Source: Peptostreptococcaceae bacterium (GTDB taxonomy: Bacteria > Bacillota > Clostridia > Peptostreptococcales > Filifactoraceae). Taken from it: DNA of 64,000 bases. The stretch is from the NCBI GenBank assembly GCA_030532705.1, contig JAUNKR010000001.1:62001-126000 (forward strand), read 5' to 3'. Of the stretch, positions 1 to 64,000 are shown piece by piece (the stretch's first letter is position 1; every line of letters begins with the position of its first letter). Both the position numbers and the translations under genes were made by a program. The notes beneath the pieces are model-generated. The model had not been told where the DNA came from. It saw nothing but the letters and a program-made list of their open reading frames with translations, and did not search any database.

Positions 1-545
1 ACCTTCCGATTTTCATCTAGAGTCTTCTTTGCTGCTTGTAGATAACGAGTGATGTTCTTCTGATAGATATTGAAACTTCGATTCAGTAACTGGGTACCTT
101 CTGCTTCGATCCGATTGATAATATTCTCCAATCGCTTGGTTTCTTCTTCCAATTGGATCTTTTCATTTTTCAGTATGTCTATCTTGGATCGGCTCTCGAT
201 CTTCTTGCGGATCTCTTCATTTGTGGCAGAATGATTTAGATCTTCACTGAGCCGGGCAATTTGGAAATCGATCGCATCCGTTTGATGCTTCAGCTTCGCT
301 CTTTCTTGTCGGCTATAGAGGAGTAGTCGATCTACTTCGTTATATACGGCAGAACTGTTTGCTTTATACATTTTTCTCATCTCTTCGATAAAGGGAGATT
401 GCCACGTTGAGCCAACTTCCTGAATCAAATGATTTTTTTCATCACGTCTACCTTTGAAGTAAAGGTAAATGGCTGTTTTCTTAAGCCCCTTATCCGACAT
501 TTTTCGGATCTTCTTCGTCAATCTTTCATCTGTGTAATATTCCAT
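1..545 (-). CDS. Coiled-coil hypothetical protein (3' end outside window)
   Basis: Minus-strand reading frame that runs off the left edge; about 181 residues are visible. The start is ATG at 545, preceded by a clear AAAGGAG ribosome site. After a short N-terminal part (MEYYTDERLTKKIRKMSDKG) the protein is highly charged, with long stretches of Lys, Glu, Arg and regularly placed Leu/Ile, as expected for a coiled coil. No signal peptide or membrane helix is seen. It lies downstream of, and in the same direction as, the OmpA-domain lipoprotein and the 47-residue gene, so a shared transcript is possible. I do not recognise the family, and the missing C-terminus may hold the functional domain. Confidence 0.75.
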   Translation of the reverse strand, partial: MEYYTDERLTKKIRKMSDKGLKKTAIYLYFKGRRDEKNHLIQEVGSTWQSPFIEEMRKMYKANSSAVYNEVDRLLLYSRQERAKLKHQTDAIDFQIARLSEDLNHSATNEEIRKKIESRSKIDILKNEKIQLEEETKRLENIINRIEAEGTQLLNRSFNIYQKNITRYLQAAKKTLDENRK

Positions 546-887
546 ATTGGCTCCTTTCTTCGAAACACTTGTTTTCTCGGCAAGCTCGCTTTCGTAAAAA
601 GCTTTTTGCGTTGCTTCTCCGTACCCTTAACAAGATTCGTATAAAAAATGAGATATTGTTTATGTGCTTATTCTAGCATGTAAAATGAGAAGTGATCTTC
701 CGGCGATTTTTTACTCATCGTGAAATAAAAATCCCCTAATTTTTATGAAAAAATTGGTCCTCCTATCATTAAAAGATTTATTTCTATCTTCTATCCTCCA
801 TCAAGGCACCAAAAAGCGCCATCCACAATGAAATCATATTAAGAGAGCGCTCCATGGTCTCTCAAAGTATTATGACCTAAAAGATAG
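546..887. other. Intergenic region, no gene seen
   Basis: This 342-base gap separates two minus-strand genes. It is AT-rich. Read on the minus strand it has a GGCGC/GTGCC imperfect hairpin near 803-818 and an ATTCTA (minus TAGAAT) element at 670-675 that could be a -10 for the coiled-coil gene. I see no open frame with a ribosome site. Confidence 0.4.
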
Positions 888-1031
888 TCAATACTTGTCA
901 TATACTCCCAAAATATAACCCTGGTCTCTACATTGTTGCTTTATCACTCCATCAACGACCAGTGAGTACATATCTCCTTTTTGAAAAATTTCAACCAATC
1001 CTGATTTTGACATTTTGTACTTGATTCTCAT
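888..1031 (-). CDS. Small hypothetical protein, 47 residues
   Basis: The frame can be extended upstream to 1082, but the ATG at 1031 has a near-perfect TTAGGAGG ribosome site seven bases before it, so the protein most likely starts MRIKYKMSKSGL. It is 47 residues long, has no signal or membrane segment, and alternates charged and hydrophobic residues in a way that suggests a small beta-rich fold (EIFQKGDMYSLVVDGVIKQ). Family not recognised. It sits between the OmpA-domain lipoprotein and the coiled-coil gene on the same strand. The strong ribosome site is the main support for its being real. Confidence 0.6.
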   Translation of the reverse strand: MRIKYKMSKSGLVEIFQKGDMYSLVVDGVIKQQCRDQGYILGVYDKY

Positions 1032-1153
1032 ATGTTTTCCTCCTAAAATATCTTTTTGATTCCGGATTTCTTTATTCCACATTCTTTTACTTAGATCAAT
1101 TTAAAAGCCTCCTTTCTCTTTATTTTATACGCCTTTTCACTCCTTTCCGGAAT

Positions 1154-2356
1154 TTAATTATTCATCACCGACCTAGCGACCTCATGGTCGATCGGCAGGA
1201 TTACTACAGCCCGATTTCTTGCAGCGATCATTTCATTCAAACTGCCATCCTCCCTTTGGTCATTTTCATAGTAAGGACTATTGAAGCCCAATCCTTGATA
1301 TTGGATCTGAGCGGGAGATACACCATTTTCTATCAAGACATCACGAATAGTCCGGCAACGGTTTTGCGAAAGTTCGATACAATAGGTAGATGATACATTG
1401 GGTGGTTTGGCGGTAGAACCTATCAGCAAGATCTGTTCATTCGGATTGTCGATCAGATACTCCACGACGGGAAGTAGCGCTGCCCGTACCTGTGCAGGAT
1501 CTGTCTTTATGACCGCCTGATCCGGATAAAATTCGATCTTCCCTTCATCGAGCTTGATCACTTCTTTCCCGGTGTAGCGCTCGACGATCGCATTGTCGCT
1601 TGCGATAGTATTTACGGTTTGGACCGGCGGAAAAGAACTGACATCAATGGATGATGCAATGGGTGAATCCATGATCTCGACCTCCGCACCACTTTCTTCT
1701 AAGATCTTTGTCCAAATAGCTTTCAGCATCAATTTATTTTTTTGTTCCAATTCTTTCTGTGGCGGACTGACCTCGCCCAGCCCATACCATTTAACATGGA
1801 TACCATTTAAGTCCGGAATCGCTGACTGCTCTCTCAATCGTGAAACGACCTCCACCGGATCGATTTTTTCTAAATAACTTGCCGAATAGTTGATCAGTCC
1901 ACTCGTAGAGAGCCCACTATCCGAAACAATGATCAATCGATCTCCTTCCACTGTTCTCAGCGCAGGCCCTGCCAATTGGAATGCTTTTAGTATATCTACC
2001 TCCGGCTCCTGCGCTTTTGTTGTCGCAATAAACTCAGCGATTCGATCGGCTTGCGCTTGAGCGATCTTGTCTAATTTATTTTCCGAAAGCATGCCGTTTT
2101 CTTCCGGAACATCGATCTGCTCCTCATGGTTAGGGCTTCCATCTAAAACGATGATACCAATGCTGCCAAAGCTTTTGGTTGCCGCTTTCGCTTCGTTTCC
2201 CAAAAGTCTAAAGTCAGGAAGCTTATTATTGGATCTCATTCCGACCATAAATTGAATATGGGTCTTTTTTTGCGCCTTCTCTTTTCCACAGCCCGAAACC
2301 GCTACCATAAGAATTGCCACTATCATAAGCAAGGTCACTTTTTTTAATACTTTCAT
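1154..2356 (-). CDS. OmpA-family lipoprotein
   Basis: 400 residues. The N-terminus is a lipoprotein signal: positive start, hydrophobic stretch and lipobox VSGC, which would tether the protein to the outer face of the cytoplasmic membrane. The middle (about 35-270) has IVLDGSPNHEE and RLIIVSDSGLSTSG motifs of a Rossmann-like or vWA-like region. Residues about 275-395 match the OmpA C-terminal domain, with the start IEFYPDQAVI, ELSQNRCRTIRDVLIENGV and the final AARNRAVVI segment that normally contacts peptidoglycan. The stop is followed by two more minus-strand genes. In a Gram-positive cell this domain would bind wall peptidoglycan. A weak promoter (-10 TATAAT, plus coordinates 2600-2605) lies about 240 bases upstream. 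The domain call is firm; the cellular role is unknown. Confidence 0.85.
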   Translation of the reverse strand: MKVLKKVTLLMIVAILMVAVSGCGKEKAQKKTHIQFMVGMRSNNKLPDFRLLGNEAKAATKSFGSIGIIVLDGSPNHEEQIDVPEENGMLSENKLDKIAQAQADRIAEFIATTKAQEPEVDILKAFQLAGPALRTVEGDRLIIVSDSGLSTSGLINYSASYLEKIDPVEVVSRLREQSAIPDLNGIHVKWYGLGEVSPPQKELEQKNKLMLKAIWTKILEESGAEVEIMDSPIASSIDVSSFPPVQTVNTIASDNAIVERYTGKEVIKLDEGKIEFYPDQAVIKTDPAQVRAALLPVVEYLIDNPNEQILLIGSTAKPPNVSSTYCIELSQNRCRTIRDVLIENGVSPAQIQYQGLGFNSPYYENDQREDGSLNEMIAARNRAVVILPIDHEVARSVMNN

Positions 2357-3054
2357 AGGAACCCCTTTCCATCAATAAAACGATTTTTCCTCTATCACCT
2401 AAAGCCGGCTTGGCAAATTTTCAAGATACCTTCAGTTGCTACATATCTTTCCTTTATAAAATCAAACAAATAACATCCTTCTTACCCCCTTCAGATTTCC
2501 TTGGCATGCTCACCGGTGAGGGTCTTGGCATACTTCCCCGTACTCTTTGAAAGAGTGCTTTATTCTTTTGTCAAGGGTCATAATTTTTTTGTTGGTCACA
2601 TTATAGCCGACTTTGATAGACAATAAAACCCCCTCATATCAGTATTCACTACCAAAAATTGCTCTGTTTCTCTTTAGTTCCAATGATTTGCTCCTTCGAT
2701 CCAGGTTTTACATACTATCCAATAAGTACATTTCTATTTCGATGTAACAATGTAGCTGTGGGTTCGCCGTTCCCGACAAACTATAAAAAATTGTTGTTAA
2801 GTGCTGGTTCTAAAGAATATCATTATTACTTCCATTCAGAACAAAAAACAAAATGATCTTATACATCTTTTATTCAGTTGGAGCAGGTGATTAAAATTCT
2901 TGGACAACCCCCTCTAAACCCTTTAATAAAAATCGATCCGGGGCATTCGTGGAAATCCGTATAGCAAAATGCCATATTGTCAACCATAATTTTTCTTGCT
3001 AGAATCACAAAAACACTTACCAAAAGTTTTTGTAATTATGAAAGGAGCCGCATA
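2357..3054. other. Intergenic region between divergent genes
   Basis: About 700 bases separate the minus-strand OmpA lipoprotein from the plus-strand RNB gene. It contains a minus-strand TATAAT at 2600-2605, a palindromic ACTCTTTGAAAGAGT near 2540-2555 and otherwise mixed AT-rich sequence. A plus-strand frame of 65 codons at 2659-2856 has no ribosome site and is probably not a gene. Confidence 0.4.
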
Positions 3055-4407
3055 ATGAAAAAGGAATCAATAAAATCTTTACACCAAAAGTTGAAAGAAA
3101 ACCTGCTGAAAAATATTATGGAACATAATATCCCATATGATTTTCCCGAAAAATTTCTTGAACTGAAAGAAGAAGATTTCCCGGATGATTGCGATTATCG
3201 AAAAGATTTGACCCATCAACGATGTATCACGATCGATGGAGAAGACACAAAAGATATTGATGATGCTGTTTTTCTTGAAAGGACGGATAAAGGATTCCGG
3301 CTCTGGACACATATTGCAGATGTTGCAAGCTTTCTTAGACAAAATGATGCTTTATACGAAGAGGCTGAAACAAGAGGTACTTCGATTTATCTGCCTACCG
3401 GGGAAGTCATCAGAATGCTCCCTCCTCTACTCTCCGAACACCTTTGCTCTCTAAAACCCGGAAAGATTCGACGGGCAATAAGTTTTTGTATAGACCTTGA
3501 TCAGAATCTGAATGTCTCAGATCTAAAAATCTATAAATCTCATATATGCTCAAAAATACAGGCATCTTACTTGGAAGTTGATAAAATACTCTCCCGAGAA
3601 GACCTGACCGACCCTGATCTTCGAGAAAAATATGATCTTTCAACTCAAAAAATGCTCTTGGATTTGAATTTACTTACAAAAGATCTTGCTAATAAAAGAC
3701 ACAAAGAAACATCCTTGCCGAAGAAAAAAATCACGGTCATCGATGAAAATGTCGTTATCCAAAGAGACCAACAAACTCCGTCACATCGAGTCATTGAAGA
3801 ATGTATGGTGCTGACAAACAGAGAAGTATCTCAATTTATGAACAAAAATAAACTCCCGGTAATTTTTAGGATCCAAGAAAAAACCGGAAACTTAGCTTCC
3901 TACAGTACTCGCAACGAGGGACATAAAGAGCTGAAGATCCATGCTTCAAACGGAGAGAGCTACTCACATATCACTTCCCCGATCCGCCGATTTTCGGACT
4001 GTGTCAATCACATGATCCTAAACTCTTACTTGGACGGCTATAGTATCTCAGAAATACAGGAAGAATTTAGCGAATCGTATCTTGAGTATCTTACACTTCA
4101 ATTATCAAAAAGATCAAATCGTGCAAGAACATTGGTGAATCATCAAAACAAGATCTGTGAAGGACATTTTATTCTCGGTCTTCCGGAAAAAGACCGATTT
4201 ATCAAAGGCTATTTATTGGAGCAACTTCGTAGAAGGGATCGGATATTTTCAAAATTTCAAATTGAGCTTCAAGATATTCCTTTTATCGTATCCGGTGAGT
4301 TTAAAGCAACTGCGTTCAACACAACGCCGGAGCAATGGTACAAAATCAAACTGGACTCCCGAGAAGATGGCTCACTGCAAGTGACCTCATGGCTTCCGAT
4401 TACTTAA
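3055..4407 (+). CDS. RNB-domain exoribonuclease, first copy
   Basis: 450 residues, started at the ATG preceded by AAAGGAG; an upstream in-frame ATG lacks a ribosome site. The body is the catalytic RNB domain of the RNase II/R family, which degrades RNA 3' to 5'. Visible motifs are CITIDGEDTKDIDDAVF (metal-binding aspartates), HIADVASFL, RGTSIYLP, RMLPPLLSEHLCSL, RVIEECMVLTN and SHITSPIRRFSD (the Arg that contacts the scissile phosphate). The N-terminal cold-shock domains and C-terminal S1 domain of RNase R are absent, so RNA-binding must come from the short flanking segments or a partner. It is a paralogue of the gene at 8757-10094 (58 of 76 residues identical over the catalytic N-terminal stretch). 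It precedes the 1214-residue gene, with a strong hairpin between them. Confidence 0.92.
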   Translation: MKKESIKSLHQKLKENLLKNIMEHNIPYDFPEKFLELKEEDFPDDCDYRKDLTHQRCITIDGEDTKDIDDAVFLERTDKGFRLWTHIADVASFLRQNDALYEEAETRGTSIYLPTGEVIRMLPPLLSEHLCSLKPGKIRRAISFCIDLDQNLNVSDLKIYKSHICSKIQASYLEVDKILSREDLTDPDLREKYDLSTQKMLLDLNLLTKDLANKRHKETSLPKKKITVIDENVVIQRDQQTPSHRVIEECMVLTNREVSQFMNKNKLPVIFRIQEKTGNLASYSTRNEGHKELKIHASNGESYSHITSPIRRFSDCVNHMILNSYLDGYSISEIQEEFSESYLEYLTLQLSKRSNRARTLVNHQNKICEGHFILGLPEKDRFIKGYLLEQLRRRDRIFSKFQIELQDIPFIVSGEFKATAFNTTPEQWYKIKLDSREDGSLQVTSWLPIT

Positions 4408-4425
4408 AATTTTCATCCGATATGT

Positions 4426-4469
4426 CTTTCGATATGAGGTGATGTTAATCCACCACCTCATATCGAAAG
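4426..4469 (+). terminator. Perfect 16-bp hairpin between RNB gene and large gene
   Basis: CTTTCGATATGAGGTG at 4426-4441 pairs without mismatch with 4454-4469, leaving a 12-base loop. The tail that follows is AT-rich with TTTTTT only at 4483-4488, so it is a weak fit to an intrinsic terminator. It could end the RNB transcript, or be a structured element in a shared transcript that limits 3' to 5' decay. Confidence 0.6.
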
Positions 4470-4476
4470 TATATGA

Positions 4477-4482
4477 TATAAT
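4477..4482 (+). promoter_or_regulatory. Possible -10 element for the 1214-residue gene
   Basis: TATAAT directly after the hairpin and about 50 bases before the chosen start. No convincing -35 is visible at 17 bases, because that position falls inside the right arm of the hairpin. The large gene may therefore have its own promoter, but this is weak evidence. Confidence 0.35.
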
Positions 4483-4533
4483 TTTTTATAATAAATATTT
4501 AGGAATCATTACAAAATGAAAGGAAGGTTTTTT

Positions 4534-7500
4534 ATGAAAACATCAAATACGAAAAAGAGAGAAACGAAGAAAACAAATTCTAAAAAAAGAGTTTCAAAAG
4601 CAAATTCTAAAGCAACAATAGCCTCCGGTAGCATGGAGCTTGAATCCAAAGTTATCGACGACCAGCAAGATCGCAAAGAACTAATGGAATTATTGAGTAA
4701 GCAAACCGCCCAAAAGATCCAAGAAAAAGCAAAGCATTCTCCGGAGCTCTTGTTGATGCAGTGCCGGGCAATCGCTTATGTTTTAAATGAGGTTTTTCAA
4801 AGCTCAATAACTGAATCCTCTCTATCAAAGATCTACAACAATATCTGCAAAATATTTATAATAAAGTATCTGGAGAAGATCAAGACTCGTGATAAAAAAT
4901 CTATAGGAATCAAGGAATCTAAATTAACTGATGACAAACTTCAAGAAATAGTAAAAAAATCTATATCAGCTGTTTCGGATCCCGATGATAATAAGGGTAA
5001 AGTCTTCAGGGGTTTTTATTGGGATCGATTTTTATTGAAATTCTGTGGAGCAAATATTGAAGAGAAAAAAACCATCTTGGGCTTTCTACCTCAAAATTTA
5101 AAAAAACATCACCTTATAACACCAGCTGCACCCATTTTTAATTTATCCTCTGATCTCTCAAAAGATATTGAGGGACATAAGAAAAAACAACAAGCAAACA
5201 AATCATCCCTTCTGAACTCACGATTCTATTTAGATCCAGCCGGGTTTTGGATCTCTTATCTTGATGAGTTTTTAATCAATAGCATGAAAGCTACAACTTG
5301 GAACAAGGGATCAACTTGTATTGAATGGATTAAAAATATGAAAAAATATAATCCATCTTCTCATCGTCTGCCGAAAAATTTAGAGGAGTGGATCGATTAT
5401 CTGGATAAGTTTTTTGGAAAGGATATTTCTTCGGATTCTATCGACTCTTTTATCTCATCACAAGATGTCAAGAAATTTCGCCTCCGATCAGAAGGAATGG
5501 AACTTGAAAAAGAGTTCTTCAAAAACTTTAGAAAACTGGTGACCGGGAATGATGCACTACTTGGCAAACTTCCATGGTTTTTAGTTATGCTCTATCATTG
5601 GAATAAATTGACCGAAGCTCAGTTCAAAGATTATATATTGAAAGATCTAAAAAGCAGAGGGGTCAAATTATCACCCGAAATGGAATTTGATAAAATACTT
5701 CATCTTCTATCATCGGAACATAGTGCTCTTTATCCTAAAAAGAAGATATTTTCGCTATCTTTTGAGGAGCTTCAAAAATTTAGAGCCATCATCTTGACAC
5801 TGGATACTCCGATGATCCATCTGGATGTAGCACAGACATCCCTTCTACAGGAATACTTTGATTATTATGTACGAATAATACTAGATGAAGATTTTTCGAA
5901 AACGACCGAATGGAATAAAGCATATAAAGAGCAAATTCCGGGTCTGACAAAAAGAGATGTATATTCCAAGCTCATTCCTTATTTTATCTATAATAATCAA
6001 ACCGGAAATTGGTTGGATGATATTTTCAAGGTTATCGTGAGCTACTATTCTTTTTCGCCATACAGCGGTCATAATGACGGCGATTATGGAGAAACAAAAA
6101 AATGTATTGATTCTTTTGTGATTTATCAATATCCTCAACTTGAAGCAAATAATGAAATACCAAATTCGGAAAATGAGGATAGTGCCATTCCTCATGATCG
6201 AACGGCATCGTATCAATATGCTTTTTTATCCGATGACACATCCACGGATAGATCAAACCAAAAAATCAATGAGAAATTGAAACCTTTTAGACCATTGTAT
6301 GATAAGATCTATTTCGATCTATACAACAGTTTGGAACTCGAAACTACATTAAATGGTAAAGAGTTAAAGAGCAAGCAGGAAAAATTTGCAGAAGAAAAAT
6401 TCAATAATATTCTGCGTTATGCTCAAAACACAAGTAAGATCGTGTATGATCACTATCCTTCATTATTTGATCGATATGCAGTCAATATTGAAACTCATCC
6501 GGATTGCTTCTGCAAGCCTGATGGAATTAACTATGCTATTCCATACACTTCGATCATTGATTCAACGATAGATAGGAAATACCATCACACGGATTTTGAG
6601 TTTATCGACAGTGTTCCAGAAACTGTTGATCCAAAAAATTTCTACCAGAACCATTTACGGCTTGAAACACAGATGCCGGATAACAGTTTTGACTGGGCTA
6701 TTTCTTATTTCAATAAAGCCCATAAAGCAAAAGAGAAAATCATCGATCCGAACAACACCTCTGAAATAAAGATCGTGTTGCATCATTTTGATCCATCTAA
6801 AAGTTGGGACGAAGAGAATAAACGATTTATCATGGAATTTGCTACCTTAGACTATTTTACAGGAAACGCACGTCGAAATCTGTTTGAAAGTTTTTTGCCT
6901 ACACCTGTACGTGATCGAAAGAGCGACAAGCAAATCGACTGTGCTGCAAGGTATAAAAATAAAGCTCAAAAAATTCAAGAGAGAGAGGAGCTCCTACGCT
7001 ATACCAAAAACGAATGTCTGATCCTTCTTTATCTTATGCATTGGATATACCATCAAGACCAACATCAAGGACCAACACCCGAAGAAAGCTTTTTGTGGAA
7101 CAATAATATCATCGACCCTACAGAACAACATAAGATCAATGGTACTCTAAAACGTCATTTTGGTTCTTTAGATCCGGAAACATTGTCTAAAATTACATTG
7201 ACGATCCGAAAATCATTTTCAAAAATAGCTCCTTCTAGTAAAAAACTTGAAGATCATAAAATCCATGGATACAGTGAAAAAAAAGCACCTGTATATGATA
7301 AGGATACTCTGGAACGCAAATTTAATGAAGATAAAGAAATCCTGATGACTTGCAATTCACAAGCTGCGCGTAGAGTTTTTATCGATAAATATGGCGAAAA
7401 AATTTTTACCAATACACAGCTCCAGGATCTAATAACATGGATCCGTGAAGAATCCTACCGATACATGGAAAAATACTATATTAAAGAAGCCTTGGAAAAC

Positions 7501-8178
7501 GATGGAGATCACTTCAAAATAAATACTACCGGAACAAGTTTTGCCGGATGCGGGACCTGGATCCTTACTGCGGATATGGATGAAAGCGGAAAACCTCGAC
7601 CATTTTTACTGATAGACAAAAGATGGCATGTATCGGAAGATCCGAATAAAATGACATATCCCACATCCGGTAGTGCAGACTACTATGACAAAGCACACAA
7701 GAAAGAATGGGTAAAAGGAAAAGAAGAAAAAGATGTATCAAAATTTGAATCAATTCGTAAAAACCACCTCTCCAGAAACCCTTTTTTTACAGCAGCGGTA
7801 GAACATTATGAAGAACTGGGATTAAATTTAGAAGGTAAATACTATAAAGAAAGTGGGTTTGAAAATCCTGAATCTGAAATGTCCAAATTCGTTCAAAAAT
7901 CAATTGATAAATTGACACTGCTTTCTTTTGGGCTAGACCGAGGACGAAATGTGCAACAATTCTCATTTTACTACAAATCAAACAAAACCGTATTGGACTA
8001 TCTGAAAGCGAAAAGCAGTGCGGAAACCTCAAAAGAAGGGAAATTGTTCTTTATACCATTTAAAAAAGACATCATCTTGACATTTCTCAATAATCTTCAG
8101 ATCGAAAATCAGGCGATCTATTCCCTTATAAAATTGATGGAACTTGAAGAAGATCTGTTATGGAAAGATGAACATTAG
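4534..8178 (+). CDS. Large protein of unknown function, 1214 residues
   Basis: Started at the ATG preceded by AAGGAAGG; an in-frame ATG six codons earlier overlaps that ribosome site. The first 30 residues are Lys/Ser/Thr-rich (KKRETKKTNSKKR), as in a nucleic-acid-binding tail. The rest is a soluble, charged, probably mostly helical protein with many aromatic residues; no signal peptide, membrane helix, Walker motif or helicase motif was found. Residues about 995-1095 resemble a divergent Nudix fold: GTSFAGCGTWILTADMD, then FLLIDKRWHVS, TYPTSGSADYYD, and after an insertion FTAAVEHYEELGL, which keeps the E-x-x-E-E-x-G pattern but lacks the preceding Arg. It lies between two RNB exoribonuclease paralogues in the same direction, so a role in RNA or nucleotide metabolism is plausible. 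No family is recognised with confidence; the Nudix idea is an inference. Confidence 0.85.
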   Translation: MKTSNTKKRETKKTNSKKRVSKANSKATIASGSMELESKVIDDQQDRKELMELLSKQTAQKIQEKAKHSPELLLMQCRAIAYVLNEVFQSSITESSLSKIYNNICKIFIIKYLEKIKTRDKKSIGIKESKLTDDKLQEIVKKSISAVSDPDDNKGKVFRGFYWDRFLLKFCGANIEEKKTILGFLPQNLKKHHLITPAAPIFNLSSDLSKDIEGHKKKQQANKSSLLNSRFYLDPAGFWISYLDEFLINSMKATTWNKGSTCIEWIKNMKKYNPSSHRLPKNLEEWIDYLDKFFGKDISSDSIDSFISSQDVKKFRLRSEGMELEKEFFKNFRKLVTGNDALLGKLPWFLVMLYHWNKLTEAQFKDYILKDLKSRGVKLSPEMEFDKILHLLSSEHSALYPKKKIFSLSFEELQKFRAIILTLDTPMIHLDVAQTSLLQEYFDYYVRIILDEDFSKTTEWNKAYKEQIPGLTKRDVYSKLIPYFIYNNQTGNWLDDIFKVIVSYYSFSPYSGHNDGDYGETKKCIDSFVIYQYPQLEANNEIPNSENEDSAIPHDRTASYQYAFLSDDTSTDRSNQKINEKLKPFRPLYDKIYFDLYNSLELETTLNGKELKSKQEKFAEEKFNNILRYAQNTSKIVYDHYPSLFDRYAVNIETHPDCFCKPDGINYAIPYTSIIDSTIDRKYHHTDFEFIDSVPETVDPKNFYQNHLRLETQMPDNSFDWAISYFNKAHKAKEKIIDPNNTSEIKIVLHHFDPSKSWDEENKRFIMEFATLDYFTGNARRNLFESFLPTPVRDRKSDKQIDCAARYKNKAQKIQEREELLRYTKNECLILLYLMHWIYHQDQHQGPTPEESFLWNNNIIDPTEQHKINGTLKRHFGSLDPETLSKITLTIRKSFSKIAPSSKKLEDHKIHGYSEKKAPVYDKDTLERKFNEDKEILMTCNSQAARRVFIDKYGEKIFTNTQLQDLITWIREESYRYMEKYYIKEALENDGDHFKINTTGTSFAGCGTWILTADMDESGKPRPFLLIDKRWHVSEDPNKMTYPTSGSADYYDKAHKKEWVKGKEEKDVSKFESIRKNHLSRNPFFTAAVEHYEELGLNLEGKYYKESGFENPESEMSKFVQKSIDKLTLLSFGLDRGRNVQQFSFYYKSNKTVLDYLKAKSSAETSKEGKLFFIPFKKDIILTFLNNLQIENQAIYSLIKLMELEEDLLWKDEH

Positions 8179-8756
8179 TAAAAATATACTATCTAATTAC
8201 CTTATTCAAATATCATATTGCAAAAATGAATGTCTTTCCGATTTATCGTCAAGTCAGTAAGGCTAGAAATTCATTATATTTTTTGAATAAAGTTTGTATG
8301 AGTTAAGAAGATTAAATTCTAACTAAAATAGAGAAACTAAAAACCTTGGATATTTGGAATACTGAAATATTCCTCTATCCAAGGTTTTGATATTAACACT
8401 GTCTAACTTTCTTCAAATTAATGTTTTTATTTGGAGGTATCTCTTTTTTATTGTGAATATGGTCTTCTTTTGATAAAATAAATATGAGATTGATCTCAAT
8501 TATATAAATGTTTTAATTAAAGTAGGAAATTGATAGTATCATCTTACCTTGCTATTTCCCTTATTCATTACATATCTATTCTGCTTACTCAAATGATATA
8601 AAAAAAGATATGTAATGATCTCATGGATCGTAGTGAAAATATGATCGTTTTTTAATAAAGTTTAGTAGAGTATCTATGTAAAACAAAATAATAAAATGAA
8701 GTGAACTATAGAAAATAAATGATAGGAATCTGTAGATGATCTTGAATGGAGGGTAT
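8179..8756. other. Structured intergenic region upstream of second RNB gene
   Basis: 578 bases without a convincing gene. It holds three inverted repeats: 8340-8388 (13-bp perfect outer stem plus nested 6-bp stem), GGAAAT near 8525 with ATTTCC near 8554, and CATTACATATCT 8566-8577 with its exact complement 8606-8617 (12 bp, 28-base loop). A promoter for the next gene is not clear. The density of hairpins suggests transcribed structured RNA. Confidence 0.5.
8340..8388. terminator. Nested hairpin, possible bidirectional terminator
   Basis: AAAACCTTGGATA (8340-8352) pairs perfectly with 8376-8388. Inside the loop GGAATA-CTGAAA-TATTCC forms a second 6-bp stem. The outer stem begins with four A and ends with four T, so it could end transcription from either side, though the U tract is short. 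Confidence 0.55.
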
Positions 8757-10094
8757 ATGAAAGAAATCGAAATAGATGATCTAAAGCAAAAATTGGCAGA
8801 GAGTTTGGAAGAAAATGTCATTCTCAACAGCATCCCTCTTGAATTTCCGCAAGAGCTTATGGAGCTAACAAAGGAGGATTTTCCGGATGATTGTGATTAT
8901 CGCAAAGATCTGACACAGAAGCGATGCATCACGATCGATGATGAGAGCACCAAGGATATCGACGATGCATTATTTTTAGAAGAAACGGACAAAGGATACC
9001 GATTATGGATCCATATCGCAGATGTAGCAAGCTATCTACGCTTGGATGAACTGTTGTATGACGATGCGGAGGCTAGGGCTACTTCGATCTATCTCCCGGA
9101 TCGTGTCATACGGATGCTGCCACCTCTATTTTCGGAGGATCTTTGTTCTTTGTTACCGAACGAAAATCGACGAGCCATGAGTTTTTGCATCGATCTGGAT
9201 CAACATTACGATGTCCTTTCTTTGAAGATCTACCGATCGCTAATATGTTCATCGATAAAATGTTCTTATGAGGAAGTGGAGAAGGTGATCTCAGGAGAAG
9301 GGCTTGAAGATCCGGCGATCCAAGAGAAGTATGATAAAAACACTCAGGAAATGATCCAAAAATTGAATGCTCTGACAGAAAAATTGACCGATAAGCGAAA
9401 CAAGGATCTATCCTTCATCAACAAAAAGATCAAAGTGACGGACTCGGATCTCATCATCTCATCCAAAGCCCAGACAAGAGCAGAGCAGATGGTCGAAGAA
9501 TGTATGGTGCTCGCCAACAAAGAAGCCTCAAAGTTTATGGTTTTGCAAAAACTTCCGATCATCTATCGAATACAGGATGGATCCGGAGGTTCTGCCTCTT
9601 ATAGTCATAAAAATCTCGGGCATAAGGATCTCAATATCGAAGCGGGACAAGGAGGCTATGCTTATGTCACCTCCCCGATCCGAAGATTTGCCGATACGGT
9701 CAATCAAATGATCCTCTGCTCTTATCTTGATGGCGATCCGATCGAGGAGATCCACGAAGAGTTTCATGAAGAATATTTGGAGTCCGTCTCATTTTTCCTT
9801 ACCAAAAAATCGATGCGGGCAAGAAATCTATCTACGAAGCAAAATAGGATCTGTGAAGGTTTTTATTTGTTACATCATGCAGAAACTAAGATGATACAAG
9901 GCTTTTTATCGGATCAAATATTCAAAGAAAGCAGGGTCCTATCTAGATTTCAGATCGACCTTAATGATATTCACTTTACGTTGATCGGCGAATTTTCAGC
10001 GCTCCCGATGAAATGGTATGAACTGAAGATCACAAGATGTTCAGACGGTTCGGCAGAAGTTGTCTCCTGCATCCCGATCAAACAGCAGAGCTGA
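8757..10094 (+). CDS. RNB-domain exoribonuclease, second copy
   Basis: 445 residues, started at the ATG after GGAGGG; an in-frame ATG seven codons upstream has no ribosome site. Same architecture as the copy at 3055-4407: a single RNB catalytic domain with no cold-shock and no S1 domain. Catalytic motifs are intact: CITIDDESTKDIDDALF, WIHIADVASYL, RMLPPLFSEDLCSL, QMVEECMVLANKEAS and YVTSPIRRFADTVNQ. The two copies differ most in the middle (residues 165-240) and at the C-terminus. The gene contains more GATC and CGA triplets than the first copy and looks more like the core genes. The enzyme is expected to be a cytoplasmic, metal-dependent 3' to 5' RNA exonuclease. The substrate and the reason for two copies around one large gene are unknown. 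Confidence 0.92.
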   Translation: MKEIEIDDLKQKLAESLEENVILNSIPLEFPQELMELTKEDFPDDCDYRKDLTQKRCITIDDESTKDIDDALFLEETDKGYRLWIHIADVASYLRLDELLYDDAEARATSIYLPDRVIRMLPPLFSEDLCSLLPNENRRAMSFCIDLDQHYDVLSLKIYRSLICSSIKCSYEEVEKVISGEGLEDPAIQEKYDKNTQEMIQKLNALTEKLTDKRNKDLSFINKKIKVTDSDLIISSKAQTRAEQMVEECMVLANKEASKFMVLQKLPIIYRIQDGSGGSASYSHKNLGHKDLNIEAGQGGYAYVTSPIRRFADTVNQMILCSYLDGDPIEEIHEEFHEEYLESVSFFLTKKSMRARNLSTKQNRICEGFYLLHHAETKMIQGFLSDQIFKESRVLSRFQIDLNDIHFTLIGEFSALPMKWYELKITRCSDGSAEVVSCIPIKQQS

Positions 10095-10485
10095 TCAAAT
10101 TCTTTTCTCCGAGTGATCCTGTCGTACGAATTGCTTATCCTGTTTAATAGAGATATGGAACCTTGCATCAATGTATAGAATAAGAAACAGGGTCTGATCT
10201 AAAAATCAGTAAACCGATCTTTATAGCAGACCGATCTATGGTAAAATGATATCATAAAAATCGATCTTGATCAGACCACAAAAAGTTGGACTTTGTATGT
10301 AATACTAAACCTTATTAAAAAAAGTTCTCAACGATTTGTATTTTGAATAATCGTTCTTTGCTTCCAGCCTTATAGGAAACACTGACCCCACCATTCTATC
10401 GTTCCTTCAAAGCAGAACGATCATGATTTCATCTAAGGTTTATTCGATTTTAGTATAAAAAGACCGCTAAACATATTCTTCAACC

Positions 10486-10508
10486 GGAAGCCTTCGAGCT
10501 TCCTTTTT
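10486..10508 (+). terminator. Intrinsic terminator downstream of second RNB gene
   Basis: GGAAGC (10486-10491), loop CTTCGA, GCTTCC (10498-10503), followed at once by TTTTTATTT. A compact stem with a U tract on the plus strand. Confidence 0.7.
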
Positions 10509-10570
10509 ATTTAACTTTTCATTTTTAAGCCTTTTGGATCGAGCTGATGATCTGTGCTTTTTCAGTAAAT

Positions 10571-10609
10571 AAAAAACTGTTGCAAAATCTCTCATTCTGC
10601 AACAGTTTT
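10571..10609 (-). terminator. Terminator of the rnpA-yidC-jag operon
   Basis: Arms AAAACTGTTGCA (10573-10584) and its exact complement (10598-10609), with a 13-base loop. On the minus strand the stem is followed by TTTTTTATTTA. It begins about ten bases after the jag stop codon. Confidence 0.85.
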
Positions 10610-10618
10610 ATTTAATGA

Positions 10619-11359
10619 TTAGTGTCGATATTTCGGCTCGATCACTACACGGCGATATGGGTCTTTTCCTTCGCTATAGGTTTTGACATAGCGATCATCC
10701 TTCAAAGATGAGTGGACGATCCTGCGCTCGTAAGGATTCATCGGCTCCAGCTTGAGTATCCTGCGCTGTTTTGTAGCCTGTCTAGCCATCTTATTTGCGT
10801 ATTTTTTCAGCGACTCTTCTCTCTTGGATCGGTAGTTTTCGATATCCAAAAGAACTCTGCTGTATTCGGTCTCGCCCTTATTTACTGCAAGATTGGTCAG
10901 CATTTGAAGAGAATCCAAAGAATCTCCTCGACGGCCGATCAAACGAGAGGCCTCATCACCAAAAATTTTCACAACGATATTATCGTCTTCCACACTTGTA
11001 TTGATCTCTACATTGCTGATCCCGATCGACTCAAAAATTTCTTCAATAAATGTTTTTGCTCTTTTTTCAAGTTCTGAAGAGTCCAGTTTTACAGACTCTT
11101 TCACGATCTCTTTCTCAACTGCTTTTGGAGTTTCCTGGATCGGTTCTGTTTTAGCAATGGTATTGTCTTTTTTTGAAACTTCATTGATCAGAGTAACTTT
11201 TACTCTATATTCTGTTTTGGCCAAAAATCCAAAAAATCCTCCGGATTTTTGCTCATCGGTTTGAATTGTTACATTATCGATTGTAGTACCAAGTTGCTTG
11301 AGTGCTGCCTCAACTGCTTCTTCCTTGGTCTTTCCTACAGTTTCAACATACTTCATCAT
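10619..11359 (-). CDS. jag: Jag/KhpB RNA-binding protein
   Basis: 246 residues. The N-terminal Jag domain (about 1-55; VETVGKTKEEAVEAAL and GGFFGFLAKTEYRV) is followed by a charged linker, a KH domain with the GRRGDSL loop (about 140-170), and a C-terminal R3H domain with ERRIVH. KhpB partners with KhpA to bind RNA, and in related bacteria it affects cell division and wall synthesis. The start ATG overlaps the yidC stop (ATGATGA), giving translational coupling. It is the last gene of the minus-strand rnpA-yidD-yidC-jag group and is followed by a terminator. The family call is firm. Confidence 0.96.
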   Translation of the reverse strand: MMKYVETVGKTKEEAVEAALKQLGTTIDNVTIQTDEQKSGGFFGFLAKTEYRVKVTLINEVSKKDNTIAKTEPIQETPKAVEKEIVKESVKLDSSELEKRAKTFIEEIFESIGISNVEINTSVEDDNIVVKIFGDEASRLIGRRGDSLDSLQMLTNLAVNKGETEYSRVLLDIENYRSKREESLKKYANKMARQATKQRRILKLEPMNPYERRIVHSSLKDDRYVKTYSEGKDPYRRVVIEPKYRH

Positions 11360-12057
11360 TTTTTAGCCCCCTTCGATTTGGTATCCGGCGGAGTAGTTGC
11401 TGCCAGATTTGGCTTTATAAATTGCTTTTGCAGGATCGAAAAAATATTCGATACTGCCCAATACAATGACAATCCGGCTGGGAAACTTTTTCCCCACATT
11501 AAAATCATAATTGGCATCATATAGGTCATAGTCGTTGTCATTTGGTTCTTAGGCTGTCCTTTTTGCATCAAGGAACTGTCGATATAGGTTGCAACTGCTG
11601 CAACGATCGGTAAGATAAAAGGTACGGCGATGGAGCCTAACATGATGATATCCGGTTGGGACATCGATTTTACCCAAAAGAATCCCTGATCGGCTGCCTG
11701 ATATGCAGCCTCTGTATTGAATACAAATTGAACCGGATCCCGAAGAACTTTGAACAGACCGAACAGGATCGGTATTTGCACAAGAAGCGGTAAGCATCCC
11801 ATGAATGGATTGATCTTGTATTCCTTGTATAGTTCCAAAGTCAACTGACTTTGTTTTTCTTGGTTGTTCGGGTATTTCTTCTTGATCTCGTCGATCTTTG
11901 GTTGAAGTTCTTGCATGGATTTCATCGAGCGATTTTGTGCATGAGTCAAAGGCAGTAATGCCAATTTGATCACGACGGTAAAAATGATGATCGCCCACGC
12001 ATAATGACCTACCAAGTCATAAATAAACTTCAATAACAATCCTAGTAATTGTGTCAA
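11356..12057 (-). CDS. yidC: YidC/SpoIIIJ membrane insertase
   Basis: 233 residues with about five membrane helices, the size of a Gram-positive YidC. It inserts proteins into the cytoplasmic membrane alone or with SecYEG. The groove-facing positive charge is a Lys in FTVVIKLALLPL, followed by the cytoplasmic coiled hairpin (MQELQPKIDEIKKKYPNN) and PFMGCLPLLVQIPILFGLF. The N-terminus has no lipobox, unlike B. subtilis SpoIIIJ, which is a lipoprotein. It lies 10 bases after yidD and overlaps jag by four bases, so the group is an operon. Confidence 0.96.
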   Translation of the reverse strand: MTQLLGLLLKFIYDLVGHYAWAIIIFTVVIKLALLPLTHAQNRSMKSMQELQPKIDEIKKKYPNNQEKQSQLTLELYKEYKINPFMGCLPLLVQIPILFGLFKVLRDPVQFVFNTEAAYQAADQGFFWVKSMSQPDIIMLGSIAVPFILPIVAAVATYIDSSLMQKGQPKNQMTTTMTYMMPIMILMWGKSFPAGLSLYWAVSNIFSILQKQFIKPNLAATTPPDTKSKGAKK

Positions 12058-12067
12058 TTAATCCTCC

Positions 12068-12286
12068 TTATGGTACCGGGTCGTACCCTCCCTCATTAAA
12101 AGGGTGACATCTCAATATGCGTCTTACAGCAAGATAACTCCCCTTGAATGCTCCGTACTTCTTGATCGCCTCTATCGCGTAACTGGAGCAAGTCGGCTGA
12201 AACCTACAAGTTGGTCCTTTTATCGGAGATATCGCCGTTTGATAAAATCTGATGATCCATATCAGACATTTGCTTAGTATTTTCAT
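12068..12286 (-). CDS. yidD: Membrane protein insertion efficiency factor YidD
   Basis: 72 residues, with the family signature: one amphipathic N-terminal segment ([16 protein letters not shown]) followed by the Cys-containing motif [19 protein letters not shown] and [13 protein letters not shown]. The protein sits at the inner face of the membrane and assists YidC-dependent insertion. The start at 12286 lies inside the 3' end of rnpA; the two genes overlap by 83 bases in different frames, so translation is probably coupled. Only a weak TTGGA ribosome site precedes the ATG. Confidence 0.95.
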
Positions 12287-12614
12287 AAACTTTTAGTCCA
12301 ATTTTTCTAAACAGGTATTGGACGGACCGTTTGATCTCAAAAAAGTTGTTATCCTTAGCAGCTTTTCGTGCCACAAAAATGATATCATGACCTTCGTCCC
12401 TCGGCTCAAGCAAGATCAAAGATTCCTTCAAATATCGACGGATCCGATTTCGAATCACCGCATTGCCGACTTTTTTTGATACCGAAAATCCGCTCCGAAA
12501 GCGATCGGTCCCATTCGGCAGATAGTAGATGACTAAATTCTTGCAGCCATAAGACTTTCCCTTGTTGTACACCTTTAAAAAATCATTATTCTTTTTGAGT
12601 CTTTCAAATTTCAT
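12204..12614 (-). CDS. rnpA: Ribonuclease P protein component
   Basis: 136 residues starting [12 protein letters not shown]. The ATG at 12614 follows GGGGT; a start further upstream would place coding sequence across the rpmH terminator and is unlikely. The RNase P signature is present: [22 protein letters not shown]. The protein binds the RNase P RNA and 5' leader of pre-tRNA. The C-terminal 25 residues ([15 protein letters not shown] and onwards) are an extension beyond the usual fold; this stretch is the part that overlaps yidD. Confidence 0.95.
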
Positions 12615-12638
12615 TTGATACCCCAAACTAACAAAAAA

Positions 12639-12659
12639 GGCCACAGCTCTTGGGTGGCC
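12639..12659 (-). terminator. Terminator between rpmH and rnpA
   Basis: Arms GGCCAC (12639-12644) and GTGGCC (12654-12659) with a nine-base loop. On the minus strand the stem is followed by TTTTTTG. It would partly separate rpmH from rnpA expression, as in several Firmicutes. Confidence 0.8.
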
Positions 12660-12666
12660 ACAGGTT

Positions 12667-12801
12667 TTATGCAGTTAGTCTTTTTCTTCCTTTTGCGCGT
12701 CTTCTTCTAAGGACATTTCTGCCATTTGGAGTTCGCATTCTCTTTCTAAAACCGTGCTCTTTTTTGCGCTGTCTTTTCTTTGGTTGATAAGTTCTTTTCA
12801 T
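12667..12801 (-). CDS. rpmH: Ribosomal protein L34
   Basis: 44 residues, found by reading the minus strand: it starts [14 protein letters not shown] and ends with the L34 C-terminus [11 protein letters not shown]34 is a basic protein of the large ribosomal subunit. The ATG follows AGGTGG about ten bases upstream. A TATAGTATACT element (plus 12828-12838) upstream is a plausible -10. Downstream is an intrinsic terminator and then rnpA, the usual arrangement next to the origin. Confidence 0.97.
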
Positions 12802-13036
12802 TCAATAACACCACCTTTCCTCTTTTAAGTATACTATAGAGGCTGTTTTTACGCATATTACAGAAACAATTATATAATTTTTTAAAGTTCCTGTCAACGA
12901 AAAAATTAAAAAGATGTCGCCAACAGGAGCCTGATAAAACTTCAAGCTTCTGTTTATTTTACCAAAAATCTCTTTGCCTATGATCCACCATGGATGATAT
13001 TTGCTCTGACGAAATCCAAAGGCTCTGATCGATATG

Positions 13037-14035
13037 CTAATTGGATCTTCTCACATTGATCTCTCCGACATTTGAAACATTGACAAACAAAGGTCTCTCT
13101 TTGGGCTCGATCACTTTCCAATCTTCAAATAATGAGGCATCATCCGAGTCGATGCTCTTATTCATCGTCTCTTCCATCCGATCGATGATCTGATCAAGAT
13201 CCTCTTTGTTCTGTCCCTTTGAACCGTCCGAACTGCTCGTATCATCACCAAAGGTAGAAGATATGATCTGATCATATTGAGTTATCTGATCTTTGATATC
13301 AAAGCTCATCTCGCCCACATTCGTCAGATTGATCAATTCGTGGACCTTAGAAAGATCCTTGATCGAACAATCGATCTCGCCCACATTGTTTGAGATATAA
13401 AGTGAATCGATCGGTGTGATATTATTGATATCGACCTCTCCTACATTATTTGAAAGACGAATGTTTGCCGTGATATCACTTAGCTCGACATAGCCTACAT
13501 TGTTTGATAGACCGAGTTCTTGGATATTTTCAGGAACACCGATATCGATGATGACCTTTCGCTCATCGTCAAATGAATCATTGTAGAAGAGCTCAAAATT
13601 CTTGTAGATATCATTTGGGAAATGAGGCTCGATATAAACCACCCCATTTTTTTCGATGATGTTCATCGATGTTTTTTCCCAATACTCCTTTTGTTTGTCA
13701 TTCATTTTTCCGGAATGTAACAAATAGAATTGCACTTCCAGCCGCCCCGATGAAGAAGGTCGAACATAAGTTTCACCTAGATACGACTTCACCAATACTC
13801 TCTTATAATTTGTGGGATCGATCTCGATGTTCTTTTTGATATCCGTGATCAATCTGCCTTCATCATCCCCTCGATAGTCGATCGGTATTTCAGATTCGAT
13901 CTCTTGAGGTTTTACCGCACCTTCTACATTTAACACGGAGCGGCTCGGATGCATCAATATACCGCATCCTGAAGTCAACAACATCATCGCAGACACCGCA
14001 ACGATACTTATTTTCTTTTTCAAAGAATATCTCAT
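13037..14035 (-). CDS. DUF4097-like beta-helical lipoprotein
   Basis: 332 residues. A lipoprotein signal with lipobox LTSGC predicts anchoring on the outer membrane face. The central part (about 170-270) repeats the motif S-N-N-V-G-E/Y-V/I at least four times (LSNNVGYVEL, LSNNVGEVDI, ISNNVGEIDC, LTNVGEMSF) plus a last NVSNVGEINVRRSN at the C-terminus. This ladder is typical of the right-handed parallel beta-helix seen in DUF4097/adhesin-like proteins. A Ser/Asp-rich linker lies near residues 265-300. The ATG follows AAGGAGGATCTA. The gene sits between rpmH and the origin on the minus strand, a position usually empty in Firmicutes. Function unknown; an envelope-stress or surface role is a guess. 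Confidence 0.85.
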   Translation of the reverse strand: MRYSLKKKISIVAVSAMMLLTSGCGILMHPSRSVLNVEGAVKPQEIESEIPIDYRGDDEGRLITDIKKNIEIDPTNYKRVLVKSYLGETYVRPSSSGRLEVQFYLLHSGKMNDKQKEYWEKTSMNIIEKNGVVYIEPHFPNDIYKNFELFYNDSFDDERKVIIDIGVPENIQELGLSNNVGYVELSDITANIRLSNNVGEVDINNITPIDSLYISNNVGEIDCSIKDLSKVHELINLTNVGEMSFDIKDQITQYDQIISSTFGDDTSSSDGSKGQNKEDLDQIIDRMEETMNKSIDSDDASLFEDWKVIEPKERPLFVNVSNVGEINVRRSN

Positions 14036-14240
14036 TAGATCCTCCTTCTCAAAATTTTTTATTTTTATAATATTGTTCTATGACAATAATACAGTAAGAC
14101 AGCTTTTTTGTCTATCTATTTTTATAAATTTATATAGAAATTTTCAGATCCATCCTTTGATGTTGCTCGTGGAAAGCTTTCAAAGTATGATAAAAAGCCT
14201 CATTCCGATGGTATAATAAGCGAAATTTAAGGAGGTTCTG

Positions 14241-14605
14241 ATGGAATGGATCACTTTTGAAGACTTTTCGAAAATAGACATTCGTGTCGGGACGATACTG
14301 GGGCAAAAAATTTTGAAAAAGCACGCAAACCTGCCTATCAGCTTTGTATCGATCTTGGAGAAGAGATCGGCATCAAAAGATCGTCTGCTCAAATTACAGA
14401 TCTTTATGCTTTAGACGATTTGATCGGAAAAAAAGTTTTATGTGTAGTAAACTTCCCACCCCGCCAAATTGCAAACTTTATGTCTAAAGTCCTTGTACTC
14501 GGCACCTATTCCGAAGGCGGCGTCGTATTGATCACTTCGGATCAAAAGGTAAAAATGGTGATCGATCCGGTTGATTTAGTTGTATCTATTCCAAAACGTT
14601 GTTAA
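14241..14605 (+). pseudogene. csaA: csaA-like tRNA-binding-domain gene, frameshifted
   Basis: Starts at an ATG with a strong AAGGAGG site and reads MEWITFEDFSKIDIRVGTIL, a clear CsaA/tRNA-binding (EMAP-like) start. Around GGGGCAAAAAA (14300-14310) the frame is lost. The other frame continues with AKNFEKARKPAYQLCIDLGEE, RSSAQITDLY, VVNFPPRQIANFMSKVLVLG and GGVVLITSDQKV to the stop at 14603-14605. One missing base, for example one G of the G tract, explains it. Intact CsaA is a small dimeric protein with chaperone-like activity. The rest of the sequence is well preserved, so the lesion is recent, or is a sequencing or assembly error; programmed slippage is less likely. Confidence 0.85.
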
Positions 14606-14943
14606 CAAACTTATCCACATATCCACTTTTTGAGTGGATATATTTTTATTTTTTTATGAAAAAATTTTTATCCATTTTCCCCCAAAATTTTTTTATATGA
14701 CTTTTCCACTTGTCCACATATGTGTAAAACTTTGTGGACAAAAACAAATTTATGTTGATTTTTGATTTTTTCTGACCATCTAATTTTATATTATATAAAT
14801 GTAGTTTTATTTTTTATTTATACACGATGTACTTTTCAACAGGCTGGGGATATTTTATGATTTTACTTGAAAAATAGTTCTTATCCACTTCTATTTTTAT
14901 TTATCCCGATCTTATGCGGTTGTATTTCACATCTAGTTTTTGG
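14606..14943. other. Origin region oriC, upstream DnaA-box cluster
   Basis: AT-rich non-coding DNA between csaA and dnaA with DnaA-box-like 9-mers: TTATCCACA 14611-14619, TTATCCATT 14668-14676, TTGTCCACA 14710-14718, its inverted copy TGTGGACAA 14733-14741, TTATACACG 14818-14826 and TTATCCACT 14881-14889. Together with the cluster after dnaA this looks like the bipartite origin described in B. subtilis and relatives. Confidence 0.85.
14619..14641 (+). terminator. Hairpin built from inverted DnaA-box-like sequence
   Basis: ATATCCACT (14619-14627) pairs with AGTGGATAT (14633-14641) around a five-base loop, then a T-rich tail. It can act as the terminator of the csaA frame, and both arms resemble partial DnaA boxes next to a perfect box. 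Confidence 0.6.
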
Positions 14944-14949
14944 TATAAT
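14920..14949 (+). promoter_or_regulatory. dnaA promoter
   Basis: TTGTAT (14920-14925), 18-base spacer, TATAAT (14944-14949). The predicted leader contains a small hairpin ATCTAC-GAAA-GTAGAT (14958-14973) with a GNRA loop just before the ribosome site. DnaA boxes lie immediately upstream, so autoregulation is likely. Confidence 0.75.
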
Positions 14950-15002
14950 GTTTCTACATCTACGAAAGTAGATTGGGGATTATTTCTGAATATGGAGGAG
15001 CT

Positions 15003-16322
15003 ATGGAACTTAGGGAAGTATGGAATAAGGTATTGGATATATTAAACTCAACATCAGATCAAAAAAAAGGAGCCATCAACATATTATCAAGTGTAGAACC
15101 GTTGACGCTTCGCGATGATGAGATCGTTTTATTGACCGAAGAAGGATTTTATAAAGAAGTCATAGAAAATAGAACGAAAGAGATAGCTCTTGCACTTTAC
15201 TCCATTTTGAATAAAAAAATGACGGTCACGATCATCTCAGATATTGAAGAAATGAGAGGAAACTCTCCATCCAGACAGGTAAAAAATTCGCTACAAAGCA
15301 ATCTTGTACCAAATCACACTTTTGATACATTCGTTGTCGGAAACAGTAATCGTTTTGCACATGCTGCCTGTCATGCGGTAGCGGAAGCACCCGCGAAAGC
15401 CTACAATCCTTTATTTATCTACGGAGGTGTGGGGCTTGGAAAAACACATTTGATGCATGCGATCGGTAATCAAATTCTAAATGACAATCCAAGCGCAAAA
15501 ATCATCTATCTTTCGACTGAAACCTTTATGAATGAGCTGATCAACTCGATCAAGGATGATAAAAATGAGGAATTTAGAAATAAATACAGAAATGTCGATG
15601 TACTTCTGCTCGATGACATCCAGTTCATTCAGCATAAAGAAAGTACACAGGAAGAGTTTTTTCACACATTCAATGCTCTTCACAATTCTTCAAAGCAAAT
15701 CATTATCTCCAGCGACCGACCGCCAAAGGATATCGCTACTTTGGAAGATCGGCTCCGATCACGATTTGAAATGGGATTGATCACAGATATTCAGCCACCG
15801 GATTATGAAACAAGGATCGCCATCCTTCGCAAAAAATCTCAGGCGGATAAAAAATCCGTACCGGATAATGTGATCGAATATGTAGCAAAAAATATCAAAT
15901 CCAACATAAGAGAGCTTGAAGGTGCGATCAATCGAATATCAGCTTATGCAGATCTATATAACAAAGAGATCACACTCGAATTTGCAGAAGATGCACTCAA
16001 AACATTACTCAGCGGGAAAGAAAACAAGGAGATCACTGTAGATGACATCAAAGAACGAGTCGCACAGTACTACAATGTTAATGTCGATGAGCTTCATCAA
16101 AAAAAACGTACAAAAGAGTTAGCATTCGCAAGACAAGTCGCGATGTACATCAGCAAGGAATATATCCCAAATATCACCTATTCTGCAATAGGCGAACATT
16201 TTGGAGGAAAAGACCATACGACCGTTATGCATGCTGTAACAAAAATCTCCAGTGAAATGAAACAAAAAAGAGATGTCAAAGAAAAAATAGAAAATATTGT
16301 AAATGACCTGAAAAACAGTTGA
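15003..16322 (+). CDS. dnaA: Chromosomal replication initiator DnaA
   Basis: 439 residues, started at the ATG after TATGGAGGAG. Domain I (about 1-80) is followed by a short linker, then the AAA+ domain with Walker A GGVGLGKTHLMHAIG, Walker B VLLLDDIQFI and the sensor-2 region, and the C-terminal DNA-binding domain with the signature GGKDHTTVMHAV. The ATP-bound protein binds DnaA boxes and opens the origin. Clusters of boxes flank the gene on both sides. Length and motifs are normal for Firmicutes. Confidence 0.99.
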   Translation: MELREVWNKVLDILNSTSDQKKGAINILSSVEPLTLRDDEIVLLTEEGFYKEVIENRTKEIALALYSILNKKMTVTIISDIEEMRGNSPSRQVKNSLQSNLVPNHTFDTFVVGNSNRFAHAACHAVAEAPAKAYNPLFIYGGVGLGKTHLMHAIGNQILNDNPSAKIIYLSTETFMNELINSIKDDKNEEFRNKYRNVDVLLLDDIQFIQHKESTQEEFFHTFNALHNSSKQIIISSDRPPKDIATLEDRLRSRFEMGLITDIQPPDYETRIAILRKKSQADKKSVPDNVIEYVAKNIKSNIRELEGAINRISAYADLYNKEITLEFAEDALKTLLSGKENKEITVDDIKERVAQYYNVNVDELHQKKRTKELAFARQVAMYISKEYIPNITYSAIGEHFGGKDHTTVMHAVTKISSEMKQKRDVKEKIENIVNDLKNS

Positions 16323-16367
16323 TGCTTTCTAAAAATGGATCCGAAAATTTAGATCTTGAACTATTTT

Positions 16368-16490
16368 TTATCCACAAACCAAAAGAATAACTTTTATAGA
16401 TCTATAAAGTTATTCAGCTACTTATACACATATTAACAGCCTCTACTACTACTATTAATAAAATTATTTATATTTTTATAGGAGAAAGCG
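16368..16490 (+). other. Origin unwinding region between dnaA and dnaN
   Basis: Contains TTATCCACA (16368-16376), a 31-base palindrome-like hairpin (16385-16415, centred on AGATCT), TTATACACA (16422-16430), then CTCTACTACTACTATTAATA (16441-16460) running into an A/T-only stretch. The CTA-triplet run after a DnaA box and a short GC patch has the layout of the DnaA-trio unwinding element of B. subtilis, located at the same place before dnaN. Confidence 0.8.
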
Positions 16491-17579
16491 ATGAAATTTA
16501 CTATTGAACAAAAAGATTTCCAACAGGCTTTGAACATTGTCCAAAAAGGTCTTTCCGGAAAAAATCTAATGGATGTTCTAAAAGGGATACACATTGAAGC
16601 ATCCGAAAATATGCTTACAATGACTACCAATAATTTAGAGCTTGGTATCGTAACTAGGATCCCGGCAAATATTTATGAAGAAGGGAAAGTCCTGATCGAA
16701 GGAAAAATACTTTCAGACATTATAAGAAAATTGCCAAACGACGAAATTTCATTCACAGTAGGAAAAGATGATATCGTAAATATTACTTCAAGCAGAACAA
16801 AATTCAACATCAAAGCAATGGTAAATAACCGTTTTCCATTACTCGAAGAATTTGAAGATGATCGATATCAGCTGATCGACAGCAAAATTTTTGTAGATAT
16901 GATCAAAAAAACAAACTTTGCAGCTTCTCATGATGAGGCGAGAGGAGTATTGACAGGTGAACTTTTGGAGATCGGAGACGATACGATCTCGATGGTAGCC
17001 ATCGACGGATTTCGTTTGGCTATAAAAAGGCTGAATTCAAGCTTCAATATGGAAGAAAAAAGAGTTGTCATCCCATCCAAAACACTTCAAGAGATCGCGA
17101 GGATCATCGAAAACTCTGAGAGCTTCGGACTTTTGTTCGAAAATCGCTCCGTCTCTTTTAAGCTTGATAATACGATCATCAATTCAAGATTATTGGAAGG
17201 AGATTTTATCAACTATCAGCAGATCATTCCAAAAGAATTTATGACCAAGATCAAGATCAAAAATAAAGAATTTGTAGATTCTCTAGAAAGAGCCCAACTC
17301 GTATCCAATAATAATCTCGTGATCCTAAATATCAACGAAGATAATCTAAAAATAAGCTCAAAAAATTCAGAAGTAGGAAATCTGGAAGAAGTTATAAAAA
17401 TAGAGCTGGAAGGAAAAGAACTTGAGATCGCTTTCAATATTCGCTATTTTACAGAGGCGCTTCGTAACATTGAAGATGAATATTTGTATATGAGCTTTAA
17501 TACCAATATCAGTCCATGTATTATAGAGCCTGAGTCAGACGAGGATTACACCTACCTTCTTCTTCCTGTAAGAATATGA
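16491..17579 (+). CDS. dnaN: DNA polymerase III beta clamp
   Basis: 362 residues, starting MKFTIEQKDFQQALN after a TAGGAGA site. The three-fold sliding clamp repeats are seen, with motifs such as KGIHIEASENMLTMTTNNLELGI and the C-terminal YTYLLLPVRI that forms the partner-binding pocket. The dimeric ring tethers the polymerase to DNA. It follows dnaA after the origin unwinding region and is closed by a hairpin terminator at 17666-17702. The S4-domain gene yaaA, normally next, is displaced by a surface-protein gene. Confidence 0.99.
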   Translation: MKFTIEQKDFQQALNIVQKGLSGKNLMDVLKGIHIEASENMLTMTTNNLELGIVTRIPANIYEEGKVLIEGKILSDIIRKLPNDEISFTVGKDDIVNITSSRTKFNIKAMVNNRFPLLEEFEDDRYQLIDSKIFVDMIKKTNFAASHDEARGVLTGELLEIGDDTISMVAIDGFRLAIKRLNSSFNMEEKRVVIPSKTLQEIARIIENSESFGLLFENRSVSFKLDNTIINSRLLEGDFINYQQIIPKEFMTKIKIKNKEFVDSLERAQLVSNNNLVILNINEDNLKISSKNSEVGNLEEVIKIELEGKELEIAFNIRYFTEALRNIEDEYLYMSFNTNISPCIIEPESDEDYTYLLLPVRI

Positions 17580-18015
17580 TCAAGAAAAGACTAAAGATCA
17601 GAAAAAAGCATCATCAGTTTTTTATAAATTATAATTTTAGTTACAAAATTTTTATTAAAAATTATAAAAAAGTACAGAGAAAAAATATTTCTGTACTTTT
17701 TTTAATGCCAAACTTATTACTTTGTAAAAAATATTATCCATTTTATAAAAAAATAAACAAAACATTGTTTTGAAACGAATATGAAACTATTGAACATATT
17801 ACATTTTATATAGACTATTACTACAGGATTATGTATAAAGTATAAAGAAGTATCAAAAATAATATATTTATCATTTTTAATAACTGAAATTTAATATTCT
17901 TACTTATATAAATATATGATAAAATAACTTTCGTAAGCTGTATAAAATATAAAAAAATTTAAAGAAAATAATAATTTTGTACAGTTAACAAAAATTTTTA
18001 AGAGGAGAGATAATA
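17580..18015. other. AT-rich intergenic region after dnaN
   Basis: About 430 bases, extremely AT-rich, with the dnaN terminator and no GATC in 17761-18000. A 65-codon frame overlapping the dnaN stop has a composition of Lys/Phe/Asn runs and reads through the terminator, so it is not taken as a gene. The TATGATAAAAT run near 17916 may hold a promoter for the next gene. Confidence 0.4.
17666..17702 (+). terminator. dnaN terminator
   Basis: AAAAAGTACAGA (from 17666) pairs with TCTGTACTTTTT (ending 17702) and runs into a T tract. A strong intrinsic terminator about 90 bases after the dnaN stop. Confidence 0.85.
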
Positions 18016-20313
18016 ATGAAAAAAAGATTGTTGTCATTCGTCATGGCAGTGATCATGACGGTTATGTCAGTTTCGGTAAGTGATTTTAGATCTTATGCAG
18101 AAGAAAATTCTGATAAGATCGCTTCTGATGCGACCCTATCATCAAAAATTGATGATAGTACAGTGGATGCATTATCGAATACCGATTCGAAAGCAGAAGA
18201 AACTGTAGTTTCTTCTAATGAAGGTGGAGGTCAAATAGAATACAAAGTGACTTTCAATAGTGATGGTGGATCAACTGTTGAACCGAAGGTGGTCAATCAT
18301 AACAGCAAAGTAGAGAAACCAAAAGATCCAACAAAAGAAGGTCATAAATTCCTAGGTTGGTATAATGGAGAAGAGTTATTTGATTTTGATAACAAGACAA
18401 TCACAAATAATATCACATTAACAGCTAGATGGGAGAAACTGTACAAAGTAACATTCAGCTTTGGTAATGGAAGAACTAAAGATCTCGAACAGTACTATGA
18501 GAGAGGGAAATTAGTAACAGAACCTAAAGATAAACCAGATCTTGGAGTAGAATCTCATGAGTTTGAGCATTGGATGATTAGAAATGGAGAAAAATATAAT
18601 TTTAATCAACCTATTACTAGTGATCTTCATTTAGTAGCAAAATATAAGGTGAAAGAATATAATGTAAAATTCTTAACTAAAGATGGAGCGGAATATCAAA
18701 CGATCAAAGTAAAACATGGAGAAAGTGTATCTAAACTTCCAGAATTAAAAGATGAAAAAGGATTCAAAAAGCTTAACTGGGTAATTCAAGGAAAAGATAT
18801 GCAATTTACAACAGAGTATAAAGTAGAATCCAATTTAGTAATTGAACCATCTTATGAGAAACTGTACAAAGTAACATTCAGTTTTGATAATGGAAGAACT
18901 GAAGACCTCGAACAGTACTATGAGAAGGATGCAAAAGTCAATCGACCAACAGAAGATCCGATCCCTGCAAAAGATTCTTATGAATTTGAGTATTGGACGA
19001 TCCGAAAAGCAGGAGGGATCAAAGAGAAATATGACTTTAACATGCCGATCAATGCAGATATTCATTTAGTAGCAAAATATAAACTAAAAGAGTATAAAGT
19101 GACATTTAATAGTGATGGTGGATCAACTGTTGAACCGAAGGTAGTCGATCATAACAGTAAAGTAGAGAAGCCAAAAGATCCAACAAAAGAAGGTCATAAA
19201 TTCCTAGGTTGGTATAATGGAGAAGAGTTATTTGATTTTGATAACAAGACAATCACAAATAATATCACATTAACAGCTAGATGGGAGAAACTGTACAAAG
19301 TAACATTCAGCTTTGGTAATGGAAGAACTAAAGATCTCGAACAGTACTATGAGAGAGGGAAATTAGTAACAGAACCTAAAGATAAACCAGATCTTGGAGT
19401 AGAATCTCATGAGTTTGAGCATTGGATGATTAGAAATGGAGAAAAATATAATTTTAATCAACCTATTACTAGTGATCTTCATTTAGTAGCAAAATATAAG
19501 GTGAAAGAATATACAGTAAGTTTTAATACTGATGGAGGAAAAGAAAATATAGCTCCTATAGTAGTAAAATATGGTAGTAAAGTAGAGAAACCAAAAGACC
19601 CAACAAAAGAAGGTCATACATTCAAAGAGTGGCAATTAGACGATAAAGAGTATAAATTTGAAACACCGGTCAAATCGAATATCACATTAAAAGCTGTTTG
19701 GGAACCGATCGTTAACAATCCGGGTAATCCTTCAACACCGGGGGGTTCGGTAAATCCGGGAACTCAACCTAGTCAACCTGCACCTCAACCTCCAACAGGC
19801 GGTGGAGGAGGCGGTGGCGGCGGTGGAGCATCCACTCCTGCAACCACGATTGCTGAAAACATCGTTCCTCTAGCTCCTTTACCGGAAGATAGTACCATTG
19901 CAGTTTTTGTTATAAACTCTAAAGATTACCAAATGAGAGAAGATGGCAAAATGGTATCTAAAAAACTGGATATCGCTCCGATCATTCACAACTCCAGAAC
20001 GATGCTTCCTGTAAGAATAACAGGCGAAGTTCTTGGTATCAAAGCGGATTATGACAATAGCACAAAGACTGCAAAATTCACTTATATCGGTGAAGATAAG
20101 AAAGAGAATATTATCGAAATGACCATTAGAAAGAAAATGATGAAAGTGAATGGGGTAGAAACTGCATTGACTGCAGATATTATGGTGATCAATGGTCGTA
20201 TGATCCTTCCGATCTCAGATGTTCAAAGAGCATTCAAAGGTCTGGGTCTAAATATCGACATTTTGTGGAATAACGAAACAAAAGAAGTTACACTAAAAAG
20301 ATCTGAAAAATAG
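18016..20313 (+). CDS. InlB-repeat surface protein with amine-oxidase-like C-terminal domain
   Basis: 765 residues, ATG preceded by AGAGGAGAG. A signal peptide covers about residues 1-29. Residues 75-560 consist of tandem beta-grasp InlB B-repeat (Flg_new) units of about 70 residues, recognisable by YKVTFNSDGGSTVEPKVV, KVEKPKDPTKEGHKFLGWY and ITLTARWEK. A Pro/Gly linker with a ten-Gly run follows (about 570-610). Residues 640-765 resemble the copper amine oxidase N-terminal-like domain (SRTMLPVRITGEVLGI and LWNNETKEVTLKR) found in Firmicute wall proteins. No LPXTG motif or SLH domain is seen, so attachment is probably through this last domain. Two 420-base blocks in the gene are nearly identical, a recent internal duplication. 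The gene sits between dnaN and yaaA, an unusual place. An adhesin-like role is likely but not shown. Confidence 0.88.
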   Translation: MKKRLLSFVMAVIMTVMSVSVSDFRSYAEENSDKIASDATLSSKIDDSTVDALSNTDSKAEETVVSSNEGGGQIEYKVTFNSDGGSTVEPKVVNHNSKVEKPKDPTKEGHKFLGWYNGEELFDFDNKTITNNITLTARWEKLYKVTFSFGNGRTKDLEQYYERGKLVTEPKDKPDLGVESHEFEHWMIRNGEKYNFNQPITSDLHLVAKYKVKEYNVKFLTKDGAEYQTIKVKHGESVSKLPELKDEKGFKKLNWVIQGKDMQFTTEYKVESNLVIEPSYEKLYKVTFSFDNGRTEDLEQYYEKDAKVNRPTEDPIPAKDSYEFEYWTIRKAGGIKEKYDFNMPINADIHLVAKYKLKEYKVTFNSDGGSTVEPKVVDHNSKVEKPKDPTKEGHKFLGWYNGEELFDFDNKTITNNITLTARWEKLYKVTFSFGNGRTKDLEQYYERGKLVTEPKDKPDLGVESHEFEHWMIRNGEKYNFNQPITSDLHLVAKYKVKEYTVSFNTDGGKENIAPIVVKYGSKVEKPKDPTKEGHTFKEWQLDDKEYKFETPVKSNITLKAVWEPIVNNPGNPSTPGGSVNPGTQPSQPAPQPPTGGGGGGGGGGASTPATTIAENIVPLAPLPEDSTIAVFVINSKDYQMREDGKMVSKKLDIAPIIHNSRTMLPVRITGEVLGIKADYDNSTKTAKFTYIGEDKKENIIEMTIRKKMMKVNGVETALTADIMVINGRMILPISDVQRAFKGLGLNIDILWNNETKEVTLKRSEK
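18241..18660 (+). repeat. Internal 420-bp direct repeat, copy 1
   Basis: Encodes two beta-grasp units running from YKVTFNSDGG to LVAKYKVKEY. Nearly identical in DNA and protein to 19093-19512; the few changes include N versus D in KVV(N/D)HNSK. Confidence 0.9.
19093..19512 (+). repeat. Internal 420-bp direct repeat, copy 2
   Basis: Second copy of the block at 18241-18660, 852 bases downstream and in frame. Near-identity including silent positions points to recent duplication or gene conversion. Confidence 0.9.
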
Positions 20314-20334
20314 TTTTTGAAAGATCAAATCATT

Positions 20335-20384
20335 ACTGGCCTCGGAAAGAGAGATAAACTCTACTGATCGGGGCCAGTTTTTTT
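20335..20384 (+). terminator. Terminator after the InlB-repeat gene
   Basis: ACTGGCCTC (20335-20343) pairs with GGGGCCAGT (20370-20378) and is followed by TTTTTTT. Long loop, but a stable GC-rich stem. Confidence 0.8.
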
Positions 20385-20775
20385 ATGATAAAGTGTGCAT
20401 TATCGTAAAGATCGATCGTAATAATGGATCATAGATCAATATTAGTCGAAAAATTTGAGCTTTTATCTATACGGATCATAATAAGATGTATTATAAATAA
20501 TTTTATTTTAGATCCTTCTATAAGCATTCGAACAAAAATTTTAATAAAGATCGCTCATCTTTTGATCTGTTCTTCTTATAAATATCAAAAGTGTTACTCT
20601 TTGGATAAAATATGTATTATTCGCGTTATATGGCTAAAAATTATATTTTTTAAGGAAATAGAGTTTTTTTGATATCTAACCTTTTATCTTCGTTAAAAAC
20701 TGGTAAATAATGCAAATTTATAGTATAATAATAAAGTGGATAATTTTGAAATTTATTTTTGTTATTAAAAAAATC
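20385..20775. other. Intergenic region upstream of yaaA
   Basis: About 390 AT-rich bases. An 82-codon frame at 20424-20672 has no ribosome site and an unusual Ile/Ser-rich composition and is not accepted. TATAAT at 20724-20729 is a plausible -10 for yaaA, giving a leader of about 40 bases. Confidence 0.45.
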
Positions 20776-20982
20776 ATGAAGAAAATAAAAATCGATACAG
20801 AATATATTAAATTGGATCAGCTCTTGAAATTAGCGGATATTGCCCAAAGCGGAGGACATGCAAAAATATTGGTGTTATCCGGTTTGGTAAAAGTCAATGG
20901 CGTGATCGCAAAGGAGCGAGGAAAAAAACTCCGAGAAGGAGATATCGTTGATTGTGAAGGACAAGAAGTACAGGTGATTTAG
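20776..20982 (+). CDS. yaaA: S4-domain RNA-binding protein YaaA
   Basis: 68 residues if started at the ATG of MKKIKIDTEYIKLDQ. A longer frame upstream exists but would begin before the likely promoter. No good ribosome site is visible, so the start is uncertain. The S4 fold is clear: LDQLLKLADIAQSGGHAKIL, GLVKVNGVIAKERGKKLREGD. YaaA is a small RNA-binding protein linked to ribosome assembly. It is 8 bases from recF and starts the recF-gyrB-gyrA group. Confidence 0.9.
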   Translation: MKKIKIDTEYIKLDQLLKLADIAQSGGHAKILVLSGLVKVNGVIAKERGKKLREGDIVDCEGQEVQVI

Positions 20983-20990
20983 AGGTCGAT

Positions 20991-22079
20991 ATGCGGATTT
21001 TGCAAATGGAGCTTAATCGTTTTAGAAATTATAAACAGGAGCATATTTCATTTGATGATGGGGTCAATATTTTTTTTGGCAATAATGGAGAAGGAAAGAC
21101 GAATATTTTGGAAGCGATCTATATGCTTTCTTTAGGACGTTCTTTTCGTACAAATAAGGATAAAGATATGATCGCGCTTGACTCAGAAACCTGTTATGTA
21201 CGAGCGATGGTAGAAAATAATACCAGGGAATATAAGATCGAATATCGCATTGATTCAAGATCTAAAAAAGCGATCAAGATCAATGGCGTTCCGATCTCTA
21301 AGATAACCGAACTTTTGGGTATCATCAATGTGGTGATCTTTTCACCGGAAGATCTCGGTTTAGTAAAAGATGGACCAAAGGAGAGACGAAATTTTATCGA
21401 TAGAGAGCTGTCCCAGCTTCGTCCGAGGTACTATATCTTATTGAATAATTATTATAAGAGCCTTTTACAACGGAACAATCTTTTGAAATCAAAAGATCCG
21501 GATGAAGTTTTGATGGATGTGTATGATCATCAGCTTGCCGCAAATGGATTGGAGATCACCAATTATCGTCGAGAATTCATCGATAAGATCGCAGATATTG
21601 CAAAAAACAATCATGCTAAAATTTCAAGTCAAAAAGAAGTATTGTCCGTATTATATGAGCAAAGCATCAAAGTAGATACGGTGGAAGATTATTTAAAAGA
21701 ATTGCAAGAGAGTCGAGAGAAGGATATTTTTCGTAAAACGACAACAAAGGGGATCCATCGGGATGATCTGGATATAAGGATCAACGGTATCGATCTACGC
21801 AGTTTTGGATCACAGGGTCAAAAACGAAGTGCCGCGATATCTCTGAAGCTTTCGGAAATACAGCTGGTGAAGGAAATCAAAGGAGAATATCCGATCGTAT
21901 TGCTGGATGATATTTTTTCTGAATTGGATATTCATCGTCAACATATGCTTTTGGAATCGATCAAACATACCCAAACTTTTGTTACAACGGCGGAGGATGT
22001 GGCGATCGATCTGGATGCCAAAAAATACAAGATCAAAAACGGATCAGTTTCCGAGTCTTATCGAGTAGACTGGTGCTAA
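20991..22079 (+). CDS. recF: DNA repair protein RecF
   Basis: 362 residues. An SMC-like ABC ATPase with Walker A FFGNNGEGKTNILEAI near the N-terminus, the signature SFGSQGQKRSAAISLKLSE and Walker B YPIVLLDDIFSELD, ending with FVTTAEDVAID. RecF with RecO and RecR loads RecA at single-strand gaps. Start ATG follows AGAGGT. Standard length and position upstream of gyrB. Confidence 0.98.
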   Translation: MRILQMELNRFRNYKQEHISFDDGVNIFFGNNGEGKTNILEAIYMLSLGRSFRTNKDKDMIALDSETCYVRAMVENNTREYKIEYRIDSRSKKAIKINGVPISKITELLGIINVVIFSPEDLGLVKDGPKERRNFIDRELSQLRPRYYILLNNYYKSLLQRNNLLKSKDPDEVLMDVYDHQLAANGLEITNYRREFIDKIADIAKNNHAKISSQKEVLSVLYEQSIKVDTVEDYLKELQESREKDIFRKTTTKGIHRDDLDIRINGIDLRSFGSQGQKRSAAISLKLSEIQLVKEIKGEYPIVLLDDIFSELDIHRQHMLLESIKHTQTFVTTAEDVAIDLDAKKYKIKNGSVSESYRVDWC

Positions 22080-22086
22080 GTTTTGA

Positions 22087-24075
<1,989 letters not shown>

Positions 24076-24111
24076 CGAATCCCAAAATAGATCTTATAAT
24101 AAGAGGTAAAT

Positions 24112-26559
24112 ATGATTGAAATAATAGATAAGGTAAAAGACGTCGAGATCAAAGAGGAAATGGAGAAGTCCTATATAAGCTATGCGATGAGCGTTATCGT
24201 AGGACGTGCGCTACCTGATGTTCGTGACGGATTGAAGCCTGTTCACAGAAGGATCCTTTATGCGATGGGTGATCAGGGACTTACTCCGGACAAAAAATAT
24301 CGTAAGTCAGCGACTGTAGTCGGGGAAGTAATGGGTAATTATCACCCGCACGGCGATTCACCGATCTATGAAACGATGGTCAAAATGGCACAAAAATTTG
24401 CGATCCGCTATCCTTTGGTCGATGGGCAGGGAAACTACGGGACCATCGATGGAGATTCGGCGGCGGCGATGCGTTATACCGAAGCAAGAATGATGCCGAT
24501 GGCACTTGAGATGCTGCGTGACCTGAACAAAGAAACGGTCGATATGGTGCCGAACTTTGACGGAAACAAAAAAGAACCTTCCGTCTTGCCTTCACGATAT
24601 CCGAATCTTCTTGTCAACGGTTCCAACGGGATCGCAGTAGGGATGGCAACATCGATCCCTCCTCACAACCTGAAAGAAGTGATCGATGCGGTCGTTGAAT
24701 TGATAGATAATGAGGATGCAACAGTGGAAGATCTGATGAAGCATGTGCAAGGACCGGATTTTCCGACCGGAGCATATATCATGGGAAGATCCGGTATGCT
24801 CAATGCCTATCGAACAGGTCGCGGACGTGTGATACAAAGAGCAAAGACAGAGATCGAAGAGATACAGGGTGGAAAAAACCGGATCGTTATCAAAGAGATC
24901 CCATATCAAGTGAATAAAGCACGATTGGTAGAAAAGATCGCTGAACTAGTCAAAGATCGAAAGATCGATGGGATCACCGATCTTCGCGACGAATCCAACC
25001 GAGAAGGGATCCGCGTCGTGATCGAGACGAGAAGAGATGTCAATGTAAACATCGTGCTGAACAATCTGTTCAAACATTCTCAGCTTCAACAGAGCTTTCC
25101 GATCAATATGCTCGCGATCGTTGACGGTCAGCCGAGAGTGCTCGGTCTTTTGGGGATCATTCGAGAATATTTGAAACATCAGGAAGATGTGGTCACTCGG
25201 AGAACTCGATTCGATCTGAAGAAAGCACAAGATCGTATCCATATATTAGAAGGATTGCTCAAAGCGATCGATCATATCGACGAAGTGATCGCGATCATCC
25301 GATCCTCTTATGACGATGCTCAGGAAAAACTGATGGAGCGTTTTGAATTCTCGGAGATCCAAGCACAAGCGATCTTAGATATGAGAATGCGTCGATTACA
25401 GGGACTTGAGCGAGAAAAACTCGAAGAAGAAAGAACACAGCTTTCCGAAAAGATCGAGTACTATCTCAGCTTGCTTGCAGATCGACAAAAACTACTCGGT
25501 GTCATCAAAGAAGAGATCATAGCGATCAAGGAAAAATATGGTGATGCTCGAAAAACGGAGATCCTGGAATCCGAAGAAGATCTCGATGATATCGATATGA
25601 TCGAAGATGAAGATGTGACGATCACATTGACTCATAACGGATATATCAAACGAATGCCGGTGGATACCTATAAAGCGCAAAAACGCGGAGGTAAAGGAGT
25701 CTCCTCGATCACGACGAGGGAAGAGGATTTTGTTGAGAAACTGATCACCAGCAGCAATCATGCCAAGGCGGTATTTTTGACCAATCACGGTAGATTGTAT
25801 CGAATGCCGGTGTATAAGATCCCGCAATCCAATCGTACTTCCAAAGGAACCAATATCATCAATCTGATCCCGCTCGAGCCGGAAGAAAAGATCACGACCC
25901 TTCTTTCGATGAAAAACAACGAAGACAATGAAAAATTGATGATGTGTACGAAATATGGTATAATCAAAAAAACAGAGCTGTCAGAATTTAGAAGAAGTTC
26001 AAGAAACGGATTGATCGCGATAAACCTCAAAGAAGGCGACGAAATGATCTCTGCCACAATAACCAGCGGGGACGATAAACTCGTTGTCGTTTCCAAAAAA
26101 GGAAAAGCGATCACATTCGACGAGAAGAATATCCGACAAACCGGAAGGAATTCGATGGGCGTTATTGTCATGCGTTTGGATCAGGAAGATGAGATCATCA
26201 GTATGGAGGTTGTCGAAGAGGGCAAAAATCTTCTGGTAATTTCTGAAAACGGCTACGGCAAAAAGACTTCGGTCGATGAATATAGAACACAGGCAAGAGG
26301 CGGAAAAGGGATCAAGACTTATAATGTAACGGAGCAGACAGGAAACTTAGTGGGAGCAAGAATGCTTTCTGAAAGCGATGAGATCATGATCGTCAATTCG
26401 GATGGAACACTCATTCGAATGAGTGAAAGCGAGATCCCATGTCTAAGCCGTGTCACCAAGGGTGTTCGCCTGATGCGAAGTGCAGACAGTAAGATCGTGT
26501 CTTTTGAAAAAATAGAAATGACATCAAGTGATGAAGAAAACGAGGACAGTGAAGAATAA
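24112..26559 (+). CDS. gyrA: DNA gyrase subunit A
   Basis: 815 residues, ATG after AGAGGT. The breakage-reunion domain carries the catalytic Tyr in [11 protein letters not shown]. The quinolone region reads [17 protein letters not shown], with Ser and Glu at the positions equal to E. coli 83 and 87, the usual susceptible-type pair in Gram-positives. The C-terminal half has the six beta-propeller blades, including the GyrA-box-like [10 protein letters not shown] and [12 protein letters not shown]. The acidic tail ends in [10 protein letters not shown]. The gene is very rich in GATC. Confidence 0.99.
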
Positions 26560-26623
26560 TCAGACATAGGGTTTTATCGGTATCAAGAAAGATGTGTTGT
26601 TTATATTGAGAAAGGAAAATCAA

Positions 26624-27181
26624 ATGAGATCAAGAGATAAGAAAAAGAGACTTGGACCTTTTGTTGCAGGAGCTGCTATAGGAACAGCGGTAGGATTATT
26701 TTTGGCAAAAAAACCTGGTGATGAACTCAAAGAGAATATTAATGAGAATATCGAAGTGATCAAAGATAAAGCAAAAGATGCTTACGAGAATAAAGATGAA
26801 ATCATCGATAATATCAGCAGAAATATTAAGAAAATCACTAAATATGAGATCAAAAATTTCATCAATCCGAAGTATTATGCAAAAGAATATGATGAAAACG
26901 GCAATGTGAAACAAAAGATCGAAGATCTGAAAGAAGATGTAGAAGAACTATTTGATGATGAGGACTTTGATTTTGAGTCAGAAATCAAAAAAGCGAAGAA
27001 AAACACGGAGCGCGCAATTCGAGATGCCAAAGATAATGTCGGGGACTTTGTCGAAGATGTGATCGATGATTCGAAAGAAGGCCTTCGGGATGCCAAAAAA
27101 GCGACAGAAAGAGCAGTAAGAGACGGAAAAGACAAGGTGAAGGATATCGCAGAAGATTTGGTGGATGAAATCAAGAAGTAA
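26624..27181 (+). CDS. YtxH-like membrane-associated protein
   Basis: 185 residues starting MRSRDKKKRLGPFVAG; the ATG follows AAAGGA, while the longer frame start has no ribosome site. One short glycine-rich hydrophobic segment (PFVAGAAIGTAVGLFLA) is followed by KKPGDELKENI, the YtxH family hallmark. The rest is a long charged helix with two similar blocks (KKNTERAIRDAKDNVGDFVEDVIDD and KKATERAVRDGKDKVKDIAEDLVDE, the latter spanning about 150-180), giving an internal repeat. YtxH-type proteins are often stress-induced. The position upstream of DUF948 genes and a SigB module fits. Confidence 0.82.
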   Translation: MRSRDKKKRLGPFVAGAAIGTAVGLFLAKKPGDELKENINENIEVIKDKAKDAYENKDEIIDNISRNIKKITKYEIKNFINPKYYAKEYDENGNVKQKIEDLKEDVEELFDDEDFDFESEIKKAKKNTERAIRDAKDNVGDFVEDVIDDSKEGLRDAKKATERAVRDGKDKVKDIAEDLVDEIKK

Positions 27182-27201
27182 CCTATAGAAAGGAGTTCTC
27201 T

Positions 27202-27738
27202 ATGAATATTTGGGAAGTAGGGATCTTATTGATGGGCATAGGTGTTCTTATTCTATGTATTTTTGCAGCAACGACGATCCGGGATCTGGGAGCAACATTC
27301 AAAAGAATCGATCGAATGCTTACAGATCATAACGGTCAGATCGAAACGATCATCACCAATGCAGCAAATATCAGTACAGAGGTCGATGGGATCGCGACCA
27401 ATGTGAACAAAGCTACTGATGTGGTCGGTATGGTCAGCTCTTTCTCGTCCGGGATTTCAAATATTTTTAAGAAAGATGATTCTTCAAAAGAATTCTATGA
27501 AGAAAAATTTGATACTTCCACAATGGACAGTGAATTTGACGATCTGGATGAAATGCTGAAAGAAAATTATCAGCAAGCAAGAAAAAATGCAAGACAAAAT
27601 ATCCGATCAAGAAAAACCATGACAGAAGAATTAGAGGATCTTTCAACGTTAGATCAAGATAAAAATCATCTTAAAAAAAATAAACATAAAACAGAAAACC
27701 TTACTGATGATCTTGCAGATCTTACAAAAGAGAGCTGA
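27202..27738 (+). CDS. DUF948 membrane protein
   Basis: 178 residues, ATG after AAAGGAG. One N-terminal membrane helix (VGILLMGIGVLILCIFAATTI) precedes a DUF948-type amphipathic region (HNGQIETIITNAANIS, TNVNKATDVVGMVSSFSSGISNIFKK), then a charged C-terminal tail rich in Lys and Asp. These proteins are small envelope proteins of unknown function, commonly next to YtxH genes and in the general stress regulon of Bacillus. It lies 21 bases after the YtxH gene. Confidence 0.82.
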   Translation: MNIWEVGILLMGIGVLILCIFAATTIRDLGATFKRIDRMLTDHNGQIETIITNAANISTEVDGIATNVNKATDVVGMVSSFSSGISNIFKKDDSSKEFYEEKFDTSTMDSEFDDLDEMLKENYQQARKNARQNIRSRKTMTEELEDLSTLDQDKNHLKKNKHKTENLTDDLADLTKES

Positions 27739-27755
27739 TCGGAGAGGAGGTTCCT

Positions 27756-28046
27756 ATGATATGGAAAACGGGTTTAGTATTTCTCATTATCGGCATTTTG
27801 ATCCTATTCATTGTTATTATCGATTTTGGAAAGAAGCTTCGGGTGACAGCGCTCGGTTTTGGTGAGCTTTTTTCCGGTGTAAAAAATGATATCCTAACGA
27901 TTACCGATAATGTAGATTCCATCCGTCTAAAAACAGAGGAAATCTCTTCCAATATTAAAAGCATTACGAATGTGATCGGTTTTATCGCATTGATGTCAGC
28001 AGGATATTCCAGTGTTTTTAGAAAGAATAAATGCAAAGACAGATAA
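27756..28046 (+). CDS. Short DUF948-like membrane protein
   Basis: 96 residues, ATG after GAGAGGAGG. It has one N-terminal helix (LVFLIIGILILFIVIIDF) and then VKNDILTITDNVDSIRLKTEEISSNIKSITNVIGFIALMSAGYSSVFRKN, of which the NVIGFIAL-to-FRKN part mirrors VVGMVSSFSSGISNIFKK in the preceding gene. It is therefore a shorter paralogue without the charged tail. Function unknown; the gene is the last before rsbV. Confidence 0.78.
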   Translation: MIWKTGLVFLIIGILILFIVIIDFGKKLRVTALGFGELFSGVKNDILTITDNVDSIRLKTEEISSNIKSITNVIGFIALMSAGYSSVFRKNKCKDR

Positions 28047-28072
28047 AGTAAAGATTATTAAGAGGAGAGTAT

Positions 28073-28384
28073 ATGTCAAATATCACTTTGGACACTAAAA
28101 CAGGAGATAAAGATTATACGATAAATGTTTTCGGAGAAATTGATTTGAATACGGTCGATCATCTTGAACGAGCTATCGATGAGGGATTAAATCTTAAAAA
28201 AGATATCGTTATTGATATGAACCATGTTAGATTTATTGATTCGACGGGTATAGGTTTACTAGTGCAAACCTATAAAAAGCTCAAAAATAATGGAAACATA
28301 ATTACAGTATTAAACGCAAAAGAAAATGTGAGAAAGGTATTCAAAATCACCTGTCTTGAGGATACATTCAACATGGGGGTGTAA
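28073..28384 (+). CDS. rsbV: Anti-sigma factor antagonist (STAS domain)
   Basis: 103 residues, ATG after GAGGAGAG. A single STAS domain with the conserved phosphorylation loop IDMNHVRFIDSTGIGLLVQ, where the Ser is the likely target of the kinase encoded next. In the unphosphorylated form it binds the anti-sigma factor and frees the sigma factor. Genes rsbV, rsbW and the sigma factor are nearly contiguous. SpoIIAA is an alternative identity, but nothing in the window indicates sporulation. Confidence 0.9.
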   Translation: MSNITLDTKTGDKDYTINVFGEIDLNTVDHLERAIDEGLNLKKDIVIDMNHVRFIDSTGIGLLVQTYKKLKNNGNIITVLNAKENVRKVFKITCLEDTFNMGV

Positions 28385-28386
28385 AA

Positions 28387-28809
28387 GTGATTGACATGAA
28401 TCAAAAAAATCTAATAAGAATGACAGTGCCAACAGACTCATCGAATATTTCCGTCGTGAGGATGACTGCTTCATCAATAGCAAATCGCGTCGGTTTTAAT
28501 ATAGAAGAGATCGATGACGTTAAAATTGCTGTCTCCGAAGCATGCACGAATGTGATCAAGCATTCCAAAGTATCCAATTTCGATCTGTTTTTTGCACAGG
28601 GTAGTAATTTTATGGAAATTGAGATACAGGACAGAGGGATCGGTTACGATTTCTCCTCGTTGAAAGATCCGGAGCTGAATGATCAAAGAGAATCCGGCGG
28701 ATTAGGGATCTATATCATCAAGATGCTGATGGATGAAGTCATTATCGACTCTGAATTAAACAAAGGTACAACGATTTATATGAGAAAGCAAATAGGGAAA
28801 GAGGAATAG
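28387..28809 (+). CDS. rsbW: Anti-sigma factor serine kinase
   Basis: 140 residues. The start is probably GTG at 28387, eight bases after GGGGGTG; an ATG three codons later is the alternative. It is a GHKL-fold kinase with N box DDVKIAVSEACTNVIKHSK and G boxes QDRGIGYDF and ESGGLGIYIIKMLMDEV. It would bind and silence the sigma factor encoded next, or phosphorylate the RsbV-like protein. It is two bases from the rsbV stop. Confidence 0.9.
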   Translation: MIDMNQKNLIRMTVPTDSSNISVVRMTASSIANRVGFNIEEIDDVKIAVSEACTNVIKHSKVSNFDLFFAQGSNFMEIEIQDRGIGYDFSSLKDPELNDQRESGGLGIYIIKMLMDEVIIDSELNKGTTIYMRKQIGKEE

Positions 28810-28812
28810 TTA

Positions 28813-29610
28813 ATGTCAAATTCTTCTAGTAAAAAGAAGGAACTATTTGCCAATCAAAAATTTAAGGATTACGAAAACAAAGAGCTTTTTATATTATTTG
28901 CCAATGAACGAAGTCGCGAAATTAGAAATGAGATCGTAAATCGACATATGTATATTGCTGAGCTGTTATCGAAACGATATATTGGCAAGGGAATAGAGTA
29001 TGAAGATATTTTTCAGATCGCTTCACTCGCATTGATATATGCGGTAGAGCGTTTTGATATCACGAAAGGATATGAATTTTCTAGTTTTGCAACACCCACC
29101 GTTGTAGGTGAAATAAAAAGATATTTTCGAGATAAAGGTTGGGCAATTAAAGTTCCACGAAAAACTCAAGAACTTGCACTGAAGATCAACGATGCTAAAG
29201 AAAAACTACAATCGGATATGGGAAATGTGCCAAAAATCAAGGACATAGCAAAATACCTTGAAGTTACGGAAGAAGAAGTGATGGAAGCAATGGAGGCTTC
29301 TCAACTTTTCAGTATTCGTAGTTTGGATCTGATGAAGGAAAATAATGATAATGATTCATCAATCAGTTTTGTGGATGTTCTTGGGAAGGATGACCAAAAC
29401 TTTGTTGACATTGAAAACATTGATTTTATTAAGCGTTTTGTAGCTAAATTGGATGACATCGAAAAGAGGATCGTTATCGGACGATTCTTTGAGAATAAAA
29501 CGCAGGTCGTTATCGCAAGAGAATTGGAATTATCTCAGATGACGATATCGAGAATTGAGAAAAAAGTGTTGCTAAAGCTTAAAGAGGAATATATCAAAGC
29601 AATGAATTAG
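28813..29610 (+). CDS. sigB: SigB/SigF-type RNA polymerase sigma factor
   Basis: 265 residues with regions 2 (DIFQIASLALIYAVERFD and FSSFATPTVVGEIKRYFRDKGWAIKVPR), 3 (MGNVPKIKDIAKYLEVTEEEV) and 4 (LDDIEKRIVIGRFFENKTQVVIARELELSQMTISRIEKK, split over about 220-258). The rsbV-rsbW-sigma order matches the SigB switch. Likely a stress or envelope regulon factor controlled by partner switching. No upstream phosphatase (RsbU/RsbP) is in the window. SigF is the alternative name, but no sporulation genes are seen. Confidence 0.88.
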   Translation: MSNSSSKKKELFANQKFKDYENKELFILFANERSREIRNEIVNRHMYIAELLSKRYIGKGIEYEDIFQIASLALIYAVERFDITKGYEFSSFATPTVVGEIKRYFRDKGWAIKVPRKTQELALKINDAKEKLQSDMGNVPKIKDIAKYLEVTEEEVMEAMEASQLFSIRSLDLMKENNDNDSSISFVDVLGKDDQNFVDIENIDFIKRFVAKLDDIEKRIVIGRFFENKTQVVIARELELSQMTISRIEKKVLLKLKEEYIKAMN

Positions 29611-29634
29611 GTGGACGAGAAGTCCACCTTTTTT
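29609..29634 (+). terminator. Terminator of the sigB operon
   Basis: AGGTGGAC (29609-29616) pairs with GTCCACCT (29622-29629), followed by TTTTT. The left arm begins within the sigma-factor stop codon. The opposing 61-residue gene ends next to it. Confidence 0.9.
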
Positions 29635-29818
29635 ATATCAATCGATCTAAATATTGAAAAAGATATGTATTCATTCGGTAGATCACCAGGATACGAGTTT
29701 CGTCTTGCAGAACAAGTATCGTGTCCCCTGATTTTTCGATTTCTTTTTGATGTGTTTTGAGCACTTCCATTGCTTCGGTAAAATGTTTTTTATTCAGATC
29801 AATATTATGGGTTTTCAT
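29633..29818 (-). CDS. Small hypothetical protein, 61 residues
   Basis: ATG at 29818 is preceded by a near-perfect CAAGGAGGAAG ribosome site, which is the main support. The sequence (MKTHNIDLNKKHFTEAMEVL, DTILVLQDETRILVIYRMNTY) suggests an N-terminal helix and a beta hairpin; no membrane segment or known motif. A minus-strand TATACT lies about 35 bases upstream (rough -10). It is the only minus-strand gene between dnaA and ribU. Function unknown. Confidence 0.6.
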   Translation of the reverse strand: MKTHNIDLNKKHFTEAMEVLKTHQKEIEKSGDTILVLQDETRILVIYRMNTYLFQYLDRLI

Positions 29819-29974
29819 AACTTCCTCCTTGTTGGGCTTATGGATAGTATATCACAAAAAGGTCGATTTGAAAATTTATCCTTAGATCTTTGATCGGAAG
29901 ATGCTTTGCAAAATGATTTTGGATCTCGTCTTAAATATTGAAATGAGATAAAATTTTTGTAAAAAATTATGTGT

Positions 29975-30003
29975 TTTACAGCTTTTTTCGCCAAATTATG
30001 TTA
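29975..30003 (+). promoter_or_regulatory. Likely secA promoter
   Basis: TTTACA at 29975-29980 followed 16 bases later by TATGTT (29997-30002). The leader of about 100 bases contains the small hairpin CCAAATTGTAAGTTTGG near 30024-30040. The region 29819-30109 has no other gene. Confidence 0.45.
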
Positions 30004-30109
30004 AAATTAATTGTGGAGATATGCCAAATTGTAAGTTTGGTCTTATTGATGTTCGCTTTTAGACAAGGCTCTGCTTTGTAAAAATAGAAAAGAAAAGAGG
30101 TATTTTAGT

Positions 30110-32815
30110 TTGGGACTTTTAGAAAATTTCTTAGCAAAAAGATATTTGAATAAACTGGGAAAGGTGGTCGAGCAGATCAATAAGCTGGAACCGGAGATGG
30201 AAAAGCTTTCGGATCAGGAGCTTCGACAAAAGACAGAAGAATTCAAAGGACGATTAGCAAATGGAGCAACGACCGATGATATCTTGGTCGAGGCTTTTGC
30301 GGTTTGTAGAGAGGGGTCAAAGCGTTCTTTGGGGATGCGCCACTACGATGTACAGCTTCTGGGCGGGATCGTTCTTCATAAAGGAAAGATCGCGGAGATG
30401 AGAACAGGAGAAGGTAAAACGCTTGTAGCGACTCTTCCCGTTTATTTGAATGCTCTTGAAGGAAAAGGGGTCCATGTTGTTACGGTCAATGACTATCTGG
30501 CGAAGCGTGACGCGGAATGGATGGGCAAATTATACGGATTTTTGGGTTTAACGACAGGTGTGATCGTTCATGGGATCGATAATAACCAACGTAGAGAAGC
30601 ATATAATTCGGATATCACTTATGGAACAAATAATGAATTCGGTTTCGACTATCTGAGAGATAATATGGTGACCTATGATCATCAGATGGTTCAGCGTCCT
30701 CTCAATTATGCGATCGTGGACGAGGTGGACTCGATCCTGGTCGATGAGGCGAGAACGCCGCTGATCATTTCCGGACAGGGAGATAAATCGACTTCCCTAT
30801 ATAGTCAGGCGAATACCTTTATTTTGGGTTTGAAAGCAGAAACGGATTATACGATCGATGAGAAAGAAAATGCATCGACTTTGACAGATGAAGGTCTTGC
30901 AAAAGCGGAGAAATTCTTCAATGTAGAAAGTATGACGGATATTGCGAATATGGAGATCTATCACCATGTAAATCAGGCGCTTCGTGCAAATACTTTGATG
31001 AAACTGGATGTAGACTATGTAGTGAAGGACGGGGAGATCATCATCGTTGATGAGTTTACGGGCCGTTTGATGTTCGGACGTCGTTACTCTGAAGGACTTC
31101 ACCAGGCGATCGAGGCAAAAGAAGGTCTTGAAGTGCAAAGAGAGTCCAAAACATTGGCTACGATCACTTTCCAGAACTATTTCAGAATGTATAAAAAGCT
31201 TTCCGGTATGACGGGTACTGCAAAAACAGAAGAGGATGAATTCCGAGCGATCTATAAGATGGATGTCGTTCAGATCCCTACGAATAAACCGATCCAGCGA
31301 CAGGACCAAAATGATGCGGTGTACCGAACAGAGCGCGCAAAATATAAGGCAGTCGTTGACTCGGTTGCTGATATCCACAAGACCGGACAACCGGTATTGA
31401 TCGGTACGATCTCGATCGAAAACTCTGAAATGCTTTCGGATATGTTGAAGAAGAAAGGCATCAAGCACGAAGTATTGAATGCGAAGAACCATGAGAAAGA
31501 GGCGGAGATCGTTGCGCAGGCGGGACGTTTCGGACAGGTTACGATCGCTACGAATATGGCGGGTCGTGGTACGGACATTATCTTGGGAGGAAATCCTGAG
31601 TTTATGACCAACCGCGAAATGAAAAAATTAGGCTATGAAGATCATATGATCGCTTTAGCGAGCGGATTTGGCGCAACGGATGATCAAGAGATCCTGGATG
31701 CAAGGGCTAAGTATCAGGAGATCCTCGCTGAAAAGAAAAAAGAACTGGAGCCGGAGCAAAAGAAGGTTGTTGAAGTCGGCGGTCTTGCGATCGTAGGTAC
31801 TGAGCGTCACGAATCCAGACGTATCGACAATCAGCTGAGAGGTCGTTCCGGTCGTCAGGGAGATCCGGGCGAGACGAGATTTTTTATCTCTCTTGAGGAC
31901 GAATTGATGAGATTGTTCGGTTCTGAGCGTATCCAAGGAATGATCGACAAGATCGGGATGGAAGAAGATGATGCGATCGAAGCAGGGGTCCTTTCACGCT
32001 CGATCGAAGGTGCTCAAAAACGAGTGGAAGGCAAAAACTTCGGTATTCGTAAAACCGTTCTTCAATACGATGATGTTATGAATAAACAGCGTGAGATCAT
32101 CTATGGGGAGCGAAAAAGAGTATTGGAAGGCGAAAATCTTCAATCGGAGATCCTGGCGATGATGGACTCTCTTGTGGATGAAGCAGTCTCCAAATATGTT
32201 CCTGAAAATGGCGGTGAAGCGGATCTGATCCCGCTGAATGAGCGTTTGAAATATCTTTTTGGACCGGAGATCTCTGTAAGCGAAGACGAAGTTAAAAACA
32301 AGTCGTCACTGGGTGAAAACCTGAAAAATCGTATCCATGCATACTATGATCAGCTGGAAAAAACGACGCCGATGATCGATTTTCGTGAGATGGAGCGTGT
32401 GATATTGCTTCATATGGTCGACAGTAAGTGGATGGATCATATCGACGCGATGGATCAGCTGCGAAAAGGGATCGGTCTTCGTTCGATCGCGCAGGAAAAT
32501 CCGGTGATCGCATATCAGCAAGAAGGTTTTGATATGTTCGACTCCATGAACGAGAGTATCAAGGAGGATACGGTACGCTATCTGATCTTGGAAGTGTTCG
32601 CGCAGAGACAGGCAGCAAATGAGCAGCGTATAGAAAGCCAAAGACGTCTTGAGCGAAAGCAGGTCGTAGATATCGAGCAAACGAGAGAAACCATCGATAA
32701 TGCATTGGAGCAAAAGCCAAAACAGGCGGTTCGCGTGAATAAAACGGGAAGAAATGAGCCTTGTCCTTGTGGAAGCGGTAAGAAGTATAAACAATGCTGC
32801 GGTAAGGGAGAATAA
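30110..32815 (+). CDS. secA: Protein translocase ATPase SecA
   Basis: 901 residues from a TTG start preceded by AAGAGG. Motor domains show Walker [15 protein letters not shown] and the DEAD-box-like [16 protein letters not shown], then the preprotein cross-linking region and NBD2 with [14 protein letters not shown] and [18 protein letters not shown]. The C-terminal tail carries the zinc-binding [13 protein letters not shown]. SecA drives export of the many signal-peptide proteins coded nearby. Slightly longer than B. subtilis SecA. It abuts prfB with no gap (TAAATG). Confidence 0.99.
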
Positions 32816-33932
32816 ATGTTAAATATCGTTGAACATAAGAATAATATAGAACAGATCCTTCAAGGTGTAGAAGAAGTGCGAGGTTCTCTTTGACTTAGAT
32901 GCACTGGAGGATGAAAAATCGGAGATCCTGAAAGAGATGCAGGATGATCCGAATATATGGCAAGACCCTTTGAAGAGTCGAGAGATGACCAGACGATCCA
33001 AAGAGATCGAGGATATCCTCAACACCTTTTATCAAGCAGAGCAGGATGCGAATGATCTTCAGGAGTTATTCCTTCTTGCTCAGGAAGATGAGTCGATGGA
33101 GCAGGATCTGGCGAAGGAGATCGCCATTCAGCTGAAAAGGATCGATGAACTAAAACTGAATACGATGCTTGATGGGAACTACGATGATCTGGATGCCATC
33201 CTATCGATCCATGCAGGCACCGGCGGTCTGGATGCACAGGATTGGGCACAGATGCTTCTTCGCATGTATCTGCGTTTTGCATCCGACAACGGCTTTAAGG
33301 TCAATCAGATCGATATCAATCCGGATCCAGAGGCAGGTATCAAGTCGGTGACCCTTGAGATCCAAGGCAGAAATGCCTATGGTTTTCTTAAGGCGGAAAA
33401 AGGTGTGCACCGTATCGTGCGGATCTCTCCTTTTGACCCTTCAGGCAAGAGGCATACCTCTTTTGCCTCGGTCGACGTGATTCCCGAGTTGGATGAGTCG
33501 GTCGAAGTGGAGATCCGTCCTCAAGATCTGCGGATCGACACTTATCGAGCGAGCGGTGCCGGCGGTCAGCATGTCAATAAGACCGAATCGGCTGTAAGGA
33601 TCACCCATCTGCCGACAAATATCGTCGTGCAAAGCCAGAGTGAGCGATCTCAGCTGATCAACAAAGATATGGCGATGAAAATGCTCAAAGGGAAACTGGT
33701 AGAGCTGAAAGAACAGGAAAACAAAGAAAAGATCGAGGATCTTCAAGGGGAATACAGCCAGATCGCTTGGGGTAGCCAGATACGAAGCTATGTATTCCAA
33801 CCATATACATTGGTCAAGGACCATCGTACCGGTTTTGAGATCGGGAATATCGGGCAGGTGATCGATGGAGATATCATGCCATTTATCCTTGCTTATCTGA
33901 AAGACCAGAAACAAAAGGGCAAGGCGGAATAA
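32816..33932 (+). CDS. prfB: Peptide chain release factor 2, programmed +1 frameshift
   Basis: 371 residues when joined. Frame 0 begins at ATG 32816 after AAGGGAG and reads 25 codons to an in-frame TGA at 32891-32893. The site reads CTT-TGA-C, the canonical RF2 recoding site, with an upstream AGG as internal ribosome site. After slipping one base the frame continues from GAC at 32892 as DLDALEDEKSEILK to the stop at 33930. RF2 marks are present: the SPF tripeptide in VRISPFDPSG (codon specificity for UGA/UAA) and GAGGQHVNKTESAVR (GGQ). Low RF2 lets ribosomes pause and slip, an autoregulatory loop. The first 25 codons are easily lost by automated annotation. Confidence 0.97.
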
Positions 33933-34399
33933 TGAACTTTTTTATGAGAGAAGCTTTGCGAGAGGCGTATGAGGCGTATAAAAAAGGGGAAGTTCCGGTA
34001 GGCTGTGTGATCGAAAAAGATGGGAAGATCATCGCACGAGGACATAATCTTGTAGAAATATCTCAAAAAGCAACAGCTCATGCCGAGATCCTTGCGATCG
34101 AACGAGCCAACCAAGCACTTGGCGTTTGGCGATTAGAAGGTTGTGATCTATATGTCACGCTGGAGCCCTGTGCGATGTGTCTCGGTGCGATCATCAATGC
34201 AAGGATCAAAACGATCCATATCGGTGCAAGGGACAAAGAACGCGGTGCCGTGATCGGCAAGGTGCCGATACTACAGGATGATCTGATCCCCTGCAAAACA
34301 GAAGCGATCATCTATGATGAACCGATCTGTTCATACATTTTAAGCAGGTTTTTTAGAGAATTACGACGAGGAAGGATCGTAAAAGCCGCTGACAGATAA
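33932..34399 (+). CDS. tadA: tRNA adenosine deaminase TadA
   Basis: 155 residues; the ATG overlaps the prfB stop by one base. Zinc deaminase motifs HAEILAI (catalytic Glu) and PCAMCLGAIINARI are present. TadA makes inosine at position 34 of tRNA-Arg(ACG). The C-terminal part FFRELRRGRIVKAADR is typical. It continues the secA-prfB group by overlap. Confidence 0.97.
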   Translation: MNFFMREALREAYEAYKKGEVPVGCVIEKDGKIIARGHNLVEISQKATAHAEILAIERANQALGVWRLEGCDLYVTLEPCAMCLGAIINARIKTIHIGARDKERGAVIGKVPILQDDLIPCKTEAIIYDEPICSYILSRFFRELRRGRIVKAADR

Positions 34400-34407
34400 G
34401 GAGAATA

Positions 34408-35214
34408 ATGAAAGCAGATCTACATTTGCATACAAGATACTCCGACGGATACAACTCTGTGGATGAGATCATTCAGATGGCAGTATCCAAAGGATTGACA
34501 CATATCGCGATCACCGATCATGATAATTTGGTCGGCTATGATGAGAAAAAACAAAAAGCGGAAAAAGCAGGTCTACAGATCACAAAAGCTTTGGAGATCT
34601 CCGCCAGAGACTACGAGACGGGAAAGGTCGTACATGTTTTAGGTTACAATATAAAGGATGAATACCCGATCTTGCGGATCTGTGATCCAATGAAGCAAGC
34701 AAGAAATGACAAGGCCTACCAACAGGTATTAGGGTTAAAAAAATTAGGTTATGAGATCGATTACGACCATCTGTATGAGCATGCGAAAGGGTATATTTTT
34801 AAGCAGCACATCTTTGAATTGCTTTACCTTTCGGATCAGGTGGAATCCCTATTCCCTTCCATCCATGAAACCATGTTTCGCCGTGGAGGAGAGCTATTCT
34901 TCCATATGGATTATGTCGATGTAGTGGATGCGGTAAAAGCGATCTCGGATGCCGGAGGATATGCCGTGATAGCGCATCCCAACCAGCAGAATAATATCGA
35001 AACTGTGCAACGGGTAGTCAAATATGGTTTGCGAGGGATCGAATACAATCATATTTCAAACAGCGAAGAATACAAAAAGATCATTCTGGAATATGCTAAA
35101 AAATACAAGCTGTTTTTGACAGGAGGATCCGATTTCCACGGGAAATTTGACCGCAGGATCAATGAGGTCGGGTCTCACTTAAGTGAGGAAAGCGGGTACC
35201 GGATATTTGACTGA
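34408..35214 (+). CDS. PHP-domain metal-dependent phosphoesterase
   Basis: 268 residues, ATG after AAGGAG. Four PHP metal motifs are visible: DLHLHTRYSDG at the N-terminus, ITDHDN (about 39), IAHPNQ (about 190) and GGSDFHG (about 235). This class (YciV/TrpH-like) acts on nucleotide 3',5'-bisphosphates or short RNA 5' ends. It is 8 bases after tadA and probably co-transcribed. Substrate not determined. Confidence 0.9.
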   Translation: MKADLHLHTRYSDGYNSVDEIIQMAVSKGLTHIAITDHDNLVGYDEKKQKAEKAGLQITKALEISARDYETGKVVHVLGYNIKDEYPILRICDPMKQARNDKAYQQVLGLKKLGYEIDYDHLYEHAKGYIFKQHIFELLYLSDQVESLFPSIHETMFRRGGELFFHMDYVDVVDAVKAISDAGGYAVIAHPNQQNNIETVQRVVKYGLRGIEYNHISNSEEYKKIILEYAKKYKLFLTGGSDFHGKFDRRINEVGSHLSEESGYRIFD

Positions 35215-35225
35215 AGGAGGAATCA

Positions 35226-35834
35226 ATGGATAAAAAAAGTACCAAAGAGAAAAACATCTCTGCAGAAAAAATCAATCAACTGATAGAGGAAAACCAGAAT
35301 TTGAAAGCGATCGTATCAGATTATACCGATCTTAAAAATTTTGCAGAAGAGGTGGTCGAAAAGCATAACAGCTTAGTGCTTGAATATAAATCGAGACAAA
35401 ATGAATTGGCCGAAGCGAAAGAATCGGAAAAATCTTTGAAAGAGCAGCTAGAGCAAAAAGATCAAGAGATCCAGCGGCTAAAGGATCTATCGGAGAAATT
35501 AGAAAAAAGACTGGTAGATTTCCAAAATCATATCAACAGCTTACTGGATCGTTTTCAGGCGCTGGAAGAGGAAAACAAGAAGCATGAAGCGACGATCTCG
35601 AGCCTTGAACGCTATATCGAGATCATGGATCATCCTCAAAAGCGTATCAAAAACGAAAGAGGAGCCGGCCGAAAGAAAAAATACACTCAGGAGCAGATCG
35701 ACTTTATCGTAAAATCACGTTTAGAGGGAGTAGAATATGATGTGATCATGGCGGAGTCGAACGAAAAATTTCCTATCCGCAGTTGGACGATCCAAGAGAT
35801 CAAATACATCTTCAATCGATATAAAAAGGGTTAA
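35226..35834 (+). CDS. Coiled-coil protein with C-terminal helix-turn-helix-like domain
   Basis: 202 residues, ATG after AAGGAGGA. Residues about 10-140 form one long coiled coil (KAIVSDYTDLKNFAEEVVEK, LEQKDQEIQRLKDLSEKLEK). From about 145 comes GAGRKKKYTQEQIDFIVKSR, then EGVEYDVIMAESNE and the end WTIQEIKYIFNRYKKG, which resembles recombinase-type DNA-binding helix-turn-helix segments with a GRK hook. No membrane segment. It ends just before an exact parS site, which suggests a possible chromosome-organisation role, but that is only positional. I do not recognise a named family. Confidence 0.75.
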   Translation: MDKKSTKEKNISAEKINQLIEENQNLKAIVSDYTDLKNFAEEVVEKHNSLVLEYKSRQNELAEAKESEKSLKEQLEQKDQEIQRLKDLSEKLEKRLVDFQNHINSLLDRFQALEEENKKHEATISSLERYIEIMDHPQKRIKNERGAGRKKKYTQEQIDFIVKSRLEGVEYDVIMAESNEKFPIRSWTIQEIKYIFNRYKKG

Positions 35835-35850
35835 TGTTTCACGTGAAACA
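35835..35850. promoter_or_regulatory. parS centromere site
   Basis: TGTTTCACGTGAAACA, an exact 16-bp palindrome matching the conserved ParB (Spo0J) binding sequence. It is about 21 kb from dnaA on the origin-proximal side, as expected. It lies between two genes and may also overlap the leader of the DUF362 gene. The parAB genes are not in the window. Confidence 0.93.
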
Positions 35851-35872
35851 ATGGTTATGTTAGGAGGATCGT

Positions 35873-36946
35873 ATGGCGAGATCAAAAGTATTTTTTGCGG
35901 ACTATCATTCATCATCTAAGAAAGACAACCTTTCTGAAAAGATCAAGAGGATGTTTGATAAAGCGGGTTTTGGTGATTTGATCGAGCAAAATGGACTGAC
36001 GGCGATCAAACTTCATTTTGGAGAGAAGGGCAATATCACCTACCTCCATCCGGTCAATGTTCGGCAAGTCGTGGATAAGGTCAAAGAATGTGGAGGCAAG
36101 CCTTTTTTGACGGACACCAATACCTTATATTCCGGAAGCAGAACAAATTCGATCGATCATATTCAATCTGCCATCGAAAACGGTTTTGCCTATTCGGTGG
36201 TCGGGGCACCGATCATTATAGCGGACGGCCTATACAGCAAAAATTCGGTCGATGTTCCCGTGGATCTCAAACATTTTCAAGAGGTAAAGATCGGTGGAGA
36301 GATCTATCATGCGGACTCGATGATCGTGCTATCGCATTTCAAGGGGCATGGTATGGCAGGATTTGGCGGAGTGCTCAAAAATTTGGCGATGGGCTGTGCG
36401 ACAGCACCGGGGAAACAAATGCAGCATTCCGATGTATTGCCGACGGTCGACCCGAATGAATGTATCGGATGCCGACGCTGTTTTGCGAATTGTCGAGTCA
36501 AGGCGATCAAAATGGTGGACAAAGTCGCTGTGATCGATCATGATATCTGCTACGGATGCGGAGAATGTGTCACCCTTTGCCCGACAAGAGCGATCGATGT
36601 CGAATGGGAGACGGAGAGCGATGTATTTGTTGAGAAAATGGCGGAATATGCTTTCGGTTCTGTGAAGAATAAGGAAGGCAAGGTCGGTTATATGACCTTT
36701 GTGAGCAATATCACACCACTGTGCGATTGCGTCGGATATTCGGGCAAACCGGTCGCAAATGATATCGGATTACTTGCCAGCTTGGATCCGGTCGCATTGG
36801 AGCAAGCCTGTCTTGATCTTGTGATCAAACAGGTAGGGTATGACCCGTTTCAAGAGATCCATAAACATGTTCGTGCAGAGCGTATCATTGAATATGCCGA
36901 GGAGATTGGTATGGGAAGCCGAGAATATGATCTGATCCGCTTGTAA
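35873..36946 (+). CDS. DUF362 protein with two [4Fe-4S] clusters
   Basis: 357 residues, ATG after TTAGGAGG. Residues 1-180 are the DUF362 domain (KVFFADYHSS, IKLHFGEKGNITYLHP, LSHFKGHGMAGFGG). Residues about 190-240 contain two ferredoxin motifs, CIGCRRCFANC and CYGCGECVTLCP, for two iron-sulphur clusters; the first lacks the usual following Pro. The C-terminus returns to DUF362 (DIGLLASLDPVALEQAC). A cytoplasmic redox protein of unknown substrate, typical of anaerobes. Confidence 0.9.
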   Translation: MARSKVFFADYHSSSKKDNLSEKIKRMFDKAGFGDLIEQNGLTAIKLHFGEKGNITYLHPVNVRQVVDKVKECGGKPFLTDTNTLYSGSRTNSIDHIQSAIENGFAYSVVGAPIIIADGLYSKNSVDVPVDLKHFQEVKIGGEIYHADSMIVLSHFKGHGMAGFGGVLKNLAMGCATAPGKQMQHSDVLPTVDPNECIGCRRCFANCRVKAIKMVDKVAVIDHDICYGCGECVTLCPTRAIDVEWETESDVFVEKMAEYAFGSVKNKEGKVGYMTFVSNITPLCDCVGYSGKPVANDIGLLASLDPVALEQACLDLVIKQVGYDPFQEIHKHVRAERIIEYAEEIGMGSREYDLIRL

Positions 36947-37002
36947 GAGCTTGAAAAAGCTTCAGAGAGTTTGGATCTTGATACAAGAGAATAAGTTGAT
37001 TT

Positions 37003-37048
37003 AAAACTGACTTATTGGAAGAAATGTTACTTCGGATGAGTCAGTTTT
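37003..37048 (+). terminator. Hairpin after the DUF362 gene
   Basis: AAAACTGACT (37003-37012) pairs perfectly with AGTCAGTTTT (37039-37048), 26-base loop. The stem closes with four A/T pairs and the next bases are C then AAATTT, so it is a moderate terminator candidate. The rest of 36947-37214 is AT-rich and non-coding. Confidence 0.55.
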
Positions 37049-37214
37049 CAAATTTATTTATAGATATCAACTTTTGTTTTAAGCGATCAAATTCTTTATT
37101 CATCCTCAAAAAATTTTTTTGTTCATATACATTGATCTTTACGGAATATACTTAAGAAAAATTTAACTTTTTTGTAACTATTTTTTTAATAAATTGGTAT
37201 ATAATTTTTTACAG

Positions 37215-37967
37215 ATGAAAGGAGGGATCGTTATTTCGACAAAAGAAAAACCTCTTATTGAAATAAAACATGTGCGCAAGGTGTATCGCATGGGTGAAGA
37301 GCGAGTGGTTGCGCTTGATGATATCAGCTTAGATATTTACCGCGGTGAGATCATTTGTTTTTTGGGAAAATCCGGTTCCGGTAAATCCACTTTTTTGAAT
37401 ATGGTGGCAGGGCTGGAAAAACCGACTCGCGGTGAGATCAATATTGGAAATGTGCCGATCCACAAGCTTTCTGAGGAGCAGGTCACTTTGTTCCGTCAGA
37501 AGAATATCGGATTTATCTTTCAGGCATACAATCTTCTTCCAATGCTTACGGCACTTGAAAATGTGGAATATCCATTGGTCCTAAGAGGGATGGATCGGAA
37601 GCGAAGAACAAAGAGAGCAAAGCTGGCATTGGATGAGGTCGGTCTGAAAGGTTATGAAAACAGAAAGCCCACACAGATGTCCGGAGGTCAGCAACAGAGG
37701 GTTGGGATCGCCAGGGCGATCGCAGTGGATCCGAAAATCATTTTTGCGGATGAGCCAACAGGAAACCTGGACTCCAAAACAACGGAAATGGTCATGAATC
37801 TTATTATTGAGCGTGTCCATGCCAATGAGCAAACGATGATACTGGTCACCCATGACAATTCGATCGCTCGTTATGCGGATCGGATCGTTACGATCAAAGA
37901 CGGCAATATCATCAATGTTCAGACGAGAGAAGAGTTTGATCCGCATGAAGAGATCGCGGACAGCTAA
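37215..37967 (+). CDS. ABC transporter ATPase, MacB/LolD type
   Basis: Walker A FLGKSGSGKSTFLNMVAGL, signature QMSGGQQQRVGIARA, Walker B KIIFADEPTGNLD and switch His in VTHDNS. About 250 residues. Start choice is unusual: the ATG at 37215 lies only about 10 bases after a TATATAAT -10 (37198-37205) and has no ribosome site, while a strong AAAGGAGGG at 37217-37225 points to the in-frame ATT at 37233 (protein MSTKEKPLIEIKHV). An AUU start is therefore likely. It forms a tripartite set with the secreted CARDB-like gene and the FtsX-type permease that follow. Confidence 0.9.
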   Translation: MKGGIVISTKEKPLIEIKHVRKVYRMGEERVVALDDISLDIYRGEIICFLGKSGSGKSTFLNMVAGLEKPTRGEINIGNVPIHKLSEEQVTLFRQKNIGFIFQAYNLLPMLTALENVEYPLVLRGMDRKRRTKRAKLALDEVGLKGYENRKPTQMSGGQQQRVGIARAIAVDPKIIFADEPTGNLDSKTTEMVMNLIIERVHANEQTMILVTHDNSIARYADRIVTIKDGNIINVQTREEFDPHEEIADS

Positions 37968-38055
37968 TAAAAAGAAAACAGGATCTTAGATCCGGCGATA
38001 GACAGAGATTTTAATAAGAGAAGAGTTGTAAAAACAACAAGGAAAGGTAGAAACA

Positions 38056-40098
38056 ATGAGGAAAAGATTTTTGTCAGGATTGATGACAATGGTTATGGTA
38101 TTGGGACTTGCGCTCCCATATAAAAGTTTTGCGGCGGATGGAGACTTACTAGTAACGGTTGATATTCCGGGGGTGAGTGAACATCAAACCGAAGTAGTTG
38201 CGAAAGTAACTATAAATAATACATTAAAGACAGCTGTTAATAATGTTGTTGTAAACTTTGATAAAGGAAGTTTGCCTGGGAATGTGACACCAACAAAACA
38301 AACGATATCTTCTATTGGAGCTGAATCATCATCTGCTGCTCAAGAATTCAAGTTGGATCTGAATGGAGTTCCACTAGGAAAGTCATTGACTTTTGTGATC
38401 ACTGCAACAGATGGGAGTGGAAACCACAAAGGTACAGCAACGAAAGTTTTCAGCATTTCACCAATAGATTCTGACGATATTGGAAAGCCAAATCTTCCTA
38501 CGATCACAGAAAAGGATTATACTTATAAACCGGATCCAACTGTGAATTATAATCCTCAAATGAAACTTGAGGTGGTAGCACCAAAAGGCGGTTTGAATGG
38601 CGGTACTACAAATTCTGTGCAGCTAAAGATGAAAAATACCGGCAATGCACCTTTTAATAAAGTAGTGGCAGGGATCAGTCTAGGCGATAAAATGACTTTG
38701 CAGAATGCTTCTACGGAGCAAGATCTTGGATCGATGAGCCGAACGGGTGAGGCAACTGCTAGTTTCCCTATTTTTGTAGATGCAAGTCATACTGGTGGTA
38801 ATGTCCCGCTTTCTTTTACAGTTAAGGCAACAGACCCGACAGGCAAAGAGGCGACTTTTGCGATCACAGAATATGTGACGGTGAATGCAGGGACTTCTCT
38901 TGCAGATCGATTGGAGATCGTTAATATCCAAAATCCTGCAAATGTAGCTACTGACCAAAATTTCAATCTGAAATTTGCTGTTAAGAATAACAGTTCTTCC
39001 ACAGCAAAAAATATCAAGGTCACGGTAGAACCGACAGCGCCGATCGTCAATAAAACAAAGAATATTTTTGTTGTGACACTTGCCGGCGGAGAGTCAAAAG
39101 CTTTTGATGTTCAAATGTTTGCTGTAGGTGGAGGAGAGCTCCAATCTCAGAACTATCCGATCAAGATCACTGCAGAGACGAGCGGCACGGATGCGAGCAG
39201 TATCGTGCAATATACCGGGGTGTTTGTAAATGCCGGTGATAATAATAAGAACAAGACCGTACCGCAGATCATCATTACAAACTATAATTATGGCAGCTCA
39301 GCAGTCGTTGCGAATGAAGTATTCCCACTTTCGATCGTTCTTAAGAATACGAATACCGGCCAAACACTACGCAATATCAAGGTATCCTTTACTGCTGATG
39401 AAGGCATCTTTATCCCTCATAACACCAGCAACTCTTTCTATATTGATAAGATCGGACCGGGTGCTTCACTGAATAAAACAGTGGAATTTATGACAAAACC
39501 GGATGCACCGGAAAAAACCGTATCGATCAATGTGGATATGAGCTATGAAGATAGTAAAGGAAATCCCGTTTCAGTAAAAGATATTATTTCAGTACCTGTT
39601 ATTCAGCAACGAAGATTGGTGATCGACGATATCGTTCCGACCGATCAGTATTTTGTCGGCGAGCAGGGCAATCTGTCCGTTCAATATTATAATATGGGTA
39701 AAAATACTCTGAATAACTTGGTGATCCATGCGGAAGGCGATTTTGACTTTCCTCAATCGACCAAGATTTTTGCAGGAAAGTTTGATGCAGGAAAAAGTGA
39801 CATATATGATCTACAATTTATTCCAAAAAATACCGGCGAGACCAGCGGAAAATTGATCTTTACGTTTGAAGATTCCAATGGAAAACCGATCACGATCGAG
39901 AAGCCGTTCACGATCACTGCACAAGAACCGATGCCGGAAGAGCCGATGATGGATGAAGAAATGATGCAACCTGAAGGTGGTGGCAAAGGGAAATATATTG
40001 CGATCGGAGCGGGTGCTCTTGTGGTTGTCGCTGCTATCGTGATCTATAGAAAAAGAAAGAAAAAACAACTGGACAGCTTGGACATTGGGAATGAATAG
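38056..40098 (+). CDS. Secreted membrane-anchored CARDB/COG1361-like protein
   Basis: 680 residues. A signal peptide (about 1-26, ending KSFA), four or more Ig-like/CARDB-type beta domains recognised by repeats such as LKMKNTGNAPFNKVVAGISL, LKFAVKNNSSSTAKNIKV and IVLKNTNTGQTLRNIKVSF, then an acidic Met/Glu-rich linker (about 625-645), one membrane helix (IAIGAGALVVVAAIVIYR) and a Lys-rich cytosolic tail. It lies between the ATPase and the permease genes, so it is probably an extracytoplasmic partner of this exporter, in the place of the MacA adaptor. Its substrate is unknown. Confidence 0.83.
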   Translation: MRKRFLSGLMTMVMVLGLALPYKSFAADGDLLVTVDIPGVSEHQTEVVAKVTINNTLKTAVNNVVVNFDKGSLPGNVTPTKQTISSIGAESSSAAQEFKLDLNGVPLGKSLTFVITATDGSGNHKGTATKVFSISPIDSDDIGKPNLPTITEKDYTYKPDPTVNYNPQMKLEVVAPKGGLNGGTTNSVQLKMKNTGNAPFNKVVAGISLGDKMTLQNASTEQDLGSMSRTGEATASFPIFVDASHTGGNVPLSFTVKATDPTGKEATFAITEYVTVNAGTSLADRLEIVNIQNPANVATDQNFNLKFAVKNNSSSTAKNIKVTVEPTAPIVNKTKNIFVVTLAGGESKAFDVQMFAVGGGELQSQNYPIKITAETSGTDASSIVQYTGVFVNAGDNNKNKTVPQIIITNYNYGSSAVVANEVFPLSIVLKNTNTGQTLRNIKVSFTADEGIFIPHNTSNSFYIDKIGPGASLNKTVEFMTKPDAPEKTVSINVDMSYEDSKGNPVSVKDIISVPVIQQRRLVIDDIVPTDQYFVGEQGNLSVQYYNMGKNTLNNLVIHAEGDFDFPQSTKIFAGKFDAGKSDIYDLQFIPKNTGETSGKLIFTFEDSNGKPITIEKPFTITAQEPMPEEPMMDEEMMQPEGGGKGKYIAIGAGALVVVAAIVIYRKRKKKQLDSLDIGNE

Positions 40099-40110
40099 GC
40101 AGGTGAAAAT

Positions 40111-41463
40111 ATGAATTTTCATGACATACTTTTTATGGGTTTGAAGAACCTTTTGCGTCGAAAAACCCGTAGTATCCTTGCCATCACCGGAGTTATTATC
40201 GGAACGGCTGCGATCACCGTCATGGTTTCGCTGGGGATCGGGCTTCGTGAGAGTTTTGAAAGTCAGATCAAAAACTGGGGAAACTTGCATATGATCGAAG
40301 TGAGTCCCGGCGGAATGTATCAGGAAGAGCCCGGAAAGAAAAAGAAAGAAGCGAAACTTACGGATAAGACGATCAAAGAGCTTGAAAAACTGCCTTATGT
40401 TACAGCGATCACGCCGGAAGTTCAAACTCATATGAAACTGGTGATCGGACGACATGTTACATCGGCGAGGATCATCGGAGTACGACCGGAGGTTTTTGAA
40501 CAGTTTAACTTGAAATTGCAGGATGGACGCTACCTGACAAAGAATGATAAGATGGGTATCGTTTTTGGGAAAAATGTGGCGAAATGGTTCCACAATCCTT
40601 ACAGCAACAGTTATCCGGAGGACGAAGATACACTTCCTGTTGAAGTGATCAACGCTCGTGTAAAGATCACGGGAGATATGAATTATGGTGAACGATTTAA
40701 AGACCCGGATCGAACAACAGCGGATGGGAAAGTGATCAATTATTCATTACATGATGCCAAAGGGATCGGGCTTTTGGAAAGCGAAAATGACGATTACAGT
40801 TATTCGGTGATCATGAATATCGATGATGTTCGAGAGTTGATCAAACAAAGAGAAAAAGACGAAGGGACAAGCGGATTTTCTACATTAAAAAAATCGGAAT
40901 ATGAACAGGCAAAAGTATATGTGGAAAATACCGAGAAGGTAAAGGATGTAGCAAAGACTCTGAAAGAAAAAGGGTATATGACTTTTTCACTGGTAGATAT
41001 GCTCGAAGAGGTCAAGCAGATGTCCAATATCGTTCAGGCTGTGCTTGGCGGGATCGGAGCAGTCTCTCTGTTGGTTGCTGCACTTGGTATCACCAATACG
41101 ATGATCATGTCGATCTATGAAAGAACAAAAGAGATCGGTATCATGAAGGTGATCGGGGCGAATATAAAAGATATTCGAAAATTGTTTTTGATCGAAGCGG
41201 CAGCTATTGGTTTTTTTGGCGGTTTGATCGGACTTTTGATCAGTTACGGATTATCCGCATTGGCTAATTTCCTTTTGACCGATTTATTTATGCAAGGAAT
41301 GTATATGGATCCGGAGGCAGGTATTTCTGGCATCTCGATCATCCCTTGGTATTTAGCTTTTGGCAGTCTTTCGTTCTCTACCGCAGTTGGTATCTTGGCA
41401 GGATATCTTCCGGCAAATCGTGCGATGAAGCTTTCTGCTTTAGAAAGTTTGAGAAATGAATAG
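40111..41463 (+). CDS. MacB/FtsX-type ABC permease
   Basis: 450 residues: one N-terminal helix in NLLRRKTRSILAITGVIIGTAAI, a large outer domain (about 50-300), and three C-terminal helices (MSNIVQAVLGGIGAVSLLVAALGITNTM onwards, YERTKEIGIMKVIGA, IPWYLAFGSLSFSTAVGILAG). Such permeases transmit ATP hydrolysis as a mechanical signal or drive export of peptides, lipoproteins or antibiotics. It ends with the usual PANRAMKLSALESLRNE. 12 bases after the CARDB-like gene. Confidence 0.92.
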   Translation: MNFHDILFMGLKNLLRRKTRSILAITGVIIGTAAITVMVSLGIGLRESFESQIKNWGNLHMIEVSPGGMYQEEPGKKKKEAKLTDKTIKELEKLPYVTAITPEVQTHMKLVIGRHVTSARIIGVRPEVFEQFNLKLQDGRYLTKNDKMGIVFGKNVAKWFHNPYSNSYPEDEDTLPVEVINARVKITGDMNYGERFKDPDRTTADGKVINYSLHDAKGIGLLESENDDYSYSVIMNIDDVRELIKQREKDEGTSGFSTLKKSEYEQAKVYVENTEKVKDVAKTLKEKGYMTFSLVDMLEEVKQMSNIVQAVLGGIGAVSLLVAALGITNTMIMSIYERTKEIGIMKVIGANIKDIRKLFLIEAAAIGFFGGLIGLLISYGLSALANFLLTDLFMQGMYMDPEAGISGISIIPWYLAFGSLSFSTAVGILAGYLPANRAMKLSALESLRNE

Positions 41464-41599
41464 AATGTGTATTTTTAAAAATTGAAATAAAACCCTTTTG
41501 TTTGATCTGATCGAATGAAAGGGTTTTGTTATGGGAAGATATTTTTTGATAGTGAAAAAGCTTTGTTAGATAATTTTTTGATAAAAGACAAAAAAAGGA

Positions 41600-41628
41600 T
41601 TTACAAATATCAAAATTAGCGTTATGAT
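41600..41628 (+). promoter_or_regulatory. ribU promoter
   Basis: TTTACA (41600-41605), exactly 17 bases, TATGAT (41623-41628). Directly upstream of the FMN riboswitch. Confidence 0.8.
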
Positions 41629-41649
41629 ATACTTGTTAAAATAAATTTG

Positions 41650-41756
41650 TCTTCGGGGCAGGGTGAAATTCCCGACCGGTGGTATAGTCCACGAACCATT
41701 TTGGTTGAACTTGTGAAATTCAAGTACCGACAGTAAAGTCTGGATGAGAGAAGATG
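41650..41756 (+). promoter_or_regulatory. FMN riboswitch (RFN element)
   Basis: All conserved segments are visible in order: TCTTCGGGGCAGGGTGAAAT, TCCCGACCGGTGGTATAGTCC, ACGAACC, a variable stem, ACCGACAGTAAAGTCTGGATG and GAGAGAAGA. It binds FMN and controls ribU by transcription attenuation through the terminator at 41803-41826. Confidence 0.97.
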
Positions 41757-41802
41757 TGAGCGTTTGACCTTTTTTGGTCGGATTGACGACTTCAAATTTT
41801 AT

Positions 41803-41826
41803 GCCCTGATTTTTCAGGGCTTTTTT
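41803..41826 (+). terminator. FMN-riboswitch expression-platform terminator
   Basis: GCCCTGA (41803-41809), loop TTTT, TCAGGGC (41814-41820), then TTTTTT. The stem lies between aptamer and ribU start; a competing anti-terminator would use the upstream GACGACTTC region. Confidence 0.9.
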
Positions 41827-41861
41827 GATGCACATCGAAGACTATAAAAAGGAGATGTATT

Positions 41862-42485
41862 ATGCAAACCAAAACCACAGAAAGAACGGATTTTATGGAG
41901 AGAAAAGCTTTTTCGAAAACGAATGTCTTAACAAAGACGGCTGTATTATCTGCGATCGCATATATCGTGATGTTGTTTGAATTTCCATTGCCATTTGCAC
42001 CTGCTTTTTTGAAATTGGATTTTAGCGACATTCCTCCGTTGATCGCATCTTTTGCATTGGGGCCTTGGGTCGGTGTTGCGGTTGAGTTTATAAAAAATCT
42101 GATAAAATTTATTACAAATACACATACCGGAGGAGTCGGTGAGTTAGGTAATTTCTTGGTAGGAGCATCTTTTGTTCTTACTGCGGGATATATTTATCGC
42201 ATCAAAAAAGAAAAGAAATTTGCACTGTTGGCTTGTCTATCTGCCACGGTGGTGATGACATTGGTTGCAGTTGCATTTAATAATTTCATATTGATCCCAT
42301 TCTACTCGAAAGTAATGCCGATCGAAGCGATCATTGCGATGGGGTCTGCGATCACATCGAAGATCCATGATGTGCCGACTCTAGTGCTTTATGGGATCAC
42401 ACCATTTAATCTGTTCAAAGGATTTGTGATCTCGGGCATCACGATGGGGATCTACAAAAAGATCAAGCCGATCTTAAAAGCCTAA
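41862..42485 (+). CDS. ribU: Riboflavin ECF transporter S component RibU
   Basis: 207 residues, ATG after AAAAGGAG; an alternative ATG is 11 codons on. Six membrane helices; substrate-site residues are seen in FPLPFAPAFLKLDFSDIPP and FIKNLIKFITNTHTGGVGELGNF. The S component binds riboflavin and uses a shared EcfAA'T module, which is not in the window. Control by the FMN riboswitch confirms the assignment. Confidence 0.96.
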   Translation: MQTKTTERTDFMERKAFSKTNVLTKTAVLSAIAYIVMLFEFPLPFAPAFLKLDFSDIPPLIASFALGPWVGVAVEFIKNLIKFITNTHTGGVGELGNFLVGASFVLTAGYIYRIKKEKKFALLACLSATVVMTLVAVAFNNFILIPFYSKVMPIEAIIAMGSAITSKIHDVPTLVLYGITPFNLFKGFVISGITMGIYKKIKPILKA

Positions 42486-42542
42486 CACTTTCTAATTGTA
42501 TACGGGAACTCTTGTATAGATAAACTATAATTCATCCAAACC

Positions 42543-42579
42543 AAAAGCCGAGGTGGACGTCACGTCCACCTCGGCTTTT
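42543..42579. terminator. Bidirectional terminator after ribU
   Basis: AAAAGCCGAGGTGGACG (42543-42559) pairs with its exact complement (42563-42579) with a three-base loop. A and T runs on both sides suit both strands, between ribU and metQ. Confidence 0.9.
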
Positions 42580-42695
42580 TCATTCTTTTTATTTATAAAA
42601 TCTTAATGAAAGCAATGACTGTTTACGGGATCGCAGAGTTGTTTGGATCTACTGCTGATGTGGATTTTCGCTCCCTGAGAACTTGTCATCTTGTC

Positions 42696-42728
42696 GTGGA
42701 TGATAGAATGCTGAGTTCTATCATCCAC
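42696..42728 (-). terminator. Hairpin downstream of metQ
   Basis: GTGGATGATAGAA (42696-42708) pairs perfectly with 42716-42728. No T run follows on the minus strand, so this is either a transcript-end stabiliser or a processing site for the metNIQ message. The rest of 42580-42770 has no gene. Confidence 0.5.
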
Positions 42729-42770
42729 ACTGTACAGGTATCTATAAACAAATGATCTTTCGAAACGAAA

Positions 42771-43625
42771 TTACTGAAGTTTCCATACCGGGATATTTGC
42801 TCCATTGGTGACTTTCTCGATCACTTCAGCTGTGCCATCCTGTCTATAAGCATCGACGATCTTCTTGTAAACTTCATTGTCTTTATCCTCTTCACGAGCT
42901 ACGATGACATTAATATAAGGTTTGGAGGTTGCATTTAGTTCCTCCAGGAATATCGCATCTTTTGAAGGAACCAGCCCGGCATCAACAGCGATACCACCAT
43001 TGATGATCGCTGCTGCAACATCCGGAAGAGAACGTGCTGTTTGAGACGCATCAAGCTCAGATATCGTTAGGTTCAATTTGTTTTCAGTAATATCATTTAC
43101 GGTTGGAGTATCTCCTTTTGACGGGTCCACAGTAATCAATCCCGCTGTTTGAAGTAAAAGCAATGCACGGCCACCATTTGTAGGATCATTCGGGATAGCG
43201 ATCGTATCTCCTTCTTTGATCTCGGATACGTCTTTGATCTTTTGAGAGTATAGTCCCAATGGAGAAATGATCGTTTCACCGATCACGGTCAAATTGGCTT
43301 TTCTTTCAGTATTGTAGCTTTCCAAGAAAATATAATGCTGGAATGCATTCAGCTCAACATCTCCGTTTGCAAGTGCATCATTTGGCTGGTTGTAATCAGT
43401 AAATACTACGACCTCAAGATCGATGTTTTCTGCAGCTACTTTTTCTTTCACATGTTTCCATACTTCTTCTTCGTTTGTTCCTACAACACCGACTCTAACC
43501 TTGGTCGGCTCGGTTGAAGGTGAATCGCCGCCTGCTGTTTCGTTTGTTTTTGAGCCGCAAGCAGTTAATGCAAGTGCAGTGATCGTAAATAGTGCAAATA
43601 ATTTTGTAAGCTTTTTCATTTTCAT
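42771..43625 (-). CDS. metQ: Methionine-binding lipoprotein MetQ
   Basis: 284 residues. Lipobox LTACGSK at the N-terminus; the NlpA/MetQ fold begins VRVGVVGTNEEEVWKHV and includes ALANGDVELNAFQHYIFLE, PNDPTNGGRALLLLQ and NVIVAREEDKDNE. It captures L- or D-methionine outside the membrane and delivers it to MetNI. Last gene of the minus-strand metN-metI-metQ group, about 130 bases from metI. Confidence 0.95.
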   Translation of the reverse strand: MKMKKLTKLFALFTITALALTACGSKTNETAGGDSPSTEPTKVRVGVVGTNEEEVWKHVKEKVAAENIDLEVVVFTDYNQPNDALANGDVELNAFQHYIFLESYNTERKANLTVIGETIISPLGLYSQKIKDVSEIKEGDTIAIPNDPTNGGRALLLLQTAGLITVDPSKGDTPTVNDITENKLNLTISELDASQTARSLPDVAAAIINGGIAVDAGLVPSKDAIFLEELNATSKPYINVIVAREEDKDNEVYKKIVDAYRQDGTAEVIEKVTNGANIPVWKLQ

Positions 43626-43759
43626 GACCTTTCGGGATTTTCCCGCCCTTCCTTATTATAATTTTATGTCGACCCTTGTGGGTGTATGACCGAAATAAAT
43701 TTTATGTTTCTTGTGATTCGATATATCCTCTGATGTATTGTTAGAATGACCTATTGATC

Positions 43760-44428
43760 CTAGTGCTTTACCAAACGGATCGCAAGGTTTGCGATCGCCT
43801 GGATAACAAAAACCAGCAATAGTATCAATACGGTCGCAACCAATGTCACATCATCGTGTAAGCGATTGTATCCATAACTCAATGCCATTTTGCCCAATCC
43901 GCCGGCACCTATGGCTCCTGCCATTGCGGTCAGACCGACCAAGCTGATAACAGTCACCGCACCTGCTCGGATCAGTCCTTCTTTCGCTTCGGACAGATAG
44001 ACATTTGTTATGATATGTCTTGTTCCAAAACCCATCGATTGAGCTGCTTCGATAACACCTTTATCTACTTCGGATAATGCATTTTGGACCTGTCTTGCGT
44101 AAAATGGAACGGTTCCTGCGACGAGAGGCACGATCGCTGCAGTATTTCCGATCGTTGTTCCTACGATCAATCTTGTAACGGGGGCGATGATCGCCAGCAT
44201 AATTACAAATGGAAGGGATCGTCCGATATTTACGATCTTATCCAATACGGAATGAAATTTAGGGCTCTGCTTGATCGCTCCGTCCTCTGTGATCGCAAGA
44301 AGTACTCCGATCAGGATGCCGAAGATCCCTGCAATGATCGATGTGACCAAAACCATGTAGATCGTTGCGAGCGTTTCCTGCAAGAACATCTCTTTCAGCT
44401 CGATAGCATGTTGAAAATAATGCATCAT
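43760..44428 (-). CDS. metI: Methionine ABC permease MetI
   Basis: 222 residues with about five membrane helices and the EAA loop ([15 protein letters not shown]). The ATG follows CAGGAGGTAACGC and overlaps the metN stop by four bases. Forms the membrane channel for methionine uptake with MetN and MetQ. Confidence 0.95.
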
Positions 44429-45609
44429 GCGTTACCTCCTGATTCTAATAATTGGGCAAGCATCGGCTTTTTGTCTGCTTTCTTTTTCTTTGTGGATGGT
44501 ACACTGATCGATTGCTTGTCTGCATCCTCAGAGATCTTGATCTCATCATCTGTACGCCGTAAAGAAATTTGCTTTGTGGATTGGTCGATGATCTCTACAC
44601 CGACTTTCTTTTCTTTTAGATACTGAAGCGCCGCTTTCTTATCATCTTCCTCTCCGGAAAAACTTACCACCAGGGAACCGACAGGAATATCTTGTAGAAA
44701 TTCGATGCTGCCGGATAGAATATTGGTCGTCACATTGAAATTGTTTTGCAATGTTGCGATGATCGGCTGGCTGGTGCTTTCTCCAACATAGGAGACCCTT
44801 GCTAAGATATCCTTTGGATCCAAATGGAGTACGGATTTATGATTTAGAACTTTTTCCAGTGCGGAGTCGATCTGTGTCGCTGTGTTGATAAAGGACCTTG
44901 TCAGTGGTTTTTGTGGATTTGAGAATACTTCGACGATGCTGCCTTTCTCGATGATCTCTCCATTCTCCATGACCGCTACCTTATTACAGATATCCTTTAC
45001 CACTTGCATTTCATGTGTGATCAAAAGTATCGTCAGCCCCAAAGTAGTATTTAGTTTTTTGAGAAGCTTCAACACTTCATCGGTCGTTTGCGGATCGAGT
45101 GCGGAAGTCGCTTCGTCACATAACAGGATCTGCGGATCGCTCGCGAGTGCTCTTGCTATAGCGACTCGCTGTTTTTGACCTCCGGAGAGTTGGGATGGAT
45201 AGGCTTTTTCTTTATCGGAAAGTCCTACCAGTGCGAGAAGTTCTCTCACTTTTTTTGTTTTATCCTCATCGGAGATCTTGCTCAGCTTCAAGGGGAAATA
45301 GACATTATCAAAGACATTTTTTGATTTGAGCAGATTAAAATGCTGAAAGATCATTCCGATCTTTTGTCGTTGCTCTCTAAGTTCCCGATCGTCCAATTTT
45401 GTGATATCTCGGTCGTGAATGAGGACTTCACCTGACGTGGGTTTTTGGAGTAGATTTACGGTTCGGATCAACGTACTTTTCCCGGCGCCGCTAAATCCGA
45501 CGATCCCATAGATATCTCCTTTTTCGACCTTTAGACTGACATTATTGACGGCATGGACGATTCCTTTTTTGCTTTCAAATTTTACATCGATGTTTTTTAG
45601 TTCGATCAT
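44425..45609 (-). CDS. metN: Methionine ABC transporter ATPase MetN
   Basis: 394 residues. ABC domain: Walker [16 protein letters not shown], signature [14 protein letters not shown], Walker [14 protein letters not shown]. The NIL domain (about 260-345) allows allosteric inhibition by cytosolic methionine. A Lys/Ser-rich tail of about 40 residues ([26 protein letters not shown]) goes beyond the usual end. It is the first gene after a Met T-box, which supports methionine as substrate. Confidence 0.95.
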
Positions 45610-45668
45610 TTCTATCCTTTCATCGAGCAGAAATCCTGTGTGGATTTCTTCGACTTAACAAGACAAAT

Positions 45669-45935
45669 TAAAAAATCCCCGTTCTCTAATCATAGATTAA
45701 AGGACGAGGATATCGTGTTACCACCTTTATTCATCAAAAACATCACTGCTTTGACCTCTGCCAGTACGGATCAAAAGACCTTATACTGCGTTGCTGTAAC
45801 GGGCAAACCCGTGATGACCTAACTATTCAGCCATCAAGCTCCAAGACCATATTCGGCTCTGTTCCGCATTGCCTGCTTTCACCTACTCAGGCTCTCTGTA
45901 AATGTTTCCGAGTGCTTACTCTTCTCTTCATTGCT
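45669..45935 (-). promoter_or_regulatory. T-box riboswitch, methionine type
   Basis: On the minus strand: an AGAGAGCC stem I start, the specifier loop GAAT-ATG-G with the Met codon at plus 45848-45850, and the T-box AAAGGTGGTAACACG (plus 45714-45727). A terminator follows: a 16-bp stem with one mismatch between 45673 and 45709, with T run 45669-45674. Uncharged tRNA-Met would stabilise the antiterminator and switch on metNIQ. Confidence 0.93.
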
Positions 45936-46077
45936 TTTATTGATTGGGGATATTATATCACTCAGAAAAATAATGTCAATACTTTTTTCAAAAATCCTTC
46001 AACTTGTATTTTGATCTTTAGGTTCGCTATTGCGAAAATGACTGCACTGAAGTATAATCGATAGTTGGGAGGTTTTT

Positions 46078-46884
46078 ATGAAAATTATAGAAAATCAACT
46101 CTACAAATTGGAAAAGCAAGAGCAAAAATTATTGAAGAAAAATAGAGGATTGTTGCAAAGGAATTTGGCATCCGCTTTGGATAAGATCAAAGGAAGGATC
46201 CCGAATTCGTTGGAGCAAAAGATCAATACGATATTTGAAAAAGCATTTTATTCGGTATTTGAAAAAGGAACACCGATCATAGAAAAAACGTATCGCAAAG
46301 ATGAGGTCAAGGCAAAATATATCGCTGATAACTATGTCTATGATAAGCTGAAAAACAGAAGAGCGCTCCGTAGCATCGAAAAGCCTTCAAAAAAGATCAA
46401 AAAATGGGGTAAACGGATCGCGTTTTTGGAAGGAGCGGGACTGGGATTTCTTGGGATCGGTTTGCCGGATATCCCACTTTTCTTAGGTGTTTTGCTCAAA
46501 GGGATCTATGAGATCTGTTTGAGTTATGGATTTGACTATACCCTATACGAAGAAAAGCTCTACATTCTAAAATTGATCCGGATCGCATTGGCTTCAGGGG
46601 ATGAAAAAAGATCTCTGAATAATGAATTGGATCTTTTTGGCGATGAGATCGAAATGAATTCTTGGCAGGGTTCTTTGGAGATGGAGATCCGTTCGACATC
46701 CGCTCGATTGTCACAGGAGCTTTTGGCGGCCAAATTTATCCAAGGTCTTCCTTTGGTAGGTATTACAGGCGCTATTTTTAACCATGAGATCTATAAGAAA
46801 GTTACGGATCTGGCGGCGATCAAATATAAAAAGAGATATTTGCGAGGTAAAATAACAAAAAAGACCTCACTTGAGGTCTTTTAG
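46078..46884 (+). CDS. EcsC-family protein
   Basis: 268 residues, ATG after GGGAGG. The EcsC region is seen in GKRIAFLEGAGLGFLGIGLPDIPLFLGVLLKGIYEI and FIQGLPLVGITGAIFNHEIYKKV, two amphipathic or membrane-touching helix pairs. A basic N-terminus precedes it. EcsC-family proteins in Bacilli are linked to an ABC exporter (EcsAB) that affects secretion, but no ecsAB is here. Its last codons are part of a terminator. Confidence 0.85.
   Translation: MKIIENQLYKLEKQEQKLLKKNRGLLQRNLASALDKIKGRIPNSLEQKINTIFEKAFYSVFEKGTPIIEKTYRKDEVKAKYIADNYVYDKLKNRRALRSIEKPSKKIKKWGKRIAFLEGAGLGFLGIGLPDIPLFLGVLLKGIYEICLSYGFDYTLYEEKLYILKLIRIALASGDEKRSLNNELDLFGDEIEMNSWQGSLEMEIRSTSARLSQELLAAKFIQGLPLVGITGAIFNHEIYKKVTDLAAIKYKKRYLRGKITKKTSLEVF
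46859..46882. terminator. Bidirectional terminator at ecsC end
   Basis: AAAAGACCTCA (46859-46869) pairs with TGAGGTCTTTT (46872-46882), two-base loop. It encodes the last residues KKTSLEVF and also faces the minus-strand repressor gene. Confidence 0.9.
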
Positions 46885-46891
46885 CCGATGT

Positions 46892-47263
46892 CTATCGTTC
46901 ATATTTACGAGCATGCTCCTTCAATTTTTCAAAGGTTTCTTCACTGATAACATGTTCGATACGGCAGGCATCTGCCATTGCCACGTCTGGAGTAACGCCT
47001 ATTGCGATCAAGTACTCTCCAATCAGTACATGACGTTCATATACACTTTGCGCGATTTTGTGTCCTTCTTCCGTGAGTTCGATCAGACCGCCATTGTCCA
47101 TTCGAATAAGATTTTTTTGGCGAAGCGACTTCATTGCGTTGCTTACACTTGGTTTCGAAAAACTGAGTTCATTTGCAACATCAATGGAGCGCACATAACC
47201 ATTACGAAGTTTTAATATGAGTATCGTTTCCAAATAATTTTCAGCAGATTCTTGAATTTTCAA
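46892..47263 (-). CDS. DtxR-family metal-dependent repressor
   Basis: 123 residues from a TTG start seven bases after GGAGG. Winged-helix DNA-binding domain with SIDVANELSFSKPSVSNAMKSL, then the dimerisation domain. Metal ligand positions: His in YERHVLIGE and the motif DACRIEH, which matches the DtxR Cys-x2-Glu-His and not the MntR Glu-x2-Glu-His. The position equal to DtxR Met10 / MntR Asp8 is Asn (SAENYLETI). No SH3 domain. Probably iron- rather than manganese-responsive, but the mixed ligand set leaves this open. Three kb from a haem uptake locus. Confidence 0.9.
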   Translation of the reverse strand: MKIQESAENYLETILILKLRNGYVRSIDVANELSFSKPSVSNAMKSLRQKNLIRMDNGGLIELTEEGHKIAQSVYERHVLIGEYLIAIGVTPDVAMADACRIEHVISEETFEKLKEHARKYER

Positions 47264-47352
47264 GTTAGCACCTCCATTTCAAATATATGTTACCAAAAAT
47301 ATATGAAATTTGCAATAGTTTTATTCATCACGAATCATCAAATGGGGACAAT

Positions 47353-47979
47353 ATGAAGAAAAATATATTACTGATATGCCAAGGAGAAAATCTCATTAAG
47401 ATGCTCCAAGGGATCTGCCATGATCTTGGCTATGTATTTATCGTAGCAAATAGTTCAAAACAAGCGATCAAACTATGTTTGGAATACCATCCGGATATGG
47501 TTTTTATAAATTGTGATCTTTTGAAAGAGTCCAGTGTACATTTCGTCAAAAAGATCCATGCTTTAGATAAACTGATGTCGATCATCCTGCTGTCCAAAGA
47601 GGATGTTCCTTCATTGTATGAGAAGTATATAAAGGAAGGGGCTTCCGATTTTGTTGTCTATCCGATACATTCAACGGATCTGCGATCTCGAATACGCCTT
47701 CATGCAAAGATCCGAACGTTGAATAAAAAGACAAGTCATCAGCATCAGATGCTGAGCGCAAACAAAGGGATCAGCCCTTCCACTTTAATGACGGTAAGAG
47801 ATTTTTTCAAAAAAAATGTCGGCTCTTACACGATCGCATCAGCTGCCTCGGAGATCGGGATCGCCTATCAGACGATGCATCGTTATATCCATCATCTACT
47901 CAGCGCCGGAGAGCTCGAAGTTCAGCAAGAATACGGCAATAATGGAAGGCCGCTCAACCGATATCTCTTCCGGAGATGA
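47353..47979 (+). CDS. Response-regulator-like protein with degenerate receiver
   Basis: 208 residues, ATG after GGGGACAAT. Residues 1-120 have the receiver fold (ILLICQGENLIKMLQGICHD, HPDMVFINCDLL, SIILLSKEDV, ASDFVVYPIHS). The phosphoacceptor Asp is Asn, the acidic pair is replaced by QGE, and the conserved Lys before Pro is Tyr, so phosphorylation is unlikely. Residues 150-208 form a winged helix (SYTIASAASEIGIAYQTMHRYIHHLLSAGELEV) as in the DpiA/CitT-type regulators of organic-acid uptake. It is followed 127 bases later by an AbgT transporter, a plausible target. No histidine kinase is in the window. Confidence 0.83.
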   Translation: MKKNILLICQGENLIKMLQGICHDLGYVFIVANSSKQAIKLCLEYHPDMVFINCDLLKESSVHFVKKIHALDKLMSIILLSKEDVPSLYEKYIKEGASDFVVYPIHSTDLRSRIRLHAKIRTLNKKTSHQHQMLSANKGISPSTLMTVRDFFKKNVGSYTIASAASEIGIAYQTMHRYIHHLLSAGELEVQQEYGNNGRPLNRYLFRR

Positions 47980-48106
47980 TCAAATTCCTAAAAGTAAAAA
48001 ATTACGATCAAATATTAAATTTTTTGAGAGAAAAATGTGATAAAACTCTATAAAAACCTTTTCTTCATTTATAATAGCTTCGTGTGATTATTTTAAGGAG
48101 GTTTGA

Positions 48107-49666
48107 ATGAAAGAAAAAACAAAAAACAACAAACAAAAGAAGGGAGTCTTCAACGGTTTTCTTAACTTTGTAGAAAAAGCCGGCAACAGACTGCCTCATC
48201 CGGTGACGATCTTCGTCATTTTATCATTGGCAGTTATCGTGATCTCTGAACTGGCGCATCGTGCAGGACTTAGCACAACATACTATGATGCAAGAGAAAA
48301 AGCGGAAGTGACCGTTCAGGCGATCTCATTGTTTAATGCAGAAGGTCTACGATATATGTTTGACTCTGCGACCAAAAACTTTACGACCTATGCTCCTTTG
48401 GGAACTACGCTGGTAGCGATGCTTGGAGTAGGGGTCGCTGAAGAAACGGGACTTATTGGATCTACTTTGAAGAAGATCGTACTCAGTACACCAAAAAAAC
48501 TGATCACTGCAGCTGTTATTTTTATGGGGATCATGTCTAATATTGCTTCCGACGCAGGATATGTTGTTTTGATCCCGCTTGGAGCGATCGTGTTCCTAAG
48601 CTTTAACAGACATCCAATGGCAGGACTTGCAGCGGCTTTTGCCGGGGTATCTGCAGGGTTCTCTGCAAACTTGCTTTTGGGAACATTGGATCCATTGCTT
48701 CAAGGTATTACAAATGAAGCGATCAAGATCGGAGGGTCTGATGCAACGATCCTACCGACTGCAAACTATTACTTTATGTTTGTTTCGACATTCCTACTGA
48801 CCATCGTCGGTACGATCGTCACGGAGAGAGTGGTCGAGCCGAGACTTGGCACTTATGAAGGAGTCTATAAAGTGGATTCCATGGATATCAAACCGGAGGA
48901 GAAAAAAGGTCTTCGTGCAGCAGGGATCGCGATCCTTGGATTTATCGTTGTGATGGCATTATTGACAGTACCTCAAAATGCATTGCTCAGAACACCGATT
49001 ATCGAAGATAATGTATTGAAAAAAATGGATCTGAATCCATTCATCAGTCATGGATTGGTTCCTACGATCGCATTGTTCTTCTTGATCCCGGGAGTAGTAT
49101 ATGGTATCTTTGCCGGAAGTGTAAAGAACGATAAAGATGTCGTTCGCGGAATGAGCAAGGCGATGTCTACAATGGGAGGATTCCTTGTACTTGCTTTTGT
49201 TTCTTCTCAGTTTATCAACTACTTTAACTATTCAAAACTGGGTATCCTTTTGGCTGTAGGTGGAGCAAATCTACTAAAGAGTATCGGATTTACAGGACTT
49301 CCTCTTGTAGTCGCTTTCATCTTTGTATCTGCTTTCATCAACCTGTTCATCGGTTCCGCATCTGCTAAATGGGCGATCATGGCGCCGGTATTTGTTCCAA
49401 TGCTTATGTTGGTAGGGATCTCTCCGGCATTTACTCAGCTTGCGTATCGTATCGGAGACTCAACGACAAATATTATCTCGCCGCTGATGACTTATTTTGC
49501 GGTAATCGTAACATTTGCTCAAAAATATGATGAAGATACAGGTATCGGTACATTGATTTCATCAATGCTCCCATATTCGATCGCATTCTTGCTCTCATGG
49601 ACAGTTTTGATGATCCTATGGTATTTCATAGGACTTCCGATCGGACCTGGCGCATTTATGCACTAA
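48107..49666 (+). CDS. AbgT-family transporter
   Basis: 519 residues, ATG after TAAGGAGG. About 11-13 membrane helices with the AbgT start NFVEKAGNRLPHPVTIFVILS and motifs such as GLIGSTLKKIVLSTP, NIASDAGYVVLIPLGAIVF, and AYRIGDSTTNIISPLMTYF near the C-terminus. Members import p-aminobenzoyl-glutamate or export sulphonamides; aromatic or dipeptide substrates are likely. Ends at a strong terminator. Possibly regulated by the preceding receiver-like protein. Confidence 0.92.
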   Translation: MKEKTKNNKQKKGVFNGFLNFVEKAGNRLPHPVTIFVILSLAVIVISELAHRAGLSTTYYDAREKAEVTVQAISLFNAEGLRYMFDSATKNFTTYAPLGTTLVAMLGVGVAEETGLIGSTLKKIVLSTPKKLITAAVIFMGIMSNIASDAGYVVLIPLGAIVFLSFNRHPMAGLAAAFAGVSAGFSANLLLGTLDPLLQGITNEAIKIGGSDATILPTANYYFMFVSTFLLTIVGTIVTERVVEPRLGTYEGVYKVDSMDIKPEEKKGLRAAGIAILGFIVVMALLTVPQNALLRTPIIEDNVLKKMDLNPFISHGLVPTIALFFLIPGVVYGIFAGSVKNDKDVVRGMSKAMSTMGGFLVLAFVSSQFINYFNYSKLGILLAVGGANLLKSIGFTGLPLVVAFIFVSAFINLFIGSASAKWAIMAPVFVPMLMLVGISPAFTQLAYRIGDSTTNIISPLMTYFAVIVTFAQKYDEDTGIGTLISSMLPYSIAFLLSWTVLMILWYFIGLPIGPGAFMH

Positions 49667-49691
49667 TCAAATAGAATAAAAGTCACTGAAG

Positions 49692-49716
49692 GCGCAGCAT
49701 TTTTGCTGCGCTTTTT
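49692..49716 (+). terminator. Terminator after the AbgT transporter
   Basis: GCGCAGCA (49692-49699), loop TTTT, TGCTGCGC (49704-49711), then TTTTT. Strong intrinsic terminator. Confidence 0.95.
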
Positions 49717-50058
49717 CTATGCTTCTTACAGGGGGAAAATTAATCATAAACATAATGAAATTGATAAAAATATAAACAATAAGTACTTATAATAAACTTT
49801 TATGTCAAAAGATCGGATAAAATTGTGTAATGAACAGAAAATAAAATATCGATTGATTATACACTTAATAATTTATGATAGTTTGTTTCAAAAAATCAAA
49901 TAAAATATCGATCGATAAAATAGTATAATTACTAGAATAACTGATCTTTAACTCCATTGATATAACTCAAATTTAATTATACAAAAGCAATGAAAATGTT
50001 TGTAAAAAGGGTTAGGATGTGCTAATATATAAATGACATTGTGAAGATGGAGGAGTAA
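49717..50058. promoter_or_regulatory. Control region of the haem uptake locus
   Basis: AT-rich region with two direct repeats AAATAAAATATCGAT(T/C)GAT (49839-49857 and 49898-49916) 59 bases apart, a TATAAT at 49924-49929, and a second, better promoter TTGTAA (50000-50005)-17-TAATAT (50023-50028) 30 bases before the first NEAT gene. The repeats are possible operators for a repressor; the window contains a DtxR-family gene at 46892-47263 as candidate. Confidence 0.6.
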
Positions 50059-51396
50059 ATGAGGCGTTGCTTTTTATTTTTACTAATAGTTAGTTTAATA
50101 ATACCAACTTTTTCTTGGGGGATGGAAAAATCATTACAGGATGGACTTTATCAAGTGGAGGTTGGTCTTTGGCATGCTTATGAAGAAAAAGAATCGATGG
50201 GGAATACGGGCCTTGTATCAACTGCCGAGATCTTTGTTGAAAATAATAAAATGCATGCCTATCTGGGAATGAAAACCCTAACGGTTGGAGATATCACTAC
50301 ATCATTAACAAGACTTTTTTATGCGGATGAGGCAAGTAAAAGCTACAGATCTGCGGATACATACTTATTTGATATCGAAATTCCGAACGAAACGAAAAAA
50401 CGACCGAGGGTATTTGGGATCCCGCTTGAAGAGCAAAAAGAATTTTATAATCTATTGGTGGACCCGAAAGTTGCCGTGATGGGTACCGACCCGATCAAAG
50501 CAAGACTGAAGATCGACTGGACGACTTTAGAACCTATCGATATCGAAAAGTCAAATATCTACTCAAAAATCGACAAAGATCAAGCAGCACAGGAGAAACA
50601 GAAAGAAATATTAATACAGAATATACGCATCATCGATGAACAGGGCATCGATGGAGAAATAAATGTGGCATTGCTCACAAGGAGCAATCTTCAAAGTCAA
50701 GGCCTTACGATCGAAGCACTGGATCAAGTGAAGGGCTTTGAGATCACATCGCTAGAAAAGATCCAAGAGATCCCTTTTGATCAGACAACGGATGTGGACA
50801 AACAGGCGAAGGAAGTTGCTTTGCATGATGGAGCAAGCATTTTGTTCCAAGGAGAGAAGTCAGCAACGGATCTTTATTACAAGAAAGACGGCGATTTTGA
50901 AAAAATAGACTTTGAATCGACCGAGCAAGGACTTTTGGTCAAAAATGCAAGATACGGAACCTACGCTTTGGTAAAGAAAAATAATGTCCAACCAAAACCG
51001 GAAGCTGAGGCAACTTCTGAAAAACCATTGCCAACGGCCTCAAAACCGAAACCTAAGCCGATCAGCAGTGTGGTCCGACCGGTACCGAAGCAACAAGACT
51101 CTCCGAAGATCAAAGAAAAGAATGATATCCGGCAGGATCAAAATGCAGGGACAGTTGAGACGGTAAACCCTTCGATGCAAGAGCCATCATCCAACAAAAC
51201 AGAGAATACGATCGGTGCAATACAGACCAAAGAGCACACAGGGATCATCGTAGCGATCAGTTTATTGTATCTTTGCTTTTTGGCAGGCGGGGTATATCTT
51301 TGGAAAAGATTTTTGCCACATCTTTTTGATGAATTGGACCGAAGCAAATATCTGGAATTTTATGCTCTAAAAGGCGATAAAGTGGAAAATGGATAA
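50059..51396 (+). CDS. Membrane-anchored NEAT-domain haem protein
   Basis: 445 residues, ATG after TGGAGGAG. Signal peptide (1-20), then a NEAT domain (about 28-170) with DGLYQVEVGLWHAYEEKESMGNTG and KARLKIDWTTLEPI. A second, divergent region follows with RIIDEQGIDGEINVAL and others. A Pro/Lys-rich wall-spanning linker (about 310-390) precedes a membrane helix (GIIVAISLLYLCFLAGGVYLW) and a cytosolic tail. NEAT domains bind haem; this one is likely an early surface receiver in the relay. The following gene starts close by in the same direction. Confidence 0.85.
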   Translation: MRRCFLFLLIVSLIIPTFSWGMEKSLQDGLYQVEVGLWHAYEEKESMGNTGLVSTAEIFVENNKMHAYLGMKTLTVGDITTSLTRLFYADEASKSYRSADTYLFDIEIPNETKKRPRVFGIPLEEQKEFYNLLVDPKVAVMGTDPIKARLKIDWTTLEPIDIEKSNIYSKIDKDQAAQEKQKEILIQNIRIIDEQGIDGEINVALLTRSNLQSQGLTIEALDQVKGFEITSLEKIQEIPFDQTTDVDKQAKEVALHDGASILFQGEKSATDLYYKKDGDFEKIDFESTEQGLLVKNARYGTYALVKKNNVQPKPEAEATSEKPLPTASKPKPKPISSVVRPVPKQQDSPKIKEKNDIRQDQNAGTVETVNPSMQEPSSNKTENTIGAIQTKEHTGIIVAISLLYLCFLAGGVYLWKRFLPHLFDELDRSKYLEFYALKGDKVENG

Positions 51397-51463
51397 ATTC
51401 CAAGGAGACTCTATTTTAGAGAGAAGGATCCTTGTTTATAATTGGCAAAGGAAATGTAGCTTA

Positions 51464-52402
51464 ATGAATATTTTGAAAAAGTTGATGATCGTATTGACGA
51501 TGGGATGGCTGCTCTCCGGTATGTCCTATGCTGATACGGTAGAGATCGCATCCGTTACAGCACATTATAAGCACCCGGTCACCGGGGCAGTCGAAGACAG
51601 CGGAAACGATATTGCGATCGGTCAGGGAATGACGGAATCGGTACTGGATCCGCAAGCCTTGATCGAAGTGGACGGCAATGGCAAAATATATGGAACTTTC
51701 CGATTGCATTTGGCGGATCAGATCAATAGCTATAAGATATCCGTACAAAAAAGCGGCAATAGCGAGTTTTATTCCGTCAGCACAACGGAAATGCAAAGAA
51801 AGGACAACAGTATAGATTTTCGGATCGCTCTTCCATCGAAGCAAAGCATCTTAAGGATCGATGCTTTCGTCAATGCGATGGGACGTTCGGTCATCTTCTA
51901 TGGGAAGATCGGAAGCTTGGTAGAAGGGAATACGGATTTTATAGTATCCGTTGATCCGACTAAAAAAGATGCACCGGATCCGGTAGAGTCTCAAGCGCCG
52001 GTAGAAACATCAGCGCGGGAGCAGATCATCGAAGAAGAACACGCTCAAGAGCAAGAAGAGACACAAACTCCCGTCACACCCGAAGAGCCTGCTCAAGAAC
52101 AAACAGCTCAAGAAGAAAGGATCGAATTGACAGATCCGCATCACGGATTACTGATGAAAGGGGATCCGAGACTCGGCGGTGATCGAGAAGCAGTTCACAG
52201 TGAGCAAGAGGCAGAGGAAAAGATCGAAGTGGGCTACGGTCCATTCACGATGATGATGATCACCTCTTTGGTAACAGTGCTGGGGATGTTCTCCTTGCTG
52301 ACTCTGATCTCAGGGATCGGCGTGATGATCTATTTCTATCTTTTAAGAAAAAATAATGATAGGAGGGAAGCGAGACTGTATGGATTCAACAAAAAAGAAT
52401 AG
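51464..52402 (+). CDS. Shp-like haem-binding surface protein
   Basis: 312 residues from the ATG at 51464; a start at 51389 is possible but would put 25 residues before the signal peptide. Signal peptide (ending SYA), then the Shp haem domain: TAHYKHPVTGAVEDSG, IGQGMTESVLDPQALIEV, ending NAMGRSVIFYGKI. The two Met that serve as axial haem ligands in streptococcal Shp (GQGM and NAMGR) are both conserved. An acidic Glu/Gln/Pro linker, a membrane helix (MMMITSLVTVLGMFSLLTLIS) and a basic tail follow. It would pass haem to the lipoprotein encoded next, whose start overlaps this gene. Confidence 0.9.
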   Translation: MNILKKLMIVLTMGWLLSGMSYADTVEIASVTAHYKHPVTGAVEDSGNDIAIGQGMTESVLDPQALIEVDGNGKIYGTFRLHLADQINSYKISVQKSGNSEFYSVSTTEMQRKDNSIDFRIALPSKQSILRIDAFVNAMGRSVIFYGKIGSLVEGNTDFIVSVDPTKKDAPDPVESQAPVETSAREQIIEEEHAQEQEETQTPVTPEEPAQEQTAQEERIELTDPHHGLLMKGDPRLGGDREAVHSEQEAEEKIEVGYGPFTMMMITSLVTVLGMFSLLTLISGIGVMIYFYLLRKNNDRREARLYGFNKKE

Positions 52403-53408
52403 TTTATACGAAGTGGATCCGTTAGGTCGTCCGCAAACTCCGATAGATAAAGAAGCGACTGCCGAGAGAGCATTTCAACGATACTTTCGTCAGGCGATAC
52501 TCGTTGTTCTGGTATTCTCTATGATGCTCTTTGCGGTCGGATGCGTCGACCAAAGAGCAGGAGCAGAGAAAGCAGATGCGATCTCTCAGTCCACAGCGGT
52601 AGTTGACAATACGAAAGATTGGCCACAGACGAACAGAAGGATCGTCGTGACCTCTATGGCGACAGTCTATATTATGGAAAAACTCAAGGTGGACCTTGTC
52701 GGGATCCCTTCGAGCGATATCGATAATGTGCCTTCTGCATATCAAAATGCGACTTTGGTAGGATCTGCAATGAATCCGGATATTGAGATCATTCGCTCTT
52801 TAGAACCGAGTTATGTGTTCAGTCCGGTGAGTTTGATGGCAGATCTGAAGCCCAAATATGACCAAGCGAATGTAGAATACGGTTTTATCAACTTGAACAA
52901 TGTCGAGGGAATGTACGAGAGCATCAAAGATCTGGGAAAACTTCTCGGCAGAGAAAAAGAAGCGGCGGTATTGGTCGAAGAATACGAAAGCTTTATTGCC
53001 GATTTCAGAAAAAGAAATGAAGACAAAGAAAAGAAAAAGGTATTGATCCTAATGGGATTGCCGGGCTCTTATGTCGTAGCGACGGAGTATTCTTACGCCG
53101 GAAGCCTTGTCAAAATGGCAGGCGGCGAAAATGTATATACCAGTGAGGGAGAGCCTTTTATCAATGTTAATATCGAAGATATGCTTCAAAAAGATCCGGA
53201 TATCATCCTTCGGACCGCACATGCTCTACCGGAAGATGTAATGGGTATGTTTGCTAAAGAATTCAAAGAAAATGATAACTGGAAACATTTTAGAGCAGTC
53301 CAAGAAAATAAAGTCTATGACCTGGACTATACTAAATTTGGGATGAGCGCAAAATTCAACTATCCGGAAGCGCTGGAAGATCTTGAGGAGATATTGTATG
53401 CGAGCTAA
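52380..53408 (+). CDS. Haem ABC transporter substrate-binding lipoprotein (IsdE/HtsA-like)
   Basis: 342 residues from ATG 52380, overlapping the previous gene by 23 bases; a GGAGGG lies 12 bases upstream. The N-terminus is unusual: about 45 charged residues before the hydrophobic stretch LVVLVFSMMLFAVGC with its lipobox. The periplasmic-binding fold is typical of class III haem/siderophore proteins: RRIVVTSMATVYIMEKLKVDLVGIP, EIIRSLEPSYVFSPVS, LMGLPGSYVVATEYSYAG, DPDIILRTAHALPE. It hands haem to the permease. Family assignment is supported by position after Shp. Confidence 0.9.
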   Translation: MDSTKKNSLYEVDPLGRPQTPIDKEATAERAFQRYFRQAILVVLVFSMMLFAVGCVDQRAGAEKADAISQSTAVVDNTKDWPQTNRRIVVTSMATVYIMEKLKVDLVGIPSSDIDNVPSAYQNATLVGSAMNPDIEIIRSLEPSYVFSPVSLMADLKPKYDQANVEYGFINLNNVEGMYESIKDLGKLLGREKEAAVLVEEYESFIADFRKRNEDKEKKKVLILMGLPGSYVVATEYSYAGSLVKMAGGENVYTSEGEPFINVNIEDMLQKDPDIILRTAHALPEDVMGMFAKEFKENDNWKHFRAVQENKVYDLDYTKFGMSAKFNYPEALEDLEEILYAS

Positions 53409-54414
53409 AGAAAAGAATACAAAGATCGGAGCAACGCGGATACTATTGGCTTTTGTTGTCATGATCGCACTGCTGGTCGGGCTGTTTTTCCTATCTGTCA
53501 ATTTAGGAAGCCTGCCGATCTCTCCGAGTCAGATGATACGAGGTCTGTTCTTTGAGTTTGACCCGGATGTAGCCACTGTCTATGATGTTCGCTTTCCGCG
53601 GATCATCATTGCATTGATCGGAGGCATGGCGCTTGCGATCTCTGGGACGATGCTACAGGCAGTGATGAAAAATCCTCTGACAGATCCGGGAATTATCGGA
53701 ATATCCTCCGCAGCGGCATTGGTCGGTGTGATCGTGACGGGTTTGTTCCCTTCATTATATTTCAGTATCCCGCTGATCTCCATACTGGGTGGATTGATCG
53801 CCTATCTATTGATCTACTCGCTGGCATGGGATGGCGGAGTGATCCCGACTCGATTGATATTGGTCGGAGTCGCTCTCAATATGACCTTTATGGGTATCGC
53901 TCAAGGGCTTGCCGCTATGGGTGGCGCCGGAATGAGCGTGACACAATCCATCGTTGATGGCAATATCGTGCAAAAGACCTGGTCCGATGTTCGATTGCTT
54001 GCCGTTTATGTCGGCATCGGGATCTTTCTGGCGATGTTTACAGCTAGAACTTGTAACTTACTAAGCCTTGATGATCAAACCGCAAGAGGACTTGGTGTCA
54101 ACGTAAACCGCGATCGTTTTCTGGTCGCACTGATCGCGATACTTCTTGCCTCTGTAACGACATCGATCGTTGGGATCATCGGATTTTTGGGATTGCTCGT
54201 TCCGCATATCGGACGGATGATCGTTGGTTCAAATCACAAAGTCCTGCTTCCTTTTTCGGGATTGTTTGGCGCTTGGCTGCTCTTGCTGAGCGATACGGTC
54301 GGGCGAACGATCGCCTATCCGTATGAGGTCCCTGCTGCAGTCATCATGGCGATGGTGGGTGGACCGTTCTTCATTCTATTGCTTAAGTTGGGAGGGAAAA
54401 ATTATGGAAATTAG
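53398..54414 (+). CDS. Haem ABC permease (FecCD family)
   Basis: 338 residues, ATG after GAGGAG, overlapping the previous gene by 11 bases. About ten membrane helices with the FecCD motifs RFPRIIIALIGGMALAISGTMLQ, NPLTDPGIIGISSAAAL, GFLGLLVPHIGRMIVG. Homodimer forming the haem channel. Corresponds to HtsB/IsdF in relatives. Confidence 0.95.
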   Translation: MRAKEKNTKIGATRILLAFVVMIALLVGLFFLSVNLGSLPISPSQMIRGLFFEFDPDVATVYDVRFPRIIIALIGGMALAISGTMLQAVMKNPLTDPGIIGISSAAALVGVIVTGLFPSLYFSIPLISILGGLIAYLLIYSLAWDGGVIPTRLILVGVALNMTFMGIAQGLAAMGGAGMSVTQSIVDGNIVQKTWSDVRLLAVYVGIGIFLAMFTARTCNLLSLDDQTARGLGVNVNRDRFLVALIAILLASVTTSIVGIIGFLGLLVPHIGRMIVGSNHKVLLPFSGLFGAWLLLLSDTVGRTIAYPYEVPAAVIMAMVGGPFFILLLKLGGKNYGN

Positions 54415-55159
54415 ACATCTCAATTTCAGCTATGGAAAAAAGACGATCCTGAATGATTTGAGTCTTTCCTTTGAAAAAGGGAAGATCACGACTCTTTTAG
54501 GTGCAAACGGTAGCGGAAAAACAACATTGTTTAAGCTTTGCACTCGAAACCTCAGACCCAAAAGAGGATTGATCATGCTGGATGAAGAAAATATTTTTCA
54601 TCTCAAAAGACGGGAATTTGCTCAGAAAGTGGCGATCGTACATCAGCAAAATCGTGTCACGGGAACCATTACCGTTCGAGAACTGGTAAGCTATGGGCGA
54701 ACACCTCATATAAAAATGATGCAGCAGGCAACAAAAGAAGATGACGAAGCGATCGACTGGAGTTTGGAGGTCACCAATCTGAAAGAGATAGCCAACGAGC
54801 AAGTCGTTTCTCTGTCGGGAGGACAGAGACAGCGAGTCTGGATCGCGATGGCTTTGGCACAAAAGAGCGAAATGATCTTTTTGGACGAACCGACTACTTA
54901 TTTGGATGTGCGATATCAGGTTGAGCTTTTGAATCTCATCCGATCACTAAACGAAGATTTCGGACTGAGTATTGTGATGGTACTGCATGACATCAATCAA
55001 GCACTCCAATATTCAGATCATCTTATCGGCTTGAAAAATGGAGAGCTACTGTTTTCCGGGAGACCGGAAGAGGTCATCACAAAAGAAAACATTTCATCAC
55101 TTTACCAAATTCCTTTACGAACAACAATATTTGAAGGGAAGCCGTATGTGGTGATCTAA
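54404..55159 (+). CDS. Haem ABC transporter ATPase (FecE/HtsC-like)
   Basis: 251 residues, ATG after GGGAGGG, overlapping the permease gene by 11 bases. Walker A LLGANGSGKTTLFKLCTR, signature VVSLSGGQRQRVWIAMA, Walker B MIFLDEPTTYLD, switch His in VLHDINQAL. Powers haem import with the two preceding genes. The gap to the giant gene is 118 bases. Confidence 0.95.
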   Translation: MEIRHLNFSYGKKTILNDLSLSFEKGKITTLLGANGSGKTTLFKLCTRNLRPKRGLIMLDEENIFHLKRREFAQKVAIVHQQNRVTGTITVRELVSYGRTPHIKMMQQATKEDDEAIDWSLEVTNLKEIANEQVVSLSGGQRQRVWIAMALAQKSEMIFLDEPTTYLDVRYQVELLNLIRSLNEDFGLSIVMVLHDINQALQYSDHLIGLKNGELLFSGRPEEVITKENISSLYQIPLRTTIFEGKPYVVI

Positions 55160-55277
55160 AAGGAAAACTATTTTATGAGCGTTAAGATCTATAGGATCTA
55201 TTAAACTTTATTTACTAATATTAATCGGGTATCACAGCAATGGCTGATACTATAAACAAAATTTTGAGGAGGTAAAC

Positions 55278-58200
55278 ATGGGTAATTTCATCAAAAAGTG
55301 TATGTCTATACTACTTTTGGTGTCGATCGTAAGCACGAGCGTGTTCCCAAGCTCTTTTGCAAGTTATGCACAAGAGATGCAAAGCGAGCAAATCGTTAGT
55401 ATCGACCCGGCAGACAATACATTAGTTAATTCACCATCGGATGCTCAAAGATTGAGCAAAGAAACGGCGGGAATGCCTGAGGGGGGAGGAGAATCTGCGC
55501 TTAAAGCCGGTGCTCCGGATGCGCTGGCATCACCGCTTGACAGTGAAGATAAATTAAGCGAAATATTTAAGATCAAGGACATCGGTCTGGACCTTTTGGG
55601 CGAGACCTTGATAAATCCGATCACGGGAGAAGTAATCGACGAGCGGAAAGAAAGTATCTTGATCGAAGCGGACTATGATGGCGCAAGCCTTGACAATGTG
55701 GTAAAAACAAGAATAAAAGAGGTCTGGATCGATGAAGTCAGTATTCCGATGAGAGATATCGTCACCGATCTTCCGAATTTCTATTTATATCAGGCGAAAA
55801 ATATTACGATCACGGCAACATATGTAGATGGGACCAGAGCAGTCAATGATTTTAAGAAGCGGGACGCGCATAGAGTCGAGATCGTATTTGATGACGGATC
55901 AAGGGTCGAGTACCAAGACGCCGGCTATACGAAGCGTGACTTCACCAAGGATCCGGCACCACCTCCGAGAACGGAGCAACCGCCGGAGCCAATCAACAGA
56001 ACGGTAAAAGGCTATCTTGTAAAAAAAGATAACAAAAAAGCGAAATCGATGGCTGATGATGCTTTGGTAAGAGAAGTTCAAGTCCTATCATCCGATGTCG
56101 CTCCGATGCCTAATGTAAAGTTTGCTGATATCACCATTTCTTTCAATCCTATTTCATTAGGAAATATTAGCGGAAAGATCAAAGCGGTCTCTTATAAGGC
56201 GATGACCGATATGAAGGCAGCCAGACCGGTGGTTGGGAAAGATGGTTCATTTGCGATCTCTTATCCGGAATTTGCATTGCCTCCGGAAGGCTCATCTAAA
56301 GATACCGAGATCGAATTGGAATTTGACATCGATCTGGGATCAAGTGCACCGATGAAACAATCCGCAATCCTTATTTTGGATTGGAACGATGACTTCAAAT
56401 TTGAGGGTGCCGATCCGGGGCCATCTCCCGGAGAAGAAACACCGAAGCCGGGCATTGCGGATCTATACATCATCAAGGATGTTGCTGTTCAAAATCGCTA
56501 CAGTGTAGAACAATTGGAAGTTGCTATCCATCAGAAGGCAAATGAAAAAGCTTCGATCTCAAAGAGTCATATGAATGAATTATCGAGAGTGAAGATCAAT
56601 GGAGTATTCTTTGACCAATCGGAAGCGGATTTCACGCAATCGTTGATATATGACTTTTTTTCGATAGAAAAAAAGGTGATCGATCAGGCGAAAAAGAAAA
56701 CCCCGATCGAAATGGAGATATGGTTTAAAGACGGTTCAATGGTCAAGAACACTGCAAAGGACGATACGCCTTCACAACCGGAACCTCCAAAAGAAGTTAA
56801 AGGATACTTGCTGAATAAAAATGAAAAATCGGCTTCGCTTGCGAATAAAGCATTAAGAAATATTGAAGTGAAACCTGTCGTATCAACAGAAAACCAAGGA
56901 AAGAAATTCTACGAACTCACCCTGAATTTCTTCAGTATCAGCATAAGTGATAATGAAACTGTTGAGATCAATAAGTTTTTGTATCAAGATGGAAGCCGGA
57001 TGAAAGCGGCAGGCACAGAAAACAGCTATCTTTATACGATCTATAAGCTGTTGATCCCTGCAGAAATGGTTCATTCTGCAAACAGTACAAAAGATACGAA
57101 GATCGCGGTCCAGTATAATTTGAATACCAAGAAAGATGGATTCAAAGATCCTTTTGAGGCGGTCCTTCTTTTGGACTGGAATGGAGACTTCACACTTCCA
57201 AACGATCAGCCGGAAGCGCCTGGCAATTTTGCTGAAGGGTTTACGGTAGAAAATGTTCAGCTTAAAGAAGATGCGAAAGAGATCCATGTTACTCTAAATA
57301 AAGCTTTAGAAGCAAAAGATCTTGCGCTTGTAAAAACTGTACAGGTCGATGATCATAAATTTGAGCTTCAAAGCAATGATCTGGCTCAATTAGAGAGCGG
57401 GAAAGTGTTAGTCATTAAAAAAGATGAGCTCTTCAATAAGGCGAAAGAGAGATCTGTTAATGGCTGGACTTTGAAAGTCGTCTTTAAGGACAGATCGGTA
57501 TTGAGCTTTGTTGTAAAAGCGACAGCTCCATCCGAAGGAAAAGTTGCAGAGAAATACACATTGACTAAAGTACTGACCGATCAGGGTTGGAACAAAAAGC
57601 AAGTGCATTTTGTCTTTGAACCTAAATTAAATGCCAAAGATGCACATGGTATAAAGAAGATTGAGATCAACGGTAGGGTTTTTGAGAATGATCCGAAGAT
57701 CTTTTTCCCTAACTCAGATCTGAATCTTGAAACGACGAATGAAGATGTCATTGCGGCGATAAAAGCCAAAGGATCGACTGTTCTGAAAATTACTTTTGGC
57801 GACGACAGTATCTTAAATTATGGAGCAGCAGATACTCCTGATACACCGGCTGAAACTATTGCGAGCAAACATAAGATAACCTCTGCAGAGATCCGCAAGG
57901 GATATTTGAGAGAAGAACTGCATATCGGTTTTGAGAAAAACTTCCCTAGAGAAGCCATTGCAAAAATAAAACAGATCAAAGTAAATGGGACGGTTTTTGA
58001 AAAAGTATCTACAATGTTCTTTACGAGCCGTGAGTGGAAATTATATTCGTCTGACGAGCAAGTGGTCCAAGCTGCAAAAAGCAAGACTCCGATCGCAGTA
58101 GAGATCATTTTTGAAGATGATTCAATATCATCCCATGGCGGATCGACACCGCCTCCGCCTACACCACAGCCACCAAAACCTCCACAAGAAGGAGAGGCGG

Positions 58201-61200
58201 CAGGTCACGGCATTCGAGAGATGAAAAAAGATGAGACAGACAAAGAGTTCTGGATCTTTTTTGAAAAAGATATACCGAATTTCTGGAAATCCAAAATCAA
58301 GAAACTCCAGATCAATGGTACGGACTTTGAGCTTCAGCCAACAGATCTTGATGTCAGATCATCATCCATTGTATTCAAAAGACAGGATATTTTGGACAAA
58401 GTATTCCCGGTAGCGGATGTGAACACACTAAGTATCATCATCACTTTCGATGACGGATCTCAGATCAAGAAAAATGTTGTTGAAGTTCCGAAAGAGCCTG
58501 AACTTACGATAACATCAGAGCTCCAAGATGGAGAATACACACTGACTTACCAAGCATATAAGCACGGAAGTACCCATGAGATCTCCACGTTGGCAGGATT
58601 TTTTGACGTTCGTGCAAAATTGGTCGTCGCAGGTGAGAAGAAAACGGTCACGCTACTAAATCATACGGGAGCGGCTATGATGCTCGACTTTGCACTCAAG
58701 ACGGGAGAGAGCTTCACCGGCATTCCAAAAACAAATATCACTCATACGTTCAAAGGGGATATCGCTACAGCTCAATACTCTTTCGATCTGCAAGAATTGA
58801 CAGGCAGAAAGGTCGTTGCCGTACTTGGCAGCGGTCCGATGGGTGGAAATCAGGGAGAGATCGGACAGTATGATAATCCAAACTACAGAAAAGCGGATAT
58901 CGTATTTGATAATGAGGTCATCAAAGGCTGGACAGAATTTAAATTTATCGAAGACGCAAAGAAAAATTCAGAAGCAAGTCACAAACGATTGATCGACGGA
59001 TTGATCAAAAATGGAGTGGATACAAATAACGACGGAGAGATCTCCGAGCAGGAACTGAGAGATGCAAAAGGGATAAGAACACAAGTTGCCGGCAAGATGC
59101 GCTCCAATGTGATCGATATGGAAGGCATCAAAGTGGATGACATCAGTATGTTGAAGCACTTGGGACCGGGCGTCAAGTTCTTGAATTTGAATGGATGCGG
59201 TATCAAAGAACTTCCTCAGGATGTATTTCAAAATGCGACCGGAGTCAGAGAACTGTATCTAGGTGGAAACCATATCAAAGAAATACACCCGAGAACTTTT
59301 GACAAGATGATAAACCTGGAGTATATCGATTTTGACGGAAACCGATTGGGTGCGATACCGGAGGGAATCTTTGATAAAAACACTGCGCTTGAGAGTGTAT
59401 CTTTCATGAACTCCGGCGTCACATCGCTTCCAAGCGGAATGTTAAAAAATCTATCTAAATTAAGATCGCTTTATTTACAGGAAAATAGAATAACAACGCT
59501 TCCGGATGATTTCTTTGAAGGAGCCCAAAGATTGAATGATGTGCATTTGGGACATAACAAGCTAACGAAATTGCCTGAAAGCTTGGGAAGTGTTGAAAGG
59601 TTGAAGGTGATTTCAGCAGAGCACAACGAGATCACCAGAGTGCCGGATTCTTTGGCTAATTTGTCAAGGCTGGAAACGCTCGATCTGGAAAGCAATCGAG
59701 TAGAATATTTCCCGACCTCTCTATATGAGAATATGATCCGATTGGCGGCACATACCCAAGTTCGACTGGATCTTTCGATGAATGACCTCAAAGAGCTTCC
59801 GGTGGATGAGATGATCGCAGCGTTGGAAAGTGGCGGGAAGATGCTCACAAAGTTTGAGGTCAACAAAAACTATCTAAAGCCGGTGCTAACAAAAGACGAA
59901 GAGAACAAACTTAAAAGACTCGGTGTAGATTTCGATCGAACGCAAGAGACTTACTATCCTCAAAAAGGAAGTATCGGAAGCGTTTTGACAGCTTCCAAAG
60001 GAAAGATCGAACTGAACCAAGAGTTTGATATCTTGGAGCTATATTATTGGGATCAGGGAGACAGTCCACGCTATGGAGGCGTCCAAGAGTTTAAGACAAA
60101 AGAAGAATTCCTGAAATACCTTTTGGGTCAAGGAAGAGACTATCACAAGGTGGATAGAAACATCCCTCGTGATGAAGCGATCCAGAGCATCCTAAACAAA
60201 AAGGGCATCGAATGGGAAGTTGAAACGATCATTATAAAAAATGGTCAAGAACTATTCCGAAATACTTTGCAAAAAAATCCGAAAGAAGGCTTGGTCCAAA
60301 CATATCAAGATCCTACGATGAAGACCGGGGACAGATATACTTTGACAAAAAAATTGATGATCAAAGGAGTTTTCGGATTTGCGGTCCAGTTGGAGAACAC
60401 GGCCGAAGGAATATCGAGCGGAGATTCACAGCAGCCGGATATCAGCACAAAGAATGTAAAAGTACAGATCAACCGAAGAAACGAAAATACTAAGATGCAA
60501 ATGGTAAATGACGGGCTCAACCCGATCGCAAAGATCGAAAAAATAGGTGAAAAGTATCGTTATACCATCGAGTATCGATCCATCACGGTATCCGGTGTAA
60601 AGGGTGACATCAGCAACTTCAGAGTTCTTATCAACGGAGCTCCTACAGAGATCGTTCCAACACCGATCCAAGGTGACTATGAGAAGAAATATGTTTTTGA
60701 ATTGGATCAAGATCTCAAAAGAATACCGATCAAATTTAGAGTAGAGCTGATGGCTCAGGACTTTGATGCGGATCTTGTATTCGGGGACTCGGAGGTTCAA
60801 CCGGATCCTGACAGAATGATCAAGGCATATATCTTGAAAGAAAACGAAGATAAGCTGTCTATGGCGAATGATGCGCTCGTACATGATGTAGCGGTCAAAA
60901 CGATCGGAGATCGGTACGAAATAAAGCTTCAATTTAACGACATTACGATGGGAGCCATTACCGCCGGGATAGATACCCTGTTTGTAGATCTGGGTCCAAA
61001 CAACAAAGTAGAGGCTACAAAGATCTCAAAAGGCGTATTTACTTTCAAAATACCGGTATCAATGGTGACTGATGAGACTCAAGACACAAAATTGCCAATA
61101 GAATTTACAGCAAAAGGAAACGGCTTCAATAAAAACTATAAAGCGGATCTGCTTCTGGATTGGAACAAAAACTATGTTCCGTCCAAACCGGAAGTACCGC

Positions 61201-62918
61201 TGGATGGCAAAAAAATACCGGCTCGTGTCCTGACACCGGACGGCAAAAAAACTTCGATGGCAGACAAAGCACTGGAAGCAGTCACTGTCAAACCGAGTGA
61301 CAAGACTTCCGGAGCGTTCAAGCTGGTAACGATGACATTTAAGTTCAAAGAGCTTGCGATCAAGAGATCGAATGCTACGATCGATGTGCTTTCAGGCGAT
61401 ACAGTCAAAGCAAGCGTGAAAACATTGGAAGTCAAACTAAGAGATAAGTGGATGAAGGCCGCTCCGGTAGAAGGGCAAAAAGGCGTATTCACATTAGATA
61501 TGTTTGAGAATGTGATCTTAGATGAGAATGCTCTTGAAGATACAAGATTAGCGATCCGGATCACGACCGATCCGGCTGTACAAGGACATACAGGTCCGCA
61601 GGAAGCATTGCTTGTTCTGGACTGGAATGGAGACCTTAAGGTCGATGATCAAGGAAATGTGACCCCACCACCGAAACCGCCGGTAACCCCTCCTGGAGGC
61701 GGAGGATCGGGCTCTACGGAAGAGACATCTTTTGTTAATGTATGGCTGAAGAAGAAGAACAGCAATGAAGCATCGATGGGTAACGGATCTTTGAACAAGA
61801 GAGCAAAAGTAGTTCGCAAAGGCAATGAGTACACTTACACGCTTACTTTCGATCCGATGGAAGTAGATTTTGGCGGTCAAAAGATCCGAGGGACCGTATC
61901 TTCAATAAACTTACCGGATCATTCCGGCGTAAGCATAACAGAATCGATCAACGGATCGTCGAAAGAATATACTTTCACGCTGAATGAAAAAGTTTCAGAA
62001 CTTCTGATATCCTTTGAGGTGGACGGAGTCAGCGTGATGGGAAGACAAGAGGCGTATGTTGTTTTTGATTGGACCGGAAACAATTCTGCACCGATCGGTG
62101 GTGGCGGTACACCTGGAGGAGCAGGCGGCACTACGATCCCGGACAACCAGGTACCTTTGGCGGGACCGGAACGATCCGAAAAAGAACTTGTAGAAAAAGC
62201 ACAACGGATCATCAATAACAAAGACACTGCACAATATAAGAAGTATTATAAACCTGAAACCATCAAAGCGATCAGCAAAGCATTGGAAGCTCATCAAAAC
62301 AAAGAGAAAGATGCTCTGCAGAAACTTCAGGCGGTCCTTGAATCGGCTCGATTGGAGAGGATCAACAGCATCTTGAGTGGAGGCTATATGAGCGGATATC
62401 CGAACAGACAGTTCAGACCGAACAATAAGATCACTCGAGCGGAAGTTTCGGCAATGTTTATGGAATTGATCGAAGATGAAGCGAAAGAAAAAGTGGCATT
62501 CAAAGATGTAAAAGACGGTTTATGGTACTCGGCAGCAGCGAATAAGATGGCATCTTTGGGATATATCCGTATGAGCGAAGACGGTATGTTCCAGCCAAGC
62601 AAGGCGATCACTCGAGCAGAGTATGCGTATATTCTGGCAAAACTTAAAAATTTACCGGCATCTGACAAGAAGATGAAAGATGTACCGGCAGATCATTGGG
62701 CAGCATCAGCGATCGCATCTTGCATCGAAGCAGGCATCATCGCAGGATACAGTGACGGCACATTCAAGCCGGATCGAGAGATCACTCGAGCGGAAGCTGT
62801 GGCAATGATGAGCAGAACATTTGAGATCGCATCCAATACCAAAAACAAAGAAGCGTACAGCGATGTGAGCAAGACTCACTGGGCATATGATGTGATCATG
62901 ACAGCAAGTAGAAGTTAA
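55278..62918 (+). CDS. Giant NEAT/LRR/SLH surface protein, Shr-like
   Basis: 2546 residues, ATG after GAGGAGG. Order: signal peptide (1-32); an unknown beta module in six copies (about 95-215, 395-493, 654-747, 759-851, 864-955, 977-1068); NEAT-like domains at about 241-377 and 507-638; a classical NEAT (1075-1213; DGEYTLTYQAYKHGS); an EF-hand-like loop DTNNDGEISEQEL (1248-1260); leucine-rich repeats (1299-1510; LRSLYLQENRITTLPDDFF); an unknown stretch (1575-1710); four further NEAT-like domains (about 1726-1836, 1848-1966, 1979-2119, 2152-2268); a helical linker (2300-2360); and three SLH domains (2365-2545) for wall attachment. The NEAT-LRR plan resembles streptococcal Shr, and the SLH anchor resembles Bacillus IlsA. 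Expected to strip haem from host haemoproteins and pass it to the NEAT and Shp proteins upstream. Boundaries are by eye. Confidence 0.9.
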   Translation: MGNFIKKCMSILLLVSIVSTSVFPSSFASYAQEMQSEQIVSIDPADNTLVNSPSDAQRLSKETAGMPEGGGESALKAGAPDALASPLDSEDKLSEIFKIKDIGLDLLGETLINPITGEVIDERKESILIEADYDGASLDNVVKTRIKEVWIDEVSIPMRDIVTDLPNFYLYQAKNITITATYVDGTRAVNDFKKRDAHRVEIVFDDGSRVEYQDAGYTKRDFTKDPAPPPRTEQPPEPINRTVKGYLVKKDNKKAKSMADDALVREVQVLSSDVAPMPNVKFADITISFNPISLGNISGKIKAVSYKAMTDMKAARPVVGKDGSFAISYPEFALPPEGSSKDTEIELEFDIDLGSSAPMKQSAILILDWNDDFKFEGADPGPSPGEETPKPGIADLYIIKDVAVQNRYSVEQLEVAIHQKANEKASISKSHMNELSRVKINGVFFDQSEADFTQSLIYDFFSIEKKVIDQAKKKTPIEMEIWFKDGSMVKNTAKDDTPSQPEPPKEVKGYLLNKNEKSASLANKALRNIEVKPVVSTENQGKKFYELTLNFFSISISDNETVEINKFLYQDGSRMKAAGTENSYLYTIYKLLIPAEMVHSANSTKDTKIAVQYNLNTKKDGFKDPFEAVLLLDWNGDFTLPNDQPEAPGNFAEGFTVENVQLKEDAKEIHVTLNKALEAKDLALVKTVQVDDHKFELQSNDLAQLESGKVLVIKKDELFNKAKERSVNGWTLKVVFKDRSVLSFVVKATAPSEGKVAEKYTLTKVLTDQGWNKKQVHFVFEPKLNAKDAHGIKKIEINGRVFENDPKIFFPNSDLNLETTNEDVIAAIKAKGSTVLKITFGDDSILNYGAADTPDTPAETIASKHKITSAEIRKGYLREELHIGFEKNFPREAIAKIKQIKVNGTVFEKVSTMFFTSREWKLYSSDEQVVQAAKSKTPIAVEIIFEDDSISSHGGSTPPPPTPQPPKPPQEGEAAGHGIREMKKDETDKEFWIFFEKDIPNFWKSKIKKLQINGTDFELQPTDLDVRSSSIVFKRQDILDKVFPVADVNTLSIIITFDDGSQIKKNVVEVPKEPELTITSELQDGEYTLTYQAYKHGSTHEISTLAGFFDVRAKLVVAGEKKTVTLLNHTGAAMMLDFALKTGESFTGIPKTNITHTFKGDIATAQYSFDLQELTGRKVVAVLGSGPMGGNQGEIGQYDNPNYRKADIVFDNEVIKGWTEFKFIEDAKKNSEASHKRLIDGLIKNGVDTNNDGEISEQELRDAKGIRTQVAGKMRSNVIDMEGIKVDDISMLKHLGPGVKFLNLNGCGIKELPQDVFQNATGVRELYLGGNHIKEIHPRTFDKMINLEYIDFDGNRLGAIPEGIFDKNTALESVSFMNSGVTSLPSGMLKNLSKLRSLYLQENRITTLPDDFFEGAQRLNDVHLGHNKLTKLPESLGSVERLKVISAEHNEITRVPDSLANLSRLETLDLESNRVEYFPTSLYENMIRLAAHTQVRLDLSMNDLKELPVDEMIAALESGGKMLTKFEVNKNYLKPVLTKDEENKLKRLGVDFDRTQETYYPQKGSIGSVLTASKGKIELNQEFDILELYYWDQGDSPRYGGVQEFKTKEEFLKYLLGQGRDYHKVDRNIPRDEAIQSILNKKGIEWEVETIIIKNGQELFRNTLQKNPKEGLVQTYQDPTMKTGDRYTLTKKLMIKGVFGFAVQLENTAEGISSGDSQQPDISTKNVKVQINRRNENTKMQMVNDGLNPIAKIEKIGEKYRYTIEYRSITVSGVKGDISNFRVLINGAPTEIVPTPIQGDYEKKYVFELDQDLKRIPIKFRVELMAQDFDADLVFGDSEVQPDPDRMIKAYILKENEDKLSMANDALVHDVAVKTIGDRYEIKLQFNDITMGAITAGIDTLFVDLGPNNKVEATKISKGVFTFKIPVSMVTDETQDTKLPIEFTAKGNGFNKNYKADLLLDWNKNYVPSKPEVPLDGKKIPARVLTPDGKKTSMADKALEAVTVKPSDKTSGAFKLVTMTFKFKELAIKRSNATIDVLSGDTVKASVKTLEVKLRDKWMKAAPVEGQKGVFTLDMFENVILDENALEDTRLAIRITTDPAVQGHTGPQEALLVLDWNGDLKVDDQGNVTPPPKPPVTPPGGGGSGSTEETSFVNVWLKKKNSNEASMGNGSLNKRAKVVRKGNEYTYTLTFDPMEVDFGGQKIRGTVSSINLPDHSGVSITESINGSSKEYTFTLNEKVSELLISFEVDGVSVMGRQEAYVVFDWTGNNSAPIGGGGTPGGAGGTTIPDNQVPLAGPERSEKELVEKAQRIINNKDTAQYKKYYKPETIKAISKALEAHQNKEKDALQKLQAVLESARLERINSILSGGYMSGYPNRQFRPNNKITRAEVSAMFMELIEDEAKEKVAFKDVKDGLWYSAAANKMASLGYIRMSEDGMFQPSKAITRAEYAYILAKLKNLPASDKKMKDVPADHWAASAIASCIEAGIIAGYSDGTFKPDREITRAEAVAMMSRTFEIASNTKNKEAYSDVSKTHWAYDVIMTASRS

Positions 62919-62929
62919 TGTAGACCGGA

Positions 62930-62965
62930 TCGTCGGCGGTCAATGCCGCCGGCGACCTTTCTTAG
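62930..62965 (+). terminator. GC-rich hairpin between giant gene and protease
   Basis: GTCGGCGG pairs with CCGCCGGCGAC (with two unpaired bases) around TCAATG, followed by CTTTCTT. Probably a partial terminator that reduces transcription into the protease gene. Confidence 0.65.
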
Positions 62966-62978
62966 AGGAGGATATTTG

Positions 62979-64000
62979 ATGAAACGCAAAATTTTATCCG
63001 CGGTTTTATCAGCAACTTTAGTGCTTTCTTCTTTTGCACCGTACAGCTATGCAGATCCTTTGAACAGATCCGATGAGGATCTGTTTGAGATGGTATCTCT
63101 GAATACGGAAGAAGGATCATCCGCTGTAGCGGATCTAAAGTTGCAGAAAGATCCGGTATTGCTTGATTTTTTGAGACAAGCCGGATCAAAATATCAGGAT
63201 GATTCCGAGATCCGATTTATTGCGGAGATCAACGATAAAACCATGGTAGAAAAACATGCTCTGATCGCACCGGATATTTCGCAGGTGCGCTCCGAGAATG
63301 GATTATCTGAACAACTAGAGTATGCAAAAAGGTCACAAGACCTTTTGATCAAAGCGATCGACGATTTGGGTGTCAAATATGAAGTGACCGAGAGCTATGA
63401 TGTTGCTTTGAACGGCTTGGCGATCCGTACGACTTTTGCGGATGCGAAAAAGATCGTACAGCTACCGGAAGTATTTACGGTAGAAGTAAATCGAGTGATC
63501 CCGGCTCCGCCTGAACTTCCGGGGAGAAGCGGATTTGCTCTGAGAGATGCGTCAAGCAACAATATGATCAATGTCCCTCGAGTTGGAAATCGATTTAACG
63601 GAAAAGGTCAATTGATCGCGGTGATCGACTCCGGCGGAGACCCGACACATGATATTTTCACAAAGCCGGGAATATCGCCGGATGGAAGAAAGATCCAAGA
63701 TGCGGCTACAACGGATCGTCTGGTGCAAGAGCATGATCTATCCAGAGGAAAATATTTTAATGACAAAGTTCCTTTCGGATATAACTATGCTGATAAAAAT
63801 CAGAACATAACAGAGACATCAAAACGATCTCACGGTATGCACGTTGCCGGGATCATTGCTGCAAATACTCAAAAGCTGCAAGGAGTCGCTCCGGAAGCGC
63901 AAATTGCCGTGATGAGAGCATTCGGTGCGAATGTACTTTTTGGAGGGACCACTCCGGAGATCTATAACAAGGCGATCGATGATTCCGTAAAACTTGGAGC
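62979..64000 (+). CDS. Secreted subtilisin-family protease (3' end outside window)
   Basis: About 340 residues are visible; the ATG follows AGAGGAGG and the gene runs off the right edge. Signal peptide (about 1-27, ending SYA), then a propeptide-like region (DSEIRFIAEINDKTMVEKH to AKKIVQLPEVFTVEVNR). The catalytic domain starts with the Asp217 motif LIAVIDSGGDPTHD, His285 in SHGMHVAGIIAAN, and continues GVAPEAQIAVMRAFGAN. The Ser motif is beyond the edge. The type resembles lactocepin/C5a-peptidase cell-envelope proteases. Next to the haem locus, so it may digest haemoglobin, though this is inferred. Confidence 0.9.
   Translation, partial: MKRKILSAVLSATLVLSSFAPYSYADPLNRSDEDLFEMVSLNTEEGSSAVADLKLQKDPVLLDFLRQAGSKYQDDSEIRFIAEINDKTMVEKHALIAPDISQVRSENGLSEQLEYAKRSQDLLIKAIDDLGVKYEVTESYDVALNGLAIRTTFADAKKIVQLPEVFTVEVNRVIPAPPELPGRSGFALRDASSNNMINVPRVGNRFNGKGQLIAVIDSGGDPTHDIFTKPGISPDGRKIQDAATTDRLVQEHDLSRGKYFNDKVPFGYNYADKNQNITETSKRSHGMHVAGIIAANTQKLQGVAPEAQIAVMRAFGANVLFGGTTPEIYNKAIDDSVKLG

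Follow-up and report, generated by a model that had tools for sequence, protein, structure and literature searches.

The locus raises the question of whether a run of genes at positions 50059-64000 of the window encodes a haem uptake route of the streptococcal Shr-Shp-Hts kind, a Bacillus IlsA-type system, or a mixture of the two. The window is the whole 64,000-nucleotide stretch analysed here, and its genome is a draft that is 72% complete. The run comprises a NEAT membrane protein, Shp, an IsdE/HtsA lipoprotein, a FecCD permease, an ATPase, a giant protein and the start of a subtilase. This gene order, with its coordinates, had been proposed in an initial annotation and was borne out by the open reading frame list and by domain searches (Pfam, NCBIfam). 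The HID-like domains, Met-type haem ligands, operator-like site and NEAT-like protease tail described below were absent from that annotation. Successive reading frames overlap from the NEAT gene through to the ATPase gene, which is separated from the giant gene by 118 nt, and a further NEAT protein (L010), of up to 340 amino acids and with a signal peptide, is encoded beyond the window edge, 3' of the protease. Based on the genes, domains, ligand conservation, synteny and conserved operator-like site, all of which are observed directly, we consider it likely that this anaerobe, a relative of oral Peptostreptococcaceae (NCBI naming), takes up haem by an iron-regulated system of the Shr-Shp-Hts kind that is encoded by the cluster.

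Features of the cluster and its surroundings (window positions; HID-like limits in residues of the giant protein)
Feature	Position	Strand	Evidence
DtxR/MntR-family metal-dependent repressor	46892..47263	-	PF02742 54.2 bits, PF01325 33.8 bits, both above cut-off
Promoter-like TTGTAA - 17 nt - TAATAT holding operator-like TTAGGATGTGCTAA (50012-50025)	50000..50028	+	hexamers read by eye, unreported by scan
NEAT protein, signal peptide and C-terminal membrane segment	50059..51396	+	hydrophobic segment near aa 394-415
Shp, membrane-anchored haem protein	51389..52402	+	PF11545 156 bits (cut-off 26.4); 2q7a E 6.1e-22
IsdE/HtsA-type haem-binding lipoprotein	52356..53408	+	TIGR03659 IsdE 355.4 bits (cut-off 298.65)
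FecCD-type permease	53383..54414	+	PF01032 280 bits
ABC ATPase	54323..55159	+	PF00005 113 bits
Giant SLH-anchored Shr-type receptor, 2546 aa	55278..62918	+	ORF list, Pfam, PDB match, held-out NEAT profiles
Six HID-like domains interleaved with two NEATs	55563..58484	+	repeat profile seeded on the six
HID-like limits	aa 96-216, 395-495, 653-748, 758-852, 864-955, 976-1069		
NEAT-a	55995..56402	+	66.6 bits held out; SM present, second Met displaced
NEAT-b	56784..57194	+	48.6 bits held out; Met at neither ligand column
NEAT1, counterpart of Shr NEAT1	58527..58925	+	9w5z E 3.9e-12; Met475 equivalent kept, Met390 replaced by Thr
Leucine-rich repeats (LRR)	59172..59777	+	PF13855 96.5 bits; end read from sequence
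NEAT2, counterpart of Shr NEAT2 by position	60444..60782	+	66.6 bits held out; Met at both ligand columns
NEAT3	60804..61175	+	79.7 bits held out; first Met only
NEAT4	61206..61640	+	50.6 bits held out; first Met only
NEAT5	61722..62084	+	88.0 bits held out; SM; second Met 3 residues downstream of Shr column
Three SLH domains, cell-wall anchor	62373..62915	+	PF00395 114 bits, 3 stretches; limits read from sequence
Hairpin between giant and protease genes	62930..62955	+	11-pair stem
S8 subtilase (N-terminal 352 aa; window edge)	62943..64000	+	PF00082 53.6 bits

Pfam assigned NEAT (57.7 bits, three passing stretches), three SLH domains and LRRs to the giant protein, for which seven NEAT-like domains had initially been counted by eye. 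We scored each domain with a NEAT profile from which that domain and its close relatives had been removed, using 500 shuffles per domain as a control. Six of the seven scored 48.6-88.0 bits, as compared to 6.5-10.5 bits for the best shuffles. The remaining domain, NEAT1, scored 6.5 bits, on a par with its best shuffle (6.4), which reflects its membership of a different NEAT type; its sole match in the PDB up to an E-value of 10 was the Linker-NEAT1 segment of Shr (9w5z_A). All seven domains are thus confirmed, six by held-out profiles and NEAT1 by its PDB match, and they outnumber the two of Shr, as the initial annotation had claimed. In addition, the best PDB match of the NEAT profile was Shr NEAT2 (E 2.5e-5), and the giant shares the domain order NEAT1-LRR-NEAT2 with Shr-type receptors.

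Between the start of the giant and its NEAT1 we identified six repeats that we name HID-like only, because a PDB search with their profile recovered no Shr HID, because Foldseek showed none among its listed matches, and because the VIA match to Shr HID2 was level with unrelated folds. Specifically, Foldseek with the domain model had no match at E <0.1, Shr HIDs were missing from the 50 matches listed, and VIA placed Shr HID2 (8dov) at rank 2 for the AF2 model (Z 6.3, 3.1 A, 83 aligned). PF07550 scored 22.4 bits (cut-off 22.3) on a fragment with the last two HID-like domains and 15.8 bits, under the cut-off, genome-wide; hhalign of the HID-like profile against true HIDs gave 53% over 33 columns. 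Together, these profile and model comparisons weakly suggest kinship with the haemoglobin-binding domains of Shr. A survey with PF07550 matched 23 of 398 genomes of the phylum and was left out of the evidence.

To examine the haem ligands, we aligned 32 NEATs, 31 from the analysed proteins plus Shr NEAT2. Of these sequences, 25 have methionine at the Met997 column and 18 at the Met1107 column. Because these two Shr ligand columns are also the two richest in methionine, haem is probably ligated by methionine rather than tyrosine. Consistent with the alignment, Shr-like NEAT1 domains retain Ser in 14 of 14, Met475 in 13 and Met390 in nine. The system of the window contains ten NEAT-like domains, and none of the ten has a YXXXY motif near the C-terminal strand, the mark of the Isd tyrosine type. 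Methionine stands at both strict columns in just two of them, NEAT2 and the outlying last protein; in three domains the second methionine is displaced, two carry only the first and NEAT1 only the second, and NEAT-b and the protease tail have neither. Lack of haem binding by the NEAT-like domains, together with absence of iron regulation, had been named at the outset as grounds against a haem system; judged by their ligand residues, these last two domains point that way, whereas the others keep ligand methionines. NEAT2 also contains one YXXXY string, 37 residues before its end and off the C-terminal strand.

The proteins expected to act after the surface receptor in such a route are encoded in the same gene run. 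The NEAT of the membrane protein scored 69.9 bits with the held-out profile and 24.3 bits with Pfam NEAT, under the cut-off of 32.8, and this protein is a probable wall-to-membrane haem carrier. Shp aligns with 2q7a at both ligand methionines and has a hydrophobic segment near residues 286-319; its translation may begin at a point inside the longest reading frame. Both methionines are present in all 22 Shp homologues examined, which comprise matches above 130 bits, including those from a class-wide Shp survey whose weaker matches were left out. The lipoprotein matched 5joq (E 2.1e-66) and 2q8p (E 6.5e-58) in the PDB, and alignment to both places its Met and His at the same positions as in IsdE and Lmo2184, positions that in IsdE we take to be the haem ligands. 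Those of HtsA are given as Met-79/His-229 in PMC5026354. A lipobox-like LFAVGC near residue 58 of the lipoprotein reading frame indicates that translation may start further downstream, and the conserved part of the ATPase begins near 54404, its relatives starting with MEIRHLNF.

The subtilase continues beyond the window to a total of 1768 amino acids, with an S8 domain (165.4 bits), PA, fn3_5 and FIVAR domains, and D, H and S motifs at residues 227, 296 and 622. On profile evidence, its C-terminus is NEAT-like: it scored 23.4 bits held out against 10.7 for the best shuffle, and hhalign against the NEAT profile gave 97% (E 1.1e-10). The fold model of this tail has a pLDDT of 67; with it, Foldseek listed NEATs among its matches, none at E <0.02, and VIA ranked an isoamylase (Z 9.2) above NEATs (Z 6.9). 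In the NEAT alignment the tail has no Met or Tyr at either ligand column. The fusion of a protease to such a domain suggests that the digestion of haemoproteins and the capture of haem are concretely linked, and in a limited literature search we found no description of a NEAT-bearing subtilase or of an SLH-anchored Shr-type cluster. With a probability that we place somewhat below even, the enzyme may instead be a C5a-peptidase-like surface subtilase that is unrelated to haem and merely neighbours the cluster. The NCBIfam SGO_0316 family model matches it with 131.8 bits, though far under the cut-off of 1400, a paralogue with 34% identity is encoded elsewhere in the genome (C42), and the hairpin parts the giant and protease genes. 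This hairpin is also present in G004, and hairpins of other sequence occur in the paralogue and in [Eubacterium] yurii. Besides the NEAT-like tail, however, conserved synteny argues for a functional link: the subtilase adjoins the giant in G000 (contig C73), in a second copy (C34), in G004 and in [Eubacterium] yurii, and lies beside it in G007.

Several observations suggest that the cluster is regulated by a metal repressor. G000, G004 and G005 each have a DtxR/MntR-family gene close to the cluster, and the product of the one in the window is a candidate regulator. The operator-like site, called by symmetry and conservation, is conserved in three genomes of the same genus and becomes a perfect palindrome, TTAGCA-TG-TGCTAA, in G005; an exact match occurs once per genome in G000, G004 and G005, solely at the cluster promoter. 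For comparison, the DtxR-family protein MtsR represses the sia (shr-shp-siaABC) operon of S. pyogenes, as reported in PMC6593403.

From these features we infer haemoglobin binding, the direction of transfer, repression and the substrate of the protease. The HID-like domains of the giant would dock a haem source, and by homology and kept ligands NEAT1 and the other giant NEATs would capture and hold the haem. Haem leaving the giant would reach the membrane NEAT protein and Shp, and from them the IsdE/HtsA lipoprotein, before import by the permease and ATPase. Methionine would be the main ligand of the iron, as it is in Shr and Shp of streptococci, whereas Isd proteins use tyrosine. The DtxR/MntR-type repressor would probably close the promoter when metal is plentiful, and the ligand-free tail of the subtilase may tether the protease to the receptor or the receptor's cargo, where the enzyme would open haemoproteins. 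A more specific version is tentative and, taken as a whole, rather unlikely: an anaerobe's thioether haem relay, in which the receptor NEATs, membrane NEAT and Shp bind haem via methionine and pass it on to the Met/His lipoprotein. Haemoproteins would be stripped at the receptor by the subtilase, which a degenerate NEAT domain would hold in place. Given methionine ligation throughout, ferrous haem could then travel the whole route without redox change. If this were true, the Met-type NEAT, called characteristic of S. pyogenes in 2025, would be the common clostridial form, with SLH, CWB2 and LPXTG anchors freely swapped between lineages.

We then considered how widely these components are distributed. 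The eight-gene order is identical in G004 and mostly kept in G005 and [Eubacterium] yurii. Among the genomes of the class, the Shp model matched 23 of 391 and a search with the NEAT1 alignment nine of 391; the latter also matched ten of 348 genomes of Gemella's class, only Gemella itself strongly. The surroundings were inspected for six of the class matches (G045, G132, G156, G199, G278 and G305). In relatives, the same NEAT1-LRR core is joined to an LPXTG or a CWB2 anchor; the anchor, therefore, has been exchanged and the core has not. The fixed parts are the NEAT1-LRR core, the two-Met Shp and the importer, and the variable ones the numbers of NEAT and HID-like domains and the cell-wall anchor. 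HutW-type anaerobic haem-degrading enzymes were also searched for, and none scored over the cut-off in any of the 11 family genomes.

A second, quite improbable alternative is that the giant is chiefly an adhesin whose LRR, SLH and HID-like parts bind host or partner-cell surfaces, haem binding being minor or lost in most NEATs. One ligand methionine is missing from two NEATs, both are missing from another, and NEAT1 is without Met390; LRR arrays are presumably common binding modules, and Shr itself also boosts attachment of S. pyogenes to laminin, according to PMC6593403. However, the giant lies in one gene run with Shp and the haem importer, and the dominant Shr ligand, Met475, is kept in nearly all NEAT1 relatives. 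A haem receptor of the Shr type is thus preferred. On this reading, the Shr-Shp route extends beyond streptococci to anaerobic Clostridia, including [Eubacterium] yurii, and the findings question the claim that methionine ligation by NEATs is a peculiarity of S. pyogenes. These data also provide a natural set of NEATs that differ in having two ligand methionines, one or none, which could be used for testing the contribution of each.

The combination of NEAT with SLH anchoring recalls Bacillus cereus IlsA and Bacillus anthracis BslK. IlsA has a single NEAT, the NEATs of both proteins are of the tyrosine type, and we know of no Shp partner for either. IlsA also carries LRR (PMC2777315), and BslK is described as a single NEAT with an SLH anchor (PMC4143258). 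A tyrosine-type Isd/IlsA system with LRR and SLH from the IlsA lineage is hardly credible: NEAT, LRR and SLH do co-occur in the giant, and the NF033190 (IlsA-type NEAT/LRR/SLH; 98.9 bits, below its cut-off of 1275 and strongest at the SLH end) and IsdC models match weakly, but the C-terminal YXXXY is missing throughout, the nearest PDB matches are Shr rather than Isd, and in relatives the anchor, not the core, has been exchanged. The initial annotation had proposed a mixture of Shr and IlsA parts. Its expanded, SLH-anchored Shr-Shp-Hts-type route with a linked protease stands, whereas a hybrid origin is rejected in view of Shr's own LRR and the relatives' core with other anchors. As reported in PMC12796733, the domain order of Shr is HID-HID-linker-NEAT1-LRR-NEAT2, and since NEAT1-LRR-NEAT2 is Shr's own order, the LRR of the giant need not derive from IlsA; only its SLH anchor is IlsA-like.

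Among clostridial systems, the Cht locus of Clostridium perfringens (ChtD, ChtE, ChtABC) likewise has NEATs without tyrosine. As given in PMC5026354, ChtE and ChtA keep the Met/His residues of Shp and HtsA, and a Shp-like route was proposed for Cht in 2016; unlike the cluster described here, Cht is sortase-linked with a Fur box, and is not known to include a Shr-type giant or protease. A Gemella NEAT-LRR surface protein, reported in PMC7136413 only as NEAT-LRR_5 and likened there to B. cereus, shares the HID-like/NEAT1/LRR core but differs from the giant in its LPXTG anchor, its one or two NEATs and its possession of both NEAT1 methionines. With Shr-Shp-HtsABC of S. pyogenes, the cluster shares a NEAT1-LRR-NEAT2 receptor, a two-Met Shp, a Met/His lipoprotein, a FecCD importer, a putative DtxR-family regulator and the apparent replacement of tyrosine by methionine at the haem iron. 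Unlike Shr, with its two NEATs and two HIDs, the giant has seven NEATs, six HID-like domains, an SLH anchor and a NEAT1 without the Met390 equivalent, and the window adds a membrane NEAT protein and an adjacent protease with a NEAT-like tail. The cluster is thus an enlarged and differently anchored form of the streptococcal haem system, and extends a known iron-scavenging machine.

The cluster opens with ORF1, a NEAT protein bearing a membrane segment at its C-terminus, and continues with Shp, an IsdE/HtsA-type haem lipoprotein, a FecCD-type permease, an ATPase, a surface protein of 2546 aa (the giant) and a subtilase truncated by the window edge, whose full length beyond it is 1768 aa; one further secreted NEAT protein is encoded 3' of the subtilase, outside the window. 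Gene content and the giant's domains confirm the cluster recorded in the initial annotation. The source genome is a 2.08-Mb draft (72% complete). Its closest matches among named records are a Peptostreptococcaceae MAG of the same genus (G004 locus; 91% identical over the receptor core) and [Eubacterium] yurii ATCC 43714 (35%).

Coordinates and context of the cluster and related features
Feature	Location	Coordinates	Context
Cluster	window	50059-64000	seven genes, all in the same direction
ORF1	window (+)	50059-51396	
Giant	window (+)	55278-62918	
AbgT-family transporter gene	window	48107-49666	5' of cluster, here and in G004; 3' of second copy on C34
Hairpin	window	62930-62955	between receptor and protease genes, here and in G004
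Second, diverged copy of cluster part	L012, contig C34	1-10171	source genome
1663-aa surface protein with NEAT-like stretches	L011, contig C36	5348-10336	away from cluster
NEAT protein with three SLH domains	L026, [Eubacterium] yurii	9375-10643	precedes Shp
NEAT-Shp-lipoprotein-permease-ATPase run as in window, then NEAT protein	L134, L135		order relatives G132, G156
Separate 1113-aa frame	L073, L077		C2 of sister genome G004; two PF07550 domains over cut-off

In the giant, Pfam identified three NEAT stretches, LRRs and three SLH domains. Seeded profiles gave seven domains of NEAT-like type and six resembling HIDs; from the N-terminus the protein reads HID, NEAT-a, HID, NEAT-b, HID, HID, HID, HID, NEAT1, LRR, NEAT2, NEAT3, NEAT4, NEAT5, SLH x3. 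Because seeded matches are circular, each NEAT was scored against a profile that left out the domain and its relatives at 40% identity or above, with 500 shuffles each. Six scored 48.6-88.0 bits (best shuffle, 10.5). NEAT1, being of a different NEAT type, was missed by the held-out profile (6.5 bits; best shuffle, 6.4), and its sole PDB match was Shr Linker-NEAT1 (E 3.9e-12). The earlier count of seven, made by eye, therefore stands.

Streptococcus pyogenes Shr is ordered HID1-HID2-linker-NEAT1-LRR-NEAT2 (PMC12796733); the giant shares the NEAT1-LRR-NEAT2 core and adds modules on both sides. Among clostridial relatives picked up by NEAT1 alignment, the core occurs with CWB2 anchors (G132, G156) or LPXTG-like tails (G045, G199), and a Gemella protein has the same core but an LPXTG anchor, which makes the anchor the exchangeable part. 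The six HID-like domains occupy the usual HID place. One fragment exceeds the PF07550 cut-off, by 0.1 bit only, hhalign gave 53%, and HID2 was the second VIA match to the domain model (Z 6.3), among unrelated folds; directly, these results hint only weakly at HIDs. The G199 relative has three clear PF07550 HIDs, one matching Shr HID2 (E 1.2e-10). In G132 and G156 the Shr-type gene lies elsewhere in the genome, apart from the Shp-importer run, and the NEAT protein after the ATPase in G132 is CWB2-anchored.

Shr ligates haem iron through Met390/Met475 in NEAT1 and Met997/Met1107 in NEAT2, Met ligation being regarded there as characteristic of S. pyogenes (PMC12796733); spacings of 85 and 110 residues in the printed chains are consistent with this numbering. 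When 31 NEATs from this cluster and related loci were aligned with Shr NEAT2, 25 of the 32 sequences had Met at the Met997 column and 18 at the Met1107 column; every other column had at most 12. Of the system's ten NEAT-like domains, NEAT2 and the one in the final NEAT protein carry both Mets. The first is present and the second displaced in ORF1, NEAT-a and NEAT5. NEAT3 and NEAT4 retain just the first, NEAT1 just the second, and neither occurs in NEAT-b or the protease tail. Shp retained both ligands in 22/22 homologues examined. An absence of YXXXY and a conserved Met in clostridial NEATs were pointed out in 2014 (PMC4143258), and a Shp/HtsA-like Met route was put forward for Clostridium perfringens ChtE/ChtA in 2016 (PMC5026354). 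Relative to that work, the apparent novelty is the extension of Met-type ligation to a Shr-type receptor and the whole chain.

The subtilase has all catalytic D, H and S motifs and a NEAT-like C-terminal part, which scored 23.4 bits against the held-out profile (10.7 for the best shuffle) and 97% (E 1.1e-10) in a profile-profile comparison. In G004, [Eubacterium] yurii and both copies in the source genome, its gene lies 3' of a Shr-type gene; in G007 the two are side by side. The protease may open haemoproteins for the receptor.

Directly 5' of the first gene lies TTGTAA-17-TAATAT, containing TTAGGATGTGCTAA; the operator-like site reads TTAGGGTGTGCTAA in G004 and is a perfect palindrome, TTAGCA-TG-TGCTAA, in the congener G005. 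The 18-base pattern occurs without mismatch once in each of the three genomes, always at this place, and its exact form was absent from the eight other family genomes. A DtxR/MntR-type gene lies near the cluster in all three. In S. pyogenes, shr, shp and siaABC are repressed by the DtxR-family MtsR (PMC6593403). Together, site, neighbouring gene and precedent make iron or manganese control likely.

The receptor/protease hairpin has no long T run and is perhaps an RNA-processing or attenuation element; hairpins of different sequence occupy this junction in the C34 copy and [Eubacterium] yurii. Another, terminator-like and read by eye, lies in the contig's final bases, after the last NEAT protein. 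The AbgT-family transporter has no obvious haem connection. The C34 copy retains 702 C-terminal residues of a giant, with about 72% identity to the G004 giant, along with a protease (73%), a NEAT protein and an AbgT-like transporter. The cluster's contig, C73, stops just 3' of its NEAT protein and C34 starts within a giant, an arrangement that a tandem duplication might explain. The C36 protein has, by eye, a C-terminal copper-amine-oxidase-N-like domain.

The initial annotation had proposed an expanded Shr-Shp-Hts-like system crossed with IlsA-style attachment. The first part is supported; of the hybrid origin, the SLH anchor stands, but the core matches Shr and persists under other anchors. 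The enlarged receptor, the exchanged anchors, the wide occurrence of Met-type NEATs and the protease fusion merit testing, and leave the basic mechanism unchanged. In [Eubacterium] yurii, a NEAT/SLH protein replaces the membrane-anchored NEAT protein before Shp. By its sequence, the window cluster appears to be a variant of the Shr-Shp-Hts kind.
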